Below, one piece after another: positions 1-64,000 of a stretch of DNA of 64,000 bases. Position 1 is the first letter of the stretch; each line of letters begins with the position of its first letter. The notes under the pieces were generated by a model. It did not search any database, had not been told where the DNA came from, and worked only from the letters and a program-made list of their open reading frames with translations. A program made the translations under genes and the position numbers. The stretch lies in contig NZ_JAAAML010000001.1 of assembly GCF_024105735.1 (NCBI RefSeq), positions 939,809 to 1,003,808 on the forward strand, read 5' to 3'. Source of the DNA: Parahoeflea alexandrii. Its GTDB lineage: Bacteria > Pseudomonadota > Alphaproteobacteria > Rhizobiales > Rhizobiaceae.

Positions 1-1
1 G

Positions 2-3000
2 ATCCGCGGCGACAATTCGAACAACAATCTGGACTTCAGCCAGACCATGCTGAGCGGCATCGTGCGGATTGACGGCGAGAGCGGCTCTGACACGATCACC
101 GGGTCTTCCGGCAATGACGTGATCCGCGGCGGTACCGGCAGCGACACGCTGATCGGCGGTGCAGGCGACGACACGTTCCTGTGGTCAACCGGCGACGGCA
201 CTGACCGCGTTGACGGCGGCAATGCCGGTACAGGTGCAGGCCCCGATTCCGACACGGATACGGTGGTTCTCACCAACACGGGGGCTTCGGCGACGTTCAC
301 GGTCGGCGCGGTTGCCGGCGGATCGGAAATCACACCGCAGGCGCCGGGCGTCAACAACACGGACATCGAGGTGTCTGTGAGCAGCGGCGGCTCCGTCCGC
401 ATGGACGAGATCGAGGACATCGTCCTCAATCTCGGCTCGGGCGGCGACTTTGTGAACATAACCACACCGCTTGGCACGACGGCGCTCAATGTGAACACCA
501 TTACCGTGAACGGCGGTGTCGGCAACGACACGGTCGATGCCTCGGGCATCACCAGCGGGCACCGCGTCGTCTTCAACGGCGGTGACGGCAACGACACGTT
601 CACCTCGGGTGGCGGCGATGATGAGTTCTCCGGCGGTGCGGGCGATGATGTCTTTGTCACCGGTGACGGCAACGACAGCTTTGATGGTGGTGCTGGCAAT
701 GACCGGGTCGTGCTTTCGGGCAATGAGGCCGAGTACACACGCGTCGTGAACGGAGACGGAACCGTCACCATCACCCACACGGGTAGCGGAACAGTTCCTG
801 CTACCGGAGCCGTGACGACCATCACCACCAGCGTCGAGACCGTCCGCTTTGCGGATGGCGATGTGACCATCGATCCGATCCAGGTGATCAACGGCACGTC
901 AGGTGCAGTGACCAGCTATGCCACGATCGAGGCGGCGATTGCCGCGTCGACATCGGGTGACACCGTGCGGATCGCGGCCGGCGAATACACGCTGGCAGGA
1001 CAGCTCAACATCTCCAAGTCGCTGACCATCATCGGCGCCGGCGAAGGAGAGGTGACGCTCAAGACCGCAACTGCGGGCTACGGCATTCACGTGACTGCCG
1101 ACAATGTCCACATCAGCGACCTGACGCTGGATGCATCGGCGACGACGCATTACGGCTTCAAGGTTGACCCGGGAACCGGCATTCCAGCCGACACGCTGAC
1201 CGGCTTCCAGCTGGAAAACGTTACGGTTCAGGGTGCGGGACGGTCCGAAATCGATCTGAACGGCGTTGACAACTCGAGCCTGACCAATGTGACGGCTGAC
1301 GGCATGGGGACTGCCGGCGTCGGCATCGCCCTGTCGGACTCGACCGGTATCGTGCTCACCGATATCACGACCACCGGCAACAACTGGGGTTCGGTCGGTC
1401 TTTATTCGGCGGGCCGCAGCTACGATCCCGGCACCAACGACGTCACCTTCAATGGCAGCTACAGCCATGGTGAGCCGATCGGCATCTACGCGGACGAAGA
1501 GGGTGTCACCTCGGTCGGGAACATCGACTTTGGCGGCATCTTCCCCGGCGGTGTCTATGCGGTGCAGAACGAAGCGCATCGCGATGGTGGAGACAACCGC
1601 GGCGAAGACTTCACCTTCTTCTTCGGCTCCGAAGCGGATGCGGTTGCCTTTGCACTGAACCTGCAGCTTCTGGGTGGCGGGAACACCGCCTCGGTGATCA
1701 CCGGTCCGCTTGGTCCGGACGATGTCGATGCGGAACTCGGCACCACCTTCATTGTGGCCGAAGGCATGTCGATCCAGGAAGCGATCGACAATGCATCGGA
1801 CGGCGACACCATCATGCTGCGGGCAGGCACCTTCACCGAGGACCTGACGATCAGCAAGCTGGTGACGATCATTGGCGCCAATGGCGGCGTGGTCGGTACT
1901 GATGCAGCACGCGATCTGACTGGCGGTGCAGGCGAAAGCACCATCGATGGCCGGATCATCGTTCTTCACGATGATGTCACCATCGACGGTGTCCGGGTGC
2001 TCAACGGCAATTCCGGCGGCGCTTTCGAAAATGCCGGCATCCACGTCCAGGCGGCAAACGTGACCATCGAGAACTCGGTGTTCTACCGAGACGGTGTGGT
2101 CGATGCCGACGTCTCCCGCGGTATAACCCATTCGGTGGGCTCGGGCGACGGTCTGACGGTGAGCGGTAATGCGTTTACCGGCTGGCACACCGGCACCTAT
2201 GTCAATGGCGGAACCGATGTGACGGTCGAGAACAACCTTTACGAGGGCAATCTCGTGGGGATGTCGCTCGATGCCTATGCCGGTGCAACCGGCCTGGCGG
2301 TCAATGGCAACACCTTTACCGACCAGGTTCTCGAAGGCATGGGAATCGGATCCGTGGGCGGCGCCTCCTGGGCCGGCGACATTTCCGGCAATACCTTCAA
2401 CGGCGCCGGGGTGTTCAATTACGATCCGGCCCTTGCCACCGACCTGGTTGAAGGCAACACCTTCAACGGGACGGCGGGCAACGACACGCTAAGCGACGAC
2501 AGCACCGCATCGGGCCGTATCGGCGGCAACACGCTGGTTGGCGGGGATGGCGATGACGTCTATCTCGTCGATGGCAACGACACGGTTGTGGAAGCCGCTG
2601 GCGAGGGGACGGACGAGGTCCGGACCACCGACAGCTACATCCTGCCGGATCACGTCGAGACCCTGACGCTGCTTGACGGCGCCAGCAGCTTCGAGGATTT
2701 CGAAGGCTTCGATCTTGGCCCGATTGCCAATGGCGAGAATGGTTGGGCAGTGGCCGGTGGCCCGGGTCGCGATCAGAACATTGTCGACGATGGCGGCAAC
2801 CAGGTGTTCCGGATGTCGAGCGATCCATCGATCACCGATTTCGCGGGGCCGTATTCCGCGGCTCTGCCGGCGACGGCGGGAGAACCGGGAACATCGGCAG
2901 ACTTCAATGGTCATACGATCAAGTTCCGCTTCAAGCCGGTTGATCCGGCAGGCGACAATTCCCGCCTGGAAGTGGATTTTGGTCGGGCCAATGCCACGGA

Positions 3001-3889
3001 CCGCAACAACTTCATGGTTCTTGAGGCGACAGCGGCAGGCATTCGGATTGCCGTCAATGAGCCACTCCTGGATGGCAACTGGACCAACAATGCTTTCGCT
3101 GCCTTCACCGGCAATGTGACGCTAGCGGACGGTGTCAGCCTGGGCAACTGGCACGACATCGAACTCCATCTGACCTATGCCGATGGCCCGGACAACGACG
3201 TGATCGAGGTTTACCTCGATGGCGCCCACATCGGGACAACGACGACTTTCGAGAACTATCGCGATACTGTCGGCGGGACCCATGAGGACAATGCGGAAGC
3301 CAACCAGACCAGCCGCATCTTCTTCCGTCCGAGCGCCGGTGGCGCACCGGTGGACGGACCCGGCGGCGAGAACAAGGGCTTCCTGTTCGACGACCTGCAG
3401 ATGTCGGTTCACAACAGTGCCGACGGGACGGGCAATGATCTTGCCAACACCCTTACCGGCAATGGTGGTGACAACACATTGCTCGGACTGGGCGGCGACG
3501 ATCTGCTGTTCGGCGGTGAAGGCGACGACATCCTCAATGGCGGTCTGGGCTTTGATACCCTGACTGGCGGGGACGGTGGCGACACCTTCGTCTTCGATGC
3601 GGATGCGCTCTCGGATGCGGTCAACAACGGCATCCAGGATCTCATCGCCGATTACGACATCCTCGAAGGCGATGTCGTGGATCTCTCGGCGCTGCTTGAC
3701 GGCCAGGTCGTCAATGACACCAATGAGACCGACTATGTCAGAATGGACGGCAATGTCCTGACGGTCGATGTTAATGGGACAACGGGCGGTGAGAACTTCG
3801 TCGAGATCGCCCAGTTCTCTGCCGCTCCGGGTGCCGAAGCGCTCAAGATCCTCGTGGATGACGACACAGGCTCCACGGTGACCATCTGA
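2..3889 (+). CDS. RTX/parallel beta-helix type I secreted protein, 5' end missing
   Basis: The reading frame is open to the first base of the window, and residues before the first ATG (at 47) already read as repeat-like sequence, so the true start lies outside. The visible part starts with calcium-binding nonapeptide blocks (GGxGxDxfx type, about 20-60 and 180-230 residues in). Two right-handed beta-helix segments follow, each opening with an 'xIxxAIxxAxxGDTIxxxxGxY/F' motif. Next comes a lectin/LamG-like stretch (about residues 905-1110) rich in Asp and Trp, and a second RTX block (GGxGDDxLxGG). The C-terminus, a GDVVDLSALL-type block ending in a VDDD-rich segment, matches the VCA0849-type type I secretion target domain. 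It should be exported in one step by an ABC/MFP/TolC exporter, which is not in the window. Low codon complexity and high Asp/Gly are normal for the family. Ligand and role are unknown. Confidence 0.9.
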   Translation: MRGDNSNNNLDFSQTMLSGIVRIDGESGSDTITGSSGNDVIRGGTGSDTLIGGAGDDTFLWSTGDGTDRVDGGNAGTGAGPDSDTDTVVLTNTGASATFTVGAVAGGSEITPQAPGVNNTDIEVSVSSGGSVRMDEIEDIVLNLGSGGDFVNITTPLGTTALNVNTITVNGGVGNDTVDASGITSGHRVVFNGGDGNDTFTSGGGDDEFSGGAGDDVFVTGDGNDSFDGGAGNDRVVLSGNEAEYTRVVNGDGTVTITHTGSGTVPATGAVTTITTSVETVRFADGDVTIDPIQVINGTSGAVTSYATIEAAIAASTSGDTVRIAAGEYTLAGQLNISKSLTIIGAGEGEVTLKTATAGYGIHVTADNVHISDLTLDASATTHYGFKVDPGTGIPADTLTGFQLENVTVQGAGRSEIDLNGVDNSSLTNVTADGMGTAGVGIALSDSTGIVLTDITTTGNNWGSVGLYSAGRSYDPGTNDVTFNGSYSHGEPIGIYADEEGVTSVGNIDFGGIFPGGVYAVQNEAHRDGGDNRGEDFTFFFGSEADAVAFALNLQLLGGGNTASVITGPLGPDDVDAELGTTFIVAEGMSIQEAIDNASDGDTIMLRAGTFTEDLTISKLVTIIGANGGVVGTDAARDLTGGAGESTIDGRIIVLHDDVTIDGVRVLNGNSGGAFENAGIHVQAANVTIENSVFYRDGVVDADVSRGITHSVGSGDGLTVSGNAFTGWHTGTYVNGGTDVTVENNLYEGNLVGMSLDAYAGATGLAVNGNTFTDQVLEGMGIGSVGGASWAGDISGNTFNGAGVFNYDPALATDLVEGNTFNGTAGNDTLSDDSTASGRIGGNTLVGGDGDDVYLVDGNDTVVEAAGEGTDEVRTTDSYILPDHVETLTLLDGASSFEDFEGFDLGPIANGENGWAVAGGPGRDQNIVDDGGNQVFRMSSDPSITDFAGPYSAALPATAGEPGTSADFNGHTIKFRFKPVDPAGDNSRLEVDFGRANATDRNNFMVLEATAAGIRIAVNEPLLDGNWTNNAFAAFTGNVTLADGVSLGNWHDIELHLTYADGPDNDVIEVYLDGAHIGTTTTFENYRDTVGGTHEDNAEANQTSRIFFRPSAGGAPVDGPGGENKGFLFDDLQMSVHNSADGTGNDLANTLTGNGGDNTLLGLGGDDLLFGGEGDDILNGGLGFDTLTGGDGGDTFVFDADALSDAVNNGIQDLIADYDILEGDVVDLSALLDGQVVNDTNETDYVRMDGNVLTVDVNGTTGGENFVEIAQFSAAPGAEALKILVDDDTGSTVTI

Positions 3890-3897
3890 TCCGGCAT

Positions 3898-3953
3898 GAT
3901 CCGGCCCTGACCCGAACCGGGTCAGGGCCGGATCAGGGCCGGATCAGGGCCGG
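3898..3953 (+). terminator. 16-bp perfect hairpin with 11-bp direct repeats
   Basis: Arms at 3898-3913 and 3919-3934 are perfectly complementary, with a 5-base loop (GAACC). The right arm continues into a second and a nearly complete third copy of the 11-base unit TCAGGGCCGGA (3922-3932, 3933-3943, 3944-3953). It sits 9 bases after the stop of the secreted protein, so it most likely ends that transcript. There is no T-run, so termination may be Rho-assisted. Confidence 0.6.
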
Positions 3954-4038
3954 GCTTACGCAGCGGGTTTCAAAATGCTACAGCGTCGCGTCATGATTGA
4001 GGTGGCGCTGTAGTGCCATGATACAGGTTGTTTCGGGT

Positions 4039-5253
4039 ATGCGGATTGGTCGGGGTGGTGCAGTGACAAGCGTTTCGAGTAACGGTACGGCGAGCGCCGG
4101 GCGGGGCTGGCTGAGAAGGTCTGTGCGCTCGGTTTTCCTGGCGGCCTGTCTCGGCCTTGCAGGGTGCCAGGCGTCGAACCTCGGGGATGGCCTGTCGGCC
4201 TCCAATTCGGGTGTCGCGGCGCTGGGGAACTCAACCTATGGCAACGGGCCGGTGCAGGTGACCATGCTGCTGCCGACCGACGCTTCGCTGAGACGAAAGG
4301 CCGCCGATATCTCCGATGGCGCGAAGCTCGCGCTGGACGACCTTGGCGCGGGGCAGCTCAGGATCGATTTCCAGGCGTCTGCGTCCACTTCCGGACAGGC
4401 CGCGAGCAAGGTCCAGGCGGCGAGCGCGGCGGGGTCGAAGCTGATCATCGGGCCGGCGACGAACGGGGAAGTGTCGCGGATCATCTCCGGCACCAGCCTG
4501 CCGCGGCCGCCGATCCTGGCGCTGGTGCCGAACAATTCGGCCGGTGGCACGCATATCTGGCCGCTCTACGGCGACGCCATCGACAGCGCGCTCGAGGGCG
4601 TCGGCGTCGCGGTCGCGGCCAAACAGAAGAACATCGTGGTGGTGCACGAGGCTGGGTTCCCGGCGGAAAACCTGCTGCGTTTGCGCGAGGGGATCAAGCT
4701 CAAGGGTGGAACCACCATCGGCTTCGTGCCCTATCCCGCAAGCGGCATCAACCTGCGCGCGGCCTTCGCCAAGGGGCAGTTGGTGTTTGCCAAGGCCAAC
4801 ACGATCGTGCTGCTGGGCGGCGGCGATGCCATCGGCGAGGTGATCGACATTCTTGCGGCGGGCGAGTTCGGGCAGTCGATCGCCACCGCCATTGCCACGT
4901 CGCTTATTCCCGAAGAGATCTACAAGCGGCCCTCGGCGCAGGGGCTGATGGTGGCCGTTCCCTCGACCACCGATGTCAGCGTGATCGCCGAGCGGTTCAA
5001 GGCCAAGTATGGGCGTGCGCCGAGCTATGACGCGGCGATCGGTTATGATTCCATCGCTATCGCCGCGGGCCTGGTTCGGTCCGCAGGGCCTGATGCAATC
5101 ACGGTCGAAAATCTGACCTCGAGCCAGGGGTTCCGCGCCGCCACGGGCCTGTTCCGGTTCCGGCCCGATGGCCGGATCGAGCGGCGGATGATCGTGCATC
5201 GGATCGAAAACGGCAGCCTGAAAATCATTCAGGAAGAGGGCGAGGGCTTCTAG
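4039..5253 (+). CDS. Lipoprotein with periplasmic-binding-protein fold (penicillin-binding protein activator / LivK-like)
   Basis: An Arg-rich N-terminus is followed by a hydrophobic stretch and the lipobox LAGC, so the mature protein is a lipid-anchored periplasmic protein. The rest reads as the type I periplasmic binding fold (Peripla_BP_6): an opening 'VTMLLPTDASLRRKAADIS' strand-helix, an 'IIGPATNGEVSRI' segment and a 'YDAAIGYDSIAIAA' segment near the C-terminus. This family includes LpoA-like activators of penicillin-binding proteins, usually named penicillin-binding protein activator in alphaproteobacteria, as well as ABC ligand receptors. No permease or ATPase is adjacent, which favours a non-transport role in the envelope. 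The start is uncertain: ATG 4018, ATG 4039 and GTG 4063 all give a usable signal peptide, and GTG 4063 has the best upstream purine stretch. Confidence 0.75.
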   Translation: MRIGRGGAVTSVSSNGTASAGRGWLRRSVRSVFLAACLGLAGCQASNLGDGLSASNSGVAALGNSTYGNGPVQVTMLLPTDASLRRKAADISDGAKLALDDLGAGQLRIDFQASASTSGQAASKVQAASAAGSKLIIGPATNGEVSRIISGTSLPRPPILALVPNNSAGGTHIWPLYGDAIDSALEGVGVAVAAKQKNIVVVHEAGFPAENLLRLREGIKLKGGTTIGFVPYPASGINLRAAFAKGQLVFAKANTIVLLGGGDAIGEVIDILAAGEFGQSIATAIATSLIPEEIYKRPSAQGLMVAVPSTTDVSVIAERFKAKYGRAPSYDAAIGYDSIAIAAGLVRSAGPDAITVENLTSSQGFRAATGLFRFRPDGRIERRMIVHRIENGSLKIIQEEGEGF

Positions 5254-5402
5254 GTTCTTTCCTCATGATCGCGGCCCCCGGCCGGGCCGTCAGGGCTCTT
5301 GCCTTTCCCGTGACAGGAGAGCGGTTGCGGCAGTCGCGCGATTGACCTTGCCGCTCGATTGCGCCGAGTATCGGGGCAGACAGAATCAGGGCGGGATGCG
5401 AC

Positions 5403-7112
5403 ATGAGCACGAATGTGATGGATGGTAGGGATGCCCGCGGCCACCGCGCGCTGATATGGCTCTACCCGGTCCTCATCGTCTTCACGCTGGTGCTTGTCGT
5501 GCTGCAGACGCTGCCGCTGGTGCTGCCGATCGGGCCGATGTACTGGGATGTTCTGGTCTATTACGACGCCATCGGCCGGATCGCCAACGGCCAGTGGCCG
5601 GCGATCGATTTCTTCGCACCGGTGGGGCCGGGCGAGTACTTCCTGGCAGCTTTTTCCGACTTCCTGTTCCCGCAAGCCAACCCTGTGCTGCTGACGCAAT
5701 GGATCTGGCTGCCGGTGACCGTGCCGGTCATGGCGCTGATTCTCTGGGACGTGGCGGGCCGCCAGGGCGGCAGGGCCGCCTTCTGGCTGCTCGCGCCGTG
5801 GATGCTGTTTACGGCGCTGCCCTACAATGTGGTCGATTTTTATCCCTATCCGGGCACCGACGCCTTCGGGATCTACAACCGTCACGGCGCGCACCTGATC
5901 TACCTGGTGGCGGTAACGGTGCTGTTCGTGCGCGGACCGGTGCTGCAGACGGTGCTGCTGAGCGTGCTGCTGCTGGCGCTGGCGTTCTGCAAGATCACCG
6001 CGTTTCTCGCTGCCGGGCCGATCCTGCTGTTCGGCCTCGTGCTCGGGCGTATCCGGCTGTCGACAGCCGTCACCACGGCACTCGTCTGTGTGGGTGTGAC
6101 CGGCATTGCGGAACTGACGACGGGCCTGGTCGTGCCTTACGTTCAGGACATCATCGTGCTGGCCTCGCAGAACACCGATGCGCTGCTGCCGCGCTTCCTG
6201 ACGGCGGCATCGCTGCACTTCAACGTGTTCGGCGCCGGCGGGGTGCTTGCGATCGTGCTGCTGATTGCCGCTCTCGCCGGACATGCGGCCGCCCGCGGCC
6301 GGGCCGATGGAAATCCGGTTGCACGGATGATCGATGCCGACTGGTTCTGGGTTGGGCTGCTTCTTTTGTGCGGCCTGTTCTACGAGACGCAGAATACGGG
6401 CAGCCAGGCCTTCCTGATGGTCTGGCCGGCACTGCTGGCAATCCTGCTCAGGCCGCGATCGGGTTACGGGCGCTTTGGCACGGCCATCGTGGTGCTGGTC
6501 GGGCTGACCGTGCTGCCCAATGTCAGCACGGTGCTGCACAAGGCGGCGCGGGCACTGGCGGTGGCGCCGGGCTATGTCGCGCTTGATGCGCCCGATCTCG
6601 GCCCGCTGGGGCGGGTCTCGGCCAAGGATGTTTTCGTCACGCGGGCGGAGCGGATCCGGCAGGTCTATATCGACCGGCGCGAGACCTTCGAGGACATCGC
6701 GGAGAAAGGCATCCTGCCGTCGTTCCTGTTGTTTTCCGACCCGGACTACCAGTACCTGCTGCTTCAGGAAATGCAGGGCGTGACCGAGGCGATCAAGTCC
6801 TATGAGCTGAGAAACCGGCGGCGGTTCGAAACCATCCTCAGTCTCGATTTCGCCAATCCGTTTCCCTATATCCTGAACCGGAAGGGGACCCGGTATGTCT
6901 CGATCGGCGCTGATCCGAACAGGGCCGTGCCGGAGCTTGACGGGCAGGCGCGCGACGCGGTGGCCGAGACCGATCTGGTGTTGCTGCCGACCTGTCCGAC
7001 GCATCATGCCAGGAACGTGCTGCTGGAGCATTATGCGCCGGCTCTGGGCGGACACGAGCGGATCACGCTCACACCCTGCTACGACGCGTTCATCCTGCCG
7101 CGCACCCCTTGA
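5403..7112 (+). CDS. Polytopic membrane protein, possible GT-C type glycosyltransferase
   Basis: A 569-residue protein. It has a first hydrophobic segment at about residues 18-40, an extracytoplasmic loop with paired aromatic and acidic residues ('MYWDVLVYYDA'), then about eight further hydrophobic helices to residue 390. A C-terminal soluble domain of about 170 residues follows. A long first periplasmic loop with acidic residues after TM1 is the general layout of GT-C glycosyltransferases (Dol-P-mannose/ArnT-like), but I cannot identify a family signature, so the function is a guess. The 149-base gap upstream and 110-base gap downstream leave it as a probable single-gene unit. The start ATG at 5403 lies just after a GGGCGGG stretch. 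Confidence 0.6.
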   Translation: MSTNVMDGRDARGHRALIWLYPVLIVFTLVLVVLQTLPLVLPIGPMYWDVLVYYDAIGRIANGQWPAIDFFAPVGPGEYFLAAFSDFLFPQANPVLLTQWIWLPVTVPVMALILWDVAGRQGGRAAFWLLAPWMLFTALPYNVVDFYPYPGTDAFGIYNRHGAHLIYLVAVTVLFVRGPVLQTVLLSVLLLALAFCKITAFLAAGPILLFGLVLGRIRLSTAVTTALVCVGVTGIAELTTGLVVPYVQDIIVLASQNTDALLPRFLTAASLHFNVFGAGGVLAIVLLIAALAGHAAARGRADGNPVARMIDADWFWVGLLLLCGLFYETQNTGSQAFLMVWPALLAILLRPRSGYGRFGTAIVVLVGLTVLPNVSTVLHKAARALAVAPGYVALDAPDLGPLGRVSAKDVFVTRAERIRQVYIDRRETFEDIAEKGILPSFLLFSDPDYQYLLLQEMQGVTEAIKSYELRNRRRFETILSLDFANPFPYILNRKGTRYVSIGADPNRAVPELDGQARDAVAETDLVLLPTCPTHHARNVLLEHYAPALGGHERITLTPCYDAFILPRTP

Positions 7113-7222
7113 GCAGCGTTGGCTGCGGGTAAAGCTGCAAAGACGGCAAATGGCATCTTGACGGCTCCGGCATGGCGCAGGACAGTGGGGCTTAAAGCCA
7201 GTCCCAACGTCCGGAGTATGTG

Positions 7223-8236
7223 ATGGTCATCGATCCGCCCTATCTGATTTTTCTCGGCGACGTGCCGGATGCGCTTGCGGCGAAGACGGGACTGGGGATT
7301 GTCGACTGGCGGCCGGAATGGTGCATCGGCCAGTTGCGGCTCGACGGATGCCAGGCGGACGCAAACATTCCCGACCTTTCGATTGAAGAGGCCGTGGCAC
7401 AAGGCGTGAAGACCATGGTGGTCGGCGCGGTCAATGCCGGCGGTGTGCTGCCGGCGCACTGGATTGCCTCGATCGTCGCGGCACTCGACGCCGGGCTCAA
7501 CGTGGCGACCGGACTGCACACAAGGCTTGCCTCGATTGACGAGATCCGCGATGCCGCGGCGCGCAGCGGCGCCAAGCTGCACGACGTGCGGTTCTCGGAC
7601 CAGCGGTTTGACACCGGCAAGGGAACCAAGCGTCCCGGCCTGCGCTGCCTGACGGTTGGCACGGATTGTTCGGTCGGCAAGAAATACACGGCGCTCGCGC
7701 TGGAACGCGAAATGCGTGCCCGCGGCATGAAGGCGGATTTCCGAGCGACCGGGCAGACCGGGGTGTTTATTTCGGGCCGTGGTGCGGCGATCGACGCGGT
7801 GGCCGCGGACTTCATTTCCGGCGCGGTGGAATGGATCGCGCCTGCCGCCGAGCCGGACCACTGGGATCTGGTCGAGGGACAGGGCTCGCTGTTTCATCCG
7901 AGCTTTGCCGGCGTGTCGCTTGGCCTTCTGCACGGCGCGCAGGCAGATGCCTTTATTGTCTGCCATGAGCCGACGCGGACAATGATGCGCGGCGTCAAAC
8001 ACGGGCTGCCGAGCATCCGCGAAGTGATCGACATGACCATCGCTTGTGGAAAGCTGACCAACCCGGCGATTCGCTGCACCGGAATAGCGGTCAACACGCA
8101 GAAGCTCGGCGAGGAAGAGGCGAGGGCGCTGCTGGCCGGGCTTGAGAGCGAGTATGGTGTGCCGGCCACGGATCCGATCCGTTTTGGCGTTTCCGCTCTG
8201 GTCGACCAGCTGGAAATAATCAGGGCAAATGCGTGA
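7223..8236 (+). CDS. dgcN: DUF1611 family protein, DgcN-like D-glutamate N-acetyltransferase
   Basis: The product (337 residues from ATG 7223; GTG 7220 immediately before is an alternative) carries the P-loop-like 'GTDCSVGKKYTA' segment, 'RATGQTGVFISG' and 'VEGQGSLFHPSFAG', all hallmarks of the DUF1611 family. Members called DgcN N-acetylate D-glutamate in a D-glutamate catabolic route, with the epimerase DgcA completing it. No DgcA-like gene follows here, so the exact substrate is inferred from family naming only. A GGAG at 7213-7216 sits 6 bases before ATG 7223, which decides the start. The gene is followed by the promoter/operator of the ligase operon and appears to be independent of it. 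Confidence 0.8.
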   Translation: MVIDPPYLIFLGDVPDALAAKTGLGIVDWRPEWCIGQLRLDGCQADANIPDLSIEEAVAQGVKTMVVGAVNAGGVLPAHWIASIVAALDAGLNVATGLHTRLASIDEIRDAAARSGAKLHDVRFSDQRFDTGKGTKRPGLRCLTVGTDCSVGKKYTALALEREMRARGMKADFRATGQTGVFISGRGAAIDAVAADFISGAVEWIAPAAEPDHWDLVEGQGSLFHPSFAGVSLGLLHGAQADAFIVCHEPTRTMMRGVKHGLPSIREVIDMTIACGKLTNPAIRCTGIAVNTQKLGEEEARALLAGLESEYGVPATDPIRFGVSALVDQLEIIRANA

Positions 8237-8255
8237 GAAACACCAAAAGTAGGAC

Positions 8256-8304
8256 TTGCAACGGCAGCAAAGGCGAATAAGGTAAACGAGCGTTCATTTA
8301 ATTG
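8256..8304 (+). promoter_or_regulatory. Promoter and TetR-type operator of the ligase/ABC operon
   Basis: A -35-like TTGCAA (8256-8261) and -10-like TAAGGT (8278-8283) are separated by 16 bases. The 18-base imperfect palindrome TAAACGAGCGTTCATTTA (8283-8300), followed by ATTG, starts at the last -10 base and would cover the transcription start. The same arrangement and nearly the same 22 bases recur before the TetR gene at 16184-16205 (20 of 22 identical). I infer that the TetR protein represses both. Confidence 0.7.
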
Positions 8305-8474
8305 ATGGTCGCTTTGCGGATCGGCTTCTGAGAGGACAGGGGCTGGTCCCGCAAATGAAAACGCCGGCTGAAACCGGTGGGAATGTGGCCAGTGGGAACG
8401 GCCAGTTGCATGGGGTGAGAGCCATGCGCCCGGACATTGCGACAAGCCGTCCGGACAGGGAGGAGAGTGGAGGA

Positions 8475-10460
8475 ATGGAAGCCACAGGCGTGACCGCCGG
8501 CGGCAAGCCGGTTACGTTTCCGCAGTACATGCTGTTGAACGCCAAGCGTTTTGCAGAGCGGCCTGCGATGCGAATCAAAGATTACGGGATCTGGCAAACC
8601 TGGTCCTGGGGCGAGCAGCGTGACGAGATCCGCGCATTCGCGCTGGGCCTGAAGGCGATGGGCCTGGCCGAGGGCGAGCGCATCGCCATCGTCGGCTCGA
8701 ACCGGCCGCGGCTTTACTGGGCATTCTGCGCAGCGCAATCGCTCAAGGCGATTCCGGTTCCCGTCTATGCGGACTCGGTGGCCGAGGAGATGGCCTATGT
8801 GCTCGATCATGCCGGTGTGCGGTTCGCCGTGGTCCAGGATCAGGAGCAGGTGGACAAGATCCAGTCGGTCGCAGCCGACATCCCGGCGCTGACCGACATC
8901 ATTTTCGACGAGCCGCGTGGATTGCGTGATTACGAGCGCACGCACCTTCATGATTTCGCCGATGTGCAGGAGAAGGGCCGGGCGGCAGCCTCCGCCAATC
9001 CGTCGGCCATATCCGACTGGGAGGCCGGAATCTGGGCGTCGGACGGCAGCGAAATTTCGGCAATTCTCTACACGTCCGGTACCACCGGCCGTTCGAAGGG
9101 TGTGATGCTGACGGCGGCAGCTTCGGTCAAGGCTGCGGAAGACACCGCGAAATTCGACAACATGACTGAACACGACGAGGTGCTGGCCTATCTGCCGCTG
9201 GCATGGGTCGGCGATCACTATCTCAACTACGCCCAGGGCTATGCTGTCGGGCTGTGCATGAGCTGCCCCGAGAGCCCCGAAACGGTTGCGCAGAACCTGC
9301 GCGAAATCGGGCCTACCTTCTATTTCGCTCCGCCACGGGTGTTTGAAGGCCTGTTGACCAGCGTGATGATCCGGATGGAGGATGCAAGCCGGTTGAAGAA
9401 GTGGCTGTTCGACCATTATCTCGGTGTTGCCAAGAGATACGGCGAGAAAATTCTCGAAGGCCGGTCGGTGCCACTTTCGGGGCGGATATCCTACTGGATC
9501 GGCGACAAGCTGATCTACGGGCCGTTGCGCAATGTTCTCGGCTTCACCCGGATCCGCACTGCCTATACGGCGGGCGAGGCGATCGGGCCGGACCTGTTTT
9601 CGTTCTTCCGCTCGCTGGGGATCAATCTCAAGCAGCTCTACGGGCAGACCGAGGCGTTCCTCTATGTCACCGCGCAAAAGGATGGCGAAGTCCGTCCGGA
9701 CACGGTGGGGCCGGCTGCGCCCGACGTGGAGATCCGCATTGCCGAGAATGGTGAGGTCCAGTTCAAGTCTCCGGGCATGTTTGCCGGCTATTACGGCGAC
9801 GAGGAAAAGACCAGGGAAACGCTGACGCCTGACGGCTGGGTGATGACCGGCGATGCGGGCATCTTCGATGCCCAGGGTCACCTCAAGATCATCGATCGGG
9901 CCAAGGATGTCGGCAAGCTGACGACCGGAGCGCTCTATGCGCCGAAATATATCGAGAACAAGCTCAAGTTCTTCCCCAACATCAAGGAGGCCGTGGCCTT
10001 CGGTGACGGGCGTGACTTCGTCGCCGTGTTCCTCAATATCGACCTGACGGCGGTCGGCAACTGGGCCGAGCGCAACAACATCTCCTACGGCTCCTACCAG
10101 GAACTGGCGGGTCTGCCACAGGTCTACGAGATGATGACCGGCCATATCAACCAGGTGAACCGGGACCTCGCCGCCGAACCGATGATGGCCGGCGCGCAGA
10201 TCAAGCGCTTTCTGGTTCTGCACAAGGAACTCGATGCCGATGACGGGGAGCTGACCCGGACCCAGAAGGTGCGCCGCAGCTTCCTGGCGGACCGCTACGG
10301 CCCGCTGATCGAGGCGCTTTATGACGGATCGGCGGAGAAATACATCGAAACCGAAATGACCTTCGAGGATGGCCGCAAGGGTGTGATCCGGGCCACCGTG
10401 AAGGTGGCGGATGCGGAAGTGCTGCCGGTGTCGAACACAATGCCGGAGGCAGCCGAATGA
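8475..10460 (+). CDS. Long-chain acyl-CoA synthetase / AMP-binding ligase
   Basis: A 661-residue adenylate-forming enzyme that would activate a carboxylic acid to its CoA thioester in two steps (acyl-AMP, then thioester). The phosphate-binding motif 'YTSGTTGRSKG' is at about residue 199, the 'YGQTEAF' motif at about 390, 'GWVMTGDAG' at about 455 and the hinge 'IDRAKD' shortly after. The start ATG 8475 is chosen because AGGAGAG at 8461-8467 is 7 bases upstream; an in-frame ATG at 8355 would add 40 residues of poor coding quality. The stop overlaps the next gene by ATGA. Ligases of this type regularly precede branched-chain-type ABC importers in alphaproteobacteria, suggesting that the imported acid is activated on entry. 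The substrate (fatty, branched or aromatic acid) cannot be told from the sequence. Confidence 0.9.
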   Translation: MEATGVTAGGKPVTFPQYMLLNAKRFAERPAMRIKDYGIWQTWSWGEQRDEIRAFALGLKAMGLAEGERIAIVGSNRPRLYWAFCAAQSLKAIPVPVYADSVAEEMAYVLDHAGVRFAVVQDQEQVDKIQSVAADIPALTDIIFDEPRGLRDYERTHLHDFADVQEKGRAAASANPSAISDWEAGIWASDGSEISAILYTSGTTGRSKGVMLTAAASVKAAEDTAKFDNMTEHDEVLAYLPLAWVGDHYLNYAQGYAVGLCMSCPESPETVAQNLREIGPTFYFAPPRVFEGLLTSVMIRMEDASRLKKWLFDHYLGVAKRYGEKILEGRSVPLSGRISYWIGDKLIYGPLRNVLGFTRIRTAYTAGEAIGPDLFSFFRSLGINLKQLYGQTEAFLYVTAQKDGEVRPDTVGPAAPDVEIRIAENGEVQFKSPGMFAGYYGDEEKTRETLTPDGWVMTGDAGIFDAQGHLKIIDRAKDVGKLTTGALYAPKYIENKLKFFPNIKEAVAFGDGRDFVAVFLNIDLTAVGNWAERNNISYGSYQELAGLPQVYEMMTGHINQVNRDLAAEPMMAGAQIKRFLVLHKELDADDGELTRTQKVRRSFLADRYGPLIEALYDGSAEKYIETEMTFEDGRKGVIRATVKVADAEVLPVSNTMPEAAE

Positions 10461-11281
10461 ACGCGCGGATCCAACATGTCGAGCTGCATGCCGAGGATGA
10501 CGGGCTGAACCCCGGCGACGTGATGCTCAAGGTGGACAATGTCTCGCTGTCATTCGGCGGCGTGAAGGCGATCTCGGACATCTCTTTTGACATTCTCAAG
10601 GGCGAGATCCGTGCCATCATCGGTCCGAACGGGGCCGGCAAGACCTCGATGCTCAACGTGATCAACGGCTTTTATCATCCGCAGGAAGGGGTGATCACAT
10701 TTCGTGGCCAGGCCCGCTCGCGGATGCAGCCCTATGAGGCGGCGGCTTCCGGGATTGCCCGGACCTTCCAGAACGTGGCGCTGTTCAAGGGCATGTCGAC
10801 GCTCGACAACATCATGTCGGGGCGGACGCTGAAGATGCACAAGAACTTCTTCTGGCAGGTGCTCAATGTCGGTCCGGCGCGCGACGAGGAGATCGAGCAC
10901 CGGCTCAAGGTCGAGGAGATCATTGATTTCCTCGAGATCCAGCACATTCGCAAGACCCCGGTGGGCAAGCTGCCTTACGGGCTGCAAAAGCGGGTCGAAC
11001 TTGGACGGGCGTTGGCAATGGAGCCCGACCTGTTGCTGCTCGACGAGCCGATGGCGGGCATGAACCTCGAGGAAAAAGAGGACATGAGCCGCTTCATCCT
11101 CGACGTAAACAGCCAGATGGGCACGACTATCGCGCTGATCGAGCACGACATGGGCGTGGTCATGGACATCTCCGACCGGGTGGTGGTGCTCGACTACGGG
11201 CGCAAGATCGGTGACGGGCCGCCCGACGACGTCAAGAACAACCAGGATGTCATCGACGCCTATCTGGGAGTGTCGCACTGA
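10457..11281 (+). CDS. Branched-chain-type ABC transporter ATPase (LivG family)
   Basis: A 274-residue cytoplasmic ATPase. The Walker A motif 'GPNGAGKTS' is at about residue 56, the LivG-type signature 'LPYGLQKRVELGRALA' at about 172-187 in place of classic LSGGQ, and the Walker B 'LLLLDEPMAG' just after. A switch His is seen in 'LIEHDMG'. It overlaps the ligase gene upstream (ATGA) and the permease gene downstream (TGATG), so the three are translationally coupled. With LivF at 15254 it would form the heterodimeric motor of the importer. The solute is unknown; the operon context with an acyl-CoA ligase argues for a carboxylic acid rather than leucine itself. Confidence 0.93.
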   Translation: MNARIQHVELHAEDDGLNPGDVMLKVDNVSLSFGGVKAISDISFDILKGEIRAIIGPNGAGKTSMLNVINGFYHPQEGVITFRGQARSRMQPYEAAASGIARTFQNVALFKGMSTLDNIMSGRTLKMHKNFFWQVLNVGPARDEEIEHRLKVEEIIDFLEIQHIRKTPVGKLPYGLQKRVELGRALAMEPDLLLLDEPMAGMNLEEKEDMSRFILDVNSQMGTTIALIEHDMGVVMDISDRVVVLDYGRKIGDGPPDDVKNNQDVIDAYLGVSH

Positions 11282-12240
11282 TGGACTTTCTCTACGCAAT
11301 CTTCATCGACCCTTTTATCCAGATGGTCGAGCTTCCCGACTTCCTGCTGCAGGTGCTGTGGGAAGGGTTCGTGGCGGGCGTTCTCTATGCGCTGATCGCG
11401 CTGGGCTTCGTGCTGATCTTCAAGGCGTCCGGCGTGTTCAACTTCGCGCAGGGCATCATGGTGGTGTTTGCCGGGCTGACGCTGGTCGGCCTGCATGAGA
11501 AGGGCGTTCCCGCCTACCTGGCGCTGATCCTGACGATCGGGGTGATGGGGCTTCTGGCACTTGCGGTCGAGCGTTTCGTGATGCGGCCGCTGGTCAACCA
11601 GCCCGACATCATCCTGCTGATGTCGACCATCGGACTGACCTACTTCCTGATCGGCTTTGGCGAGTTCATCTTCGGCGGCGAACCCAAGCAGATGATCACC
11701 GAGGAGCTGGGGCTGCCGACCGGATCGACTGCGCTCGAAATCGGCGACGGCGGGCTTCTGATCCTGCAGCATATCGACATTGCCGCAGCCGTAATCGCGA
11801 TCATCATGGTCGGATGCCTGGCGGTGTTCTTCAACAAGACCCGGATCGGACGAGCGCTGCGCGCGGTGGCCGATGATCACCAGGCAGCACTTTCGGTCGG
11901 CATCTCGCTCAACCAGATCTGGGCCATCGTGTGGTTTGCCGCGGGCATCGTGGCGCTGACGACGGGCATCATGTGGGGGGCGCGCTCGGATGTGTCGTTC
12001 GCGCTCGAAATCATCGCGCTCAAGGCGCTGCCGGTGCTGATCCTGGGCGGCTTCACCTCGATCCCGGGCGCAATCGTCGGTGGACTGATCATCGGCATTG
12101 GCGAGAAGATCGGCGAGATCTACTGGGGGCCGCTGATCGGAGGCGGCATCGAAAGCTGGCTTGCCTACATGATCGCGCTGATCTTCCTGCTGTTCCGGCC
12201 GCAGGGCCTGTTCGGCGAACGTATCATCGAAAGGGTGTAA
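11281..12240 (+). CDS. Branched-chain-type ABC transporter permease (LivH family)
   Basis: A 319-residue inner-membrane permease with about eight hydrophobic helices. It contains the family marks 'GFVLIFKASGVFNFAQG' near the N-terminus and 'LGGFTSIPGAIVGGLIIG' near the C-terminus, the latter being the coupling region to the ATPase. The start codon overlaps the stop of the LivG gene. A VOC gene begins only 3 bases after its stop, so it is cotranscribed with the rest of the importer. It should pair with the LivM-type permease at 12618. Confidence 0.93.
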   Translation: MDFLYAIFIDPFIQMVELPDFLLQVLWEGFVAGVLYALIALGFVLIFKASGVFNFAQGIMVVFAGLTLVGLHEKGVPAYLALILTIGVMGLLALAVERFVMRPLVNQPDIILLMSTIGLTYFLIGFGEFIFGGEPKQMITEELGLPTGSTALEIGDGGLLILQHIDIAAAVIAIIMVGCLAVFFNKTRIGRALRAVADDHQAALSVGISLNQIWAIVWFAAGIVALTTGIMWGARSDVSFALEIIALKALPVLILGGFTSIPGAIVGGLIIGIGEKIGEIYWGPLIGGGIESWLAYMIALIFLLFRPQGLFGERIIERV

Positions 12241-12243
12241 GCG

Positions 12244-12618
12244 ATGCACAAGAGCAGACTTTCAGCCATCGTCGTCGACTGTCACACCGACCATATCGAG
12301 CATGCAGCCAGTTTCTGGTCCCAGCTTCTGGGCCAGCCGTCGCACATTGATGACGGCAAGCGCGCCACCATCATGGCGGCAGACAAGGGCGTGTCGCTGG
12401 TTATCGAAGCGGTGCACGACGAGGCGCGGATCCATTTTGACATCGAGACCGACGATCTTGCGGCGGAGATCCACCGCATCGAACAGCTGGGCGGGCGCAA
12501 GGTCAGCGTGGTTGATCACACCGTGATCATGGAAGCGCCGACCGGGCACCGGTTCCGGCTGACGGGGCCACATTCGCACATACTGCCGTCGAGCGGGAAT
12601 GTCTGGGGAGACGAGTAA
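12244..12618 (+). CDS. VOC (glyoxalase/bleomycin-resistance fold) family protein
   Basis: A 124-residue protein reading as a single VOC domain: an opening 'SAIVVDCHTDHIEHAASFW' strand-helix, a central 'VSLVIEAVHDEARIHFDIE' strand and the closing 'MEAPTGHRFRLTGP' strand. It starts 3 bases after the LivH stop, and its TAA overlaps the LivM ATG (TAATG). It is therefore embedded between the two permease genes and must be made with them. VOC proteins bind small molecules or act as metal-dependent lyases, dioxygenases or epimerases. The His and Glu residues needed for metal binding are present in plausible places but I cannot assign an activity. A role in processing or sequestering the imported acid or its CoA ester is an inference. 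Confidence 0.8.
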   Translation: MHKSRLSAIVVDCHTDHIEHAASFWSQLLGQPSHIDDGKRATIMAADKGVSLVIEAVHDEARIHFDIETDDLAAEIHRIEQLGGRKVSVVDHTVIMEAPTGHRFRLTGPHSHILPSSGNVWGDE

Positions 12619-13697
12619 TGCTGTATCGCGAATCTGGCCAGTACAAGACCAGCTACATTTCCGACCAGTCGATCTTCCCGATCCGGGAAGATCGCATCGG
12701 CATTGCCATCATCGGCGTGATTGCGATCGTGATCCCGTTCGTGGCAAGCGACTTTTTTCTCAACGCGATCATGACGCCGTTCCTGATCCTGGCGCTGGCG
12801 GCGATCGGGCTCAATATCCTGACCGGATATGCCGGGCAGCTGTCGCTGGGCACCGGTGCCTTCATGGGCGTGGGCGCCTACAGCTGCTACAAGCTGACGA
12901 CGATCTTTCCGGATGTGAACATCATCATTCTGGTTCTGTTGTCAGGCCTGTTTTCGGCCGGCATCGGGGTGATCTTCGGACTGCCCTCACTCCGGATCAA
13001 GGGGCTTTACCTGGCGGTGACGACGCTTGCCGCGCAGTTCTTTCTGGAGTGGTGCTTCATCCGCATTCCGTGGCTCTACAACTACAATTCCTCCGGCGCG
13101 ATCGAAGTGCCGGAGCGCCGCGGCTTCGGTGACATCATCCTGACCGGCCCGGCCGCCGGTGCAATGACCCAGTATTTTGTCGTGCTCGGCATCGTCGTGG
13201 TGGTGACGCTGGCGGTGAAGAACATCGTGCGCGGGCGCATCGGGCGGCAATGGATGATGATCCGCGACATGGATATCGCGGCCGAACTGATGGGGGTCAG
13301 GCCGCTGACCGCCAAGCTCTCGGCCTTTGCCGTGTCGTCCTACCTGTGCGGTGTCGCGGGCGCGATGTTCATCTTCTTCTATCTCGGTGCGGCCGAACCT
13401 TCGGCGTTCTCGATCACGCTGTCGTTCCAGATCCTGTTCATGGTCATTCTGGGCGGCCTGGGAAGCCTGGTCGGCTCCTATTTCGGCGCGGCCTTCATCT
13501 GGGGCCTGCCGATCGTGCTGCGCGCGGTGCTGCCTGCGATGGGCATCGATATCGGTGCTGAAACCGTGTTTCACATTGCGACCATGGTTGTGGGCGCATT
13601 GATCATCTTCTTTCTCATTGTCGAACCGCATGGGCTGGCAAGGCTCTGGTCGCTCGGCAAGGAGAAATTGCGTGTCTGGCCGTTCCCCTACGGCTGA
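12618..13697 (+). CDS. Branched-chain-type ABC transporter permease (LivM family)
   Basis: A 359-residue inner-membrane protein. It has the LivM hallmarks 'LNILTGYAGQLSLGTGAFMGVGAY' in the first half and 'GLGSLVGSYFGA' towards the end, with about ten hydrophobic segments. An N-terminal extension of about 30 polar residues precedes the first helix. Its start overlaps the VOC stop. A 153-base gap follows before the solute-binding gene. That gap has a stem (13781-13788 with 13803-13810) and probably contains a processing site, since binding proteins are made in excess over the membrane parts. Confidence 0.93.
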   Translation: MLYRESGQYKTSYISDQSIFPIREDRIGIAIIGVIAIVIPFVASDFFLNAIMTPFLILALAAIGLNILTGYAGQLSLGTGAFMGVGAYSCYKLTTIFPDVNIIILVLLSGLFSAGIGVIFGLPSLRIKGLYLAVTTLAAQFFLEWCFIRIPWLYNYNSSGAIEVPERRGFGDIILTGPAAGAMTQYFVVLGIVVVVTLAVKNIVRGRIGRQWMMIRDMDIAAELMGVRPLTAKLSAFAVSSYLCGVAGAMFIFFYLGAAEPSAFSITLSFQILFMVILGGLGSLVGSYFGAAFIWGLPIVLRAVLPAMGIDIGAETVFHIATMVVGALIIFFLIVEPHGLARLWSLGKEKLRVWPFPYG

Positions 13698-13850
13698 CCG
13701 GCTGACGTTTCCCGCGATGGCCAGAGGAGGCTGTCCGGGAGCGTTGAACATAAGGCATTGTCCGGGCACGGGACCCGTCCGGACCCAAAATGTCGGGAGG
13801 AATTGGGTCCCCGAACTGGCGTGATCCCCACGCCACATGGGAGGAATACA

Positions 13851-15167
13851 ATGCGACTGAAACGTCTGATTGCCGGAACCATCATGGCCGGTACCCTGGC
13901 GGGCGCAGCGCTGCCGGCCTTCGCCGACGAGCTGTTTGTACCGCTGTTCAGCTACCGGACCGGCCCGTTTGCCGGCTCGGGCATCCCGATTGCCAACGGC
14001 ATGCATGATTATCTCACCATGCTCAACGAGCGCGATGGCGGCATCAACGGTGTCAAGATCCGCGTCTCGGAATGCGAAACCGGCTATGACACCCAGAAGG
14101 GTGTGGAGTGCTACGAGCAGGTGAAGGGCGAAGGCGCGCTGGTCATCAGCCCCTATTCGACCGGCATCACGCTGCAGGTGATTCCGAAGGCCTCGGTCGA
14201 CAAGATCCCGGTGCTGTCGATGGCCTATGGTCTTTCGGCTGCCGCGGAAGGCAACACCTTCCCTTGGGTCTTCAACCCGCCCAACACCTATTGGGACGGT
14301 GCTTCGGCGATCGTGACCGACATTGCCCGCCGTGAAGGCGGCGCAGAGGCCCTCAAGGGCAAGAAGATCGGTTACATCTTCCTTGACGCCGGTTATGGCC
14401 GCGAGCCGATTCCGCTGCTGGAGCAGATGGCCAGCGACATGGGCTTCGAGCTGCTGCAGTACCCGGTTCCGGGCAAGGAAATGCAGAACCAGTCGTCGCA
14501 GTGGCTCAACATCCGCCGCGACCGGCCTGACTACATGATCATGTGGGGCTGGGGCGCAATGAGCCCGACGGCCGTCAAGGAAGCCACCAAGATCCGCTAC
14601 CCGATGGACAAGTTCTACGGCATCTGGTGGTCGGGCGGCAATGATGATGCGGCAGCCGGCGGTGAAGCCGCCAAGGGTTACCGCACCCTCAACTTCCACG
14701 GCGTCGGTTCCGACTTCGGCGTGATCCAGGACATCAAGAAGTACGTCGTGGATGCCGGCAAGAGCGAGGTCGATCCGGCCAAGTTCGCTGATAACCTCTA
14801 CAACCGCGGCGTCTACAACTCGATGCTGATCGCCGAGGGCATCCGTCGTGCGCAGGAACTCACGGGCAAGACCGTGATCGACGCGACCGATATGCGCAAT
14901 GGCCTTGAGAACCTCGACATCACAGAGGCCCGCCTCAAGGAAATGGGCATGGAAGGCTTCGCGCTGCCGATGAAGCTGTCGTGCGACGACCATTCCGGTC
15001 ATCACAAGGTCTATGTGGTCGAATGGGACGGCAAGGACTGGCAGAAATCAGGCGACTGGTTCTCGCCGGATGTCGACGTGGTCAAGCCGCTGCTGAAGAA
15101 GGCCGCTGAAGACTATGCCGCGAGCAATGCGCCGTGGCCCGAGCGGACGGAAGCCTGCCTGAACTAA
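13851..15167 (+). CDS. Periplasmic solute-binding protein of the branched-chain-type ABC importer
   Basis: A 438-residue type I periplasmic binding protein with a typical signal peptide (Lys/Arg, hydrophobic core, cleavage after about 'PAFA'). The mature start 'DELFVPLFSYRTGPFAGSG' and the 'GVKIRVSECETGYDTQKGVECYE' segment are typical of this binding-protein subfamily. The start ATG 13851 is set by GGGAGG at 13840-13845. It delivers the substrate to LivH/LivM. The unusually long N-terminal domain and several Trp residues ('WGWGAMSP', 'IWWSGGNDD') suggest a hydrophobic or aromatic ligand, but this is inference. A strong hairpin follows the gene. Confidence 0.92.
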   Translation: MRLKRLIAGTIMAGTLAGAALPAFADELFVPLFSYRTGPFAGSGIPIANGMHDYLTMLNERDGGINGVKIRVSECETGYDTQKGVECYEQVKGEGALVISPYSTGITLQVIPKASVDKIPVLSMAYGLSAAAEGNTFPWVFNPPNTYWDGASAIVTDIARREGGAEALKGKKIGYIFLDAGYGREPIPLLEQMASDMGFELLQYPVPGKEMQNQSSQWLNIRRDRPDYMIMWGWGAMSPTAVKEATKIRYPMDKFYGIWWSGGNDDAAAGGEAAKGYRTLNFHGVGSDFGVIQDIKKYVVDAGKSEVDPAKFADNLYNRGVYNSMLIAEGIRRAQELTGKTVIDATDMRNGLENLDITEARLKEMGMEGFALPMKLSCDDHSGHHKVYVVEWDGKDWQKSGDWFSPDVDVVKPLLKKAAEDYAASNAPWPERTEACLN

Positions 15168-15182
15168 CAGCTACACCGAAAA

Positions 15183-15215
15183 CCTGCCGCGCGGGCCCTG
15201 GCTGCGCGCGGCAGG
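15183..15215 (+). terminator. Intercistronic hairpin after the binding-protein gene
   Basis: Arms at 15183-15193 and 15205-15215 form an 11-bp GC-rich perfect stem with an 11-base loop. There is no T-run after it. It probably protects the binding-protein message and reduces read-through into the LivF gene, as in many importer operons. Confidence 0.55.
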
Positions 15216-15253
15216 CAACTGCCCCAAGTTTCATTCCCGACCGGAGAGGGTCC

Positions 15254-16096
15254 ATGTCGATGTCCACGTCCGTATCAACCGATGCGACCGCACAGCCGAA
15301 CATCCTGGCGGTGAACAATATCGAAGTGATCTATGATCACGTGATCCTTGTGCTCAAGGGCGTGTCGCTGGTGGTGCCGGAAGGCGGGATCGTTGCGTTG
15401 CTCGGTGCCAATGGCGCGGGAAAGTCGACGACGCTGAAAGCGATTTCCAACCTGCTGCGTTCCGAGCGCGGCGAGGTGACCAAGGGATCTATCGAATTTG
15501 AAGGCAAGCGTGTCGAGGCGCAGACAGCCAATGAGCTGGTGCGGCGCGGTTGCATCCAGGTGATGGAGGGCCGGCATTGCTTCGGCCATCTCACCGTTGA
15601 GGAAAACCTGCTCACAGGCGCGTTCACGCGACGTGACGGCAATGCCGCGATCAAGCGCGATATCGAGATGGTGTATGACTATTTTCCGCGACTGAGAGAG
15701 CGCAGGACCAGCCAGGCCGGCTACACATCCGGCGGCGAACAGCAGATGACGGCCATCGGGCGGGCGCTGATGAGCCGGCCAAAGATGATCCTGCTCGACG
15801 AACCGTCGATGGGACTGGCGCCGCAGCTGCAGGAAGAAATCTTCGAGATCATCAAGAAGCTCAACGAGCAGGAAGGCGTGTCGTTCCTGCTGGCCGAGCA
15901 GAACACCAATATTGCGCTGCGCTATGCCACCTATGGCTACATTCTCGAATCCGGCCGTATCGTCATGGATGGCGTGGCGAAGGACTTGCGTGAAAACGAG
16001 GACGTCAAGGAATTCTACCTCGGTGTTGGCGGCGAAGGACGGCGATCTTTCAAGAACGTCAAGCACTACAAGCGGCGCAAGCGCTGGCTGGCCTGA
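15254..16096 (+). CDS. Branched-chain-type ABC transporter ATPase (LivF family)
   Basis: A 280-residue ATPase, partner of the LivG protein at 10457. Walker A 'GANGAGKST' is at about residue 50, the signature 'SGGEQQM' at about 159, and Walker B 'ILLDEPSMGLAP' at about 178. A very basic C-terminal tail (last 15 residues rich in Lys, Arg and Tyr) extends beyond the usual family end. GGAGAGGG at 15243-15250 fixes the start at ATG 15254, with ATG 15260 as an in-frame alternative. The 86-base gap to the binding-protein gene contains the hairpin. It is the last gene of the ligase/importer operon before the TetR promoter. Confidence 0.92.
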   Translation: MSMSTSVSTDATAQPNILAVNNIEVIYDHVILVLKGVSLVVPEGGIVALLGANGAGKSTTLKAISNLLRSERGEVTKGSIEFEGKRVEAQTANELVRRGCIQVMEGRHCFGHLTVEENLLTGAFTRRDGNAAIKRDIEMVYDYFPRLRERRTSQAGYTSGGEQQMTAIGRALMSRPKMILLDEPSMGLAPQLQEEIFEIIKKLNEQEGVSFLLAEQNTNIALRYATYGYILESGRIVMDGVAKDLRENEDVKEFYLGVGGEGRRSFKNVKHYKRRKRWLA

Positions 16097-16155
16097 CAGC
16101 CGGTTGCACGGATGCGGATGAGAGCGGCGGCTTTCCAGCCGTTGCGATGCAGGAC

Positions 16156-16205
16156 TTGCGGATCAATGCGGAAGACGATAAAATAAACAAACGTTCATTT
16201 AATTG
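16156..16205 (+). promoter_or_regulatory. Promoter and TetR-type operator of the regulator gene
   Basis: A -35-like TTGCGG (16156-16161) and a -10-like TAAAAT (16179-16184) have 17 bases between them. The palindrome TAAACAAACGTTCATTTA (16184-16201), centred on AACGTT, follows directly. Its match to the site at 8283 covers sequence and position relative to the promoter. It would mediate autorepression. The upstream 'AGGACTTGC' (16151-16159) is also shared with 8251-8259. Confidence 0.72.
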
Positions 16206-16213
16206 TGTGGGCC

Positions 16214-16816
16214 ATGGCGCGACGGGCGGGATCAACGGGGGCTGAGACAGCGGAGAAGCTGCGCAATGCAGCGCTCGAACTGTTCGCACGTTCCGGCTAC
16301 GCCGCTGTGTCGATGCGCGAGATCGCAGCGGAAACCGGTGTGCAGGCCGGGGCGATCTACAATCACTTCCCGACCAAGCAGGATCTGCTCAACGAGTTGC
16401 TGCAGGTTCACATGGAAACGCTGCTGAATGCCTGGTCTGAGGCCGAAGAGCCCGGCTTGACGCCACCGCAGGCGCTCGAACATTTTGTCCGATTCCACAT
16501 CCGCTATCACCTGGCCAAGTCGCGCGAGGTGTTCATCTCCTACATGGAGCTGCGCAACCTCGAAGCGGCGAACTTCAGCGCCATTGAGGGGTTGCGGCGC
16601 AGATATGAGAGCGTTCCGCGCGCCATTCTTGACCGTGGTGCTGCCGACGGGACCTTCGACATCGTGGACCCGCAAGTGACCACCATGGCGATCATTGCCA
16701 TGCTCAACGGCATGACCACCTGGTACCGCGAAAACGGCCGGCTGTCGCTGGATGAAATCGAAGCGCTCTATGTCCGTCTGGTGGCGCGACTGGTGGGGCA
16801 GAAGAAGGAAGACTGA
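16214..16816 (+). CDS. TetR/AcrR family transcriptional regulator
   Basis: A 200-residue repressor. The N-terminal helix-turn-helix reads '[32 protein letters not shown]', the canonical TetR motif. The C-terminal ligand-binding half (from about residue 60) is all-helical with '[25 protein letters not shown]', seen in TetR regulators of acyl-CoA metabolism. ATG 16214 is preferred over GTG 16205, which lies next to the operator. Only about a 20-base leader would separate the inferred transcription start from it. Two near-identical operators in the window (16184 and 8283) indicate control of itself and of the ligase/importer operon. The inducer is likely the acyl-CoA formed by the ligase (inference). 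The dehydrogenase gene follows after 1 base and may be cotranscribed. Confidence 0.9.
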
Positions 16817-16817
16817 C

Positions 16818-17981
16818 GTGTTCACAGCAAGCATGAATTTCGGGCTTGGCGAAGAGATCGATGCGCTCCGCGATACGGTTTCGCGCTTTGCCGCCGACCG
16901 GATCGCGCCGGTTGCCGACGAGACCGACCGCGACAACCAGTTTCCCATGCATCTGTGGCAGGAGATGGGTGCACTCGGACTGCTTGGCATGACAGCGAAC
17001 CCGCATTTCGGCGGCACCGGCATGAGCTATCTCGCCCATGTGGTGGCTATGGAGGAGATCAGCCGCGCATCCGCCTCGATCGGCCTGTCCTACGGCGCGC
17101 ATTCCAACCTGTGCGTCAACCAGATCAACCGCTGGGGCAACGAGGCACAGAAGCAGAAGTATCTCCCCAAGCTCTGCTCCGGCGAGAATGTCGGGGCGCT
17201 GGCGATGAGCGAGCCCGGCTCGGGCTCGGATGTGGTGTCGATGAAGCTGCGCGCCGAGAAGCGCAATGACCGCTACGTGCTCAACGGCAGCAAGATGTGG
17301 ATCACCAACGGGCCCGATGCCAACACGCTGGTGGTCTATGCCAAGACGGACCCGGACGCGAAATCGCGCGGCATCACCGCATTCCTGATCGAGAAGGGCA
17401 TGGCCGGGTTCTCGACCGCGCAGAAGCTCGACAAGCTCGGAATGCGCGGCTCCAACACCTGCGAGCTGGTGTTCGAGGACTGCGAAGTGCCGTTCGAGAG
17501 CGTGCTCGGCGAGGAGGGCCAGGGCGCCAGGATCCTGATGTCCGGGCTCGATTACGAACGGGTGGTGCTTGCCGGCGGACCGCTCGGCATCATGGCCGCG
17601 GCCATGGACGTCGTCGTGCCTTACTGCCATGAGCGCAAGCAGTTCGGCGAGCCGATCGGCAATTTCCAGCTGATGCAGGGCAAGCTCGCAGACATGTACA
17701 CGACGATGAACGCCTGCCGGGCCTATGTCTATGCGGTGGCGCAGGCCTGCGACCGTGGCGAAACCACCCGCAAGGATGCGGCGGGCTGTATTCTCTACGC
17801 GGCCGAGAAAGCGACGCAGGTGGCGCTGGAAGCGATCCAGGCGCTGGGTGGAAACGGCTACATCAACGACTATTCGACCGGCCGGCTGTTGCGCGACGCC
17901 AAGCTCTACGAGATCGGCGCGGGAACGTCCGAGGTGCGCCGCATGCTGATCGGGCGCGAAATGATGGCGGAAACGGCGTGA
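16818..17981 (+). CDS. Isovaleryl-CoA dehydrogenase-like acyl-CoA dehydrogenase
   Basis: A 387-residue FAD enzyme of the acyl-CoA dehydrogenase family. It would oxidise isovaleryl-CoA to 3-methylcrotonyl-CoA in leucine breakdown, passing electrons to ETF. The catalytic base fits the isovaleryl-type position: Glu at about residue 247 in '[14 protein letters not shown]', which is diagnostic for this subfamily. '[19 protein letters not shown]' and '[20 protein letters not shown]' are the usual family signatures. The GTG start at 16818 is chosen because AAGGA at 16805-16809 is 8 bases upstream and the length matches the family; ATG 16833 has no such site. It starts 1 base after the TetR stop. The methylcrotonyl-CoA carboxylase genes downstream fit the pathway, although a foreign-looking gene now separates them. 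Confidence 0.9.
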
Positions 17982-18535
17982 TGGCGCAAAAACACTTGAT
18001 GATAGCGATCAATTGGTACGGACCATATTTCTCAGTCGAGGAAGCGTCAAAAGCGGCCAAAGAGGACTACGGGTACGGACTCTATATGGGGATCGGTAAG
18101 CAACCTTATGAGCGCGATTCAAATTTGCAATATGTCGGAATAAGCGAGTCTCTCGGCTCTCGTATTGGAAGTGCACATCATAAACTGTTTAATATTACTC
18201 GTGACTTTCAACTCTGGATGGGCGAGCCTGCTACAGCCGAGCCATCCGGGCCGAAGATGAAAGTTACCCGAGCAACTCTGGATAATGCCGAATGGTTGCA
18301 CTCGTATTTTCTAGACCTTCCTCTCAATGCGAATAAGAAGTCTCTTCCAAAAAGAAGTGTGTCTGTTTTGAACCGGTGGTGGAAGACAGACTACGTAACT
18401 CCTCGAAAAAGGCGTCCTCACTCTGAATGGCCTGATCTGATAGATTTCCCATACTCGGATGAGCTTGATGCTCGTTGTGTTTGGTTTGGGTCACCTGGAC
18501 GACAGATCAAATTTTCTGCACCGGAGTACGAGTGA
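17981..18535 (+). CDS. GIY-YIG-like protein of low GC, probable horizontal insertion
   Basis: A 184-residue protein of no family I can name with certainty. Residues about 31-55 contain 'GYGLYMGIG' followed by 'LQYVGISESLGSRI', matching the spacing of the GIY and YIG strands of the GIY-YIG nuclease fold ('GlY...YVGiS...lgsRl'). The following 'AHHKLF' region is poorly matched. Hand counts on four 60-base lines give 106 of 240 G+C (44%), against 39 of 60 (65%) in the preceding gene. A, T-rich codons and rare codons such as ATA and AGA are frequent. The ATG overlaps the dehydrogenase stop (TGATG), and the stop is 9 bases before the carboxylase beta gene, so it sits precisely in the middle of a metabolic operon. 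A nuclease or DNA-repair-like role is a guess. Confidence 0.65.
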   Translation: MAQKHLMIAINWYGPYFSVEEASKAAKEDYGYGLYMGIGKQPYERDSNLQYVGISESLGSRIGSAHHKLFNITRDFQLWMGEPATAEPSGPKMKVTRATLDNAEWLHSYFLDLPLNANKKSLPKRSVSVLNRWWKTDYVTPRKRRPHSEWPDLIDFPYSDELDARCVWFGSPGRQIKFSAPEYE

Positions 18536-18544
18536 GTATTATTC

Positions 18545-20161
18545 ATGACCATCATGCAATCCAAAATCTCCACCGGCTCGCAAGCCTTCAAGGACAACGC
18601 GGCGCGGATGGCTGCGCAAATTGCCGAGACGGCAGCGGCGGCCGCTCTGCACGGGCTGGGCGGGCCGGAGGCTTCGCGCGAGCGTCATGTCGGACGCGGC
18701 AAATTGTTGCCGCGCGACCGGGTGGCGACACTGCTGGACCCGGATTCGCCGTTTCTCGAGATCGGACGTTTCGCGGCGCACGACCTTTATGGCGGAGACA
18801 TCGCTTCGGCTGGCGTGATCGCGGGCATCGGTCGGGTCAGGGGCCGCGACGTGATGGTGGTGTGCAACGACGCCACGGTGAAGGGCGGCACCTATTACCC
18901 GCTGACGGTGAAGAAGCATCTCAGGGCCCAGGAAATTGCGCTCGAGAACAATCTGCCGTGCGTTTACCTGGTCGATTCGGGCGGCGCCAACCTGCCCAAC
19001 CAGGACGAGGTGTTTCCCGACCGGGACCATTTCGGACGGATCTTCTTCAACCAGGCGAACATGAGTGCCGCGGGGATCGCACAGATTGCCGTGGTGATGG
19101 GGTCCTGCACAGCGGGCGGCGCCTATGTGCCGGCGATGAGCGACGAGACCATCATCGTGCGCGATCAGGGCACGATCTTTCTTGCCGGTCCGCCGCTGGT
19201 CAAGGCCGCCACCGGCGAGGTGGTCAGCGCCGAGGATCTGGGCGGCGGCGACGTGCACACGCGGCTGTCGGGCGTCGCCGATCATCTCGCCGACAATGAC
19301 GCGCATGCGCTGGAACTGGCGCGCCAGGCGGTGGCCAATCTCAACGGAAGGGGCAGGGTGGGGCTCTGCCAGATGGACTGTTTGCCACCCGAAGATCCGC
19401 TCTACGATCCGGCGGAAATCGCCGGCATCATTCCCGCCGACACCCGCCAGCCCTACGATATCCGCGAGGTGATTGCCCGCATCGTCGACGGCTCACGGTT
19501 CGACGAGTTCAAGGCGCGCTATGGCACCACTATTGTCTGCGGCTTCGCCCATGTGATGGGCATGCCGGTCGGCATCGTCGCCAACAATGGAGTGCTGTTT
19601 TCCGAAAGCGCGGTGAAGGCGGCGCATTTCGTCGAACTGTGCTCGCAGCGCAAGATCCCGCTCGTCTTCCTGCAGAACATAACCGGCTTCATGGTCGGGC
19701 AGAAGTATGAGGCTGGCGGCATTGCCAAGGACGGCGCCAAAATGGTGACCGCTGTGGCGACCACCAAGGTGCCGAAGATCACCATGATTGTCGGCGGCTC
19801 CTTCGGCGCGGGCAATTACGGCATGTGCGGCCGGGCCTATTCGCCCCGCTTCCTGTGGACCTGGCCCAACAGCCGCATCTCGGTGATGGGTGGTGAACAG
19901 GCGGCGGGCGTGCTTGCCACGGTCCGGCGCGACGCCATCGAACGCAAGGGTGGCGAGTGGTCGACTGAGGATGAAGCCGAGTTCAAGCGCCCGACCATCG
20001 AGATGTTCGAGCGGCAGTCGCACCCGCTCTATGCCTCGGCGCGGCTATGGGATGACGGCATCATCAACCCGCTGAAATCCCGCGAGATCCTGGCGCTGAG
20101 CCTGTCGGCGGCGCTGAATGCACCGGTTGAGGACACGAAGTTCGGCGTGTTCCGGATGTGA
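18545..20161 (+). CDS. Methylcrotonyl-CoA carboxylase beta (carboxyltransferase) subunit
   Basis: A 538-residue carboxyltransferase that transfers CO2 from biotin to 3-methylcrotonyl-CoA, giving 3-methylglutaconyl-CoA. The length, the N-terminal '[22 protein letters not shown]' and the C-terminal '[26 protein letters not shown]' are those of MCC beta (LiuB/MccB) rather than propionyl-CoA carboxylase. Crotonase-fold oxyanion glycines are seen in '[15 protein letters not shown]' and '[19 protein letters not shown]'. The biotin-carrying partner is at 21458, separated by two unrelated small genes. Geranyl-CoA carboxylase cannot be excluded from sequence alone. The start ATG 18545 has only a weak purine stretch (GAGTGAG) upstream, possibly the result of the gene insertion just before it. 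Confidence 0.92.
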
Positions 20162-20165
20162 TGAC

Positions 20166-20993
20166 ATGAATTGGGAAACACCGGAGACATTCATGTTCGA
20201 GGGCCATCGCATCTGCTGGGGTGCGCTTGGCGAAGGTGAACCTGTTGTGCTGATGCACGGGACGCCGTTCTGGTCTTACGAATGGGCCCGGCTGGCGCCA
20301 CTGCTGGCGCTTGAGCGCAAGGTCTATTTCTTTGACATGCTTGGCTACGGCAATTCTGACCGGCCGGATGCGGATGTGTCGCTGGGTGTCCAGAACCGGG
20401 TGTTCGCGGCGCTGATGAAGCACTGGCACCTCAACGCGCCGGATGTCGTTGCTCATGATTTCGGCGGGGCGACGGCCTTGCGGGCGCATCTGATCAACCG
20501 GGTGGATTACAACAGCCTGACCCTGATTGATCCTGTGGCCATCCGTCCCTGGGGGTCGCCGCTGGTGCAGCACGTCAGACATCATGAGGCGGCGTTCGCC
20601 GGTATGCCTGGCTACATGCATGAAGCGATCCTGCCTGCCTATCTGAAATCAGCAATGAAGCGGGAAGCGACGGACGAGGTTCTGGCGCCTTATGCCGAGC
20701 AATGGATTGGCGGGTGCCAGCAGGCCTCGTTCTACAGGCAGATCGCGCAGATGGATCAGCGCTTCACCGATGAGGTGCAGGATCGATATTCGGAAATCCG
20801 TTGTCCGGTCATGATCCTTTGGGGCGAGGACGATGAATGGATCCCGATCGAGCGCGGACGGGAGCTGCATGCAATGATTCCGGGGTCGCAGTTCATTTCC
20901 GTTCCCGGGGCCGGTCACCTGGTGCAGGAGGATGCTTCTGAAGCGATCGCCTTCCATCTCCAAAGGTTCCTCCGGACAAGAGGACGGGCATGA
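20166..20993 (+). CDS. Alpha/beta hydrolase with Asp nucleophile (haloalkane dehalogenase / epoxide hydrolase type)
   Basis: A 275-residue alpha/beta hydrolase. The oxyanion loop 'HGTPFWSYEW' is at about residue 31 and the nucleophile elbow is 'AHDFGG', with Asp at about residue 98 instead of Ser. The acid Asp lies in 'WGEDDEW' (about 224) and the His in 'GAGHLVQ' (about 251). An Asp nucleophile is known from haloalkane dehalogenases, fluoroacetate dehalogenases and epoxide hydrolases. The Trp that usually follows it in dehalogenases is Phe here, so the substrate is open. The gene starts 4 bases after the carboxylase beta stop and is followed by ASCH and carboxylase alpha genes. It is therefore part of the transcript, although no step of leucine breakdown needs it. 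Confidence 0.82.
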   Translation: MNWETPETFMFEGHRICWGALGEGEPVVLMHGTPFWSYEWARLAPLLALERKVYFFDMLGYGNSDRPDADVSLGVQNRVFAALMKHWHLNAPDVVAHDFGGATALRAHLINRVDYNSLTLIDPVAIRPWGSPLVQHVRHHEAAFAGMPGYMHEAILPAYLKSAMKREATDEVLAPYAEQWIGGCQQASFYRQIAQMDQRFTDEVQDRYSEIRCPVMILWGEDDEWIPIERGRELHAMIPGSQFISVPGAGHLVQEDASEAIAFHLQRFLRTRGRA

Positions 20994-21029
20994 TGGTTGG
21001 CATATCCGCGGCATATGTTGGAGAAACCT

Positions 21030-21461
21030 GTGAAGCCTGACCTGAAATCCGTTCTGGAACGCTATCCGAGCGCACAGACCTACAGACCCGGTGACGGAGA
21101 AAAGCTGAATCGCCTGATCATCGACCTGATGCGCGCGGGCCGGAAGACGGCGACCTGCGCGGTGCCCGATGAGTTCGCCGATGATCCGGATTCCTGTCCC
21201 GTGGTCGGACGCATCGACATCGCGCTTGACTGGAACAGCGACCCAGCGCTGGCGACGCGCACACTGAGCCTTGAGACAATCAGTTACGCGCAGATGGACG
21301 AGAGTCGGATCCCGGCGCAGGGCGAATTCGAGGATCTGGAGGACTGGCGCAGGGGCTACCGTGCCTACTACCAGCGCCAGGGCTCATTCGATCCTGAGAT
21401 GATCTTTATCTACGAGCGGTTCGAAGTTGTTGAAGATTTCGCCGCGGAGGAGCCGACATGA
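21030..21461 (+). CDS. ASCH domain protein
   Basis: A 143-residue protein with the ASCH fold signature: 'LIIDLMRAGRKTATCAVPDEF' (the conserved GxKxxT-like strand region) and a C-terminal 'YRAYYQRQGSFDPEMIFIYERFEVVEDF'. ASCH domains resemble PUA domains and are thought to bind RNA or nucleosides; a related family member has amidohydrolase activity on modified cytidine. GGAG at 21018-21021 lies 8 bases before GTG 21030, which I take as the start; ATG 21015 is the alternative. The stop overlaps the carboxylase alpha start (ATGA), so it is translationally coupled to it. Its link to leucine catabolism is unexplained. Confidence 0.78.
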   Translation: MKPDLKSVLERYPSAQTYRPGDGEKLNRLIIDLMRAGRKTATCAVPDEFADDPDSCPVVGRIDIALDWNSDPALATRTLSLETISYAQMDESRIPAQGEFEDLEDWRRGYRAYYQRQGSFDPEMIFIYERFEVVEDFAAEEPT

Positions 21462-23464
21462 ACACGATCAGCAAAATCCTCATCGCCAACCGGGGCGAGA
21501 TTGCTTGCCGGATCATCCGCACGGCGCGAAAAATGGGTATCGCCACGGTCGCGGTTTACTCCGAAGCCGACGCAGGCGCGCTGCATGTCGAAATGGCCGA
21601 TGAGGCGGTGCTGATCGGCAGCGCCGCGGCCTCGGAGAGCTATCTCAAGGTCGACGTGATCCTCGATGCCGCGAAGCGCACCGGAGCCAATGCGATCCAT
21701 CCGGGCTACGGTTTCCTGTCGGAAAATCCCGAATTCGTGGAAAAGGTCGAGAAGGCAGGGCTGATCTTCATCGGGCCGTCGGCCAAGGCAATCCGCGCCA
21801 TGGGCCTCAAGGATGCGGCGAAAGCGCTGATGGAAAAGGCCGATGTACCTGTTGTTCCAGGCTATCACGGCGAGGCGCAGGACCTGGTGGTGCTGGCGGG
21901 CAAGGCAAACGAGATTGGTTTTCCGGTGCTGATCAAGGCGCGCGCCGGCGGCGGCGGCAAGGGCATGCGCAAGGTCGACGTCCAGGCTGATTTCCCGGCG
22001 GCGCTGTCTTCGGCACGGCGAGAGGCCAAGGCTTCGTTCGGCGATGACCGGGTGCTCGTCGAGAAATATGTCGCAACCCCGCGGCACATCGAGATCCAGG
22101 TGTTTGGCGACAATCATGGCAACGTGGTGCATCTGTTCGAGCGCGACTGCTCGGCGCAGCGCCGGCACCAGAAGGTGATCGAGGAAGCGCCCGCGCCGGA
22201 CATGCCTGAGGATATGCGGGCTGCAATGGGTGCTGCCGCCGTGGCTGCGGCCAAGGCGATCAGCTATTCGGGTGCGGGGACGGTCGAGTTCATTGTCGAT
22301 GCTTCGAACGGGCTCAAGGCTGACAAGTTCTGGTTCATGGAGATGAACACGCGGCTGCAGGTGGAGCATCCGGTCACGGAACTGATCACCGGGCTGGACC
22401 TGGTCGAATGGCAGATCCGCGTGGCCGCCGGCGAGACACTGCCGATGGGCCAGGACGAACTCTCGATCAACGGCCATGCGGTCGAGGCGCGGATCTATGC
22501 CGAGGACGCGGAGAAGGGCTTTCTGCCCGCCGTCGGCCGGCTGATGCATCTGAGATTTCCCGAGGGCGACATCCGGATCGATGCCGGAGTGCGGGCAGGC
22601 GACGAGATCACGCCGTTCTACGATCCGATGATTGCCAAGGTGATTGCGCATGGCAAGACCCGGGCTGAAGCGCTGGGCAAACTGGCGGGCGCGCTGGGCC
22701 GGACCGAGATTGCCGGCACCGTGACCAACACGGCATTCCTCGCGCGGCTGTGCCGGGACGCGGATTTTGCGGCGGGACGGCTCGATACCGGGCTGATCGA
22801 CCGCAATATCGCCAGCCTGACCGAGCAGGTTTCAGCGCCTGACGCCATCGTGGCGCTGGCGGTGCTCGCAGCGTCGGGGATGGTTCCGCCGGAGAGGTCA
22901 AATACCGGTTCGGTCGCGGAGATCGGTCCCTTCGAAAACTGGGGATCTCCGATGCGGTCGGTGACGCTTGAGGCCAACGGAGCGGCGCATGGCTTCCGGG
23001 TTTTGCGGGAGGGCGATTCTGCGTGGCGGATAGCCGGGAGCGGTCTCCAATCGTCCGACATGCTGTTGAACGCAGTTGAATGCAAACATGATGAGTGGGC
23101 TTTCCGCGCTGGTGGCGTGACACAGCGCTGCCGGCTGGTTCAAGGCAGCACGGAAGTGGCGGTGTTCCATGAGGGGCTGACCCACCGGTTCGCCAAGCCG
23201 CAGGGCAGCCGCGCCGATGATCTGGCATCCGGCGGAGACCAGGTGGTCTCGGCCATGCCAGGGATCATCAAGCAGGTGCTCGTGGCTCAGGGCCAGGAGG
23301 TCAAGTCCGGCGAGGCGATGGTGATCATGGAAGCCATGAAGATGGAAATGACGCTGTCTGCGCCGCGCGATGGCGTGGTGGGGGAGGTTCTGGTAAGTGT
23401 AGGCGCGCAGGTATCCGACGGCGTCAGCCTGGTGATGCTGCAGAGCGAAGCGGCTGCGGGCTGA
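21458..23464 (+). CDS. Methylcrotonyl-CoA carboxylase alpha subunit (biotin carboxylase + BCCP)
   Basis: A 668-residue biotin-dependent subunit. The biotin carboxylase N-terminal part opens 'ISKILIANRGEIACRIIRTARKMG'. The ATP-grasp glycine loop 'RAGGGGKGMRKV' is at about residue 162 and the 'EMNTRLQVEHPVTE' motif at about 290. The C-terminal biotinyl domain has the acceptor lysine in 'EAMKMEM' at about residue 627. With the beta subunit at 18545 it carboxylates methylcrotonyl-CoA using ATP and bicarbonate. The gene overlaps the ASCH stop. The hydratase (LiuC) and HMG-CoA lyase (LiuE) that complete the pathway are not in the window. Confidence 0.93.
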   Translation: MNTISKILIANRGEIACRIIRTARKMGIATVAVYSEADAGALHVEMADEAVLIGSAAASESYLKVDVILDAAKRTGANAIHPGYGFLSENPEFVEKVEKAGLIFIGPSAKAIRAMGLKDAAKALMEKADVPVVPGYHGEAQDLVVLAGKANEIGFPVLIKARAGGGGKGMRKVDVQADFPAALSSARREAKASFGDDRVLVEKYVATPRHIEIQVFGDNHGNVVHLFERDCSAQRRHQKVIEEAPAPDMPEDMRAAMGAAAVAAAKAISYSGAGTVEFIVDASNGLKADKFWFMEMNTRLQVEHPVTELITGLDLVEWQIRVAAGETLPMGQDELSINGHAVEARIYAEDAEKGFLPAVGRLMHLRFPEGDIRIDAGVRAGDEITPFYDPMIAKVIAHGKTRAEALGKLAGALGRTEIAGTVTNTAFLARLCRDADFAAGRLDTGLIDRNIASLTEQVSAPDAIVALAVLAASGMVPPERSNTGSVAEIGPFENWGSPMRSVTLEANGAAHGFRVLREGDSAWRIAGSGLQSSDMLLNAVECKHDEWAFRAGGVTQRCRLVQGSTEVAVFHEGLTHRFAKPQGSRADDLASGGDQVVSAMPGIIKQVLVAQGQEVKSGEAMVIMEAMKMEMTLSAPRDGVVGEVLVSVGAQVSDGVSLVMLQSEAAAG

Positions 23465-23590
23465 GGCGCAGGATCTCCGCCTGACGGCCGCATATGCGCG
23501 TCTGCGGTTTGCGGCATGGCTGGTTGACAGCGAAGCTGCAGACACCAGATTCGATCTGCGGAAACACACCCACGAAAGCAGGAATCCTTC

Positions 23591-24136
23591 ATGACCGAGA
23601 CACCCGAAACAGTCCTCGATTTCTGGTTCAACGATCTGGTCCCGAAAGACTGGTTCGTCAAGAACGAGGAACTGGACAAGCGAATTGCCGAGCGATTTTC
23701 CGGTCTGCACCTTGCCCTGTCACGCGAGGTCGGCGAGGCCTGGCGGGCAACGCCGGACGCCCGACTGGCACTTGTCATCGTCTTCGATCAGTTTCCGCGC
23801 AACATCTATCGTGGTTCGCCGCTGGCCTTCGCCACCGATGGCCTTGCGCTGAAGGAAGCCAAGGCGGCACTGGCGGTGGGAGCGGACAAGAGCATCGATG
23901 AAAACCGACGGGCGTTTTTCTACATGCCTTTCGAACACGCCGAGGACATGGACGAACAGGAACGTTGCGTGGCGCTGTTCGAGGCGCTCGGCAACGAGAA
24001 CTACCTCGATTACGCCCACCAGCATCTTGATGTGATCAAGCGCTTTCGCCGGTTCCCGCACCGCAATCCCATCCTCGGCCGGACGTCAACGCCGGAGGAG
24101 AAAGCCTATCTGGCCGAGCCCGGTGCAGGCTTCTGA
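23591..24136 (+). CDS. DUF924 family protein
   Basis: A 181-residue soluble, largely alpha-helical protein with the DUF924 pattern: N-terminal 'ETVLDFWFNDLVPKDWF', central 'LALVIVFDQFPRNIYRG', 'FFYMPFEHAEDMDEQER' and C-terminal 'RFRRFPHRNPILGRTSTPEE'. The family has a TPR-like fold and no known biochemical role. AGGA lies about 8 bases before ATG 23591. It stands alone: 126 bases separate it from the carboxylase gene and 126 from the channel gene. Confidence 0.88.
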   Translation: MTETPETVLDFWFNDLVPKDWFVKNEELDKRIAERFSGLHLALSREVGEAWRATPDARLALVIVFDQFPRNIYRGSPLAFATDGLALKEAKAALAVGADKSIDENRRAFFYMPFEHAEDMDEQERCVALFEALGNENYLDYAHQHLDVIKRFRRFPHRNPILGRTSTPEEKAYLAEPGAGF

Positions 24137-24262
24137 GTTTTCTGGCAAGCCTTACTCTTGTCACAGCGCCGGTCCATTGGCGGTGACAGAGCGGTCATCG
24201 TTTGAGAACCGCTGCGAGCCTGCTATGGATGGTCGGGTACTTTGTGAATGGACAGGAACTTC

Positions 24263-26923
24263 ATGCGTTTTGACCGGTTGATCGCGGCACTGCTGGTTGC
24301 CTTCATGCTGGCAGGTCAGGCTGTGTCAGCGCAGTCTCAAACGTCATCCCCTTCCGGGACCGTGCAAACGGATGGACAGGATCAGGCACCTGATCAAACC
24401 GTTCCCCCGGCGTCTCCTCCGGCGCAAACCTCTGTCGCGGCCACGCCGGCGGAGCCGACAGTCTCGCCGGCAATCAGCCAGGCAGAAGAGAAGCTGACGG
24501 CGGCGGAAACCAGCATCACGCGGCTGACCCGCCGGGTTGAGGAGAACATGACCGACGACAGCTCGTTGGTCGATCTGAAGGTCGAGGTCGAGGAACTTGC
24601 CCGCAGCATGCTCGACATCGGGGTGTCTCTGCGCCCGAGACTGACAGAGGTCAAGGCGCGGCTTGAGCAACTGGGCCCGCCTCCAGCCGAGGGCGAGCCG
24701 GCCGAACCGGATTCGGTCATCGCGGAGCGGACAAGGCTGGCCGCGGAACGCGCACAGATCAATGCCCTGACCGGACGCGCCGAGGCGGTTTCGGTGAGAG
24801 CCAACCAGCTTGGCGACAGCATCACCGAAGCGCGGCGGGAGCTGTTTACCACCACCTTGTTCAAACGGACCGAAATCGGGCCGGCAATGCTGTCGCAGGC
24901 GCTCAGCGCCTTTTATGCGGAAAGCGGCGATGTGGTGCGCATCTACGGCTCCTGGGCTAATTTCGTCATCGCCTTCAAGTGGCAGGCTTTGCTGGGGTGG
25001 CTGTTCTTCTCCCTACTTGCAGCGCTGGTGTTCGTGCCCGGGGCATACCGTGTGTTCGGCGGGCTTATCGACCGTGATCCCGCAGACGACGATCCACCCT
25101 ATACGAGCCGGCTGTCGGTGGCGTTCTGGTCGACGGTAATACCGACGGCGGCAATGACGGCGCTGGCGGCGACGATCTATGTGCTCGGGCAAAGCTTTTC
25201 GGTGCTAAGGCCGGATGTTGCGCCGGTTGTGGCCAGCGTCTTGATGACCCTCGTCGCGATCTTCTTTGTCAGCAAGCTGGCGCGCGGCATTCTTGCGCCC
25301 AGGACATCGGCCTGGCGACTGGTCAACCTGTCCAATGGCGGCGCGCGGACGCTCTATTATCTCGTCGTGGCCATGGTGGTCGTCAACGGTATCGATTTCG
25401 TTGGAGACGAGATCAGCCAATCGCTCGGATCGCCCGTGGTGCTGACAGTCTTCAAGGGGCTGCTGTCGGTGTTTCTGATGGCGCTGATCCTGATGGCGAT
25501 GGCGCTCGGAAGGCCGATGGTGGCAGCATCGGGTGACCCGTCGGACCAGGGACAGCCCTGGCCGCGTATCATTTCGGTCGCGCTACTGGTGACGGGGGTC
25601 GGCTTGATGGCGACCGCGCTCATGGGCTATGTCGGTTTTGCCCGATTTGCAGCGACGCAGATCGTCGTGACCGGCGCCATCCTGACCACCATGTATATCG
25701 GCTATCTCTCGGGCAAGGCGATCTCCGAGCCCGAGGCTTTCGCCCACACGGCGATCGGGCGGCGTGTCGGGGAGCGTTTCAAGCTGGGAAGCATGGCTCT
25801 CGACCAGTTCGGGCTGGGCGCGGGGCTGCTGATCAGCCTGCTTGTGCTGCTCTTCGGTGTGCCGCTGATCCTGTTGCTCTGGGGGTTCCAGATCCAGGAC
25901 ATCGAGCTGTGGTTCTACCGTTTCCTGACAGAAATCCGCATTGGCGGGATCTCAATCTCGATAGTCGGAATCCTGTTCGGCATCCTGCTGTTCCTTTTGG
26001 GGCTGGTGGTCACCCGCTGGTTCCAGCGCTGGCTCGATGGAAGCGTCATGGCGCGGGGCCGCATGGATGCCGGTGTCCGCAATTCGATCAAGACCGGGGT
26101 GGGTTACCTCGGGGTGGCGGTGGCCGGCCTGATCGGCATTTCGGCGGCGGGGATTGACCTGTCCAGTCTTGCGCTTGTGGCGGGTGCACTCTCTCTCGGC
26201 ATCGGTTTTGGTCTGCAGAACATCGTCAGCAATTTCGTTTCTGGCCTGATCCTGCTGGCCGAGCGGCCCTTCAAGGTTGGTGACTGGGTGTCGACCAGTT
26301 CGACCGAGGGGTTCGTCAAGAAAATCTCCGTGCGGGCCACCGAGATAGAGACCTTCAATCGCCAGTCGATCATCGTTCCCAATTCCGAGCTGATCAATTC
26401 GCCGGTGGGCAACTGGACCCACCGCAACAAGCTCGGCCGAGTCGACGTGCCGGTGGGCGTGAGTTACGATTCGGATCCGCGCCGGCTGATCGACCTCCTG
26501 ATCGAGGTTGCTCAGGGCCACGAACTGGTGCTGCGCAATCCGGAACCGGTTGTGCATTTTTCCGGTTTCGGCGAGTCCTCGCTGGACTTCGTGCTGAAAT
26601 GCCACGTCGCCGACGTTCTCACCGGCATTGGTGTCAAGACGGAGTTGAGCCTGCGCATCTTCGAGCGGCTGAAAGCCGAAAATATCGAGATTCCGTTCCC
26701 GCAGCGCGATCTCAATATCAAGCTCGGCGACGACAATGAGCCGGTGACTGTGATTGCGGAGAAGTTGATGGGTGCGAAGTTCAAGGGAGCTGCGAGCCGG
26801 GATGCGGCCGCTGCTGCCGCCGGGGACCCGCCGAAGCCAAAGCGCTCCAGAAGAAAGGATGTGCCCAAGAGCAAGTCGGATTCGTTTGAGGACGGTGCCG
26901 AAGGCGAGGGGGGTGACCGGTGA
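24263..26923 (+). CDS. MscS-family mechanosensitive channel with DUF3772-type N-terminal region
   Basis: An 886-residue inner-membrane protein. A signal peptide (cleavage after about 'AVSAQ') is followed by a Pro/Thr/Gln-rich linker and a periplasmic helical region (about residues 70-220) of the DUF3772 type. About ten transmembrane segments follow. The pore helix and beta domain of MscS come next: 'LSLGIGFGLQNIVSNFVSGLILLAERPFKVGDWV', 'IIVPNSELINSPVGNWT'. A Lys/Arg/Ser-rich cytoplasmic tail ends the protein. Such large MscK/YjeP-type channels protect against hypo-osmotic shock, which fits a cell that accumulates betaine. ATG 24263 is chosen over ATG 24248 because AGGAA lies 8 bases upstream of it. 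Confidence 0.9.
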   Translation: MRFDRLIAALLVAFMLAGQAVSAQSQTSSPSGTVQTDGQDQAPDQTVPPASPPAQTSVAATPAEPTVSPAISQAEEKLTAAETSITRLTRRVEENMTDDSSLVDLKVEVEELARSMLDIGVSLRPRLTEVKARLEQLGPPPAEGEPAEPDSVIAERTRLAAERAQINALTGRAEAVSVRANQLGDSITEARRELFTTTLFKRTEIGPAMLSQALSAFYAESGDVVRIYGSWANFVIAFKWQALLGWLFFSLLAALVFVPGAYRVFGGLIDRDPADDDPPYTSRLSVAFWSTVIPTAAMTALAATIYVLGQSFSVLRPDVAPVVASVLMTLVAIFFVSKLARGILAPRTSAWRLVNLSNGGARTLYYLVVAMVVVNGIDFVGDEISQSLGSPVVLTVFKGLLSVFLMALILMAMALGRPMVAASGDPSDQGQPWPRIISVALLVTGVGLMATALMGYVGFARFAATQIVVTGAILTTMYIGYLSGKAISEPEAFAHTAIGRRVGERFKLGSMALDQFGLGAGLLISLLVLLFGVPLILLLWGFQIQDIELWFYRFLTEIRIGGISISIVGILFGILLFLLGLVVTRWFQRWLDGSVMARGRMDAGVRNSIKTGVGYLGVAVAGLIGISAAGIDLSSLALVAGALSLGIGFGLQNIVSNFVSGLILLAERPFKVGDWVSTSSTEGFVKKISVRATEIETFNRQSIIVPNSELINSPVGNWTHRNKLGRVDVPVGVSYDSDPRRLIDLLIEVAQGHELVLRNPEPVVHFSGFGESSLDFVLKCHVADVLTGIGVKTELSLRIFERLKAENIEIPFPQRDLNIKLGDDNEPVTVIAEKLMGAKFKGAASRDAAAAAAGDPPKPKRSRRKDVPKSKSDSFEDGAEGEGGDR

Positions 26924-27039
26924 TCCCGGTTCATTCAGGCTGCATTCATTCTCGCAATGCAATAAAGCATCCATACCGGGCCAAAACCGGCTCGACACAG
27001 TTCCAACAGGGAGCGGCGGATAGTTTCCGCCGGACACTG

Positions 27040-27303
27040 ATGAAAACACATATCCTCGGATTTTTGACCAGCATGGCAATGATTGCGGGTGCCAATGCTG
27101 CAAGCATCACCAACAAGGATGCGCAGCCGCAGGTGCTTATCGTGACCGAAGCCGGCAACAAGATCGAAATGGTGGTGGAAGCCGGCGCCACGGTGAGTTT
27201 CTGCCCGGCCGGATGTTTCGTGACCATGCCTTCGGGCGACCGCGAAACATTTGCCGGCAGCGAGAGCATCGAGATCATCAACGGCGCAGCGGTTATCAAG
27301 TAA
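27040..27303 (+). CDS. Small secreted hypothetical protein
   Basis: An 87-residue protein with a clear signal peptide (MKTH then a hydrophobic stretch ending 'GANAA'). The mature part of about 68 residues is mostly beta-like ('QVLIVTEAGNKIEMVVEAGATVSFC') and contains a Cys pair in 'FCPAGCF' that could form a disulfide. I do not recognise a characterised family. The sequence looks like a single small beta domain in the periplasm. ATG 27040 is used; the longer frame upstream lacks coding character. A 12-bp stem terminator follows at 27342, which supports an independent transcript. Confidence 0.7.
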   Translation: MKTHILGFLTSMAMIAGANAASITNKDAQPQVLIVTEAGNKIEMVVEAGATVSFCPAGCFVTMPSGDRETFAGSESIEIINGAAVIK

Positions 27304-27341
27304 TCGCCGGCGCGTCTGTGCAAGGTGAAGGCAGTCCCGCC

Positions 27342-27371
27342 GGGCCGGCCGGTTTGAACACCGGCCGGCCC
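27342..27371 (+). terminator. 12-bp perfect hairpin after the small secreted protein
   Basis: Arms 27342-27353 and 27360-27371 are perfectly complementary, GC-rich, with a 6-base loop (TTGAAC). It is 38 bases past the stop of the small gene. A short T-stretch (TCGTTTTC) follows about 17 bases later, so it is a strong stem without a classical tail. Confidence 0.65.
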
Positions 27372-27670
27372 GCAGCCACCTCGTTTTCATTGCACCAAAT
27401 CTGTCGTGATTTGTTCACCAGGGAAACGTTCCTGCCCTTGCCGAGCACGGCATTGCGGTGTTTTCCGAACGCGAGATCGAACGCCTTGCCAAAGCGCTCG
27501 GTGATGCCCTCTGAAACGCCTTGAGCACCGGAGCCCGCCGGCAGGCCTGCATGGCGATGCCGTTCCCGATGTCACTGGTCGTCCTGCATTGTGATTATGT
27601 CGTAGACAGGCTCTAATTTTGGGGCGGCAGCTTCTAAATTCTGTTCGAAGCACAATCAGGGCAGATCAAA
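27372..27670. other. Gene-free stretch with a possible coding remnant
   Basis: No intact gene is seen here. Bases about 27410-27514 on the + strand read, in one frame, as 'EHGIAVFSEREIERLAKALG' preceded by a short Gly/Val/Pro segment and ended by a stop at 27512. It has strong third-position GC and looks like the last 30-35 residues of a real protein whose upstream part is gone (a TGA cuts the frame just before). The rest should contain the promoter of the flavoprotein gene at 27671, but I cannot place it with confidence. Confidence 0.35.
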
Positions 27671-30232
27671 ATGGCAGAGTTTCCGAAGCAGGCAAAGGTC
27701 GTGATTATTGGCGTGGGTGGCATTGTGGGTGCTTCCATTGCGCATCATCTGATCGAGCGCGGATGGGACGACATTGTCGGTATCGACAAGTCCGGCGTGC
27801 CGACCGATATCGGCTCGACGGCGCATGCCTCGGACTTCTGCTACACGACCAGCCATGACTATCTGTCGGTCTGGACAACGCAGTATTCGATCGATTTCTT
27901 CGAGAGGATGGGCCACTACGCCCGCATTGGCGGCCTCGAGATTGTCCGTGCCGGCGACGAGACATGGATGGAAGAGGTCAAGCGCAAGATTTCCTCCGGC
28001 AAGGCCTTCGGCACACGCGCCAGCTTCATCGGCCCGGCAGAGGTGAAAGAGAAGTTTCCGCTGGTCGAGGAAGACATGGTTGCCGGCGCGCTCTGGGATC
28101 CGGATGCAGGACTTGTCATTCCGCGCTCGCAGACGGTGGCCGGCAAGCTGGTCGATGCGGCCGAGAAGACCGGGAAGCTGAAGGTCTTCGCCAACACGCC
28201 GGCCCAGTCGCTGATCGTCGAGGGCGGCCGCATCAAGGGCGTCGTCACGCATCGTGGCACGATCATGGCTGATCATGTCGTCGTCTGCGCGGGCATATGG
28301 GGCCGCCAGATCGCCGAAATGGTCGGCGAGGACCTGCCGGTGATGCCGGTCGATCACCCGCTGACCTTTTTCGGCCCATACAAGGAGTTCGAAGGCACCG
28401 GCAAGGACATCGGCTGGCCGCTGATGCGCGACCAGGGCAATTCGGCCTATATGCGCGACACCGGCGATCCGACCACCGCCGAGGGCGGGCAGATCGAGTG
28501 GGGCTACTACGAGACCGACGAGCCGCGGCTGTGTCATCCGCGCGATATTCTTGAAAAGAACCAAGCGCGGCTCTCGCCCTCGCAGCGCGACCTCGACATG
28601 GAGCAGATCCTGGAGCCGCTCGAACGCGCCATGGAGCTCACGCCCATTCTCGGCGAGCTTGGCTACAATGAGAGCCATTCCTTCAACGGTCTGCTGCAGG
28701 TGTCAGCCGCCGGCGGGGCTTCCTGTGGCGAGAGCCAGAAGGTGCGCGGGCTTTGGTACTGCGTTGCCATCTGGGTCAAGGACGGTCCCGGCTACGGCAA
28801 GCTGATTGCCGACTGGATGACCGATGGGCGCACCGAGATCGATCACAATTCGATCGATTACGCCCGGTTCTATCCGCACCAGATGACCGAGGAGTTCATC
28901 GAAAGCCGTTGCTACGAGGCGGCCCAGAAAATCTATTTCCCGGCGATTCATCCGCGTGAGCCCTATGCCACCAGCCGCGGTGTCAAGCACTCCCCGTTCC
29001 ACGAGCGTGAAGTCGAGCTCGGCGGCCATTTCATGGAGCTTGGCGGCTGGGAGCGTGCGCATGGCTACGCGTCCAATGCGCATCTGCTGGAGAAATTCGG
29101 CGACCGGGTTCCGGTTCGTGAGAACGAGTGGGACAACCGCCATTTCTGGCGGGTCTCCAATGCCGAGCATCTGCAGCTGTCTGACGATTGCGGCATCATC
29201 AACCTGTCGCATTTCCACATGGTCGACATCGAGGGGCCCGACCATGTGGCGATGATGGAATGGCTGTGTGCTGCCAAGATCGGCGGCGACAACATGATCG
29301 GCAAGGGCATCTACACCCACTTCCTCGATGACGAGGGCATGGTCCGCGCCGACTTCACCGTCATCCGCATGGAAGACCGCTGCCGGCTGATCAACGGTGC
29401 CGATGCGGGGCCGCGCGATTTCCACTACATGCGCCGCGTCGCCGAGGACAAGGGCTACGACGTCACCATTACCGATGTGACCGAGAAGTTCACCACCATC
29501 GGCATCTGGGGCCCGAATGCGCGCGAGACGCTGAAGAAGGTGGTGTCCGATCCGGCGGGTCTGGACATCGAGAACTTCCCGTTCGCCGCGATCAAGCCGA
29601 TCGAGATCGCCGGCAAGACGGTGTCCGCTTTCCGCCTCTCCTATGTCGGCGAGCAGGGATGGGAGCTGCACATGAAATATGAGGACGGCCTGGCCGTCTG
29701 GGACGCGCTGCGGTCAACCGGAGTGACGCCGGTTGGTGTCGAGACCTATGCGAACTCGCGGCGCATGGAAAAGAGCCTGCGGCTGCAGAACGCCGATCTT
29801 CTGACCCAGTACAACCTGATTGAATCGGATCTGGCGCGTCCGAAGGTCAAGGAGGCCGATTTCCGCGGCAAGCAAAAGCACCTTGAATACAAGGCGCGCG
29901 CGCATCAGCCGGCGATGCTGTGCACGCTGGTGATGACCGAGAACGTCGACGCCAAGGGCGTGGCCCGCTACCCGGTCGGCATCCTGCCGGTGATGGATCC
30001 CGAGACCGGGGAGACGCTTGTCGATGAACTCGGCCGCCGCTCCTACACGACGTCGATCGCCTACGGCCCGACCATCGGCAAGAACATCGCGCTGGCCTAT
30101 CTGCCATGGGAGTATTGCCAAGGGGGGCGCAAGCTCAACATCGAGTATTTCAGCGAAACCTATCCGGTCGAAGTTGCGGCAGTGGGCTACACGCCGTTGT
30201 ACGATCCCGAGAACCTCAAGCCGCGGAGCTGA
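27671..30232 (+). CDS. Dimethylglycine/sarcosine dehydrogenase-like FAD and GcvT-domain protein
   Basis: An 853-residue two-domain enzyme. The N-terminal FAD (DAO) domain has the dinucleotide motif 'VVIIGVGGIVGASIA' (residues about 10-24) and 'GSTAHASDF', where His52 aligns with the His that carries covalent FAD in dimethylglycine and sarcosine dehydrogenases. From about residue 430 the GcvT-like aminomethyltransferase half follows ('WRVSNAEHLQLSDDCGI', 'VGEQGWELHM', 'GVETYANSRRMEKSLRLQN'), expected to bind THF and capture the released methylene group. The likely reaction is oxidative demethylation of an N-methylated glycine giving 5,10-methylene-THF. In this window it would take the dimethylglycine produced by the betaine-demethylating enzymes at 46-49 kb. 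The exact substrate is inferred. It has its own terminator at 30255. Confidence 0.85.
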   Translation: MAEFPKQAKVVIIGVGGIVGASIAHHLIERGWDDIVGIDKSGVPTDIGSTAHASDFCYTTSHDYLSVWTTQYSIDFFERMGHYARIGGLEIVRAGDETWMEEVKRKISSGKAFGTRASFIGPAEVKEKFPLVEEDMVAGALWDPDAGLVIPRSQTVAGKLVDAAEKTGKLKVFANTPAQSLIVEGGRIKGVVTHRGTIMADHVVVCAGIWGRQIAEMVGEDLPVMPVDHPLTFFGPYKEFEGTGKDIGWPLMRDQGNSAYMRDTGDPTTAEGGQIEWGYYETDEPRLCHPRDILEKNQARLSPSQRDLDMEQILEPLERAMELTPILGELGYNESHSFNGLLQVSAAGGASCGESQKVRGLWYCVAIWVKDGPGYGKLIADWMTDGRTEIDHNSIDYARFYPHQMTEEFIESRCYEAAQKIYFPAIHPREPYATSRGVKHSPFHEREVELGGHFMELGGWERAHGYASNAHLLEKFGDRVPVRENEWDNRHFWRVSNAEHLQLSDDCGIINLSHFHMVDIEGPDHVAMMEWLCAAKIGGDNMIGKGIYTHFLDDEGMVRADFTVIRMEDRCRLINGADAGPRDFHYMRRVAEDKGYDVTITDVTEKFTTIGIWGPNARETLKKVVSDPAGLDIENFPFAAIKPIEIAGKTVSAFRLSYVGEQGWELHMKYEDGLAVWDALRSTGVTPVGVETYANSRRMEKSLRLQNADLLTQYNLIESDLARPKVKEADFRGKQKHLEYKARAHQPAMLCTLVMTENVDAKGVARYPVGILPVMDPETGETLVDELGRRSYTTSIAYGPTIGKNIALAYLPWEYCQGGRKLNIEYFSETYPVEVAAVGYTPLYDPENLKPRS

Positions 30233-30254
30233 TCGTCACCGCGTCACGCCAGCG

Positions 30255-30294
30255 AACGACCGCGCGGTCAAGGCCGACTGGGCGGTCGTTTTTT
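30255..30294 (+). terminator. Rho-independent terminator of the dehydrogenase gene
   Basis: AACGACCGC (30255-30263) pairs with GCGGTCGTT (30282-30290), followed directly by further T residues, making a run of six T across 30289-30294. The 18-base loop is long. It is 22 bases after the stop codon. Confidence 0.75.
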
Positions 30295-30442
30295 CGTGCT
30301 GTGACACCGGAGGTTTCTGGCTGACTGCATGCGGCAAGACATGAGTGGTTTCCATGCGATCAGGCACAGGTTGCCCGTGATCTGCGCCACGGCGATCGCA
30401 AAATCCGGTTCAGCCTTGTCTGGGGCCATGGTAGACTGAGGC

Positions 30443-31276
30443 ATGACAGGATGGATCAGGGCTGCTCTTGCAGCCGCAACTTTGCTGATGACGTCGTCTG
30501 GCGGACATGCCCGAGAGCAGGTCGATGTGGCGCTGGTTCTTGCGGTCGATGTCTCGCGCTCCATGTCGGCAATGGAACTGGAGATCCAGCGGGACGGTTA
30601 CGCCGCTGCACTCAACCATCCCGACGTCATTCGCGCCATTGGCCAGGGCGCTTATGGCCGGATCGCGGTGACGATGTTCGAGTGGGCCGGCAACAACACG
30701 ATACGCGAAGTCTTTGACTGGACGCTTGTGGAGACGGGTGCCGATGCGGATCGTCTCTCGGCGATCGTCGGCAAGTCCCAACCGGTCGGTATGCGCAGAA
30801 CTTCGATATCGGGCGCCATTCTGCATGCATTGAGGCGGCTCGAAGAGGCCCCCGTCGACGGTTTCCGCAAGGTGATCGATATCTCCGGCGACGGGCCCAA
30901 CAATCAGGGGCAGCCGGTACTGGCGGCCCGTGAGATCGCTCTCGCCAATCGCATCGTCATCAACGGGCTGCCGCTGATGACCAGTGATGGGCCAGGCAGC
31001 GGATTCAACATCGCCGACCTGGACGCCTATTACAGCGAGTGCGTGATCGGCGGGCCCGGTAGTTTCCTGGTTCCGGTGACGAGCTGGGATCAGTTTCCCG
31101 AGGCGATCCGGCGCAAGCTCATTCTCGAGATCGGCGGACTGCCAGCCATGGAACAATCGGTCGTCCCGGCACAGGTCTCGCCCGGGTTGGGTTTCCGGCC
31201 ATCTTCCGAGCCTTATGACTGCCTCATCGGGGAGAAGATCTGGGACCAGCGGCGATGGATGTTCGATGACCCCTAA
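30443..31276 (+). CDS. DUF1194 protein, periplasmic VWA-like domain
   Basis: A 277-residue secreted protein with a signal peptide (cleavage after about 'GGHA'). It then shows a von Willebrand A-like fold: the MIDAS motif 'DVSRSMS' at about residue 35, 'RTSISGAILHAL' and 'KVIDISGDGPNNQG', where Thr and Asp complete the metal site. The family is DUF1194, uncharacterised and frequent in Rhizobiales. The intact DxSxS site suggests divalent-metal-dependent binding to another protein. No functional partner is obvious. A 5-bp GC stem (31286-31301) follows the gene, and the rest of the 284-base gap to the response regulator shows no gene. Confidence 0.83.
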   Translation: MTGWIRAALAAATLLMTSSGGHAREQVDVALVLAVDVSRSMSAMELEIQRDGYAAALNHPDVIRAIGQGAYGRIAVTMFEWAGNNTIREVFDWTLVETGADADRLSAIVGKSQPVGMRRTSISGAILHALRRLEEAPVDGFRKVIDISGDGPNNQGQPVLAAREIALANRIVINGLPLMTSDGPGSGFNIADLDAYYSECVIGGPGSFLVPVTSWDQFPEAIRRKLILEIGGLPAMEQSVVPAQVSPGLGFRPSSEPYDCLIGEKIWDQRRWMFDDP

Positions 31277-31560
31277 CAGGGATGGGGAGCAGCGGCGCTC
31301 CTGATTGAAACTCCGGAACAGCGGCTTAGCCAGAAGTGCTCGGCGCGGCCGGCAAGGGTCATGGCGTCCCACACTATCCGCCAAGCAACACGGACAGCTT
31401 TGCTTGGCTGCTCTGCACGCGCGCAAGCAAGCAGGCAAACGGGCAGATTACCGGTGTTCCGAACCGGCGGGAATTCATTCAAACATTGCGTTTTTCTAAT
31501 GCTGTTAACCGAAATTCAATGCCACCATGTTTAGCCTGAAGCATACAGAGGGGTGCATGT

Positions 31561-32406
31561 ATGTTTATCGGTCTATCGGGAATGCAGTATACGGGAGGGT
31601 CGCTTCGCGACCACCGCATCATCGTGGCGGAAGATTCGAATGTCTTCACCTCGATGATTGGGCAGAAGCTGAAGGAAAGCTTCGACATAGACATCGAAAT
31701 CTGCCGCTCATTCGAAGACCTGCAGCTCGCCTATGACTACAACGAGCGGCCGATCACGCTGGCCATTTCCAACATCAATCTGCCCGGTGCGGAAAACGGC
31801 GAGGCACTGGCCTACCTGGCCGGACTGTCGATTCCCATCATCGTTTTCACCGGGAGCTTTCATGAAAAGACCCGTGAAGGCATCCTTGCCCGCGACATCG
31901 TTGATTACGTGATCAAGGACAGCCCGCTGGCGATCGACATGCTCGAGGAATCGGTCTGCCGGTTTCTGACCAATCATCGTCATCACGTGCTTATCGTTGA
32001 TGACAGCCCGACGGCGCGTGCACTTCTGCGCACCCGGCTTGAGCGCTTCAATTTCAAGGTCAGTGCCGCGGAAAGCGGCGCGGAAGCACTCAGCCTGCTG
32101 AAGGTGACGCCGGATATCGGTCTGGTGATCACCGACTACAACATGCCCGATATCGATGGGTTTGAGCTGACCCGCCGCCTTCGTGCGGTTCGCGGAAGCC
32201 ACGAGCTGCGGATCATCGGCGTCTCGTCCTCCGACAACCGCCTGTTGTCGGCGCGGTTCCTGAAGGCCGGCGGCAATGATTTCATGCTGCGGCCTTACGT
32301 CGATGAAGAATTCTACTGCCGCGTGAACCAGAACCTGGACACGCTCGACCAGATCAAGTCCGCACGGCGGATGATTGGAAACAAAGTGGCGGCGAAAGTC
32401 GCATAG
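31561..32406 (+). CDS. Tandem double-receiver response regulator, first receiver degenerate
   Basis: A 281-residue protein made of two CheY-like receiver domains with no output domain. The first (residues about 15-135) has 'VAEDSNVF' but Asn in place of the phosphoacceptor Asp ('SNINLPGAENG'). The second (about 140-265) is canonical: 'LIVDDSPTAR', phosphoacceptor in 'VITDYNMPDIDG', switch Ser in 'GVSSSDN', Lys of 'LKAGGNDF'. GAGGGG at 31548-31553 lies 7 bases before the start. The next gene is a paralogue with the same layout. Double receivers without output usually act by protein-protein contact. Upstream, TTAA-N7-TCAA (31505-31519) is close to a CtrA site, which would be in line with cell-cycle or motility control, but one base is off. 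Confidence 0.85.
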   Translation: MFIGLSGMQYTGGSLRDHRIIVAEDSNVFTSMIGQKLKESFDIDIEICRSFEDLQLAYDYNERPITLAISNINLPGAENGEALAYLAGLSIPIIVFTGSFHEKTREGILARDIVDYVIKDSPLAIDMLEESVCRFLTNHRHHVLIVDDSPTARALLRTRLERFNFKVSAAESGAEALSLLKVTPDIGLVITDYNMPDIDGFELTRRLRAVRGSHELRIIGVSSSDNRLLSARFLKAGGNDFMLRPYVDEEFYCRVNQNLDTLDQIKSARRMIGNKVAAKVA

Positions 32407-32460
32407 CCCGGTCCGATGGCGTCACCAAGTGGTTGGCCTGCGCACCCAATGGAGTAGTTG

Positions 32461-33318
32461 ATGCCGAGAGCTTCGAATGAACTCGAAATGCAGGCCAACC
32501 GGTCAACAACAGGTGAGCGGCTGCGTGTTCTGCTGGTGGAAGATTCGCGGATGTTCACCTCCGCGCTGAAATTCCGGTTCGAGACCGATCTGGGTGTGGA
32601 TGTCGTCACATGCAGCTCCCTGGCGGAGATGAGGCATGCGGCGAGCGATGCGGACCACGGGTTCTTCGTCGCCGTCACAGACCTCAACCTGCCGGATTCG
32701 CCGCATTGCGAGGCGCTCGACTATGCACTCGACATCGACCTGCCAACCATCGTCTTCACCGGCAAGTTCGACTTCAACACGCGTGCCAGCATCTTGAAGA
32801 AGAACGTGCTCGACTATGTGATCAAGGATACCGACCGGGCGTTTGACGAAATCGTCACCGCCGTGCAACGGATCATTTCCAATCGAGACTACCGCATCCT
32901 GGTGGTCGATGACACCAAGACCCAGCGCAGCATTCTCTCGGCCATGCTGCGGGCGCAGAAATTCGAGGTGGTGGAAGCGGCTTCCGGGCAGCAGGCTCTG
33001 CAGGCGATTGCGCAAAACCCCGACATCAAGCTGGTGCTGACCGATTATCACATGGGCGACATGGACGGCTACCAGCTGACCCGCAAACTGCGCCGCGACT
33101 ACACCGACGACATGCTGCGCATCATCGGCATCTCGAACTCTAACGATCCCGAACTTTCAGCGAGCTTTCTCAAGGCCGGCGCCAGCGATTTTCTTTATCG
33201 CCCCTTCGTTCAGGAAGAATTCCAGTGCCGGATTGCACAGAACATCGGGATCCTGATGAAGATGGAAGCGCTGAAGAAGGCCGCGGCCCGGTACTCGGCC
33301 GTTGCCGTTCCGGCCTGA
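32461..33318 (+). CDS. Tandem double-receiver response regulator, paralogue of the preceding gene
   Basis: A 285-residue protein with the same double-receiver plan. Here the first receiver keeps a phosphoacceptor candidate ('VAVTDLNLPDSPHCEA') and 'LLVEDSRMF'. The second is fully canonical: 'LVVDDTKTQR', 'LVLTDYHMGDMDGYQLTRKL', 'GISNSND', 'LKAGASDF'. GGAG at 32451-32454 is 6 bases before ATG 32461. It starts 54 bases after the upstream paralogue and the pair probably arose by tandem duplication. No histidine kinase is adjacent, so the phosphodonor is unknown. Confidence 0.87.
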   Translation: MPRASNELEMQANRSTTGERLRVLLVEDSRMFTSALKFRFETDLGVDVVTCSSLAEMRHAASDADHGFFVAVTDLNLPDSPHCEALDYALDIDLPTIVFTGKFDFNTRASILKKNVLDYVIKDTDRAFDEIVTAVQRIISNRDYRILVVDDTKTQRSILSAMLRAQKFEVVEAASGQQALQAIAQNPDIKLVLTDYHMGDMDGYQLTRKLRRDYTDDMLRIIGISNSNDPELSASFLKAGASDFLYRPFVQEEFQCRIAQNIGILMKMEALKKAAARYSAVAVPA

Positions 33319-33358
33319 TCCCAGGCACTCAACTGAACCGTGACATCAATGCGGTCAC

Positions 33359-34360
33359 TCAGGCTGCGCTGAGATACTGCTTGCGTTCGGCGCGTTCCTG
33401 CTGCGGAGAGCGGTTGTAGAGTTCGCGGTAGCACTTGGAAAAGTGCGAAGCGGAAACGAAGCCGCAGGCAACGGCCACCTCGACCACCGGCATCGGTGAC
33501 TGGATGAGCAGGTGTCTGGCCCGGTCGAGACGGATTTCCAGATAGTAGCGGGCCGGCGAGCGGCCCATTTCCTGGCGGAACAGGCGCTCGATCTGTCTCC
33601 GCGACAGGCCGGCATCATCGGCGATCTCGATCAGCGACAGCGGTTCGGACAGGTTGGCTTCCATCAACTCGATGATGGAGAGCACCTTGGCGTTCTGCAC
33701 GCCGAGACGGGCGCGCAACGGCAGCCGCTGGCGATCGTGAGCGTTGCGGACCCGGTCGGTCAGAGCCATCTCGCAGATGCGGTTGACCAGCGTGTCGTCG
33801 TGATCCTCTCCGATCAGGCTGAGCATCATGTCGAGTGCCGCCGTGCCGCCGGCACAGGTGTGGATCAAGCCGTCGATCTCGTAAAGATCGGCAAAGACAT
33901 TGGCCTTGGGGAAGGCTTCGGCGAAGCCGGGCAGGTTTTCCCAGTGGATGGCGCAACGCCGTCCCGAAAGCAGCCCTGCCTGGGCAAGAAGGTGAGCGCC
34001 GGTGCACAGGCCGCCAACGGCGACGCCACGATTGTGTTCCTCGCGCAGCCAGGCCAGCACCGACTTGTTCTGAAACCGCTCGACGTTGACGCCTGAGCAG
34101 ACAAAGACCATGGATGGGCGGTTTTCGCTCGACAGGCTGCGCCGCTCGTCGGCGAGCGAGGTGTTGACGTTGACCACGACCTGATTGGATGCGTTCACCG
34201 GCTCGCCGTCAGCCGAGGTCAGGCGCCATTTGTAGCACTCGTAGCCAAGCATGCGGTTGGCCAGACGCAATGGCTCGATCGCCATCGAGAACGCGATCAT
34301 CGAAAAGTCGGGAACCATGAAAAAGACGATGGAACGCTTGTGTTTGGTCTGTAAGGGCAT
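33359..34360 (-). CDS. GATase1-AraC regulator of the GbdR/CdhR/GlxA type
   Basis: A 333-residue regulator with an N-terminal class I amidotransferase (DJ-1/PfpI)-like domain: 'IVFFMVPDFSMIAFSMAIEPLRLANRML', the elbow 'VGGLCTGAHLLAQAGLL' with Cys, and 'DLYEIDGLIHTCAGGTAALDMML'. A C-terminal AraC/XylS two-HTH domain follows ('SLIEIADDAGLSRRQIERLFR', 'PVVEVAVACGFVSASHFSKCYRELY'). This architecture is that of GbdR (glycine betaine), CdhR (carnitine) and ArgR-type activators. The choline/betaine and dimethylglycine genes in this window make a betaine-responsive activator plausible, but no binding site can be proven. It converges with the response regulator gene and is separated by 114 bases from the DUF1127 gene. 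Confidence 0.88.
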   Translation of the reverse strand: MPLQTKHKRSIVFFMVPDFSMIAFSMAIEPLRLANRMLGYECYKWRLTSADGEPVNASNQVVVNVNTSLADERRSLSSENRPSMVFVCSGVNVERFQNKSVLAWLREEHNRGVAVGGLCTGAHLLAQAGLLSGRRCAIHWENLPGFAEAFPKANVFADLYEIDGLIHTCAGGTAALDMMLSLIGEDHDDTLVNRICEMALTDRVRNAHDRQRLPLRARLGVQNAKVLSIIELMEANLSEPLSLIEIADDAGLSRRQIERLFRQEMGRSPARYYLEIRLDRARHLLIQSPMPVVEVAVACGFVSASHFSKCYRELYNRSPQQERAERKQYLSAA

Positions 34361-34474
34361 GCCTGAACCCGTATTGCGCGCCCCGAGGGGCCCATGTCGC
34401 GATCAGGCCATAAATTTCGCGCTTTGTCACGGTCATGGCAGCGAAAATCTTTGGCCTGCGACATGAGCCACCGG

Positions 34475-34666
34475 TTACATCCGGGTTGCACGCGCTTGCA
34501 TGCCAGACAGCGGTCCGTTCCTGGGCTGCCGTGCTCTTGCAGCGGGCCATCCGATGTCTTTCTGCAGCTCGAGCGGAAGCTCGGAGAGCATGTTCTCGAT
34601 CGCGATTCGGTCGCGTTCAACGCGCCACTTGCGGATCTGCCGGGTGATGCTGGAATATCCGAACAT
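34475..34666 (-). CDS. DUF1127 small protein
   Basis: A 63-residue protein beginning 'MFGYSSITRQIRKWRVERD' and continuing 'IENMLSELPLELQKDIGWP', the typical DUF1127 amphipathic pattern ending in an 'xDIGWP' motif. DUF1127 proteins are small, Arg-rich, and in related bacteria have been linked to RNA turnover and to nutrient or phosphate responses. GGAG lies 8-9 bases before the ATG (complement of 34664-34666), which decides this short start over longer in-frame ones. It is divergent from the LysR gene at 34770, a common pairing in rhizobia. Confidence 0.85.
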   Translation of the reverse strand: MFGYSSITRQIRKWRVERDRIAIENMLSELPLELQKDIGWPAARARQPRNGPLSGMQARATRM

Positions 34667-34733
34667 TGTACTGTCTCCTGTACCTGTGTTGTCCAGACCT
34701 GCTGGATTGACAACAGCATCTCTCCGATGCATG

Positions 34734-34754
34734 ATTCAATCAAACGAAATGAAT
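34734..34754. promoter_or_regulatory. Candidate LysR operator ATTCA-N11-TGAAT
   Basis: Perfect 5-base inverted arms, ATTCA (34734-34738) and TGAAT (34750-34754), separated by 11 bases have the T-N11-A geometry typical of LysR boxes. It is 16 bases before the LysR start and in the divergent gap to the DUF1127 gene. A second element, ATTGA-N9-TCAAT (34753-34771), overlaps its right arm. Confidence 0.55.
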
Positions 34755-34769
34755 TGACTTCAATGATCA

Positions 34770-35699
34770 ATGGATTTGAATGTTATGAACGCACCCGTCA
34801 ATCATCCGCTGCTGATGCTCGATCCCGATGTCCTGCGCAGCTTTGTTGCCATTGCCGAGACCGGTAGTTTCACTGCCGCTGCCGCAAGGATCTATCGCAC
34901 CCCCTCGGCGGTTTCGATGCAGATCAAGCGGCTTGAAGAGCAACTGGGGGTATCGGTGTTCCTGCGCGATGCGCGCAATGTCTCGCTCACCCATGACGGC
35001 GAGGTCCTTCTTGGCTATGCGCGGCGGCTGATCGCTCTCAATCGCGAAGCGATCTCGCGCTTTGTGACGTCTGAAGTCTCAGGCGTGGTGCGGATCGGAT
35101 CGCCGTCAGATTATGGCGAGGCGGTGTTGCCGGGGGTTCTGAAACTGTTTGCAAAATCCCACCCTTCGGTGGTTGTCGACGTGGTGATCGACCAGTCTTC
35201 GAGCCTGTTGAAGCGGTTTGCTTCGGGACACCTGGACATCGCCCTGGTCAGCTGCATGAAGAACCACACACCGACCCCCGAAGAGGTTGTGATGACCGAC
35301 GAGATCGTCTGGGCCGGTGCCAAGGGCGGGCAAGCCTGCCTGATGGATCCGCTGCCGGTGTCGATGTGGGACGAGGGCTGCGTCTGGCGCGAAAGCGCGC
35401 TTTCAGCGCTCGACAGGGTCGGGCGGGCCTACCGGGTGGCGTTCATGACCTCGCACATGGCGGGGCAACGGGCGGCGATCCTGGCGGATCTTGCGATAGC
35501 GCCGATGGGGCGTAACTTCGTGGGGCCGGATATCCAGATTCTTGACGAAAATTGCGGGCTTCCTGCGCCGGGACAATACGAGTTGCTGCTCAAGGTCGCG
35601 GCCGATCCGTCGCCCCAGGTTTGCGCGCTCAGCGATCATTTCCGTGCCGGCTTTGAACGATACAACCAGTCAGGATCCTTTGATGCGCAGGCCTTGTAA
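34770..35699 (+). CDS. LysR family transcriptional regulator
   Basis: A 309-residue regulator. The N-terminal winged HTH reads 'DPDVLRSFVAIAETGSFTAAAARIYRTPSAVSMQIKRLEEQLG', and from about residue 95 the periplasmic-binding-like effector domain begins ('GVVRIGSPSDYGEAVLPGVLKLF'). The start is ATG 34770 or 34785; neither has a clear Shine-Dalgarno sequence. It faces the DUF1127 gene and likely controls it through the site at 34734. Its effector cannot be deduced. A short stem follows at 35725. Confidence 0.88.
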   Translation: MDLNVMNAPVNHPLLMLDPDVLRSFVAIAETGSFTAAAARIYRTPSAVSMQIKRLEEQLGVSVFLRDARNVSLTHDGEVLLGYARRLIALNREAISRFVTSEVSGVVRIGSPSDYGEAVLPGVLKLFAKSHPSVVVDVVIDQSSSLLKRFASGHLDIALVSCMKNHTPTPEEVVMTDEIVWAGAKGGQACLMDPLPVSMWDEGCVWRESALSALDRVGRAYRVAFMTSHMAGQRAAILADLAIAPMGRNFVGPDIQILDENCGLPAPGQYELLLKVAADPSPQVCALSDHFRAGFERYNQSGSFDAQAL

Positions 35700-35724
35700 T
35701 GCCTGCGCAAGGGGGTGAATGCCG

Positions 35725-35743
35725 CCTGAACACCCTGTTCAGG
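35725..35743 (+). terminator. Short hairpin after the LysR gene
   Basis: CCTGAACA (35725-35732) pairs with TGTTCAGG (35736-35743) around a 3-base loop. It is a perfect 8-bp stem without a T-run, 26 bases after the LysR stop. Weak or Rho-dependent termination is likely. Confidence 0.45.
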
Positions 35744-35818
35744 ATGGGGTCAGCCGTGATGGTTCAGTTTGCCTGTACGGCGGCTCCAACCCGGAGCGGC
35801 TGAAGGGGAGGTAAGACC

Positions 35819-36184
35819 ATGAAACCATCCGTCCGCATCATTCTGGCGCTTGCCGCTGCAGCCGTCAGTTTGCAATCCACTCCGGCCTGGTCGTCGGCCT
35901 TTACCGCCGGCAGCATCACGGCCATCGCGCCGGACGATGCGCTCAACATCCGCAAATGGCCATCGGCGCAATCGCAGATCATCGATGCATACGAGCTCAA
36001 CCGGCCGGTCAGCATGACCGGGCGCTGCAAGAACATCATCACCAATGTCTCCTTCCGGATCGACGAGGGAGGCAGTGCCGGATGGAATTACTCCCGGATG
36101 AAGAAGGCTCACGTATGGTGCCAGGTGATGACCGACGATGCCGAACTCGGCTGGGCACGGGGCAAGTACATCTGGCCAGAGTGA
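35819..36184 (+). CDS. Secreted bacterial SH3-like protein
   Basis: A 121-residue protein with a signal peptide (MKPSVR, hydrophobic run, cleavage after about 'PAWSS'). The mature domain has the SH3b pattern 'ALNIRKWPSAQSQIIDAYELNRPV' and 'WCQVMTDDAELGWARGKYI'. Such domains commonly bind peptidoglycan or proteins in the envelope. Two Cys residues (in 'GRCKNI' and 'VWCQVM') could pair in the periplasm. GGGGAGG at 35805-35811 is 7 bases upstream of the ATG. The gene converges with the MFS transporter gene. Confidence 0.8.
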   Translation: MKPSVRIILALAAAAVSLQSTPAWSSAFTAGSITAIAPDDALNIRKWPSAQSQIIDAYELNRPVSMTGRCKNIITNVSFRIDEGGSAGWNYSRMKKAHVWCQVMTDDAELGWARGKYIWPE

Positions 36185-36210
36185 CGCGCGACCGGCACTT
36201 CTTGCTCAGC

Positions 36211-37386
36211 TCACGCCTTCTGGGCCCTGATCCGGCTACGGGCCTGGTACAGGTGAACGGCAATGGCGATGACGTAGCAGCCGATCAGCATTGCAGGAAG
36301 CCCGATGGCAGGGTCGGTCGAGGCGACCGCCAGCAGGGCCGGTGTGCCAAGCGCATTGCCGATATTGCCGGTCTGGGCGATGCCGCCATTGGCCAGTGCG
36401 CGATCTTCAAGCGAGATGTTGAGTTGTGGGACAGCGGCGAAGGTCGCGCCCTGAACCAGGCCCAATGCTGCAAACAGGGCGATGAACAGCCAGACGCCCG
36501 GTCCGGTGAACAGGAAGACCAGGATCAGTGCGATGGCGATGATAAAGCCGGTGATGATCACCGTGACGGCCCTGAACGGCCCGAGAAGCAGATTGCCGAG
36601 TGTCATGGAGGAAACGATGCTGGCCATAGGCATGGCGGCGGCGGCAAAGGCGCGCTGTGATGGATCGACCATGGTCGGCAGGACCGTCAGCATCGACACG
36701 AAAGTCAGCGTGTAGAACAGCCAGCCCAGCGCGGGTGCTGCGATGAAGGGCGAGGCATAGGCCGCCACATGGCGGCGGAAGATATCTGCCGGCGATGGCC
36801 AGGGCGGGGCAGCCCGATGATCCTCGGTAGGCAGCGCGAAGGTCAGAAGCACTGCGAAGAACGCCATATAGACGGCATGGATCGCCGGCAATCCGCCCAA
36901 TCCGGCGGTTTGCAGAACGAATGGCGCGGCCAGCGCAATGCCGGCAAAGGCCACGCCGAAATAGGTGCCCCACAAGGTGAGTGCCTTGGGCTGATGCCGG
37001 GGTGTCGAGAGCTGGGCGATCAGCGTCGGCGCGGAGACGACGATCGCCAGGTGGGAAACGCCCTCAAGCAGGCGGCTTGCCAGCATCCACTCGAAACCGG
37101 GAAGCATGGTCTGCCATGCGGACACGGCGGCTCCAAGATACAGCCCCGAGATCAGCAGGCGGCGAACGCCGAGCTGAATGGCAATGAGGCCTGCGACCAG
37201 TCCGAGCACCATGCCCATGACTGAGATCAGCGAGACGAGATAGCCGGAGGCTGCTCCGGTCTCTCCGTAATAGGCCTGCAGTTCGGGGAAGATGACCACG
37301 ATCTTGGCAAACTGCGCCGCAGCCCCGAGACCTGCGGCCCACAGGGCCAGAACCTTGAACAGCGGTGAGCGGAGGATGGAGGACAC
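36211..37386 (-). CDS. MFS transporter
   Basis: A 391-residue polytopic protein with about twelve hydrophobic helices. The MFS loop 2-3 region 'GLIAIQLGVRRLLISGLYLGA' corresponds to motif A, somewhat degenerate, and 'GNIGNALGTPALLAVAS' is a C-terminal-half counterpart. Start is GTG at the complement of 37384-37386. It lies 45 bases after the reductive activator gene on the same strand and may be the last gene of the methyl-transfer operon (virulence-factor-like, MetV, MetF, methyltransferase, activator, MFS). It could import a methylated substrate or export a product. This is inference from position only. Confidence 0.83.
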   Translation of the reverse strand: MSSILRSPLFKVLALWAAGLGAAAQFAKIVVIFPELQAYYGETGAASGYLVSLISVMGMVLGLVAGLIAIQLGVRRLLISGLYLGAAVSAWQTMLPGFEWMLASRLLEGVSHLAIVVSAPTLIAQLSTPRHQPKALTLWGTYFGVAFAGIALAAPFVLQTAGLGGLPAIHAVYMAFFAVLLTFALPTEDHRAAPPWPSPADIFRRHVAAYASPFIAAPALGWLFYTLTFVSMLTVLPTMVDPSQRAFAAAAMPMASIVSSMTLGNLLLGPFRAVTVIITGFIIAIALILVFLFTGPGVWLFIALFAALGLVQGATFAAVPQLNISLEDRALANGGIAQTGNIGNALGTPALLAVASTDPAIGLPAMLIGCYVIAIAVHLYQARSRIRAQKA

Positions 37387-37431
37387 CCGAAAGCCCGTAG
37401 ACCGAACGCCGATTCGGGTAAAGCCTAAATT

Positions 37432-39471
37432 CTAGCCGCGGTTGCGGCGTCCGCCGCGCCTTCGTCCGGCGCCGGGTTCGATGCCGTCGGCGGCATCGGT
37501 GTCCATCGAGCGCTCGGGCAGCTTGACCACTTCCGTCAGCCGCGGGAAGGCGTCGACCTTGTTGGGGAAGGCCATGGCGTTGACGAAATGCTCCTGGAAT
37601 TTCGATTCAAGCGCGGTCTCGATCTTCTCGATACGCGTCACTGTCTGTTCGATCTCGCGGCGGTGGCTGCGGTTGAGGAGCGCCATGCGGGCTCCGGTGC
37701 CTGCCGCGTTGCCGACCGCCTTGACCTTCTCCAGATCGCAATCTGGAACGAGGCCGAGGACGAGAGCGTATTTCGGATCGATGAAGGAGCCGAAGGCGCC
37801 GGCAAGCCCGATGCGGTCGACATGATCGATGCCCTGCTTGTCCATCAGCAGCTTCACGCCGGCATAGAGCGCCGCCTTTGCGAGCTGGATGGCGCGGACA
37901 TCGGTCTGGGTCACCATCAGCCGCTGCTCGCCGTCACGCAGCAGGTAAGAGAAGGTGCGGCCGTTGCCGGTGATCCGCGGGCTGCGGGCTGCGAGATCGC
38001 CGTTGATGACGCCATCCTCGGTGATGATGCCGGCGAGGTACATCTCGGCGATGATCTCGATGATACCGGAGCCGCAGACGCCGGTAACGCCGACTTTCTT
38101 CGCCGCTTCGTCAAAGCCCGGTTCGTCCGACCACGGCTCGATGCCGATGACCCGGTAGCGTGGTTCGAGCGTTTCCGGATCGATGCGGATGCGCTCGATG
38201 GCGCCGGGGGCGGCGCGCTGGCCGCAGGAGATCTCCGCGCCCTCGAAGGCCGGGCCGGTGGGCGAGGAGGCAGCGACGGTGCGGGCCGAGTTGCCCAGCA
38301 CGATCTCGGCATTGGTGCCGACATCGACGAGCAGCATCATCTCGTCCTGGCGGTGCGGGCCTTCGGTCAGCGTCGCTGCGGCCGCATCGGCGCCGACATG
38401 GCCTGCTATGCAGGGCAGCATGTAGACCCGGGCGCCGGGGTTGAGCGGGATGTCGATCTCGGAGGACTTGACATTGACCGCGCCGGAGACGGCCAGCGCG
38501 AAAGGTGCGCCGCCGAGCTCGGTCGGGTCGATGCCGAGAAACAGGTGATGCATGATCGGGTTGCCGACGAAGACCGCGTCGAGGATGTCGCCGCGGTCGA
38601 TCTCGCCTTCCTTGCAGACCTTGTCGATCAGTCCGTTGATCGCCTCGCGCACGGCAATTGTCATGCCCTCGCGGCCTTCCGGGTTCATCATCACGTAGGA
38701 GACCCGGCTCATCAGGTCCTCGCCGAAGCGGATCTGCGGGTTGGATGTGCCGGACGAGGCCAGCGTGCGGCCCGACAAGAGCGATGAGAGATGCATGGCG
38801 ATGGTGGTGGAGCCGATGTCGCAGGCGACGCCGTAGGCTTCGTTTTTCAGGCCGGGATACAGCGCGACCAGTGTCGCTGCCCCGCCATCGACGGGTTCGT
38901 GAACCGCGGCGGTGACCTTCCAGTCACCTTTTCGGAGAATCTGCTGTACCTGGCCATAAAGATAGGCGTCGATCGCAAGTCCCTTGAAGCCCCAGTCGGC
39001 CTCGATGGCCATCAGCAGCCGGTCAAGGTCGCCGAGCGGCTTGTGCATGTCGGGCTCTTCGACCTCGACATAGCACATGTGAATGGCTGGATTGCGCTCG
39101 ATGACGCGCCCGTCGGAATCCTTGCGAACCACCTGCGCATTGACCACGGCATCCTGCGGGATGTCGATGACCAGATCGCCGAGGATTTTGGCCGAGCAGG
39201 ACAGTCTGCGACCGGCTTTGAGGTCACGCTTTTCGGCGTAGCGCACCTCGTTTCCGCCGAAAGGCGAGATATGCTCCTTCGACGAGGTGATGCCGTGCTT
39301 GGCGAAGACGCCTTCCTGCACATCGACCTGGCAGCGCCCGCAGATGCCGCGGCCGCCGCAGACGCTCTCGACATGCACGCCCAATTGCCGCGCGGCATCG
39401 AGCACCGGCGTGTCTGTCGGGAAACGGCCGCGCTTGCCCGAGGGCATGAACAGGACGAGATGGTCGGTCAT
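37432..39471 (-). CDS. RACo/RamA-type ATP-dependent reductive activator of corrinoid proteins
   Basis: A 679-residue protein. The N-terminal [2Fe-2S] ferredoxin-like domain has 'CGGRGICGRC' (Cx5Cx2C) and a fourth Cys in 'RRLSCSAKI'. An ASKHA-fold ATPase domain (DUF4445) follows, with phosphate loops 'VACDIGSTTIAMHL', 'LLVDVGTNAEIVLG' and 'LAGAFGSFID'. Proteins of this class reduce the inactive cob(II)alamin state of corrinoid proteins to cob(I)alamin with ATP hydrolysis. The immediate partner should be the corrinoid protein at 45233. Unusually, it ends in an Arg-rich tail (AGRRRGGRRNRG) not needed by the catalytic domains. ATG 39471 is chosen because it lies 7 bases after the methyltransferase stop; the longer frame only re-reads that gene out of frame. 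Confidence 0.88.
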   Translation of the reverse strand: MTDHLVLFMPSGKRGRFPTDTPVLDAARQLGVHVESVCGGRGICGRCQVDVQEGVFAKHGITSSKEHISPFGGNEVRYAEKRDLKAGRRLSCSAKILGDLVIDIPQDAVVNAQVVRKDSDGRVIERNPAIHMCYVEVEEPDMHKPLGDLDRLLMAIEADWGFKGLAIDAYLYGQVQQILRKGDWKVTAAVHEPVDGGAATLVALYPGLKNEAYGVACDIGSTTIAMHLSSLLSGRTLASSGTSNPQIRFGEDLMSRVSYVMMNPEGREGMTIAVREAINGLIDKVCKEGEIDRGDILDAVFVGNPIMHHLFLGIDPTELGGAPFALAVSGAVNVKSSEIDIPLNPGARVYMLPCIAGHVGADAAAATLTEGPHRQDEMMLLVDVGTNAEIVLGNSARTVAASSPTGPAFEGAEISCGQRAAPGAIERIRIDPETLEPRYRVIGIEPWSDEPGFDEAAKKVGVTGVCGSGIIEIIAEMYLAGIITEDGVINGDLAARSPRITGNGRTFSYLLRDGEQRLMVTQTDVRAIQLAKAALYAGVKLLMDKQGIDHVDRIGLAGAFGSFIDPKYALVLGLVPDCDLEKVKAVGNAAGTGARMALLNRSHRREIEQTVTRIEKIETALESKFQEHFVNAMAFPNKVDAFPRLTEVVKLPERSMDTDAADGIEPGAGRRRGGRRNRG

Positions 39472-39478
39472 GGGTGGG

Positions 39479-40441
39479 TTATGCTCCACCGGCGCGGGCT
39501 GCGCGGCCGCCGCGGCGGCGTCCGCCGCCATCGCCGGAGGGGGCTGCGGACTGTGGGGCAGGGGCGGAGCCGGCGACATGCGGCTGGTAGTCCTTGTAGG
39601 TCTTGATCCAGTTCATGCAATTGGCATCGTTGCCCTTGAGCACATTGGCGGCGCGCACCATTTCCATCTCCTGCGGACGACAGGGGTTCATGATCGCCGA
39701 GGTCATGCCGGCTCCGATGACCATCGGAATGAAGCCGGCATTGATGCCGTGACGGTGGGGAAGGCCGAAGGAGATGTTGGACAGGCCGCAGGTGGTGTTG
39801 ACCTTGAGCTCGTTGCGCAGCCGGTGCAGCAGCGCGAAGACCTGCTGGCCGGCGGTGCCCATGGCGCCGATCGGCATGACCAGCGGGTCGACCACGATGT
39901 CATGCGGCTTGATGCCGTAATCGGCGGCGTGCTCGACGATCTTCTTGGCAACGGCAAAGCGCACGTCGGGATCTTCGGAAATGCCGGTTTCATCGTTGGA
40001 GATGGCGACCACCGGGACGTCGTACTTCTTGCACAGCGGCAGGATGGCTTCGAGTTTTTCCAATTCGCCGGTGACCGAATTGACCAGCGGCCGGCCCTTG
40101 GCGATTTTCAGCGCGGCCTCGATTGCGGCTGTCACCGAACTGTCGATGGACAGAGGCACGTCGACCAGGCCCTGAACGATTTCCATGGTCTGCACCAGCA
40201 GTCCGGGCTCGGTCTCGTTCGGGTTGACCGAGGTGACGCCCGCATTGACGTCGAGCATGGTGGCGCCGGCTGCGACCTGTTCCAGCGCGTCCTTGATGAC
40301 GGTGTCGAAATTGCCCTCGATCATCTCGGCGGCAAGCTTCTTGCGCCCTGTCGGGTTGATGCGTTCGCCGATCACACAGAAGGGCTGGTCAAAGCCGATG
40401 ATCACTTCGCGGGTCGCGGAGGCAACGATGGTGCGGGTCAT
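39479..40441 (-). CDS. Methyltetrahydrofolate:corrinoid methyltransferase (pterin-binding family)
   Basis: A 320-residue TIM-barrel enzyme of the pterin-binding family (AcsE / MetH-folate domain type). 'ERINPTGRKKL', 'MLDVNAGV' and 'PLSIDSS' are the pterin and corrinoid contact segments, and 'AISNDETGIS' and 'VDPLVMPIG' are family blocks. It moves a methyl group between methyl-corrinoid and THF. In this demethylating context it would take the methyl from the corrinoid protein at 45233 and give it to THF, feeding MetF. AAGGA 6-7 bases before the ATG at 40441 fixes the start. The last 18 residues are Gly/Arg-rich (GDGGGRRRGGRAARAGGA), an extension beyond the barrel. A palindromic site precedes the gene at 40461. 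Confidence 0.88.
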   Translation of the reverse strand: MTRTIVASATREVIIGFDQPFCVIGERINPTGRKKLAAEMIEGNFDTVIKDALEQVAAGATMLDVNAGVTSVNPNETEPGLLVQTMEIVQGLVDVPLSIDSSVTAAIEAALKIAKGRPLVNSVTGELEKLEAILPLCKKYDVPVVAISNDETGISEDPDVRFAVAKKIVEHAADYGIKPHDIVVDPLVMPIGAMGTAGQQVFALLHRLRNELKVNTTCGLSNISFGLPHRHGINAGFIPMVIGAGMTSAIMNPCRPQEMEMVRAANVLKGNDANCMNWIKTYKDYQPHVAGSAPAPQSAAPSGDGGGRRRGGRAARAGGA

Positions 40442-40460
40442 GTTCGATCCTTGCGGTAGT

Positions 40461-40482
40461 GACATAAAGAATTGTTTATGTC
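40461..40482. promoter_or_regulatory. Palindromic operator GACATAAA-N6-TTTATGTC
   Basis: Perfect 8-base inverted arms (40461-40468 and 40475-40482) around GAATTG lie 20 bases upstream of the methyltransferase start, between that gene and metF. The centre closely matches the palindrome at 49741-49756 upstream of bmt (14 of 18 positions). An ArsR-type regulator of methionine/SAM metabolism (SahR/SamR-like) is a reasonable candidate, not proven. It implies an internal promoter in the operon. Confidence 0.6.
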
Positions 40483-40519
40483 GTTATAGGTTATTGGTTG
40501 GAGATGCAAGCCTTCGGCT

Positions 40520-41620
40520 CTATTCGGATGGCTCTGTGTCACCAGCCACGCCGGCCAGTTCATGGGGCACCTGCCTGGGCTCCTCGAGGATTTCCTCCAT
40601 GCGGGCGGCAACCATTTCATCGACCGGGTTGGGTTCCTTGCGCCAGGGCCTGCGCCCCTTGAGGACGCCCGATTCGTGGACGATCTCGGCCACGAATTCC
40701 TCCTGGCGGTAGGCCATGACGTGGATGCCGGAGACACCTTCGATCTCCTTGACCTCGTTGATGATGTCGATGCAGAGCTGCTTGCCTTCCTTCTTCTGGT
40801 CCTCGGCGCCTTCGAGGCGCTTGATGATCTCGTCGGGAATATGCACGCCGGGTACGTTGGAGCGCATCCATTTGGCTGTGCGCGCCGAGGCCAGCGGGCC
40901 GACGCCGCACATGATGAAGCACTCCTTGTCGAGCCCCATGTCGCGCACCTGCTGCATGTATTTTTTAAACATCGGCACGTCGTAGCAGTACTGGCTCTGA
41001 ACGAACTGGGCGCCTGCAGCGATTTTCTTGGCGAGCCGGTGCGGGCGAAAATCATGCGGCGGCGCGAAGGGATTGATGGCGGCGCCGAGGAATACGGTCG
41101 GCGGGCTGGTCAGCTTGCGGCCGGACAGGAACTTCGAGTTGTCGCGCATGATGCGGATGGTTTCCAGCAGCGACATGCAGTCGAGATCGAACACCGGCTT
41201 GGCGCCGGGCTGGTCGCCGGCCTGCACGCCGTCGCCGGTCAGGCACAGGATGTTCTGCACGCCCATGGCCGAGGCGCCGAGCACGTCGCCCTGAATGGCG
41301 ATGCGGTTCTTGTCGCGGCAGGAAATCTGCATGATCGGGGCATAGCCCATGCGGGTGAGCAGCGCGCAGATGCCGACCGAGGACATGTGGGCATTGGCGC
41401 CCGAGGCATCGACGGCGTTGATGCCATCGACCCAGCCGTCGAAGATGGCGGCGCGCTCATAGACATCGTGCGGATTGGCACTGTCGGGCGGGTTGAGCTC
41501 GGCGGTGACCGCGAATTCGCCGCGCCGCAGGATGCGCTCCAGCCGGCCGAGGGACGAATGGCCGGGCAGCGGTTCGAGCAGGGCGCTGGGATCAAGCGGG
41601 TTGCTGTCGGCCTGGCTCAT
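40520..41620 (-). CDS. Methylenetetrahydrofolate reductase (MetF family)
   Basis: A 366-residue TIM-barrel flavoenzyme family member. Blocks include 'RRGEFAVTAELNPPDSANPHDVYERAAI', 'ILCLTGDGVQAGDQPGAKPVFDLD' (the LxLxGD motif), 'GAAINPFAPPHDFRPHRLAKKIAAGAQFVQSQYCYD' and 'IPDEIIKRLEG'. In biosynthesis MetF makes methyl-THF. In this operon the likely direction is oxidation of methyl-THF, made by the methyltransferase, to methylene-THF. Its start overlaps the stop of the MetV-like gene upstream (ATGA), as in two-subunit MetFV reductases of acetogens and related bacteria. The gene is followed by 78 bases with an operator before the methyltransferase. Confidence 0.9.
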   Translation of the reverse strand: MSQADSNPLDPSALLEPLPGHSSLGRLERILRRGEFAVTAELNPPDSANPHDVYERAAIFDGWVDGINAVDASGANAHMSSVGICALLTRMGYAPIMQISCRDKNRIAIQGDVLGASAMGVQNILCLTGDGVQAGDQPGAKPVFDLDCMSLLETIRIMRDNSKFLSGRKLTSPPTVFLGAAINPFAPPHDFRPHRLAKKIAAGAQFVQSQYCYDVPMFKKYMQQVRDMGLDKECFIMCGVGPLASARTAKWMRSNVPGVHIPDEIIKRLEGAEDQKKEGKQLCIDIINEVKEIEGVSGIHVMAYRQEEFVAEIVHESGVLKGRRPWRKEPNPVDEMVAARMEEILEEPRQVPHELAGVAGDTEPSE

Positions 41621-42207
41621 TGTGGCATTCCCGGGTTGGCCGCGGCTTCACGTTCGGCGGCGGCGTTGGCGGTGACCCGCAACCAGGACGAGGTTTCGCG
41701 CAGCGACTGATCGACCGGTTTCTGGACGTTGAGGATGTTGTCGCGGCCTTTCATCCTGTTTGCGCCGGACCAGGCCTGAACCCAGACGCAGGGCATGTCG
41801 GGTTCGACTTCGCAGTTGCCATTGGCGCGGACGCCGCCGCAGGGGCCGTTGCGTAGCTGTTTCGGGCAGTTCATCGGGCAGGACATGCCGGTCGACGACA
41901 GCACGCACTGGCCGCACATGCGGCAATCGAAAAGGAAGCCCTTGACGTGTTTTTCGACGAACTTGACCGGCGCCTCGGCACGCTCGTAGCCGACGGCCTT
42001 CCACATCGGATGCAGCATCAGGAAGGCGTCGGCAAAGCGGGCGTAGAACCATTCCAGGAAGCGGGCGTTGCGCACCGACCAGAGCCTGATGGCAAAGCTG
42101 CGGGCCTTGCGGCCGGTGGCAGAGACGCCCGACGGCTTGTAGGACGTCGTCTGCGCCGCCTTCTTGTTGAGGCTCGCCTGTGTCGGTTTGGTCGGTTGGT
42201 CAGCCAT
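41617..42207 (-). CDS. MetV-like zinc-finger partner of methylene-THF reductase
   Basis: A 196-residue cysteine-rich protein. The core 'FDCRMCGQCVLSSTGMSCPMNCPKQLRNGPCGG' corresponds to the MTHFR C-terminal (MetV) domain, with Cys spaced for zinc or an iron-sulfur cluster. It then shows 'CEVEPDMPCVWVQAWSGANRM', as found in MetV. In MetFV complexes this subunit passes electrons to and from MetF. The N-terminus is Lys/Thr-rich. It overlaps both neighbours (the small virulence-factor-like gene and metF), so the three are coupled. An in-frame start further upstream would run into the other gene; ATG 42207 is the likely one. Confidence 0.85.
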   Translation of the reverse strand: MADQPTKPTQASLNKKAAQTTSYKPSGVSATGRKARSFAIRLWSVRNARFLEWFYARFADAFLMLHPMWKAVGYERAEAPVKFVEKHVKGFLFDCRMCGQCVLSSTGMSCPMNCPKQLRNGPCGGVRANGNCEVEPDMPCVWVQAWSGANRMKGRDNILNVQKPVDQSLRETSSWLRVTANAAAEREAAANPGMPQ

Positions 42208-42505
42208 GGCTCTCCCTGCCTCCGCCCTTGACCAGGGCCACCAGGCGCTCCTTGTCGTAGGCTGCTTCAAGCTCTGCCGCCGCCCTGTCGGCCTCGGCTT
42301 CAAGATCGTCGGAGACTTCAACCGGATCGGCCCGGCGCCATTCGGCCAGATAGTCGTCGGTCTCGGCGGCGCCGGTCCGCATGGCGCACATATCGATCGC
42401 TTCGGTGAAGCGGAGCGACAGCTCCCGCTTGGCGGTCGCGCGTCCCTTCTTGATGATCACCTGGGCGGGAATGTCACGCCAGTAGACGACGATGCGGTTG
42501 GCCAT
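42200..42505 (-). CDS. Small 'virulence factor' family protein, first gene of the methyl-transfer operon
   Basis: A 101-residue protein with the pattern 'MANRIVVYWRDIPAQVIIKKGR' and 'ELSLRFTEAIDMCAMRTGAAETDDYLAEWRR'. This matches a small family annotated only as 'virulence factor' in Rhizobiales. No enzymatic function is known to me. Its position as first gene before metV and metF suggests a role in assembling or regulating the complex. AGGAGACC sits about 5 bases before ATG. The leader around it (ACTTT-NN-AGGAGACCT) resembles that of bmt at 49712. The last 8 bases overlap the MetV-like gene. Confidence 0.72.
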   Translation of the reverse strand: MANRIVVYWRDIPAQVIIKKGRATAKRELSLRFTEAIDMCAMRTGAAETDDYLAEWRRADPVEVSDDLEAEADRAAAELEAAYDKERLVALVKGGGRESHG

Positions 42506-42647
42506 TTGAGGTCTCCTTGAAAGTTACAATGCGCATGGGAATTTTTCACAGCTTCGCTCACGACGACGTGCGGCGCATCAAAAGCGACCTGCGCGAAGAT
42601 GGAGGTATTTGCGATGATGCCCGGGGTCAAACCGGGACCGTGGAAAA

Positions 42648-43418
42648 CTACCAGATGCGCTTGGTAAGCCCTGTCGCAAGGTAGGTCCAGATCGGAGGAT
42701 GAAACCGCTGGACGGATGGCAGGTCGCTTGTCACGGGCTGCAGGTTCCCATTGAGTGTGTCTTCCACCGCACGAACCACCATCTCGCGGGAGCCCGCCGC
42801 CATCGCCAGCGAATCGGTCAGCAGTGTTTCGTCCGGATGCGGTGTGAGAATGGCCTGATGAAGTGTGCCGCCGGTATCGACGCCGGCATCGACCAGGTGC
42901 ACCGTGGTGCCGTAGTTTTCGTGATCGCCAGTGGCGCGGGCCCACCAGCCGCCGGCCAGGCCGCGGTACTTCGGATTGATGCCCGAGTGATAGTTGATCA
43001 CCGGGCAGGGGATTGCCGCCAGCGTCGCTTTCGACAGCATGCGGCAGCCCGCGAGAAAAACCACATCGGGTTTGCGGGCGGTTATCAGCTCAAGGCAATC
43101 GCTGCCATTGGCGGAGGAAACATGGGTGACCGTAACCTCCGGTGAGAGATCGGCCCGGGCGCCGCTCAAAGCAATGATTTCACGCGTCCGTTTCCCGGCA
43201 AAGCGCTTGCCGAAACGTGAAATGACCATCGTGCCGAACTGGCCGGCGGTCTGGAGCCAGCCGATCTTGCGGGCCCTGCGCTTGAGGAAAAGGCTTTTTG
43301 ATTCCGGCTGTTCGAGGACCACTTCAAGGTTCTCGAAGCGGGAGGCGAGAGCATTGACAATGACCCAGGCATAGGCGCCGCCTGCGGTGATGACGATGAT
43401 TTTCTGCTGACTTGCCAT
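42648..43418 (-). CDS. Formyltransferase family protein
   Basis: A 256-residue protein. The formyl-transferase core is seen as 'VINYHSGINPKYRGLAGG' and 'TVHLVDAGVDTGG', containing the Asn-His-Asp triad of 10-formyl-THF-dependent transferases (Fmt, PurN, ArnA). The N-terminal 90 residues, 'IIVITAGGAYAWVIVNALASRF', form a Rossmann-like part, longer than in PurN. It lacks the C-terminal domain of methionyl-tRNA formyltransferase, so it is not Fmt. The acceptor could be a sugar amine or another amine. It ends 142 bases before the start of the methyl-transfer operon, so a C1 link is possible but unproven. Confidence 0.78.
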   Translation of the reverse strand: MASQQKIIVITAGGAYAWVIVNALASRFENLEVVLEQPESKSLFLKRRARKIGWLQTAGQFGTMVISRFGKRFAGKRTREIIALSGARADLSPEVTVTHVSSANGSDCLELITARKPDVVFLAGCRMLSKATLAAIPCPVINYHSGINPKYRGLAGGWWARATGDHENYGTTVHLVDAGVDTGGTLHQAILTPHPDETLLTDSLAMAAGSREMVVRAVEDTLNGNLQPVTSDLPSVQRFHPPIWTYLATGLTKRIW

Positions 43419-43532
43419 GAAGATCCCACCGAGTTGAAATCGCAGGCTAGTATGGCGGGGTTAAGATCCGGCTATGCCGAATTCAATTCTGATGGCTGCG
43501 CGGATCACGGGCCATAGCCCGGAAACCCGATC

Positions 43533-44177
43533 TCAGAATATGTGCAGCAGAAACGCGCCGGTGGCTGTAACGACAAAGCCGGCAACAGCAAACGAGATCA
43601 AACCGGCAAGGACACCCAGAGCCAGGCAATTGCCGTCACGCTCGGTGTGGGCGACGCCGAGGATGGCGACGGCAAAGGCCGGCAACCAGTTGCCGAAGGG
43701 AATCGGCAAGACGCAAGTGACCGCCAGAAGCAGGGCAAAGATGCCGAACAGCCGTTCGCGGATCGCGCCGCCCAGAGGCCAGTTGCGTGGCCGGACCCAG
43801 TTTTCGGCACCCCGAAGCCAGGGCGAAACCTTTGTCACCATGCGCTGGAACGTGGCCCGGTCTACGGTGTAGTCGGCAAGTGCGCGGGGCAGCCAGACCT
43901 TGTGGTACCCCATCACCATCTGCCAGGCGACAAACACCATCGGCAGGCCGAGGACCATGGTCGCGCCCGGCGGCAGTGGAATCAGATTGGGAACGGCAAA
44001 GACCAGAAGGAAGGCCCCGAAAGAGCGGTCATCGAGTGCAGTGGCGATTTCGCGCATGCTCACGCGTTCACCGGCGTCGCGGGCCAGTCGTTCAAGCAGT
44101 TCGGACAGCTTTTCAGGATGCTTGTGCGAGCTTGCGGCGATGGCGGGAACGGTTGCGGCGGCGGACTGGTGACTCAC
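43533..44177 (-). CDS. exoD: ExoD family membrane protein
   Basis: A 214-residue inner-membrane protein of the ExoD family: cytoplasmic N-terminus 'LSELLERLARDAGERVSMREIATALDDRSFGAFLLVFAVPNLIPLPPGATMVLGLPMV', then about four hydrophobic segments and the 'VLPIPFGNWLPAFAVAILGVA' block near the C-terminus. ExoD was named for exopolysaccharide synthesis and alkali tolerance in Sinorhizobium; its molecular role is unknown. The start is GTG (complement of 44175-44177), preceded by AGGG about 9 bases before. It stands apart from its neighbours, with 134 bases of AT-rich sequence upstream. Confidence 0.85.
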   Translation of the reverse strand: MSHQSAAATVPAIAASSHKHPEKLSELLERLARDAGERVSMREIATALDDRSFGAFLLVFAVPNLIPLPPGATMVLGLPMVFVAWQMVMGYHKVWLPRALADYTVDRATFQRMVTKVSPWLRGAENWVRPRNWPLGGAIRERLFGIFALLLAVTCVLPIPFGNWLPAFAVAILGVAHTERDGNCLALGVLAGLISFAVAGFVVTATGAFLLHIF

Positions 44178-44311
44178 TGGGAAAACCCTGGATGACGATG
44201 CATTTCATATAAGCATGGATTGCTTAAAAATTGTGGCAACAAACATCTCAATGGCAGCGCATACCGAATATTTTTCATTGGCAATTCGGGCAGGCCCGGA
44301 AGCCTTTGCGA

Positions 44312-44950
44312 TCATAGCGGGGCAAGGGCCTTCTCAAGATCGCCATAGCCGGTAAAGCGCCGTTCGAACCGCAAGCCCAGCCGTTCAGCGGCGGCGCGCG
44401 CCTTTGCGTCAAGCTCAGGATCATCGGTCTGGGCCAGATAGAGCGCCCGCTCGTAATGGGCGAAATAGGTGTCGCGCAGCTCCGGGAAGCGGTCCAGCCC
44501 GAGCGGACGGACCAGGAATGTCTCGAAATGCCGGGCGAGAAAATCGGTGATGAAGAAGGTTGTTATCATGTCATCGCCAGCCTCTTCAAAGGCCTGGTTG
44601 CCGACATAGAACGAGAAGCAATGGGGGCCTTCGATCCGCTCGACCCCATGGCTTTCGCACACCTTGTCGAGTTCGCCGCCGGTTCCGCAGTCGGCATAAC
44701 CGATGAAAATGTGTTCGAACCCTTCCTCGCGCGCCTTGCGGATGGCCTGATCAACCGCCGGTGCGATGCGATCCGGATAATGATGATAATTGGCATCGAT
44801 GCATTTGAGGTCGACATGGTCTTGACCGAGCTGCCGGTTGACCGCCAGGACTTCGCGGCCAATCATGCCACAGGCGATGACCCGTACCCGTTTGCCTTGC
44901 GGGGTGCCTGGATCATTGGGGCTTCGGTCTGATTCGGTATGTCCGGTCAT
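44312..44950 (-). CDS. DUF1638 protein, likely methyltransferase-associated
   Basis: A 212-residue protein of DUF1638. 'RVIACGMIGREVLAVNRQLG' and 'LKCIDANYHHYPDRIAPAVDQAIRKA' occur early. The later 'IFIGYADCGTGGELDKVCESHGVERIEGPHCFSFY' carries Cys and His residues in a possible metal site. Genes for this family are found next to corrinoid methyltransferases in several lineages, but I know of no established activity. The Cys/His pattern suggests a zinc or iron site. ATG 44950 is used; upstream in-frame sequence lacks coding character. The corrinoid protein gene lies upstream on the same strand, separated by 282 bases that include a tandem repeat. Confidence 0.75.
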   Translation of the reverse strand: MTGHTESDRSPNDPGTPQGKRVRVIACGMIGREVLAVNRQLGQDHVDLKCIDANYHHYPDRIAPAVDQAIRKAREEGFEHIFIGYADCGTGGELDKVCESHGVERIEGPHCFSFYVGNQAFEEAGDDMITTFFITDFLARHFETFLVRPLGLDRFPELRDTYFAHYERALYLAQTDDPELDAKARAAAERLGLRFERRFTGYGDLEKALAPL

Positions 44951-45142
44951 GATGGTGCCTTTCGCCTGGGCAAGGAGCCGCCACCCAACTGGCTGTTGCA
45001 GAACCGGCGCGCCAAGGTGTCCGGGGATCGAAGTTCCCGGCAATTCGGCCCGAACCTAAGCTTCGGATGCGGCATGGACAAGTCGTGCGGGACGGAGCGT
45101 GCCACATGCGGTGAACGGACGTGCACTCGTCTCGCCGGCTTC

Positions 45143-45196
45143 AGCCAGGCAATGCGATCCGCCAGTTCAAGCCAGGCAATGCGATCCGCCAGTTCA
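45143..45196. repeat. Perfect 27-bp tandem duplication
   Basis: Two adjacent identical units, 45143-45169 and 45170-45196, lie in the gap between the corrinoid protein gene and DUF1638. Each unit begins AGCCAGGCAATGCG and ends CCAGTTCA. No mismatch is seen. It is a recent duplication; a slippage hot spot or a regulatory function is unknown. Confidence 0.9.
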
Positions 45197-45232
45197 CCGC
45201 TTCATTCGTCCAGAGCCTGAGGCAGAGCGCGT

Positions 45233-45934
45233 TCAGGCGCCTGCCGCAAGCCGGTTGTGCCGGCGCTTGATCAGTTCCTTGGCTGTTTCCACCGCGACAG
45301 CGGCATCGCGGCAATAGGCATCGGCACCAACGGCCTTGCCGAACTCCTCGTTGAGCGGCGCGCCGCCGACCAGAACGATGAAATCGTCGCGGATACCCTT
45401 TTCCTTCATGGTGTCGATGACGACCTTCATGTAGGGCATGGTGGTGGTCAGCAGGGCGGACATGCCGAGAATGTCGGGCTGTTCGCGCTCGATGGCCTCG
45501 ATGTAGTTTTCCACCGGGTTGTTGATGCCCAGGTCGATAACATCGAAGCCTGCGCCTTCCATCATCATGCCGACAAGGTTCTTGCCGATGTCGTGAATGT
45601 CGCCCTTGACGGTACCGATGACCATCTTGCCGAGCTTGGGAGCGCCGGTTTCCACGAGCAGCGGGCGCAGGATGAACATGCCGGCCTTCATCGCGTTGGC
45701 GCTCATCAGCACTTCCGGAACGAAAAGGATGCCGTCGCGAAAATCTTCGCCGACAATGCGCATGCCTTCAACGAGAGCCTCGGTGAGGACGTCGTAAGGA
45801 GTCCAGCCGCGACCGAGCAGGATGTTGGTGCCTTCCTCGATTTCTTCCTTGAGCCCGTCATACAGATCGTCATGCATCTGCTGGACAAGTTCATCATCAG
45901 AGAGTTCGGACAGGATGATTTCTTCGTCAGACAT
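45233..45934 (-). CDS. Corrinoid (B12-binding) protein of the methyltransferase system
   Basis: A 233-residue corrinoid protein of the MtaC/MttC type. An N-terminal helical cap (residues about 1-100) precedes the Rossmann B12 domain, whose base-off ligand motif is DIHDIGKN with His114 as lower ligand (DxHxxG). 'GVDIHDIG'-like context 'VIGTVKGDIHDIGKNLVG' and 'LVGGAPLNEEFGKAVGADAY' complete the domain. It carries the methyl group from the MttB-like protein to the THF methyltransferase. The first 35 residues are strikingly acidic (14 Asp/Glu, one Lys). ATG 45934 is chosen because GGGAG sits about 8 bases upstream; it shares a divergent promoter region with the mttB-like gene. Confidence 0.92.
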   Translation of the reverse strand: MSDEEIILSELSDDELVQQMHDDLYDGLKEEIEEGTNILLGRGWTPYDVLTEALVEGMRIVGEDFRDGILFVPEVLMSANAMKAGMFILRPLLVETGAPKLGKMVIGTVKGDIHDIGKNLVGMMMEGAGFDVIDLGINNPVENYIEAIEREQPDILGMSALLTTTMPYMKVVIDTMKEKGIRDDFIVLVGGAPLNEEFGKAVGADAYCRDAAVAVETAKELIKRRHNRLAAGA

Positions 45935-46103
45935 CGGATTCTCCCTTGAATGCACCTGTCAGGTGGTTCGACGCACCGGACCCATCGTGCATAGCGATAT
46001 AGGTGATTGTTTGCAAAAAGTTCCTTGAAAGCGACGCGCATATCGGAAAAAGCGACGGGATGCCGTTTCCGCGGTATTCCGTTGTGCGCCCGATATTCCT
46101 GCT

Positions 46104-46120
46104 GCGCCAAGGCTTGGCGC
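46104..46120. promoter_or_regulatory. 17-bp perfect palindrome in the divergent mttB/corrinoid promoter region
   Basis: GCGCCAAG (46104-46111), one central G (46112), and CTTGGCGC (46113-46120) form a perfect inverted repeat. It sits about midway in the 270-base divergent gap, 84 bases before the methyltransferase start and 170 from the corrinoid start. It is a candidate operator for control of both genes. An AraC/GbdR-type binding site would rather be a direct repeat, so the regulator is open. Confidence 0.6.
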
Positions 46121-46204
46121 TTTGAGGAATGTGCCGGGCATGGTTTTGGCTAGCATGGGATAACCGGCGTGATGGTGCGCCGTTCAAAAACAAGCAGGCA
46201 TTCG

Positions 46205-47794
46205 ATGGCTCATCCAGATACGCTCTCCACCCCTGAACTGGTTCAAGATGCAGCACCCGAGGCGGGTGGCGGACGGCGCGGCAGGGGCGCTGCAGCGCGG
46301 CGTGCGCAACGATCGGGCGGCGGCCCCGGTCAGTCGATGCCGTTCATTCTGCGAAAGCTCGGCAACTACGAAGTGCTGGACGAGGAAGGGCTCAGCCTGA
46401 TCGAGCGCAATGCCGACACCGTGCTCGAGGAAATCGGCATCGAGTTCCGTGATGACGCAGAAGCCATTGCGCTGTGGCGCGAGGCAGGCGCCGACATCAA
46501 GGGCGAGCGGGTGCGCTTTCCCAAGGGACTGTGCCGCGAATTGCTCAAGACAGCACCGGAGGTGTTCACCCAGCATGCCCGCAATCCGGCGCGTTCGGTG
46601 CAGATCGGCGGCAAGGCCACCGTGTTCGCCCCGGTTTACGGCCCGCCCTTCGTGCGCGATCTCGATGGCGAGCGGCGTTATGCCACGATCGAGGATTTTC
46701 GCAATTTCGTGAAGCTCGCCTACATGGCGCCGGCCCTGCACCATTCGGGCGGTACGGTCTGCGAGCCGGTCGACGTGCCCGTCAACAAGCGCCATTTCGA
46801 CATGGTATACAGCCACATGAAGTACAGCGACAAGCCGTTCATGGGCTCGGTGACCGCGCCGGAGCGGGCTGAAGACACGATCGAGATGTGCAAGATCCTG
46901 TTCGGCGCGGAGTTTGTCGACCAGAACTGCGTGACCCTCAACCTGATCAACGCCAACTCGCCGATGGTGTTTGACGAGACCATGCTTGGCGCACTGAAGG
47001 TCTATGCGCGCAATAATCAGGCTTGCGTGGTCTCGCCGTTCATTCTCGCCGGCGCGATGAGCCCGGTGACGGTGGCGGGTACGCTGACGCAGATCCTGGC
47101 CGAAGTGCTGGCGGGAGCTGCGTTCACTCAGTTGATTCGTCCCGGCGCGCCGGTTCTGTTCGGCACGTTTGCCGCCTCGATCTCGATGCAGTCGGGAGCG
47201 CCCACATTCGGCACGCCGGAGCCTGCGCTGGTGTCCTATGGGGCAGCACAGCTGGCGCGACGCCTGAAGATCCCGTTCCGCACCGGCGGATCGCTGTGCG
47301 GCTCGAAGGTGCCGGACGCACAGGCAGCACACGAGAGCGCATCGACGCTGAACATGACGCTTCTGGCAGGCACCAATTTTGCGCTGCATTCTGCCGGATG
47401 GCTCGAGGGCGGACTTGTCTCCTCCTACGAGAAGTTCATGATCGATGTCGACCAGCTCGGCATGCAGCAACGGTTCGCTGAAGGCGTCGACCTTTCGGAA
47501 ACCGGCCAGGCTATGGACGCCATTGCCGAAGTCGGGCCCGGCAACCACTATCTCGGCTGCGCCCATACCCAGGCCAATTTCCAGCAGGCGTTCTACCGTT
47601 CGTCGCTGGCCGACAACAATTCCTACGAGCAGTGGCTCGCTGAAGGCGAAAAGCGCATCGAGGAACGCGCCCGCGCGCTGTGCCGCTCATGGCTTGACGG
47701 CTACGTGGCGCCAGAGCTCGATCCCGCGATCGACGAGGCGCTGCTGGCCTATATCACCGGCCGCAAGGAATCGATGCCCGACGCTTTCACCTGA
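46205..47794 (+). CDS. MttB-family methyltransferase without pyrrolysine (glycine betaine/quaternary amine demethylase type)
   Basis: A 529-residue TIM-barrel methyltransferase of the trimethylamine methyltransferase (MttB) superfamily. The frame is continuous, with no in-frame TAG, so it is of the non-pyrrolysine class whose described members demethylate glycine betaine (MtgB), proline betaine, carnitine and similar compounds. Seen blocks: 'NADTVLEEIGIEFRDDAEAI', 'RATIEDF'-like 'YATIEDFRNFVKLAYMAPALHHSGGTVCEP', 'SPMVFDETMLGALKVYARNNQACVVSPFILAGAMSPVT' and 'EVGPGNHYLGCAHTQANFQ'. Substrate methyl groups go to the corrinoid protein at 45233. Residues 21-43 are Gly/Arg-rich with six Arg, which is unusual for this family. 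ATG 46205 is chosen on coding character; there is no strong Shine-Dalgarno. Substrate identity is inferred from context. Confidence 0.87.
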   Translation: MAHPDTLSTPELVQDAAPEAGGGRRGRGAAARRAQRSGGGPGQSMPFILRKLGNYEVLDEEGLSLIERNADTVLEEIGIEFRDDAEAIALWREAGADIKGERVRFPKGLCRELLKTAPEVFTQHARNPARSVQIGGKATVFAPVYGPPFVRDLDGERRYATIEDFRNFVKLAYMAPALHHSGGTVCEPVDVPVNKRHFDMVYSHMKYSDKPFMGSVTAPERAEDTIEMCKILFGAEFVDQNCVTLNLINANSPMVFDETMLGALKVYARNNQACVVSPFILAGAMSPVTVAGTLTQILAEVLAGAAFTQLIRPGAPVLFGTFAASISMQSGAPTFGTPEPALVSYGAAQLARRLKIPFRTGGSLCGSKVPDAQAAHESASTLNMTLLAGTNFALHSAGWLEGGLVSSYEKFMIDVDQLGMQQRFAEGVDLSETGQAMDAIAEVGPGNHYLGCAHTQANFQQAFYRSSLADNNSYEQWLAEGEKRIEERARALCRSWLDGYVAPELDPAIDEALLAYITGRKESMPDAFT

Positions 47795-47882
47795 ACACAG
47801 CCCGCTAAAGCCAGGGAGACAGGCGGACAGGACAAGGTTACCAGCCTCATTCACAAGGAGGTCTGGCGATCTGCGTTCAAGG

Positions 47883-48596
47883 ATGGGGGGACTGGTGGCT
47901 GACGCTGACCCGGTCTCCGCCATTGCGGCGGCGTTGGAGCCGAGCGGTCTTGTGCCGCGCGGGTGGTTTGTGACCGAACCGGGCTTGGCACCATTGCTGT
48001 CAGATGGAGCATCCGCCCGAGCCATCTGTCTGGTCGGCCATTTCGGCGGCGGTTTCTGGCCGGTCTTCAAGGCATGGTGGCAGAACCACCCGGGGCTCTC
48101 CGAGCCGCTAGACAGTTGGTCCCGGGCGGTGATCGATCCGGTTACGGCAACGCTCGGCTGCGAGGCCGTCTATCCTTCGGATCGGCCGTGGTATCCGTTC
48201 CAGCAATGGGCGATGGCCGCCGAAGGGCTAAAGGCGTCGCCGCTGGGCATGCTCGTTCATCCCGAATTCGGGCTTTGGCACGGCTATCGCGGGGCGATGC
48301 TCATGGATGAGTTTGCGCTTGAGCGGCTGGGTAACCGGGCACCGAGCGGTCCACCGGTGGCTATGCATCCCTGCGAGGGATGCGCGGAGAAGCCTTGCCT
48401 TTCTGCCTGCCCGGTAAACGCCTTCACCGGAAGCGGGTTTGCCGCCGCGGATTGCCGGAGGTTTCTGGCTTCCGAAGCAGGGTTGAGCACCTGCATGGAC
48501 GTGGGCTGCCAGGCGCGGGATGCATGTCCCGTGGGGCGAAGGCATCGCTACAGCGCCGACCAGGTGCGGTTTCATATGGCGGCATTCGGCGGCTAA
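47883..48596 (+). CDS. Two-[4Fe-4S] ferredoxin-like protein
   Basis: A 237-residue protein whose last 100 residues carry two cysteine sets: 'CEGCAEKPCLSACPVNAF' and 'CMDVGCQARDACPVG', each able to bind a [4Fe-4S] cluster, as in the QueG/epoxyqueuosine reductase ferredoxin module. The N-terminal 130 residues (with 'VCLVGHFGGGFWPVFKAWW'-like hydrophobic and aromatic residues) have no match I recognise. Directly 88 bases downstream of the mttB-like gene, it is a candidate electron donor for the reductive activator, but that is inference. The start may be ATG 47883 or GTG 47895. An AAGGAGG at 47855-47861 is too far away to decide. Confidence 0.75.
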   Translation: MGGLVADADPVSAIAAALEPSGLVPRGWFVTEPGLAPLLSDGASARAICLVGHFGGGFWPVFKAWWQNHPGLSEPLDSWSRAVIDPVTATLGCEAVYPSDRPWYPFQQWAMAAEGLKASPLGMLVHPEFGLWHGYRGAMLMDEFALERLGNRAPSGPPVAMHPCEGCAEKPCLSACPVNAFTGSGFAAADCRRFLASEAGLSTCMDVGCQARDACPVGRRHRYSADQVRFHMAAFGG

Positions 48597-48701
48597 GGCA
48601 TTTCCGGTGAGGCCAGAAGCGCTGGAGAAGCTCTATCCTGTTGCAATTCACACTTCCGGAAACAAAACCGGTTTCTTCCTGCGCCGGAACGGCCTTGGGA
48701 A

Positions 48702-49712
48702 TCAGCCCCGGCGGCCGCGGCGTTCGCGGGTGGGCGCGGGATTGTCGGTGGCGACCGTGTTGCGCATCGGGCCGATGCGGTCGACGATGGTGTCCACCGT
48801 CGGGCGCTGGGCCTTGATGTGGCTGTCGACGGCTTCGCGCATGGCGCGCAGGTGGTCACAGGAGGTGCCGCAGCAACCGCCGATGATGCGCGCGCCGGCA
48901 TCCACTGCCAGCCGGGCGTAGTCGGCCATCAGTGGCGGCGTGCCGGAGTAATGGATCTCGGTGCCCTTGAATTCCGGGATGCCGCAATTGCCCTTGACCA
49001 CAACGATGGCTTCCGGATTGGCAGCGGTCATGTCGAGCAGCGACGACAGGATGTCGGATGCGCCGACACCGCAATTGGCGCCGACGGCAACAGGGCCTTC
49101 GCCGATATCGCTGGCGATGGAATGGATATCGCGCGGATGGACACCCATCATGGTCTTGCCGGCGGTGTCGAAGGAGCCGGTATAGACGTAGGGCAGGCCG
49201 CAGCGCACGGCGGCTTCCGCGGCCGCGCGGATCTCGTCCCTGGCCGACATGGTTTCGATCCAGACGATGTCGATACCCCCGGCTTTCAGCCCCTCAATCT
49301 GCTCGACGAAGGATTCGACCGCGGATTCGTAGGTCATGGCACCCAAGGGCACCAGCAGATCACCGGTCGGGCCGACTGAGCCGGCGACGATGACCTTGCG
49401 CGGCGCCTTGTCGGCGACAGCGCGGGCGATCTCGGCCGCCTTCTTGTTGAGGGCAAAGACCCGGTCGTCGGCGTGGTGAAGCTTGAGGCGGTTGCGGGTG
49501 CCGCCGAAACTGTTGGTCAGGATGATGTCGGACCCGGCATCAACGAAATCCTGATGCAGCTTGGTGATCTTCTCCGGCGCCGATTCCAGCCACAACTCGG
49601 GCGCTTCGCCGGATTCCAGTCCCATGGCAAACAGGTTGGTTCCGGTGGCGCCGTCGGCGAGCAGCACGCCTTTTTCGGACAGCAGGTCGGCAAGCGGGTT
49701 GGAAGCGGACAT
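48702..49712 (-). CDS. bmt: Betaine--homocysteine methyltransferase family protein (Bmt)
   Basis: A 336-residue enzyme of the homocysteine S-methyltransferase (BHMT/MetH-Hcy) family. Zinc-binding cysteines are found in 'VGANCGVGASD' and 'IGGCCGTSCDH', with 'LADGATGTNLFAMGL' at the start and 'DIILTNSFGGTRNRL' next. It transfers a methyl group from betaine (or another donor) to homocysteine giving methionine. In Sinorhizobium a related gene, bmt, uses glycine betaine. The C-terminal tail TRERRGRRG is very basic. AGGAG sits 6-7 bases before the ATG at 49712, and a palindromic operator (49741-49756) lies 29 bases upstream. It converges with the ferredoxin-like gene. Confidence 0.87.
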   Translation of the reverse strand: MSASNPLADLLSEKGVLLADGATGTNLFAMGLESGEAPELWLESAPEKITKLHQDFVDAGSDIILTNSFGGTRNRLKLHHADDRVFALNKKAAEIARAVADKAPRKVIVAGSVGPTGDLLVPLGAMTYESAVESFVEQIEGLKAGGIDIVWIETMSARDEIRAAAEAAVRCGLPYVYTGSFDTAGKTMMGVHPRDIHSIASDIGEGPVAVGANCGVGASDILSSLLDMTAANPEAIVVVKGNCGIPEFKGTEIHYSGTPPLMADYARLAVDAGARIIGGCCGTSCDHLRAMREAVDSHIKAQRPTVDTIVDRIGPMRNTVATDNPAPTRERRGRRG

Positions 49713-49740
49713 TCAGGTCTCCTGTAAAGTTGCATATCGT

Positions 49741-49756
49741 ATAAAGATATCTTTAT
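49741..49756. promoter_or_regulatory. Perfect 16-bp palindrome ATAAAGATATCTTTAT upstream of bmt
   Basis: The 16 bases 49741-49756 are a perfect palindrome, with the flanking context also extended (TATAAAG...CTTTATG). It lies 29 bases upstream of the bmt start. It closely resembles the site at 40461-40482 and is of the type expected for an ArsR-family SAM/SAH-responsive repressor. No ArsR gene is in the window. Confidence 0.7.
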
Positions 49757-49784
49757 GTCATTGCAATAGACGCGTGCCTCCTGA

Positions 49785-49821
49785 AACGAAAAACCCGCAG
49801 GCACTTGTCTGCCTGCGGGTT
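49785..49821 (-). terminator. Rho-independent terminator of the choXWV operon
   Basis: Arms 49792-49803 and 49810-49821 form a 12-bp perfect stem with a 6-base loop. On the - strand it is followed by TTTCGTTTC (49783-49791), giving a T-rich tail. It is 41 bases after the choV stop on that strand. Confidence 0.8.
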
Positions 49822-49862
49822 CAAGTCTTTGCGCCGTCGTCTGCCAGAAAGGCGTTTGGTGC

Positions 49863-50915
49863 TCAGGCGGCGGTCTCGTGATCGACCGGCGTGACCATGG
49901 CCGAGATGACTTCCTGGATGTCCAGGGCGCCGATCGGCTTGCCATCAGCGTCTGTGACATGGGCAAAGGAGGCATTGCTGTCGGTCATTTTCTTGGCAGA
50001 AACTTCCAGCACCGTGCCGGACCTGATCGGCATGCCCTGAGGCTCGCCCGAAAGCGGGGTCATGACCATATCGACAGAGATCACCCGGCCGCGATTGACC
50101 TCGCGGACGAAGCTCGAGATGTACTCGTCTGCCGGACGCAGCACGATTTCCTGCTTGGTGCCCTGCTGCACCACTTCGCCATCGCGCAGGATGGCAATCC
50201 GGTCGCCCAGGCGAAGCGCTTCATCCAGATCATGGGTGATGAAGACCACGGTCTTCCGGATTTCCTTCTGCAGATCGAGCAGAACAGACTGCATGTCCAT
50301 GCGGATCAGCGGATCGAGGGCCGAGAAGGCCTCGTCCATCAACAGGATCGGCGCGTCATTGGTCAGCGCGCGGGCAAGGCCGACGCGCTGCTGCATGCCG
50401 CCGGACAGCTGGTTGGGATAGTTGTCCTCAAAGCCATCGAGGCCGACGCGGGAGATCCAGCGGCGGGCATGCTTTTCCTGTTCCTCACGCGGGACGCCCT
50501 GGATTTCCAGGCCGTAGACCGTGTTCTCGAGCACCGTGCGATGCGGCAGAAGCGCAAACTTCTGGAACACCATGGCGGTCCGGTGGCGGCGGAACTCGCG
50601 CAGTTCCGTCTCGTTCATCTTGACCACATCCTCGTCGCCGACGATGACCTCGCCGGCTGTCGGATCGATCAGCCGGTTGATGTGGCGGATCAGTGTCGAC
50701 TTGCCCGAGCCCGACAGGCCCATGACGACCTGGATGCTGCCGCCGGGCATGTCGATGTTGATGTCCTTGAGACCGAGCACATGATTGTGCTTCTCGTTGA
50801 GCTCGGTCTTCGTCATGCCGCCCTTGACGGCATCGATGTAGGCTTCCGGATTCGATCCGAAAATCTTGTAGAGATTCTTGATCGAGATGCCGATCCCGGT
50901 GTGTTGCTCAGCCAT
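49863..50915 (-). CDS. choV: Quaternary amine (choline/betaine) ABC transporter ATPase
   Basis: A 350-residue ATPase of the ProV/OpuAA/ChoV family. The longer N-terminus 'GISIKNLYKIFGSNPEAYI' is followed by Walker A 'GLSGSGKST', 'LSGGMQQRVGLARAL' and 'ILLMDEAFSALDPLIRMDMQ'. A partial CBS-like C-terminal segment follows ('FAHVTDADGKPIGALDIQEV') that in this family may sense osmolarity. The stop lies 41 bases before the terminator. Its start (ATG 50915) overlaps the permease stop by 8 bases. The transporter should feed both osmoprotection and the demethylation pathway; whether choline or glycine betaine is preferred cannot be read from sequence. Confidence 0.9.
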   Translation of the reverse strand: MAEQHTGIGISIKNLYKIFGSNPEAYIDAVKGGMTKTELNEKHNHVLGLKDINIDMPGGSIQVVMGLSGSGKSTLIRHINRLIDPTAGEVIVGDEDVVKMNETELREFRRHRTAMVFQKFALLPHRTVLENTVYGLEIQGVPREEQEKHARRWISRVGLDGFEDNYPNQLSGGMQQRVGLARALTNDAPILLMDEAFSALDPLIRMDMQSVLLDLQKEIRKTVVFITHDLDEALRLGDRIAILRDGEVVQQGTKQEIVLRPADEYISSFVREVNRGRVISVDMVMTPLSGEPQGMPIRSGTVLEVSAKKMTDSNASFAHVTDADGKPIGALDIQEVISAMVTPVDHETAA

Positions 50916-51795
50916 GGACCACCTCCGTATGGCGCTGAAGCCGCTGGCCATAGGCCTGGCTGGCACGGTCGAAGATGATGGCAACGCCGACGATCGCGAG
51001 ACCGTTGAGGACACCGAGTGTGAAGTACTGGTTGTTGATGGCCCGGAGCACCTGCTGGCCCAGACCCTGAACGCCAACCATCGAGGCGACGACGACCATG
51101 GCGAGTGCCATCATGATGGTCTGGTTGATGCCGGCCATGATGGTCGGCAGAGCCAGCGGCATCTGGACATTCTTGAGCCGCTGCCAGCTCGATGAGCCAA
51201 AGGCGTCGGCGGCTTCAAGCACATCCTTGTCGACCAGGCGAATGCCCAGATTGGTCAGACGGATAATCGGCGGGATGGCATAGATGATAACGGCGATCAG
51301 GCCTGGAACCTTGCCGATTCCGAAGAGCATGATCACCGGGATGAGATAGACGAAACTCGGCATGGTCTGCATGATGTCGAGAATGGGGTTGACGACGCTC
51401 TGAACGCGGTTCGAACGCGACATTCCAATGCCGATCGGTATGCCGAAAATGATGGCCAGGACGGTTGCCACGAAGGTCATCGCGATCGTCTTCATGGTGT
51501 CTTCCCACATGCCGAACAGACCGATGACGATGAGCACGACGACCGAGCTCAGCGTGATCTTCCAGGAACGGCTGGCAATCCAGACCAGAACGGCAACGAT
51601 GCCGAGGATCAGCGGCCAGGGCATGTCGGTCATGAAATTCTCGGAATTGATCAGAAACCATTTGACCGGTTCAAACAGCAGTTCGATCGACTCTCCATAC
51701 GCACGGGTAAAATCGCGAAATGCGCCATCCACCGTCAGGCGTATGTTGCGCAAGGTACTTGTTCCCAGGTCGGGAAACTCAGTCAGCCATTCCAT
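50908..51795 (-). CDS. choW: Quaternary amine ABC transporter permease
   Basis: A 295-residue permease of the ProW/ChoW family with an N-terminal cytoplasmic/periplasmic helix ('VKWFLINSENFMTDMPWPLILG') and about seven transmembrane helices. The EAA-like coupling loop reads 'EAADAFGSSSWQRLKNVQMPLALPTIMAGINQTIMMAL', and an upstream 'ILDIMQTMPSFVYLIPVIMLFGIGKVPG' is the family block. The stop overlaps the ATPase start. ATG 51795 is chosen over 51813 on length and position. A hairpin (51857) separates it from the binding-protein gene, lowering its expression relative to that gene. Confidence 0.9.
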   Translation of the reverse strand: MEWLTEFPDLGTSTLRNIRLTVDGAFRDFTRAYGESIELLFEPVKWFLINSENFMTDMPWPLILGIVAVLVWIASRSWKITLSSVVVLIVIGLFGMWEDTMKTIAMTFVATVLAIIFGIPIGIGMSRSNRVQSVVNPILDIMQTMPSFVYLIPVIMLFGIGKVPGLIAVIIYAIPPIIRLTNLGIRLVDKDVLEAADAFGSSSWQRLKNVQMPLALPTIMAGINQTIMMALAMVVVASMVGVQGLGQQVLRAINNQYFTLGVLNGLAIVGVAIIFDRASQAYGQRLQRHTEVVHG

Positions 51796-51856
51796 TGGCC
51801 CACCCCCTGTCATTTCTTTTCATTGGTCTTGCCGGCGCGCGCGTGGCCGGAAAAGG

Positions 51857-51881
51857 AAGGGGCGGTCTGAAACCGCCCCTT
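51857..51881 (-). terminator. Intercistronic hairpin between choX and choW
   Basis: Arms 51857-51866 and 51872-51881 (AAGGGGCGGT / ACCGCCCCTT) form a perfect 10-bp stem with a 5-base loop. It is 15 bases after the binding-protein stop on the - strand and has no T-rich tail. It likely attenuates or stabilises rather than ends transcription. Confidence 0.65.
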
Positions 51882-51895
51882 GGATATTCAAAGGA

Positions 51896-52903
51896 TCAAA
51901 GGGCTGCCTTGATCTTTTCCGCCACTTCAGGCGAAACCCACTTGCCCCAGATGTCTTCCCGGTTTTCCAGGAAGTAGTAGGCGGTGTCTTCACCTGTTGC
52001 CTGGTTCTTGTCCTTCCAGGCCAGCAGCGAGTTGACGGTCTCGTTGGACCAGGCGCGGCTCTTGAGATAATCGATCGCAGGACCAGCACGCTTGGCAAAG
52101 TCGTCGGTCACCACGGTGTAGACTTCCGACTTGGGCCAGGCGTTCTTTTCTGGATCGGGGCATTCGGCGTCGACGATGCAGCTGTCCCATGCGTCCTTGT
52201 CGAATTCGGCGTTGAAGCCGAGCAGGGTCATCGGATAGTTGCCGAGAATGGCGGTCGGTGCCCAGTAGTAACCGAGCCATCCTTCTTCCTTGCCGTAGGC
52301 GTTGGCGATCGAGCCATCGAGGCCTGCTGCCGAACCGGAGTCAACCAGGACAAAGCCTTTTTCCTCGGCGTCGTGTGCGCGGAAGAAGTTGGCGGTCGTG
52401 ATCTGGCAGTTCCATCCCGACGGGCAGTTGTAGACGGCGCCCTTGGAGGCGTCTTCCGGAGCCGGGAAGAGATCGGGACGGGCAAGCGCGTCATCAATGG
52501 TCTTGATGTCGGGGTTGGCGTCAGCGATGTATTTGGGGATCCACCAGCCTTCAACGCCGCCATCCGACAGCGATTCCGCTGCATAGACCAGGCGGCCTTC
52601 CTCGACAGCCTTGTCGAGCGGCTCGCGGACCGCGTTGATCCAGGCTTCGGGGGCGACGTCAGGCTCACCCTTTTCCATCATCGAGGTCAGTGTCGGCATG
52701 GTGTCGCCCGGAACGAGCTCTACGTCACAACCGTAACCTTCAGTGAGGATCACGTTGTCGATGTTGGCGAGAACTTCGGCGGATGCCCAGTTCATGTTGG
52801 CCACGGTCACACGGCCGCATTCGCCATGAGATGCAGCCTGAGCAACGCCAGCAAAGCCCATGAGGCCAGCGGCAAGGACGGTGGAAGCGAGAAGCTTCTT
52901 CAT
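51896..52903 (-). CDS. choX: Quaternary amine (glycine betaine/choline) ABC transporter substrate-binding protein
   Basis: A 335-residue periplasmic protein of the OpuAC family. A signal peptide precedes cleavage near 'GVAQAAS'. The mature part carries 'VTVANMNWASAEVLANIDNVILTEGYG', 'PEAWINAV', 'DGGVEGWWIPKY' and 'GWLGYYWAPTAIL', with many Trp/Tyr residues able to form the aromatic box for a quaternary ammonium group. GGGAGG sits about 9 bases before the ATG (52903). It is the first gene of the transporter operon. Two Cys in 'DSCIVDAECPD' and others may form disulfides. Choline versus glycine betaine specificity is undecided. Confidence 0.9.
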   Translation of the reverse strand: MKKLLASTVLAAGLMGFAGVAQAASHGECGRVTVANMNWASAEVLANIDNVILTEGYGCDVELVPGDTMPTLTSMMEKGEPDVAPEAWINAVREPLDKAVEEGRLVYAAESLSDGGVEGWWIPKYIADANPDIKTIDDALARPDLFPAPEDASKGAVYNCPSGWNCQITTANFFRAHDAEEKGFVLVDSGSAAGLDGSIANAYGKEEGWLGYYWAPTAILGNYPMTLLGFNAEFDKDAWDSCIVDAECPDPEKNAWPKSEVYTVVTDDFAKRAGPAIDYLKSRAWSNETVNSLLAWKDKNQATGEDTAYYFLENREDIWGKWVSPEVAEKIKAAL

Positions 52904-53466
52904 ATGTAAGACCTCCCAGTCTTATTTGGTGCAGTGGTTGTTCCAAAGCTCGACAGGCCCGGTCACTGCTTTTTACCGGGAGCCGATGGAATTGAAGGCA
53001 TGTCACATCATGGCCGTCACGACCAATCCAAGCGTCATCAAGACGCAAGAAGCGACCTCAACCGACGCAAAAGTGCCCGCGGAACTCTGTCGCGGGCGGG
53101 CGGTCGTTTGAATTACCGTTTTTCAGGGTAAGGACTTGGCAGCAGAAATCAACCGTAGCTTTGAGAATTCGTCATTGGCGCCGCAGATGCTGGCAGGTCA
53201 CGCTGTCCGCTCCGGCCAGTTCAAATAAATTGCCGGATTCACCAATGCTTAGGGTTTCAATAACTCTCCGGTAACGATGTCCGGGTTAAACCTGTTCGCA
53301 CGGCGGGGGACAACCGCCGACCATCCCGGATCAGGTATTGCGTACCGGGATGTCGCGAACCTCGCGCGTTTTTGTGAGGTCGCCAGTGTATTTTGGCAGG
53401 CCGTCGGGATCGCAAGGTCCCGGCGGCCTTCGCTATTGCGCTTCGATCAGATCAGTGGGCCGGCAA
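52904..53466. other. Gene-free region upstream of choX, with several stems
   Basis: I see no convincing gene in this stretch. Short open frames here have poor start context and no family resemblance. The - strand promoter of choX must be in the first part. Stems worth noting: CATCCCGG (53322-53329) with CCGGGATG (53345-53352), and a GGCGG/CCGCC pair near 53303-53320. There is also a CCGCG/CGCGG pair around 53088-53096. It could contain a small RNA or control elements, without direct support. Confidence 0.4.
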
Positions 53467-53495
53467 AGAAAAGGCCGGGCGTGTGCCGCCCGGCC
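53467..53495 (-). terminator. Rho-independent terminator of the small - strand gene at 53540
   Basis: GGCCGGGCG (53473-53481) pairs perfectly with CGCCCGGCC (53487-53495), loop 5. On the - strand the stem is followed by TTTTCTTTG, a good T tail. It lies 44 bases downstream of the stop of the 43-residue reading frame. Confidence 0.75.
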
Positions 53496-53539
53496 CAGAT
53501 CTGTTTCAATCGCTCCAGCGCGGTGTCCGCGCAGTCCGC

Positions 53540-53671
53540 TCAGCCTGCAGAGAGGGTGCGGACGAAATTCCTCAGACCGCCGAAGCGGGGTTTTTCGTTG
53601 GTCTTCTGGACCGGCAGCACGTTGTTCCAGGCGATCTGGACGGTGTCGGCGTTATTGAATACGTACAGCAT
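53540..53671 (-). CDS. Small (43-residue) hypothetical protein
   Basis: A 43-residue frame starting at ATG (complement of 53669-53671) and beginning 'MLYVFNNADTVQIAWNN', ending 'GGLRNFVRTLSAG'. AAGGA is about 8 bases upstream, codon third positions are GC-rich as in neighbouring genes, and a Rho-independent terminator follows at 53467-53495. These three signals together make it a likely real small protein. Longer in-frame starts exist (up to 53746) but have no ribosome site. I do not recognise a family; hydrophobic and basic halves suggest a peripheral membrane or regulatory peptide. It is divergent to cobQ. Confidence 0.6.
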   Translation of the reverse strand: MLYVFNNADTVQIAWNNVLPVQKTNEKPRFGGLRNFVRTLSAG

Positions 53672-53901
53672 GGTGGTGTCCTTCCAGCCTTTGGTTTCCC
53701 TGCGGTTCATGGCGTGAACCATCTGACGCTGCTCTATGCCTATCATGGCTGCCGGGATGCATTGTTCCCGTCACCGCATGTCGCAATTCAGATGTCGCTC
53801 AAAGAAAATCCGGCCTGTGTGAAATGACAGTAAATCGAAGGTGAAAAGGCAACTGGCAAAAGGCCTTTTGATCCGCCTTCCGCAGTGCTATCGACGGCTC
53901 C

Positions 53902-55368
53902 ATGACAAGGGCGTTGATGTTTCAGGGAACAGGGTCGGATGTCGGCAAGACAGTCCTGGTGGCGGGCTTCTGCCGGCTGGCGGCCAATCGCGGACTGAAG
54001 GTGATGCCTTTCAAACCACAGAACATGTCCAACAATGCCGCTGTGGCCGACGACGGCGGCGAAATCGGGCGGGCGCAATGGCTGCAGGCGCTGGCCTGCC
54101 GGGTTCCGGCCAGCGTGCACATGAACCCGGTGCTGCTCAAGCCGCAGTCGGAGACCGGATCGCAGGTGGTTGTTCAGGGCAAGGTTTTTGGCCATGCCCG
54201 GGGGCGCGATTACCAGAAACTCAAGCCCCAGCTGATGGCTGCTGTGATGGACAGTTTCAGCCGGATCGCAGATCAGGCAGACCTTGTGCTGGTCGAGGGC
54301 GCGGGGTCTCCCGCGGAAATCAACCTGCGTTCCGGCGACATAGCCAACATGGGATTTGCGACATTGGCCGGAGTGCCGGTCGTGCTGGTGGGCGACATTG
54401 ACCGAGGCGGGGTGATCGCATCGATTGTCGGCACGCACACGATCCTGCCCGACGAGGACCGGTCGACGATCTCAGGCTACCTGATCAACAAGTTTCGCGG
54501 CGATGTCAGCCTGTTCGACGATGGCATCTCAGCCATCGAGGGTTTCACCGGCTGGTCCTGCCTGGGTGTCGTTCCCTGGCTCAAGGCGGCAAACCGGCTG
54601 CCAGCCGAGGATTCGGTAGCACTCGAACGGCTGGTCCAGGGACGGGCGGGCTTACTCAAGATTGCGATACCTGTGCTTTCCCGGATTGCGAACTTCGATG
54701 ATTTCGATCCGCTCAGAGCCGAGCCGGAGGTGGATCTGGTGTTTGTCCGCCCTGGCGAACGCCTGCCCGGGGATGCCGGACTGGTGATCCTGCCGGGCTC
54801 GAAGTCGACGATTTCCGATCTCGCCGATTTCCGCCGGCAGGGCTGGGATGAGGATCTGCGGGCGCATCACCGGCGCGGCGGGCGGATCATAGGCATCTGC
54901 GGGGGCTACCAGATGCTGGGTCGGACTGTGAGCGATCCCCTGGGGATTGAAGGGGGCGCGCCTGTCGCCGAGGGGCTTGGCCTGCTCGACATCGAGACCG
55001 TGATGGCGCCCGAAAAGACCGTGCGCAACATCGCCGCGCGTTCGGCGGAATGGGACTTGCCGCTCGAAGGCTACGAGATCCATCTGGGCATCAGCCGCGG
55101 GCCGGATTGCGTTCGCCCTATGACCACTCTCGATGGGCGCCCGGACGGAGCCGTCTCTGCTGACGGCAAGGTGTCGGGAACCTATCTGCATGGATTGTTC
55201 GGGGCGGATGCCTATCGTGCCAGGCTGCTGGCCGAGTTCGGCATTCGCGGAGGCCAGACCAGTTTCAGGGCCGATGTCGATGCGGCGCTGGATGAAATCG
55301 CCGAAGAACTTGACCGGCTTGTCGGCTTCGAGCGGCTGATGCAGGCCTCGGTGCAGATCCGTCGCTGA
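53902..55368 (+). CDS. cobQ: Cobyric acid synthase
   Basis: A 488-residue glutamine-dependent amidotransferase that amidates adenosylcobyrinate a,c-diamide at four positions to cobyric acid. The N-terminal ATP-binding domain opens '[19 protein letters not shown]' and '[14 protein letters not shown]'. The C-terminal GATase1 domain has the nucleophile Cys in '[14 protein letters not shown]' and the His in '[10 protein letters not shown]' with a downstream acid. The gene precedes the riboswitch, so it has its own promoter and is not under the same RNA control as cbtB onward. Confidence 0.94.
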
Positions 55369-55431
55369 GGGGACGATCCAGGACGCGGCTGCGATTGACA
55401 GTCAGGCGCGCCGCCCCTATCAGTTAAACCT

Positions 55432-55780
55432 CGAATGGTTCCAGAAAACCAACCTGGTTTTCCGGATCAAAAGGGAATGCGACGGGATGGACCCAATCCG
55501 GGCATCTTTATCGCAGCCGACCCCGCGACTGTAGAGCGGCAAGGCAAATGTCACCGGCCCGGGAGGCCCGGATGACGGGGGACAATGGTGTTTTCCGCAA
55601 ATCCGAAACTCCGGACCGGGCTGGCCACTGGCGTGGCGGCATGATCAACCGGCGTGGACGCCTCTTTTTCTACGAATCGTCCCGCTTTCATGACCGCCAG
55701 ACGCGCCGGGAAGGTGGGCATTTGCCGTTGCGCGATGGAAACATCGTGCTGGACCCGCGAGCCAGGAGACCTGCCATTCG
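55432..55780 (+). ncRNA. Cobalamin riboswitch (long variant) before cbtB
   Basis: The P1 arms CGAATGG (55432-55438) and CCATTCG (55774-55780) pair. Conserved blocks lie between them in order: AAAAGGGAA (about 55468-55476), a block ending GCGACTGTAGAGCGG (about 55525-55540), GCCACTGG (55623-55630) and GGGAAGG (about 55708-55714). The B12 box AGCCAGGAGACCTGCC is at 55760-55775, matching the consensus. About 75 bases separate the GCCACTG and GGGAAGG blocks, longer than usual. A GGGAG/CTCCC stem (55804-55820) may act as expression platform before the cbtB ribosome site. Confidence 0.88.
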
Positions 55781-55842
55781 CACCGGTTGAGAGCCGGACC
55801 TTTGGGAGAGGTATGCTCCCGAAGCCATTCACGGAGGTTGTC

Positions 55843-56022
55843 ATGGCTGTTAAAACTGCTTCGCTTTCACTCACCGACCGCATCGGCGCGCGCGCTGTTG
55901 CCGGGTTGATGGCACTCGTTGTCGGCTCGATACTGGTGTTCGGGGTTGGGCTTGCCAACTCGCAGGCGCTGCACGACGCGGCGCACGACACAAGGCATTC
56001 CTACGGCTTTCCCTGCCACTAA
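55843..56022 (+). CDS. cbtB: Cobalt transporter subunit CbtB
   Basis: A 59-residue membrane protein with one transmembrane helix ('ARAVAGLMALVVGSILVFGVGLAN') and a His-rich C-terminus ('LHDAAHDTRHSYGFPCH') that can bind cobalt. This is the CbtB pattern. It is the first gene after the cobalamin riboswitch, so cobalt import is turned down when B12 is plentiful. ACGGAGG lies about 6 bases before the ATG at 55843. It is followed 12 bases later by cbtA, the usual partner. Confidence 0.93.
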   Translation: MAVKTASLSLTDRIGARAVAGLMALVVGSILVFGVGLANSQALHDAAHDTRHSYGFPCH

Positions 56023-56034
56023 GGGATTGATCTC

Positions 56035-56748
56035 ATGATTGTCAGGTTGCTCCTGGCGGCTCTCGCCGCCGGGCTCATTGCTGGTATGGCGATGACGCCC
56101 GCTCAATATGTCAAGACGATTCCGCTGATCATGCAGGCCGAAGCCTATGAGAACGGCGGGGCCGGGCATCATCATGGCGATGCCGCCGCCTCGGATGAGG
56201 CGGCGCATGACCATGGTGCGGACCAGTCGATGTTCGGCTTCGGACGGCTCGGTGACACGATCGTCGCCAATCTTGTCGCCGGCGCCGGTTTCGCGCTGAT
56301 GCTGGCCGCAGTGGCACTGCTTCTGGGCGTCGAATTCCCGACCGGCACGGCAGGGGTCACGCGTGGGCTGCTGTTTGGTGCCGCTGCATGGTTCTGTGTC
56401 CAGCTTGCGCCAGCGATGAGCCTGCCGCCGGCGGTGCCTGGTTTCCCCTATGCCGACCTCGGCGACCGCCAGGGGTGGTGGGTGATCACGATCGCGGCCT
56501 CGGCTGTGGGCTTGTGGTGCATCGCGATGCGGCCGGAATGGCTCCTTAAGATTCTGGGACTTGCGATCATCGTCGCGCCGCATCTCTGGGGGTCGCCGGT
56601 TCCGGAAGATCTGACGAGCAATATTCCGGCCTATATCGCCTCTGCCTATGCCGCCGCTTCACTTGCGACAACGCTGTTCTTCTGGCTCTTGCTTGGCGGC
56701 CTGCTCGGTCACTTCCTTTCGCGTGTGGACGAGGAGCAGACGGCATGA
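56035..56748 (+). CDS. cbtA: Cobalt transporter subunit CbtA
   Basis: A 237-residue membrane protein with about five or six helices. Its N-terminal periplasmic loop has a His cluster ('[20 protein letters not shown]') fitting cobalt binding. It forms the predicted CbtAB cobalt importer with the small CbtB protein and feeds cobalt to CobN. The stop overlaps the cobU start (ATGA), so translation is coupled. Its start ATG 56035 comes 12 bases after the CbtB stop. Confidence 0.93.
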
Positions 56749-57269
56749 CAGCCGGGCTTCGGCCGGTAACGCTTGTGCTGGGCGGTGCCCGGTCGGGCAA
56801 ATCCGCCTTTGCAGAACACATGCTGGAGGCGGAGGCGAGCTCGCGGCTCTATCTGGCCACCGGCCAGGCCTGGGACGATGAGATGCGCGTGCGTATCGAA
56901 GCCCACCAGGATCGGCGCGGGAAGGGTTGGGAGACGATCGAGACGCCGATCGATCTCACCGGGACGCTTGAAGCCCGGGCGCGGCCGGACCGGCCGGTGC
57001 TGGTCGACTGTCTGTCGCTCTGGGTGACCAACCTGATGCTCGGTGATCATGATATCGACGCCGCCTTTGCCAATCTCGCCAAGGCGCTGCCGGGGCTCAC
57101 GGGCCCGGTTGTGTTCGTTTCCAATGAAGTCGGCCTGGGCATCGTGCCCGACAATGCCATGGCGCGGACGTTTCGCGACCATGCCGGACGGCTTCACCAG
57201 ACAATCGCAAGCCTCGCCGACGAAGTCTATTTCGTCGCCGCCGGCCTGCCGCTCAAGATGAAGGGTTGA
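56745..57269 (+). CDS. cobU: Adenosylcobinamide kinase / adenosylcobinamide-phosphate guanylyltransferase
   Basis: A 174-residue bifunctional enzyme (CobU in Salmonella naming, CobP in Pseudomonas naming). Walker A is '[16 protein letters not shown]' and a B-like '[14 protein letters not shown]' follows, with the GMP-binding His in '[13 protein letters not shown]'. It phosphorylates adenosylcobinamide and then attaches GMP, in nucleotide loop assembly. It overlaps cbtA and is 4 bases before cobW, inside the riboswitch-controlled operon. Confidence 0.93.
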
Positions 57270-57273
57270 CCCG

Positions 57274-58335
57274 ATGTTGAATGGTTCAAAAATTCCCGCC
57301 ACGGTGATCACCGGGTTCCTCGGGGCGGGCAAGACCACGCTGATCCGTCACATGCTGGCCAACGCCAAGGGCAAGCGGATCGCGCTGATCATCAACGAGT
57401 TCGGCGATCTCGGCGTCGATGGTGATGTTCTGAAGGGCTGCGGCGACGAGGTGTGCAGCGAGGACGACATCGTCGAGCTCAACAATGGCTGCATCTGCTG
57501 CACGGTGGCAGACGACTTCATTCCGACCATGGAGAAACTGCTGGCGCGCAAGGACCGGCCCGATCACATCGTCATCGAGACCTCCGGCCTGGCGCTGCCG
57601 CAGCCGCTGGTCGCGGCCTTCAACTGGCCCGGCATCAAGACGCAGGTGACCGTGGACGGGGTTGTCACCGTGGTTGACAGCGCCGCCGTTGCAGCGGGAC
57701 GTTTTGCCCATGACCATGACAAGCTCGACGCGCAACGTTTGGCGGACGAAGGGCTTGATCACGAAAGCCCGCTCGAGGAGCTTTTCGAGGACCAGTTGAC
57801 CGCCGCCGACCTGATCATCCTCAACAAGGCCGACCTGATCAGCGCCGGCGATCTCGAGGGGGTTCGCGCCGGCATACTTGGACACATGTCGCGCAAGCCG
57901 GTCTTTGTCGAAGCGCGGCAGGGCGAGGTTGCGCCGGAAGTGCTGCTCGGTCTCGGGGTCGGAACCGAGGACGATATTGCCAACCGGAAATCGCATCACG
58001 AGCTTCACCATGAAGATGGCCATGAGCATGATCATGATCACGATGAATTTGAAAGCTTCGTGGTCGAACTTGGACCGGTCGGCGACGCCGCGGGCTTCAT
58101 GGATGGGCTGAAGACGCTGATCGTCAGCCACGACATTCTCCGGCTCAAGGGCTTCGCGGACATTCCCGGCAAGCCGATGCGGATGGTGGTGCAGGCGGTC
58201 GGCAGCCGCATCGACACGCATTTCGACCGGCCGTGGGGTGGCGGGGAAGTGCGCCAGACCAGGCTGGTGGTCATCGGCCTGCATGATATCGACGAAACGG
58301 CGATCCGCGCGAGCCTGGCCACGTTGGCCGGGTAG
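57274..58335 (+). CDS. cobW: CobW GTPase, cobalt chaperone
   Basis: A 353-residue G3E-family GTPase. Walker A 'GFLGAGKTTLIRH' is at about residue 11; the metal site with CxCC is 'NNGCICCTVADD' at about 69-80; 'ETSGLALPQP' and 'LNKADLI' (base specificity) follow. A His/Asp-rich insertion (about residues 231-252, alternating His with Glu and Asp) before the C-terminal domain can also hold metal. CobW is thought to deliver cobalt to CobNST. It lies directly before cobN (gap 5 bases). A related YeiR/zinc chaperone can be ruled out by context. Confidence 0.93.
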   Translation: MLNGSKIPATVITGFLGAGKTTLIRHMLANAKGKRIALIINEFGDLGVDGDVLKGCGDEVCSEDDIVELNNGCICCTVADDFIPTMEKLLARKDRPDHIVIETSGLALPQPLVAAFNWPGIKTQVTVDGVVTVVDSAAVAAGRFAHDHDKLDAQRLADEGLDHESPLEELFEDQLTAADLIILNKADLISAGDLEGVRAGILGHMSRKPVFVEARQGEVAPEVLLGLGVGTEDDIANRKSHHELHHEDGHEHDHDHDEFESFVVELGPVGDAAGFMDGLKTLIVSHDILRLKGFADIPGKPMRMVVQAVGSRIDTHFDRPWGGGEVRQTRLVVIGLHDIDETAIRASLATLAG

Positions 58336-58340
58336 GCGCA

Positions 58341-61300
58341 ATGCATCTCCTCGTCGCACAGAAGGGAAGCCTGAGCGATGGCGACGAAGCCGTCGACCTG
58401 GGACAGTCGCCGGGTGACGTGCTGTTTCTCAGTGCGGCGGACACGGAACTTGCCAGCATTGCCGCGGCCCGGCAGATGGCGGGCAGCCTGAAATGGCGAC
58501 TTGCAAGCCTGTCCGATCTCAAACACCCGATGTCGGTCGATACCTTCGTTGCGAAGATGGCACGGCACGCGAAGCTGGTGATCGTCCGCGCGCTCGGTGG
58601 CGCCAGCTATTTCTCCTACGCGCTTGAAAGCCTGCACGCCGCAGCCCAAGCACATGGCTTCAAGATTGCGGCCCTTCCCGGCGACGACCGGCCCGATCCG
58701 GGACTGGAGCCGCTGTCGACGCTCGAGCCGGCAGAGCGGGAGCGCTTGTGGGGCTACCTGATCGAAGGCGGGGCAGAGAACGCCCGCGGGCTCATCGACT
58801 ACGCCGAAGCATTGATCACCGAGGCGGAACGGCCCGCGCCTGCTGCTCCGCTGCTCAAGGCCGGGCTGTGGCATCCGGCTGCAAGCAACCCGACGCTGGC
58901 GGAACTTCGCAAGAGCTGGCTGGACGGTGCGCCGGTGGTGGCAATCTGTTTTTACCGGGCGCTGGTGCAGAGCGGGCAGACCGCGCCGGTCGCGGCCCTG
59001 TGCGAGGCGCTGGCGGATGAAGGCGTCAACGCGCTGCCGGTGTTTGTCTCAAGCCTCAAGGACCCGGTGTCGGTGGGGACGGTGGAAGCGATCTTTGCTG
59101 AGGCGGCGCCGGATGTGGTGATCAATGCCACCGGCTTCGCGGTGTCTTCTCCGGGCGGGGAGACGAAGGGTACGGTGCTCGAATCCACCGGCGCGCCTGT
59201 GCTGCAGGCGGTGTTCGCCGGCGGCAGTCGCGAGACCTGGGCGGGATCGCAGCAGGGGCTCACATCGCGCGACCTGGCGATGCATGTGGCATTGCCCGAA
59301 GTTGACGGACGGGTGTTGAGCAGGGCAGTGTCGTTCAAGTCCGCGGCGCGGTTCGACGAGATGGTCGAGGCCAACATCGTCACTCACGCACCGGAGCCCG
59401 ACCGGGTAGAATTCGTTGCCGAACTTGCCGCGCGTTGGGCGCGGTTGCGCCGGGCGCAAGCGGCGGATCGCCGGGTGGCGATCGTTCTTGCCAACTATCC
59501 CAACCGCGATGGCCGCATTGCCAATGGCGTCGGGCTCGACACGCCTGCAGGCACGATTGAAGTGCTGCGCGCCATGAAGGCGGACGGGTATCAGACCGAT
59601 GAGCTTCCCGGCGATGGTGATGCGCTGGTGACGGCGCTGAAAGCCGGGCCGACCAATGCCTTGCGCGAAGACCGCAGCGGCGGTGTTGCTTTGGGGCTTG
59701 AGGATTACCGGGCGTTTTTCGACGGGCTCGATCCCTCGATCCAGTCAGCCGTGACTGAACGCTGGGGGGCGCCGGAGGCTGATCCGTTTTTCCGTGAAGG
59801 GGCATTTCGCCTGGCGTTGCTGCGTTTTGGCAATGTGGTTGTCGGCATCCAGCCGGCGCGCGGCTACAACATCGATCCGAAGGCAAGTTACCATGCACCG
59901 GATCTGGTGCCGCCGCATGGCTACCTGGCGTTCTATGCCTGGCTGCGCGAAAGTCTTGACGCCCATGCGGTCATCCACATGGGCAAGCATGGCAATCTCG
60001 AATGGCTGCCGGGCAAGGCGCTGGCGCTGTCGCGGGCCTGTTATCCGGAGGCGGTGCTCGGGCCTATGCCACATGTCTACCCGTTCATCGTCAATGATCC
60101 GGGCGAGGGGACGCAGGCCAAGAGGCGGACATCGGCGGTGATCATCGATCATCTGACGCCGCCACTGACGCGGGCGGAGAGCTACGGTCCGCTCAAGGAT
60201 CTCGAGGCGCTGGTCGATGAATATTACGAGGCCTCCGGTCACGACCCGCGCAGGCTGAAACTGCTCAAGGGCCAGATCCTCGATCTGGTGCGCGATATCG
60301 GGCTCGATCACGATGCGGGTATTGCTGAGGGTGATGACGACGATCTGGCGCTCGAAAAGCTCGATGCCTGGCTGTGTGATCTCAAGGAAATGCAGATTCG
60401 TGACGGGCTGCACATCTTCGGACAATCGCCCGAAGGCGGATTGTTGACCGATCTGACGGTCGCGTTGGCACGAATCAAGCGTGGCGAGACGCCGGGCGAG
60501 GACAGTCTGCATAGGGCGATTGCGCGGGATCTGCGGCTTGATGGTTTCGATCCGCTTGACTGCGCCATGGCCGAGCCTTGGGCCGGCCCAAGGCCAGAAG
60601 AGCTTCAAGACGTCTCCGCCGACTCCTGGCGCAGCAATGGCGACACCGTCGAACGCATCGAACTCCTGGCCATCGAACTCGTCTCGGGCCGCACTCCGGT
60701 GCCCGCCGCATGGGCCGACACGCGGGCGGTGATGGACGAGATCGAAGCCCGGATCAGGCCATCGGTCGAGGCTTGCGGCGATGCGGAGATCGACGGGCTT
60801 CTGACTGCTCTCGACGGTCGTTTTGTGGTGCCGGGACCCTCCGGTGCACCGACGCGGGGGCGGCCGGACGTGCTGCCGACAGGGCGGAATTTCTATTCGG
60901 TCGACAGCCGTGCGGTGCCGACGCCGGCGGCCTGGGAGCTTGGGCAGAAATCGGCGGAACTGCTGGTCATGCGCCATGTTCAGGATCACGGTGAATGGCC
61001 GACATCGATGGCGCTGACCGCCTGGGGCACGTCCAACATGCGCACCGGCGGGGACGACATCGCCCAGGCGCTGGCGCTGATCGGTGCGAGGCCCGTCTGG
61101 GACCCGGCCTCGCGGCGGGTCACCGGCTACGAGATCATTCCCATGGCGATGATGAACCGGCCGCGGGTCGACGTGACCTTGCGGATTTCGGGCTTTTTCC
61201 GCGATGCATTTCCTGACCAGATCGCCTTGTTCGACCGGGCGGTGCGCGCGGTGGCGGCGCTTGACGAGGATGAGGCGGACAATCCGCTCGCGGCACGGGC

Positions 61301-62078
61301 ACGGGCTGAGAGCGTGCGGTTGATCGAAACAGGGATGGACGATGCCGAAGCGAACCGGCGGGCCTCATTCCGTGTGTTCGGTTCCAAGCCGGGCGCTTAT
61401 GGCGCTGGCCTTCAGGCCCTTATCGATGAGGGGGGCTGGACCGACCGTGGCGATCTGGCCGAGGCTTTTGTCGTCTGGGGCGGCTATGCCTATGGCGCGG
61501 GAGAAGAGGGCAAGCCTGCGCGGGAGTTGTTCGAGCAGCGGCTGTCGACCGTGGAGGCGGTGGTGCAGAACCAGGACAACCGCGAGCATGATCTTCTGGA
61601 TTCCGACGATTATTACCAGTTCGAGGGCGGCATGACGGCAGCAGTGGAGGCCGCACGCGGCAGCCGGCCCGCGATCTATCACAATGATCATTCACGGCCC
61701 GAGCGTCCGGTGATCCGCTCACTCGAGGAAGAGATTGCGCGGGTGGTGCGCGGACGCGCCGCCAATCCGAAATGGATCGAGGGCGTCAAGCGCCACGGTT
61801 ACAAGGGCGCCTTCGAGATGGCGGCGACGGTCGATTATCTGTTCGCCTTCGCCGCGACCACGGGGGCCGTTCGCGACGCGCATTTCGACGCGGTCTACCA
61901 GGCCTATCTGATGGATGAGGAAACGCTCGCGTTCCTGCGCGCCAAGAATCCCGATGCACTTGAGGAAATGGCGGCGAAGTTCGAGGAGGCGATCGAGCGC
62001 GGGCTGTGGACGCCGAAGAGCAATTCGGCCAAGTTTGCGCTTGGCGAGTTCGCCGGACAGGTGTCCGGTCAGCAATGA
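58341..62078 (+). CDS. cobN: Cobaltochelatase subunit CobN
   Basis: A 1245-residue large subunit of the aerobic, ATP-dependent cobalt chelatase CobNST that inserts cobalt into hydrogenobyrinic acid a,c-diamide. Family blocks include 'GYNIDPKASYHAPDLVPPHGYLAFYAWLRE', 'HMGKHGNLEWLPGKALALS' and 'SMALTAWGTSNMRTGGDDIAQALALIG'. The length is normal for the family. CobS and CobT are elsewhere. The presence of CobN rather than CbiK/X marks the aerobic (late cobalt insertion) pathway. Confidence 0.95.
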   Translation: MHLLVAQKGSLSDGDEAVDLGQSPGDVLFLSAADTELASIAAARQMAGSLKWRLASLSDLKHPMSVDTFVAKMARHAKLVIVRALGGASYFSYALESLHAAAQAHGFKIAALPGDDRPDPGLEPLSTLEPAERERLWGYLIEGGAENARGLIDYAEALITEAERPAPAAPLLKAGLWHPAASNPTLAELRKSWLDGAPVVAICFYRALVQSGQTAPVAALCEALADEGVNALPVFVSSLKDPVSVGTVEAIFAEAAPDVVINATGFAVSSPGGETKGTVLESTGAPVLQAVFAGGSRETWAGSQQGLTSRDLAMHVALPEVDGRVLSRAVSFKSAARFDEMVEANIVTHAPEPDRVEFVAELAARWARLRRAQAADRRVAIVLANYPNRDGRIANGVGLDTPAGTIEVLRAMKADGYQTDELPGDGDALVTALKAGPTNALREDRSGGVALGLEDYRAFFDGLDPSIQSAVTERWGAPEADPFFREGAFRLALLRFGNVVVGIQPARGYNIDPKASYHAPDLVPPHGYLAFYAWLRESLDAHAVIHMGKHGNLEWLPGKALALSRACYPEAVLGPMPHVYPFIVNDPGEGTQAKRRTSAVIIDHLTPPLTRAESYGPLKDLEALVDEYYEASGHDPRRLKLLKGQILDLVRDIGLDHDAGIAEGDDDDLALEKLDAWLCDLKEMQIRDGLHIFGQSPEGGLLTDLTVALARIKRGETPGEDSLHRAIARDLRLDGFDPLDCAMAEPWAGPRPEELQDVSADSWRSNGDTVERIELLAIELVSGRTPVPAAWADTRAVMDEIEARIRPSVEACGDAEIDGLLTALDGRFVVPGPSGAPTRGRPDVLPTGRNFYSVDSRAVPTPAAWELGQKSAELLVMRHVQDHGEWPTSMALTAWGTSNMRTGGDDIAQALALIGARPVWDPASRRVTGYEIIPMAMMNRPRVDVTLRISGFFRDAFPDQIALFDRAVRAVAALDEDEADNPLAARARAESVRLIETGMDDAEANRRASFRVFGSKPGAYGAGLQALIDEGGWTDRGDLAEAFVVWGGYAYGAGEEGKPARELFEQRLSTVEAVVQNQDNREHDLLDSDDYYQFEGGMTAAVEAARGSRPAIYHNDHSRPERPVIRSLEEEIARVVRGRAANPKWIEGVKRHGYKGAFEMAATVDYLFAFAATTGAVRDAHFDAVYQAYLMDEETLAFLRAKNPDALEEMAAKFEEAIERGLWTPKSNSAKFALGEFAGQVSGQQ

Positions 62079-62140
62079 CCGCGGCGAGGCCAGCGGTCGA
62101 CAGCGGAAAAGATGGCAGCGCAAGGGAATGAGGGCAGTGC

Positions 62141-62587
62141 ATGACGATTGAAATCACCGTGGACGAAAGCGGGGATGCCGAATTTGCCGCAACGGTCGAG
62201 GCGATTGTAGACGAGCCGGCTGCCCGGCTGGGCCATCCGTTCGATCCGGTGCCGCTGCACCTCAAGGCAGTCGACGCCGGTGGCCGGCTGGCGGGCGGGT
62301 TGACCGCGCATTCGGTGCAGCGCTGGCTGTTTGTCAAGCTGCTTGGCGTTGCCGAGGAGCAGCGGGGCAGCGGGATTGGACGAAAGCTGCTTGCCAGGGC
62401 GGAAGAGATTGCCCGGCAGCGCGGCCTCGTCGGCATCTATCTCGACACGTTCGAGTTTCAGGCGCCGCGGTTTTATGAGAGCCTGGGTTATAACGAGTGC
62501 GGCCGGTTGCCCGCCCATGACGGTGCACCGCAGCGGATCTGGTTTGCCAAGACCTTTGATCTCAGCGGGACTGCCAAGACGCAATAG
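62141..62587 (+). CDS. GNAT family N-acetyltransferase
   Basis: A 148-residue single GNAT domain with the acetyl-CoA loop 'EEQRGSGIGRKLLARAEEIARQRGL' and the beta4-beta5 elbow 'IYLDTFEFQAPRFYESLGYNECG'. The substrate is unknown. It sits between cobN and cobO in the cobalamin operon (63 bases after cobN, 59 before cobO). Cotranscription is likely, but a role in B12 metabolism is not established. Similar GNAT genes in this place could be passengers. Confidence 0.83.
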   Translation: MTIEITVDESGDAEFAATVEAIVDEPAARLGHPFDPVPLHLKAVDAGGRLAGGLTAHSVQRWLFVKLLGVAEEQRGSGIGRKLLARAEEIARQRGLVGIYLDTFEFQAPRFYESLGYNECGRLPAHDGAPQRIWFAKTFDLSGTAKTQ

Positions 62588-62646
62588 AAGCCCCCGCCGC
62601 AGCTATGCTGCTCGCCGGGTGAGATGATGGACAGGATGGATACGAG

Positions 62647-63285
62647 ATGAGCGAACGCGGGAAAATCACCGACGGCATGAGCGAGGAAGAACTCAATGCC
62701 CGCCACGCCGAGAAGATGAAGAAGAAGAAGGCGGCGCGCGACAAGATCATCGCCACCAAGACGATCGAGAAAGGGCTGGTGATCGTTCACACCGGCAAGG
62801 GCAAGGGCAAGTCGACGGCTGCCTTCGGCATGATCTTCCGTGCCATCGGCAACGGCATGAAGGTCGGCGTGGTCCAGTTCGTCAAGGGCAAGTGGTCGAC
62901 CGGCGAACGCAAGGTGCTCGAAGCGTTTCCCGAGCAGGTGACCATGGCCACCATGGGCGAGGGGTTCACCTGGGAGACCCAGGACCGCAATCGCGACATC
63001 GCCGCAGCCCGCGAAGCCTGGGACAAGGCACGCGAGATGATCATGGACCCGGAAATCGACATGGTGCTGTGCGACGAACTCAACATTGTGCTTCGCTACG
63101 ATTATCTCGATGTCAACGAGGTGATCGAGACGCTCAAGGCCAAGCCGGAGATGAAACATGTGATCATCACCGGCCGCAACGCCAAGGAAGAGCTGATCGA
63201 ATTTGCCGACCTGGTGACAGAGATGGAGATGGTGAAGCATCCTTTCCGTTCCGGTGTGAAAGCGCAGATCGGCGTGGAATTCTGA
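62647..63285 (+). CDS. cobO: Cob(I)yrinic acid a,c-diamide adenosyltransferase
   Basis: A 212-residue CobA/CobO-type adenosyltransferase that transfers the 5'-deoxyadenosyl group from ATP to cob(I)alamin precursors. The P-loop is 'HTGKGKGKSTAAFG' at about residue 50; 'QFVKGKWSTGER', 'MVLCDELNIVLRY' and 'HVIITGRNAKEELIEFADLVTEM' follow. An N-terminal Lys-rich helix ('LNARHAEKMKKKKAARDK') precedes it. It belongs to the riboswitch-controlled operon as the last cob gene visible here. Confidence 0.95.
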   Translation: MSERGKITDGMSEEELNARHAEKMKKKKAARDKIIATKTIEKGLVIVHTGKGKGKSTAAFGMIFRAIGNGMKVGVVQFVKGKWSTGERKVLEAFPEQVTMATMGEGFTWETQDRNRDIAAAREAWDKAREMIMDPEIDMVLCDELNIVLRYDYLDVNEVIETLKAKPEMKHVIITGRNAKEELIEFADLVTEMEMVKHPFRSGVKAQIGVEF

Positions 63286-63298
63286 CAGGCGAGGGCAG

Positions 63299-63733
63299 AT
63301 GATGGGGCTTACGGCAAATTGGCAGTTCTGGGCCCTGGTGGCGGCGGTTTTCGCCGCCCTCACGGCGATCTTCGCCAAGGTCGGCATCAGCGAAATCGAC
63401 AGCGATCTGGCCACTTTCATCCGCACCTGCGTGATTGTCCTGGTTCTGGGCGCCATCCTGACGGCGATGGGGAAATGGCGAGCGCCGCAGACCATCCCCG
63501 TCAAGACCTGGGTGTTCCTTACTCTGTCTGGACTTGCCACCGGCGCGTCATGGCTTGCCTATTTTCGCGCGCTCAAGCTCGGTGATGCCGCCCGCGTAGC
63601 CCCGCTCGACAAGTTATCGATCGTGCTGGTGGCGATCTTCGGCGTGCTGTTTCTGGGCGAACACCTTTCGATGATGAACTGGTTCGGCGTCGCCCTGATT
63701 GCTACGGGCGCGATTTTTCTGGCGGTGTTCTAA
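63299..63733 (+). CDS. EamA-family small permease
   Basis: A 144-residue protein made of one EamA (DMT superfamily) repeat with five hydrophobic helices, 'WALVAAVFAALTAIFAKVGI' first and 'SWLAYFRALKLGDAARVAPLDKLSIVLVAIFGVLFLGEHLS' last. Full EamA transporters have two repeats, so this protein would dimerise, like the short paired-unit DMT proteins. It starts 13 bases after cobO and may be in the same operon. No substrate can be given. Confidence 0.82.
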   Translation: MMGLTANWQFWALVAAVFAALTAIFAKVGISEIDSDLATFIRTCVIVLVLGAILTAMGKWRAPQTIPVKTWVFLTLSGLATGASWLAYFRALKLGDAARVAPLDKLSIVLVAIFGVLFLGEHLSMMNWFGVALIATGAIFLAVF

Positions 63734-63737
63734 CCGG

Positions 63738-64000
63738 TCAGATCCCGAACCAGACCCGCGCCGGGTTTGCCGGATCGCTGATCAGTTTGACGGCCAGCGC
63801 CACGCAGGTGATGACCAGCAACGGCTTGATGATTCTGGCGCCGTTCTTCATGGCAAGGCGGGATCCCGTCTGCGCGCCCAGAAACTGAGCGGCGCCCATC
63901 ATCAGCCCGATTTTCCAGGAGATGACGCCGACAAAGGCGAAGACGGCGAAGGCGCCGAGATTGGAGGCGAAGTTCAGGAGCTTCGTATGCGCGGTGGCCT
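63738..64000 (-). CDS. TSUP (TauE/SafE) membrane permease, truncated at the window end
   Basis: Only the C-terminal 86 residues of this - strand gene are seen; it runs out of the window. The translation includes 'LLNFASNLGAFAVFAFVGV', 'LMMGAAQFLGAQTGSRLAMK' and 'IIKPLLVITCVALAVKLIS', the repeat signature of the TSUP family, which moves sulfite, sulfonates or similar anions. The gene converges with the EamA gene (4 bases between stops). This piece is not covered by the longer frames around it but is clearly coding. Confidence 0.8.
   Translation of the reverse strand, partial: ATAHTKLLNFASNLGAFAVFAFVGVISWKIGLMMGAAQFLGAQTGSRLAMKNGARIIKPLLVITCVALAVKLISDPANPARVWFGI

What the first reader, a model, noticed from the sequence alone, without database searches (positions are those of the whole stretch)
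37432..49712. Arg/Gly-rich tails on four methyl-transfer enzymes, opposite an acidic corrinoid protein
Seen directly: the MttB-like protein has a Gly/Arg-rich segment at residues 21-43 (six Arg), the THF methyltransferase ends GDGGGRRRGGRAARAGGA, the reductive activator ends AGRRRGGRRNRG, and Bmt ends TRERRGRRG. None of these tails belongs to the catalytic folds. The corrinoid protein, the shared partner of the first three, begins with 35 residues holding 14 Asp/Glu and one Lys. MetF and the MetV-like protein have no such tails. Inference: the tails are electrostatic docking arms that recruit the enzymes to the corrinoid protein (or to nucleic acid or phase-separated bodies), making a methyl-transfer metabolon. 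I know of no such description for corrinoid methyltransferase systems.
Basis: partly seen in the sequence, partly recalled or inferred. Interest (0 to 1): 0.8.

Follow-up and report, generated by a model that had tools for sequence, protein, structure and literature searches.

The report
Arginine tails on B12 methyl-transfer enzymes
Four unrelated enzymes that share one strongly acidic vitamin-B12 protein each carry an arginine-rich end, kept across many bacteria, which probably helps them find that protein and so holds together a split methionine synthase and glycine betaine demethylase.

Summary
The genes are the published split methionine synthase / glycine betaine demethylase (MtgB, MtgC, MtgD, MtgE) with RamA and DUF1638 (PMC12478193). 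In 180 related loci, Arg-rich C-terminal tails (5 or more Arg in a 15-residue window of the last 35) occur on MtgD 111/112, RamA 103/107 and MtgE 52/55, and an Arg-rich N-terminus (4 or more) on MtgB 115/117. Background is 219/1965 by this loose measure, 41/1121 by a strict one. MetF2, MetV, DUF1638 and MtgC almost always lack tails. Arg is preferred over Lys in every GC class. MtgC is the most acidic of the eight proteins, with a conserved acidic N-terminal motif. In loci with a different corrinoid protein, RamA-like (0/13) and MtgD-like (0/9) partners have no Arg tails. The tails mark enzymes that use MtgC; docking to MtgC is the best explanation, but binding is unproven. The acidic segment is predicted to be mostly ordered, tail sequences hardly covary within a locus, and my searches of an open-access library found no description of the tails.

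The parts
37432..39471 (-). RamA/RACo-like corrinoid reductive activator (2Fe-2S + ASKHA domains)
   Evidence: Pfam RACo_C_ter, Raco_middle, RACo_linker, Fer2; start at 39471 inferred from overlap with mtgD
37435..37470 (-). Arg-rich C-terminal tail of RamA, AGRRRGGRRNRG
   Evidence: sequence; tail kept in 103 of 107 RamA
39479..40441 (-). MtgD, methyl-THF:corrinoid methyltransferase
   Evidence: NCBIfam PRK07535.1 394 bits; start by comparison with annotated S. meliloti MtgD
39482..39535 (-). Arg/Gly-rich C-terminal tail of MtgD, GDGGGRRRGGRAARAGGA
   Evidence: sequence; 111 of 112 MtgD; AlphaFold pLDDT under 50 at 290-315 and 317-320
40520..41620 (-). MetF2, methylene-THF reductase; no tail (negative control)
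   Evidence: Pfam MTHFR; tails in 2 of 21 relatives
41617..42207 (-). MetV-like protein; no tail (negative control)
   Evidence: Pfam DUF5981; tails in 0 of 20 relatives; start inferred
44312..44950 (-). DUF1638 protein, linked to B12 reactivation in the literature; no tail
   Evidence: Pfam DUF1638; tails in 0 of 86 relatives; PMC5764234 passages; start inferred
45233..45934 (-). MtgC, corrinoid (B12) hub protein
   Evidence: Pfam B12-binding_2 and B12-binding; NCBIfam corrin_MtgC_2 217 bits, below its cut-off of 370
45830..45934 (-). Acidic N-terminal segment of MtgC (first 35 residues, 14 Asp/Glu)
   Evidence: in 180 orthologues 5-9 acidic (mean 7.4) and 0-2 basic (mean 0.21) in the 22 residues up to DLYDG; mostly ordered in the model
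46205..47794 (+). MtgB, MttB-family methyltransferase (likely glycine betaine)
   Evidence: Pfam MTTB 777 bits; start inferred
46265..46333 (+). Arg/Gly-rich N-terminal segment of MtgB, residues 21-43
   Evidence: sequence; 115 of 117 MtgB N-termini
48702..49712 (-). MtgE / Bmt, homocysteine S-methyltransferase module
   Evidence: NCBIfam PRK07534.1 565 bits
48705..48731 (-). Arg-rich C-terminal tail of MtgE, TRERRGRRG
   Evidence: sequence; 52 of 55 MtgE

Best explanation
The four tailed enzymes are the split counterparts of domains that in MetH-type synthases sit on one chain, plus the methyl donor enzyme MtgB. Each must press its active site against the same cobalamin protein, MtgC. The Arg-rich tails are disordered docking arms that bring each enzyme to the acidic MtgC by weak, fast, many-to-many Arg-carboxylate contacts, at least partly on its conserved acidic N-terminal helix. 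They act as a composition-based address label for MtgC clients and replace the covalent linkers of MetH. Because the enzyme cores are themselves acidic, the tails may also cancel repulsion from MtgC. Shown here: the tails, their conservation, Arg preference, co-occurrence with acidic MtgC, near absence from the other proteins of the cluster and from partners of other corrinoid proteins, predicted disorder of the MtgD tail. [quoted passage not shown] the other proteins are assigned by mutant phenotype, proteomics or homology. Inferred: that the tails bind MtgC, where, and that this speeds methyl transfer.
For: Tail frequencies MtgD 111/112, RamA 103/107, MtgE 52/55 (108/109, 101/105, 52/55 after removing identical sequences), MtgB 115/117, against MetF2 2/37, MetV 3/24, DUF1638 2/92, MtgC 1/93 in the same 180 loci. 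RamA copies away from mtgC carry tails too (one of 16 does not). Arg/(Arg+Lys) in the 266 tails that pass the threshold is 0.85-0.97 by GC class against 0.53-0.69 in the bodies (lowest class 6 tails); a RamA on DNA of 33% GC still ends SRTSRQNRRRRS. MtgC net charge -7.9 per 100 residues, the most acidic of eight families, while tailed cores are -2.6 to -4.9. MtgC motif near-invariant. Type-2 corrinoid loci: RamA-like 0/13 and MtgD-like 0/9 Arg tails. RamA L236 (max 2 Arg) and L229 (max 4), beside type-2 corrinoid proteins, belong to the tailed clade of 50 rows, support 100/100. PDB relatives leave little room for such tails: 2 residues before the core in 9YCE (20 in 2QNE), 9 after it in 3ZYY and in 4O0Q; constructs may be trimmed and I did not see those letters. 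dN/dS of tails: MtgD 0.12 (linker 0.24, core 0.09), RamA 0.11 (linker 0.21, core 0.21).
Against: No binding data. The acidic segment is mostly ordered in the model and could be an ordinary interface or a fold feature. No same-locus similarity between tails except a weak MtgD-RamA signal (z 2.1), and only weak acid-Arg correlation. If Lys is counted with Arg, 6 of the 9 tail-less MtgD-like controls also reach 5 in 15, so the contrast there is Arg-specific, not one of charge alone. MtgE tail dN/dS (0.23) equals its linker (0.24). Tails and acidic motif are both traits of one MtgC clade, so the main contrast may count as a single event. L235 has a corrinoid domain with 7 acidic in 21 residues, yet its RamA-like and MtgD-like partners are tail-less; it is part of a 716-residue open frame. 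Three incomplete genomes (G366, G471, G520) hold tailed proteins but no found MtgC.
Confidence: 0.5

Rival explanations
1. The tails bind a common polyanion (RNA, DNA, polyphosphate) or drive RG-type condensates that gather the enzymes; MtgC joins because it is acidic or is recruited otherwise.
For: Arg rather than Lys, composition rather than sequence conserved, MtgD tail predicted disordered, as in RG-rich nucleic-acid-binding regions (recalled).
Against: Tails are nearly confined to MtgC clients; MetF2 and MetV, encoded in the same cluster, rarely have them. RamA near a different corrinoid protein has lost or degraded the tail in the two cases seen, which a general polyanion does not predict.
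Confidence: 0.2
2. The tails dock on a third protein, most likely DUF1638, which acts as scaffold or adaptor next to MtgC.
For: DUF1638 is often encoded in the mtgC loci: a hit of 100 bits or more with a full C-end in 86 of 100 loci. Its phylogenetic profile is nearly identical to that of RamA (PMC5764234, passages), whose authors had no specific proposal for it.
Against: DUF1638 is less acidic (-3.4 per 100) than MtgC (-7.9). A good DUF1638 match (300 bits) lies in L235, where the RamA-like and MtgD-like proteins have no tail.
Confidence: 0.12
3. The tails act within their own enzyme: neutralising acidic cores, affecting solubility, oligomers or turnover, or binding folate or corrinoid phosphate.
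For: Tailed cores are net acidic.
Against: Four unrelated folds with different substrates share the trait, at either terminus; similarly acidic DUF1638 has no tail.
Confidence: 0.12
4. Neutral by-product of GC-rich DNA and weak constraint at protein ends.
For: GC-rich windows encode Arg/Gly; 219 of 1965 background C-ends pass the loose measure, some of them spurious ORFs.
Against: Strict background 41/1121; an Arg tail persists on DNA of 33% GC; Arg encoded by mixed codons; low dN/dS of MtgD and RamA tails.
Confidence: 0.02

Closest known systems
MtgBCDE split methionine synthase / glycine betaine methyltransferase of Ruegeria, Phaeobacter and Sinorhizobium (PMC12478193; PMC5764234)
   Same: Same gene set and, in S. 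meliloti pSymB, much the same gene order. MtgC is the shared hub; MtgC and MtgD essential for both reactions in R. pomeroyi.
   Different: The word tail occurs in neither main text, arginine-rich not in the first; supplements not searched.
Anaerobe MtgA/MtgB/MtgC with RamA (Desulfitobacterium, methanogens; system recalled, described in PMC12478193)
   Same: Same chemistry and fold families.
   Different: PDB relatives leave 2-20 residues before the MtgB core and 9 after the RamA core, and corrinoid proteins align only from MtgC model residue 11 or later. Organism names of these entries are recalled. MtgA paper PMC7154762 seen in passages only.
CsoS2 and CsoSCA disordered motifs recruiting proteins to Rubisco in alpha-carboxysomes (PMC10614612, passages)
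   Same: Different proteins use Arg-containing motifs on disordered arms to bind one central enzyme; [quoted passage not shown]
   Different: No compartment known here; four catalytic partners each carry the arm; sequence is fuzzy and not a fixed motif; binding not shown.
MetH, single-chain cobalamin methionine synthase
   Same: Same modules (homocysteine, folate, cobalamin, reactivation).
   Different: Domains tethered covalently; here separate chains with Arg tails.

Membership tests
MtgBCDE split methionine synthase / glycine betaine methyltransferase | Stand-alone cobalamin protein (cap + B12 domain) | tested here: met
   Pfam B12-binding_2 + B12-binding; type-1 MtgC group, 70-91% identity in relatives
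MtgBCDE split methionine synthase / glycine betaine methyltransferase | pfam06253 MtgB, pterin-binding MtgD, S-methyl_trans MtgE encoded nearby, RamA and DUF1638 | tested here: met
   same cluster annotated in S. meliloti pSymB
MtgBCDE split methionine synthase / glycine betaine methyltransferase | Glycine betaine demethylation and methionine synthesis in vivo | not testable with these tools
   needs mutants; known for R. pomeroyi (PMC12478193, Results and Discussion read)
Disordered-arm recruitment to an enzyme hub (CsoS2/CsoSCA type) | Arm is disordered | tested here: met
   predicted for MtgD only (290-315 and 317-320 pLDDT under 50); RamA, MtgE, MtgB not modelled
Disordered-arm recruitment to an enzyme hub (CsoS2/CsoSCA type) | Conserved short linear motif | tested here: inconclusive
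   Composition kept, sequence drifts; R-GG(G)-x(1,3)-[AG]-R in 49/112 MtgD and 26/84 MtgB, against 12% and 10% when scrambled, but 3/106 RamA and 1/56 MtgE
Disordered-arm recruitment to an enzyme hub (CsoS2/CsoSCA type) | Direct binding of arm to hub | not testable with these tools
   needs binding assays
RGG/RG-box nucleic-acid-binding proteins | Repeated RGG/RG motifs binding RNA or DNA | tested here: inconclusive
   RG-rich in many rhizobial MtgD and MtgB, but many RamA tails are runs of Arg (read by eye); binding not tested

The most novel reading that the evidence does not exclude
Arg-rich terminal tails are a general, composition-based client code: any enzyme that must meet the acidic type-1 MtgC has acquired one at its N- or C-terminus, so a split B12 enzyme is held together by interchangeable charged arms that give way to one another on a single hub, and the tail predicts which methyltransferases feed MtgC.
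Probability: 0.45. Interest if true: 0.85.

Novelty: new variant of a known kind. Interest (0 to 1): 0.72.

Why it matters
How a multidomain enzyme such as methionine synthase can work when split into freely diffusing parts that share one cofactor protein is an open question, and genes of this pathway are highly expressed in the ocean according to PMC12478193. The tails give a direct, cheap test (delete or charge-reverse them), a sequence marker for enzymes that feed MtgC, and a possible tool for wiring B12 enzymes together.

Tried and rejected
Same-locus covariation of tail sequence, as a sign of a lineage-specific code: only MtgD-RamA slightly above shuffles (z 2.1, 11 of 400); MtgD-MtgE -0.2, MtgD-MtgB -0.2, RamA-MtgE 0.8, RamA-MtgB 0.9, MtgE-MtgB -1.5; the letter-scrambled MtgD-MtgB control gave 1.6 (tails with 4 or more Arg only, window included). 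Rejected.

A first codon test on MtgD tails chosen by the motif RRGGR was circular and its body columns were not aligned; I use only its codon mix. The dN/dS replaces it; it rests on 5-7 close relatives and short tails.

Search for further client families with tails among neighbouring genes: 32 recurrent families (529 members, 54 with tails), 37 of the 54 in one large single-linkage cluster (190 members) that I did not resolve. No new client claimed.

Tail exceptions: MtgD L054; RamA L067, L092, L157, L331; MtgE L087, L094, L305. L054 and L067 look like wrong ORF picks, as tailed ORFs of these loci stand in the background list. L157 has an Arg-rich stretch further in, L331 and L305 shorter Arg runs. 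In one search one of 16 RamA (L370, G379) has no tail. MtgB below threshold: L313, L321.

Rows dropped: fragments lacking the relevant end, hits under the thresholds printed in the scripts, duplicate N-termini, 7 short rows skipped. The two sets of loci overlap in two genomes (L346 = L070, L319 = L162 by identical MtgC), and three pairs of the first set have identical MtgC.

Literature: corrinoid protein/methyltransferase/arginine-rich (0 papers); split methionine synthase/DUF1638/RamA; MtgB/MtgC/tail (20 of 51 listed); arginine-rich tail/metabolon (15 of 77 listed); 4YYC; cobalamin-dependent methyltransferase/arginine-rich/disordered. Apart from the papers named as read or seen in passages, only listings were seen. 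No description of these tails was met; the library is open-access only.

Full report
What is there. The window carries, between 37432 and 49712, ramA, mtgD, metF2, a metV-like gene, DUF1638, mtgC, mtgB and bmt/mtgE. This is the system described in Ruegeria pomeroyi and Phaeobacter inhibens as a split methionine synthase that doubles as a glycine betaine methyltransferase (PMC12478193, Results and Discussion read; PMC5764234, passages). In R. pomeroyi, mtgC and mtgD mutants lose both methionine synthesis and betaine growth; MtgB is the methyl donor enzyme, MtgE (homologous to the predicted Bhmt of S. meliloti) makes methionine, and RamA and DUF1638 are linked to cobalamin reactivation.

The observation. 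All quoted tails and the acidic start of MtgC are present as described. The listed RamA start overlaps mtgD; 39471 is more plausible. The Pfam MTTB model begins inside the MtgB Arg segment and NCBIfam PRK07534.1 covers the MtgE tail, so curated models already reach into two of them. An annotated S. meliloti pSymB cluster has much the same gene order and has Arg-rich ends on RamA (max 6 Arg per 15), MtgD (5), MtgE (5) and the MtgB N-terminus (6); of the 27 genes translated there, 2 others reach 5 at the C-end and 2 others reach 5 at the N-end, so in one genome alone the signal is modest. The strength comes from conservation.

Conservation. I took 100 alphaproteobacterial mtgC loci (L035-L094, L125-L164) and 80 named loci from Alpha-, Beta-, Gammaproteobacteria and actinomycetes; two genomes are in both sets. 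With 5 or more Arg in the last 15 residues, in the 100 loci: RamA 54/60, MtgD 58/61, MtgE 36/38, background 41/1121, MetF2 2/21, MetV 0/20, DUF1638 0/86, MtgC 2/100, MtgB C-end 0/52. With 5 or more Arg in any 15-residue window of the last 35, over both sets: MtgD 111/112, RamA 103/107, MtgE 52/55, or 108/109, 101/105 and 52/55 distinct sequences, against 219/1965 background ORFs, some of them spurious. A third count on greedy ORFs of all 180 loci gives RamA 88/90, MtgD 68/68, MtgE 34/38, MetF2 2/37, MetV 3/24, DUF1638 2/92, MtgC 1/93, MtgB C-end 2/84. MtgB N-termini: 115/117 have 4 or more and 114/117 have 5 or more Arg in a 15-residue window; N-terminal background for 5 or more is 272/1965. 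The three MttB paralogues elsewhere in the window's own genome (L002-L004) also have Arg-rich N-termini. RamA genes away from mtgC carry tails too, and 15 of 16 further RamA ends look Arg-rich by eye.

Arg, not just charge. Arg/(Arg+Lys) in the last 20 residues is 0.85 to 0.97 in six GC classes from 0.30 to 0.80, while in the protein bodies it is 0.53 to 0.69. Only the 266 of 274 tails passing the Arg threshold were counted, which favours Arg slightly; counting Arg plus Lys would add 3 tails. A RamA on DNA of 33% GC still has an Arg-rich end (L367). Tail Arg codons are mixed. In close relatives the tails of MtgD and RamA have low dN/dS (0.12 and 0.11, linkers 0.24 and 0.21); MtgE is not distinguishable from its linker (0.23 and 0.24) (7, 5 and 5 sequences).

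The acidic hub. In 180 MtgC orthologues the 22 residues up to the DLYDG motif hold 5 to 9 (mean 7.4) acidic and 0 to 2 (mean 0.21) basic residues, with Leu, Leu, Leu, Gln, Asp, Leu, Tyr and Gly invariant. MtgC is the most acidic of the eight families (-7.9 net charges per 100 residues; tailed cores -2.6 to -4.9; DUF1638 -3.4; MetV +6.8). The MtgD tail is predicted disordered from about residue 290.

Controls. In 18 loci with a more distant corrinoid protein (37-50% identity to MtgC; L222-L239), distant RamA-like proteins have Arg tails in 0 of 13 and MtgD-like proteins in 0 of 9 (maximum 4 Arg). If Lys is counted too, 6 of these 9 MtgD-like ends reach 5. Their corrinoid N-termini are mostly less acidic, with 0-3 basic residues; exceptions are L233 and L234 (6 acidic in 22) and L235 (7 in 21), the last with tail-less partners. 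These segments were read off by eye and differ in length. Two RamA proteins that clearly belong to the tailed family but lie beside such corrinoid proteins have no tail (L236, maximum 2 Arg) or a degraded one (L229, maximum 4 Arg); a tree puts both in the clade of 50 rows (support 100/100), and another RamA of the same genomes has a tail (L056; L377). L229 groups firmly with tailed L164 (100/99); the place of L236 within the clade is weak (89/40) and a basal one is not excluded; the bootstrap had not settled. PDB relatives leave little or no room for tails, and 1Y80 and 7XCN corrinoid chains align only from MtgC model residues 18 and 13 on; the S. meliloti MtgB entry 4YYC (organism recalled) does contain the Arg segment.

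Orphans. In 289 genomes of the class, 54 have type-1 MtgC; RamA of 50% identity or more occurs in 53 of these and in 4 others, MttB-family genes in 54 and 8 others, MtgE in 40 and 4 others (tallied by hand); 14 MtgC genomes show no MtgE at E 1e-40. Of the others, G303, G372 and G541 hold MttB fragments, G360, G366, G487 and G520 are 64-82% complete, and G471 (93% complete) holds intact tailed MttB, RamA and MtgD without a found MtgC, though its congener G566 has one. I take these as gaps in assemblies but cannot exclude a true orphan.

Mechanism. The simplest account is that the tails are docking arms for MtgC: they are on its clients and rarely on other proteins of the cluster, at whichever end, in four unrelated folds, are Arg-rich, and are missing or degraded where the corrinoid partner is different. 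A MetH chain brings four domains to one cofactor by covalent linkers; here the arms may do this job. Fuzzy binding fits the lack of locus-specific covariation. Binding itself is inferred. Alternatives (polyanions or condensates, DUF1638 as adaptor, an effect within each enzyme) are not excluded.

Comparison. The catalytic system is known. Recruitment by disordered Arg-containing arms to an enzyme hub is known from Rubisco, CsoS2 and CsoSCA (PMC10614612, passages). The combination was not met in my searches of the held open-access library (long listings seen in part). I class it as a new variant of a known kind. Main limit: tails and acidic motif are both traits of one MtgC clade, so the large counts are not independent events.

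Noticed in passing
window 42200-42505 (-): Small gene (101 codons before its stop) just upstream of and overlapping the MetV-like gene; its S. meliloti counterpart is annotated 'virulence factor' (L381). A similar family (MAQRIILSWRDIPAQ...) recurs in 13 of the 180 loci.
   Followed up: partly
window 47445-48596 (+), later part: Protein downstream of mtgB that by eye resembles the S. meliloti gene annotated ferredoxin; a family of this look recurs in 21 loci. It could be an electron donor for RamA.
   Followed up: no
L236 (RamA ORF, + strand about 13590-15640) and L229 (RamA, within the - strand ORF 5571-7832): RamA paralogues beside other corrinoid methyltransferase systems with lost or degraded Arg tails: natural test cases for partner switching.
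   Followed up: yes
window 39471 against 39579: The longest ORF for ramA starts inside mtgD; automatic annotation could give RamA a false Pro/Ala-rich N-terminus.
   Followed up: yes
L002, L003, L004 (own genome): Three more MttB-family genes outside the window, each with an Arg-rich N-terminus, suggesting several substrates feeding one MtgC.
   Followed up: partly
L381 6018-6356 (-): 112-residue protein between mtgD and ramA in S. meliloti, also ending basic (AKRVRANARRLAK); in the window mtgD and ramA lie directly together.
   Followed up: no
G471 (L214, L268): Genome 93% complete with tailed RamA, MtgD and MttB but no type-1 MtgC found; its congener G566 has MtgC. Either an assembly gap or a true orphan set.
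   Followed up: partly
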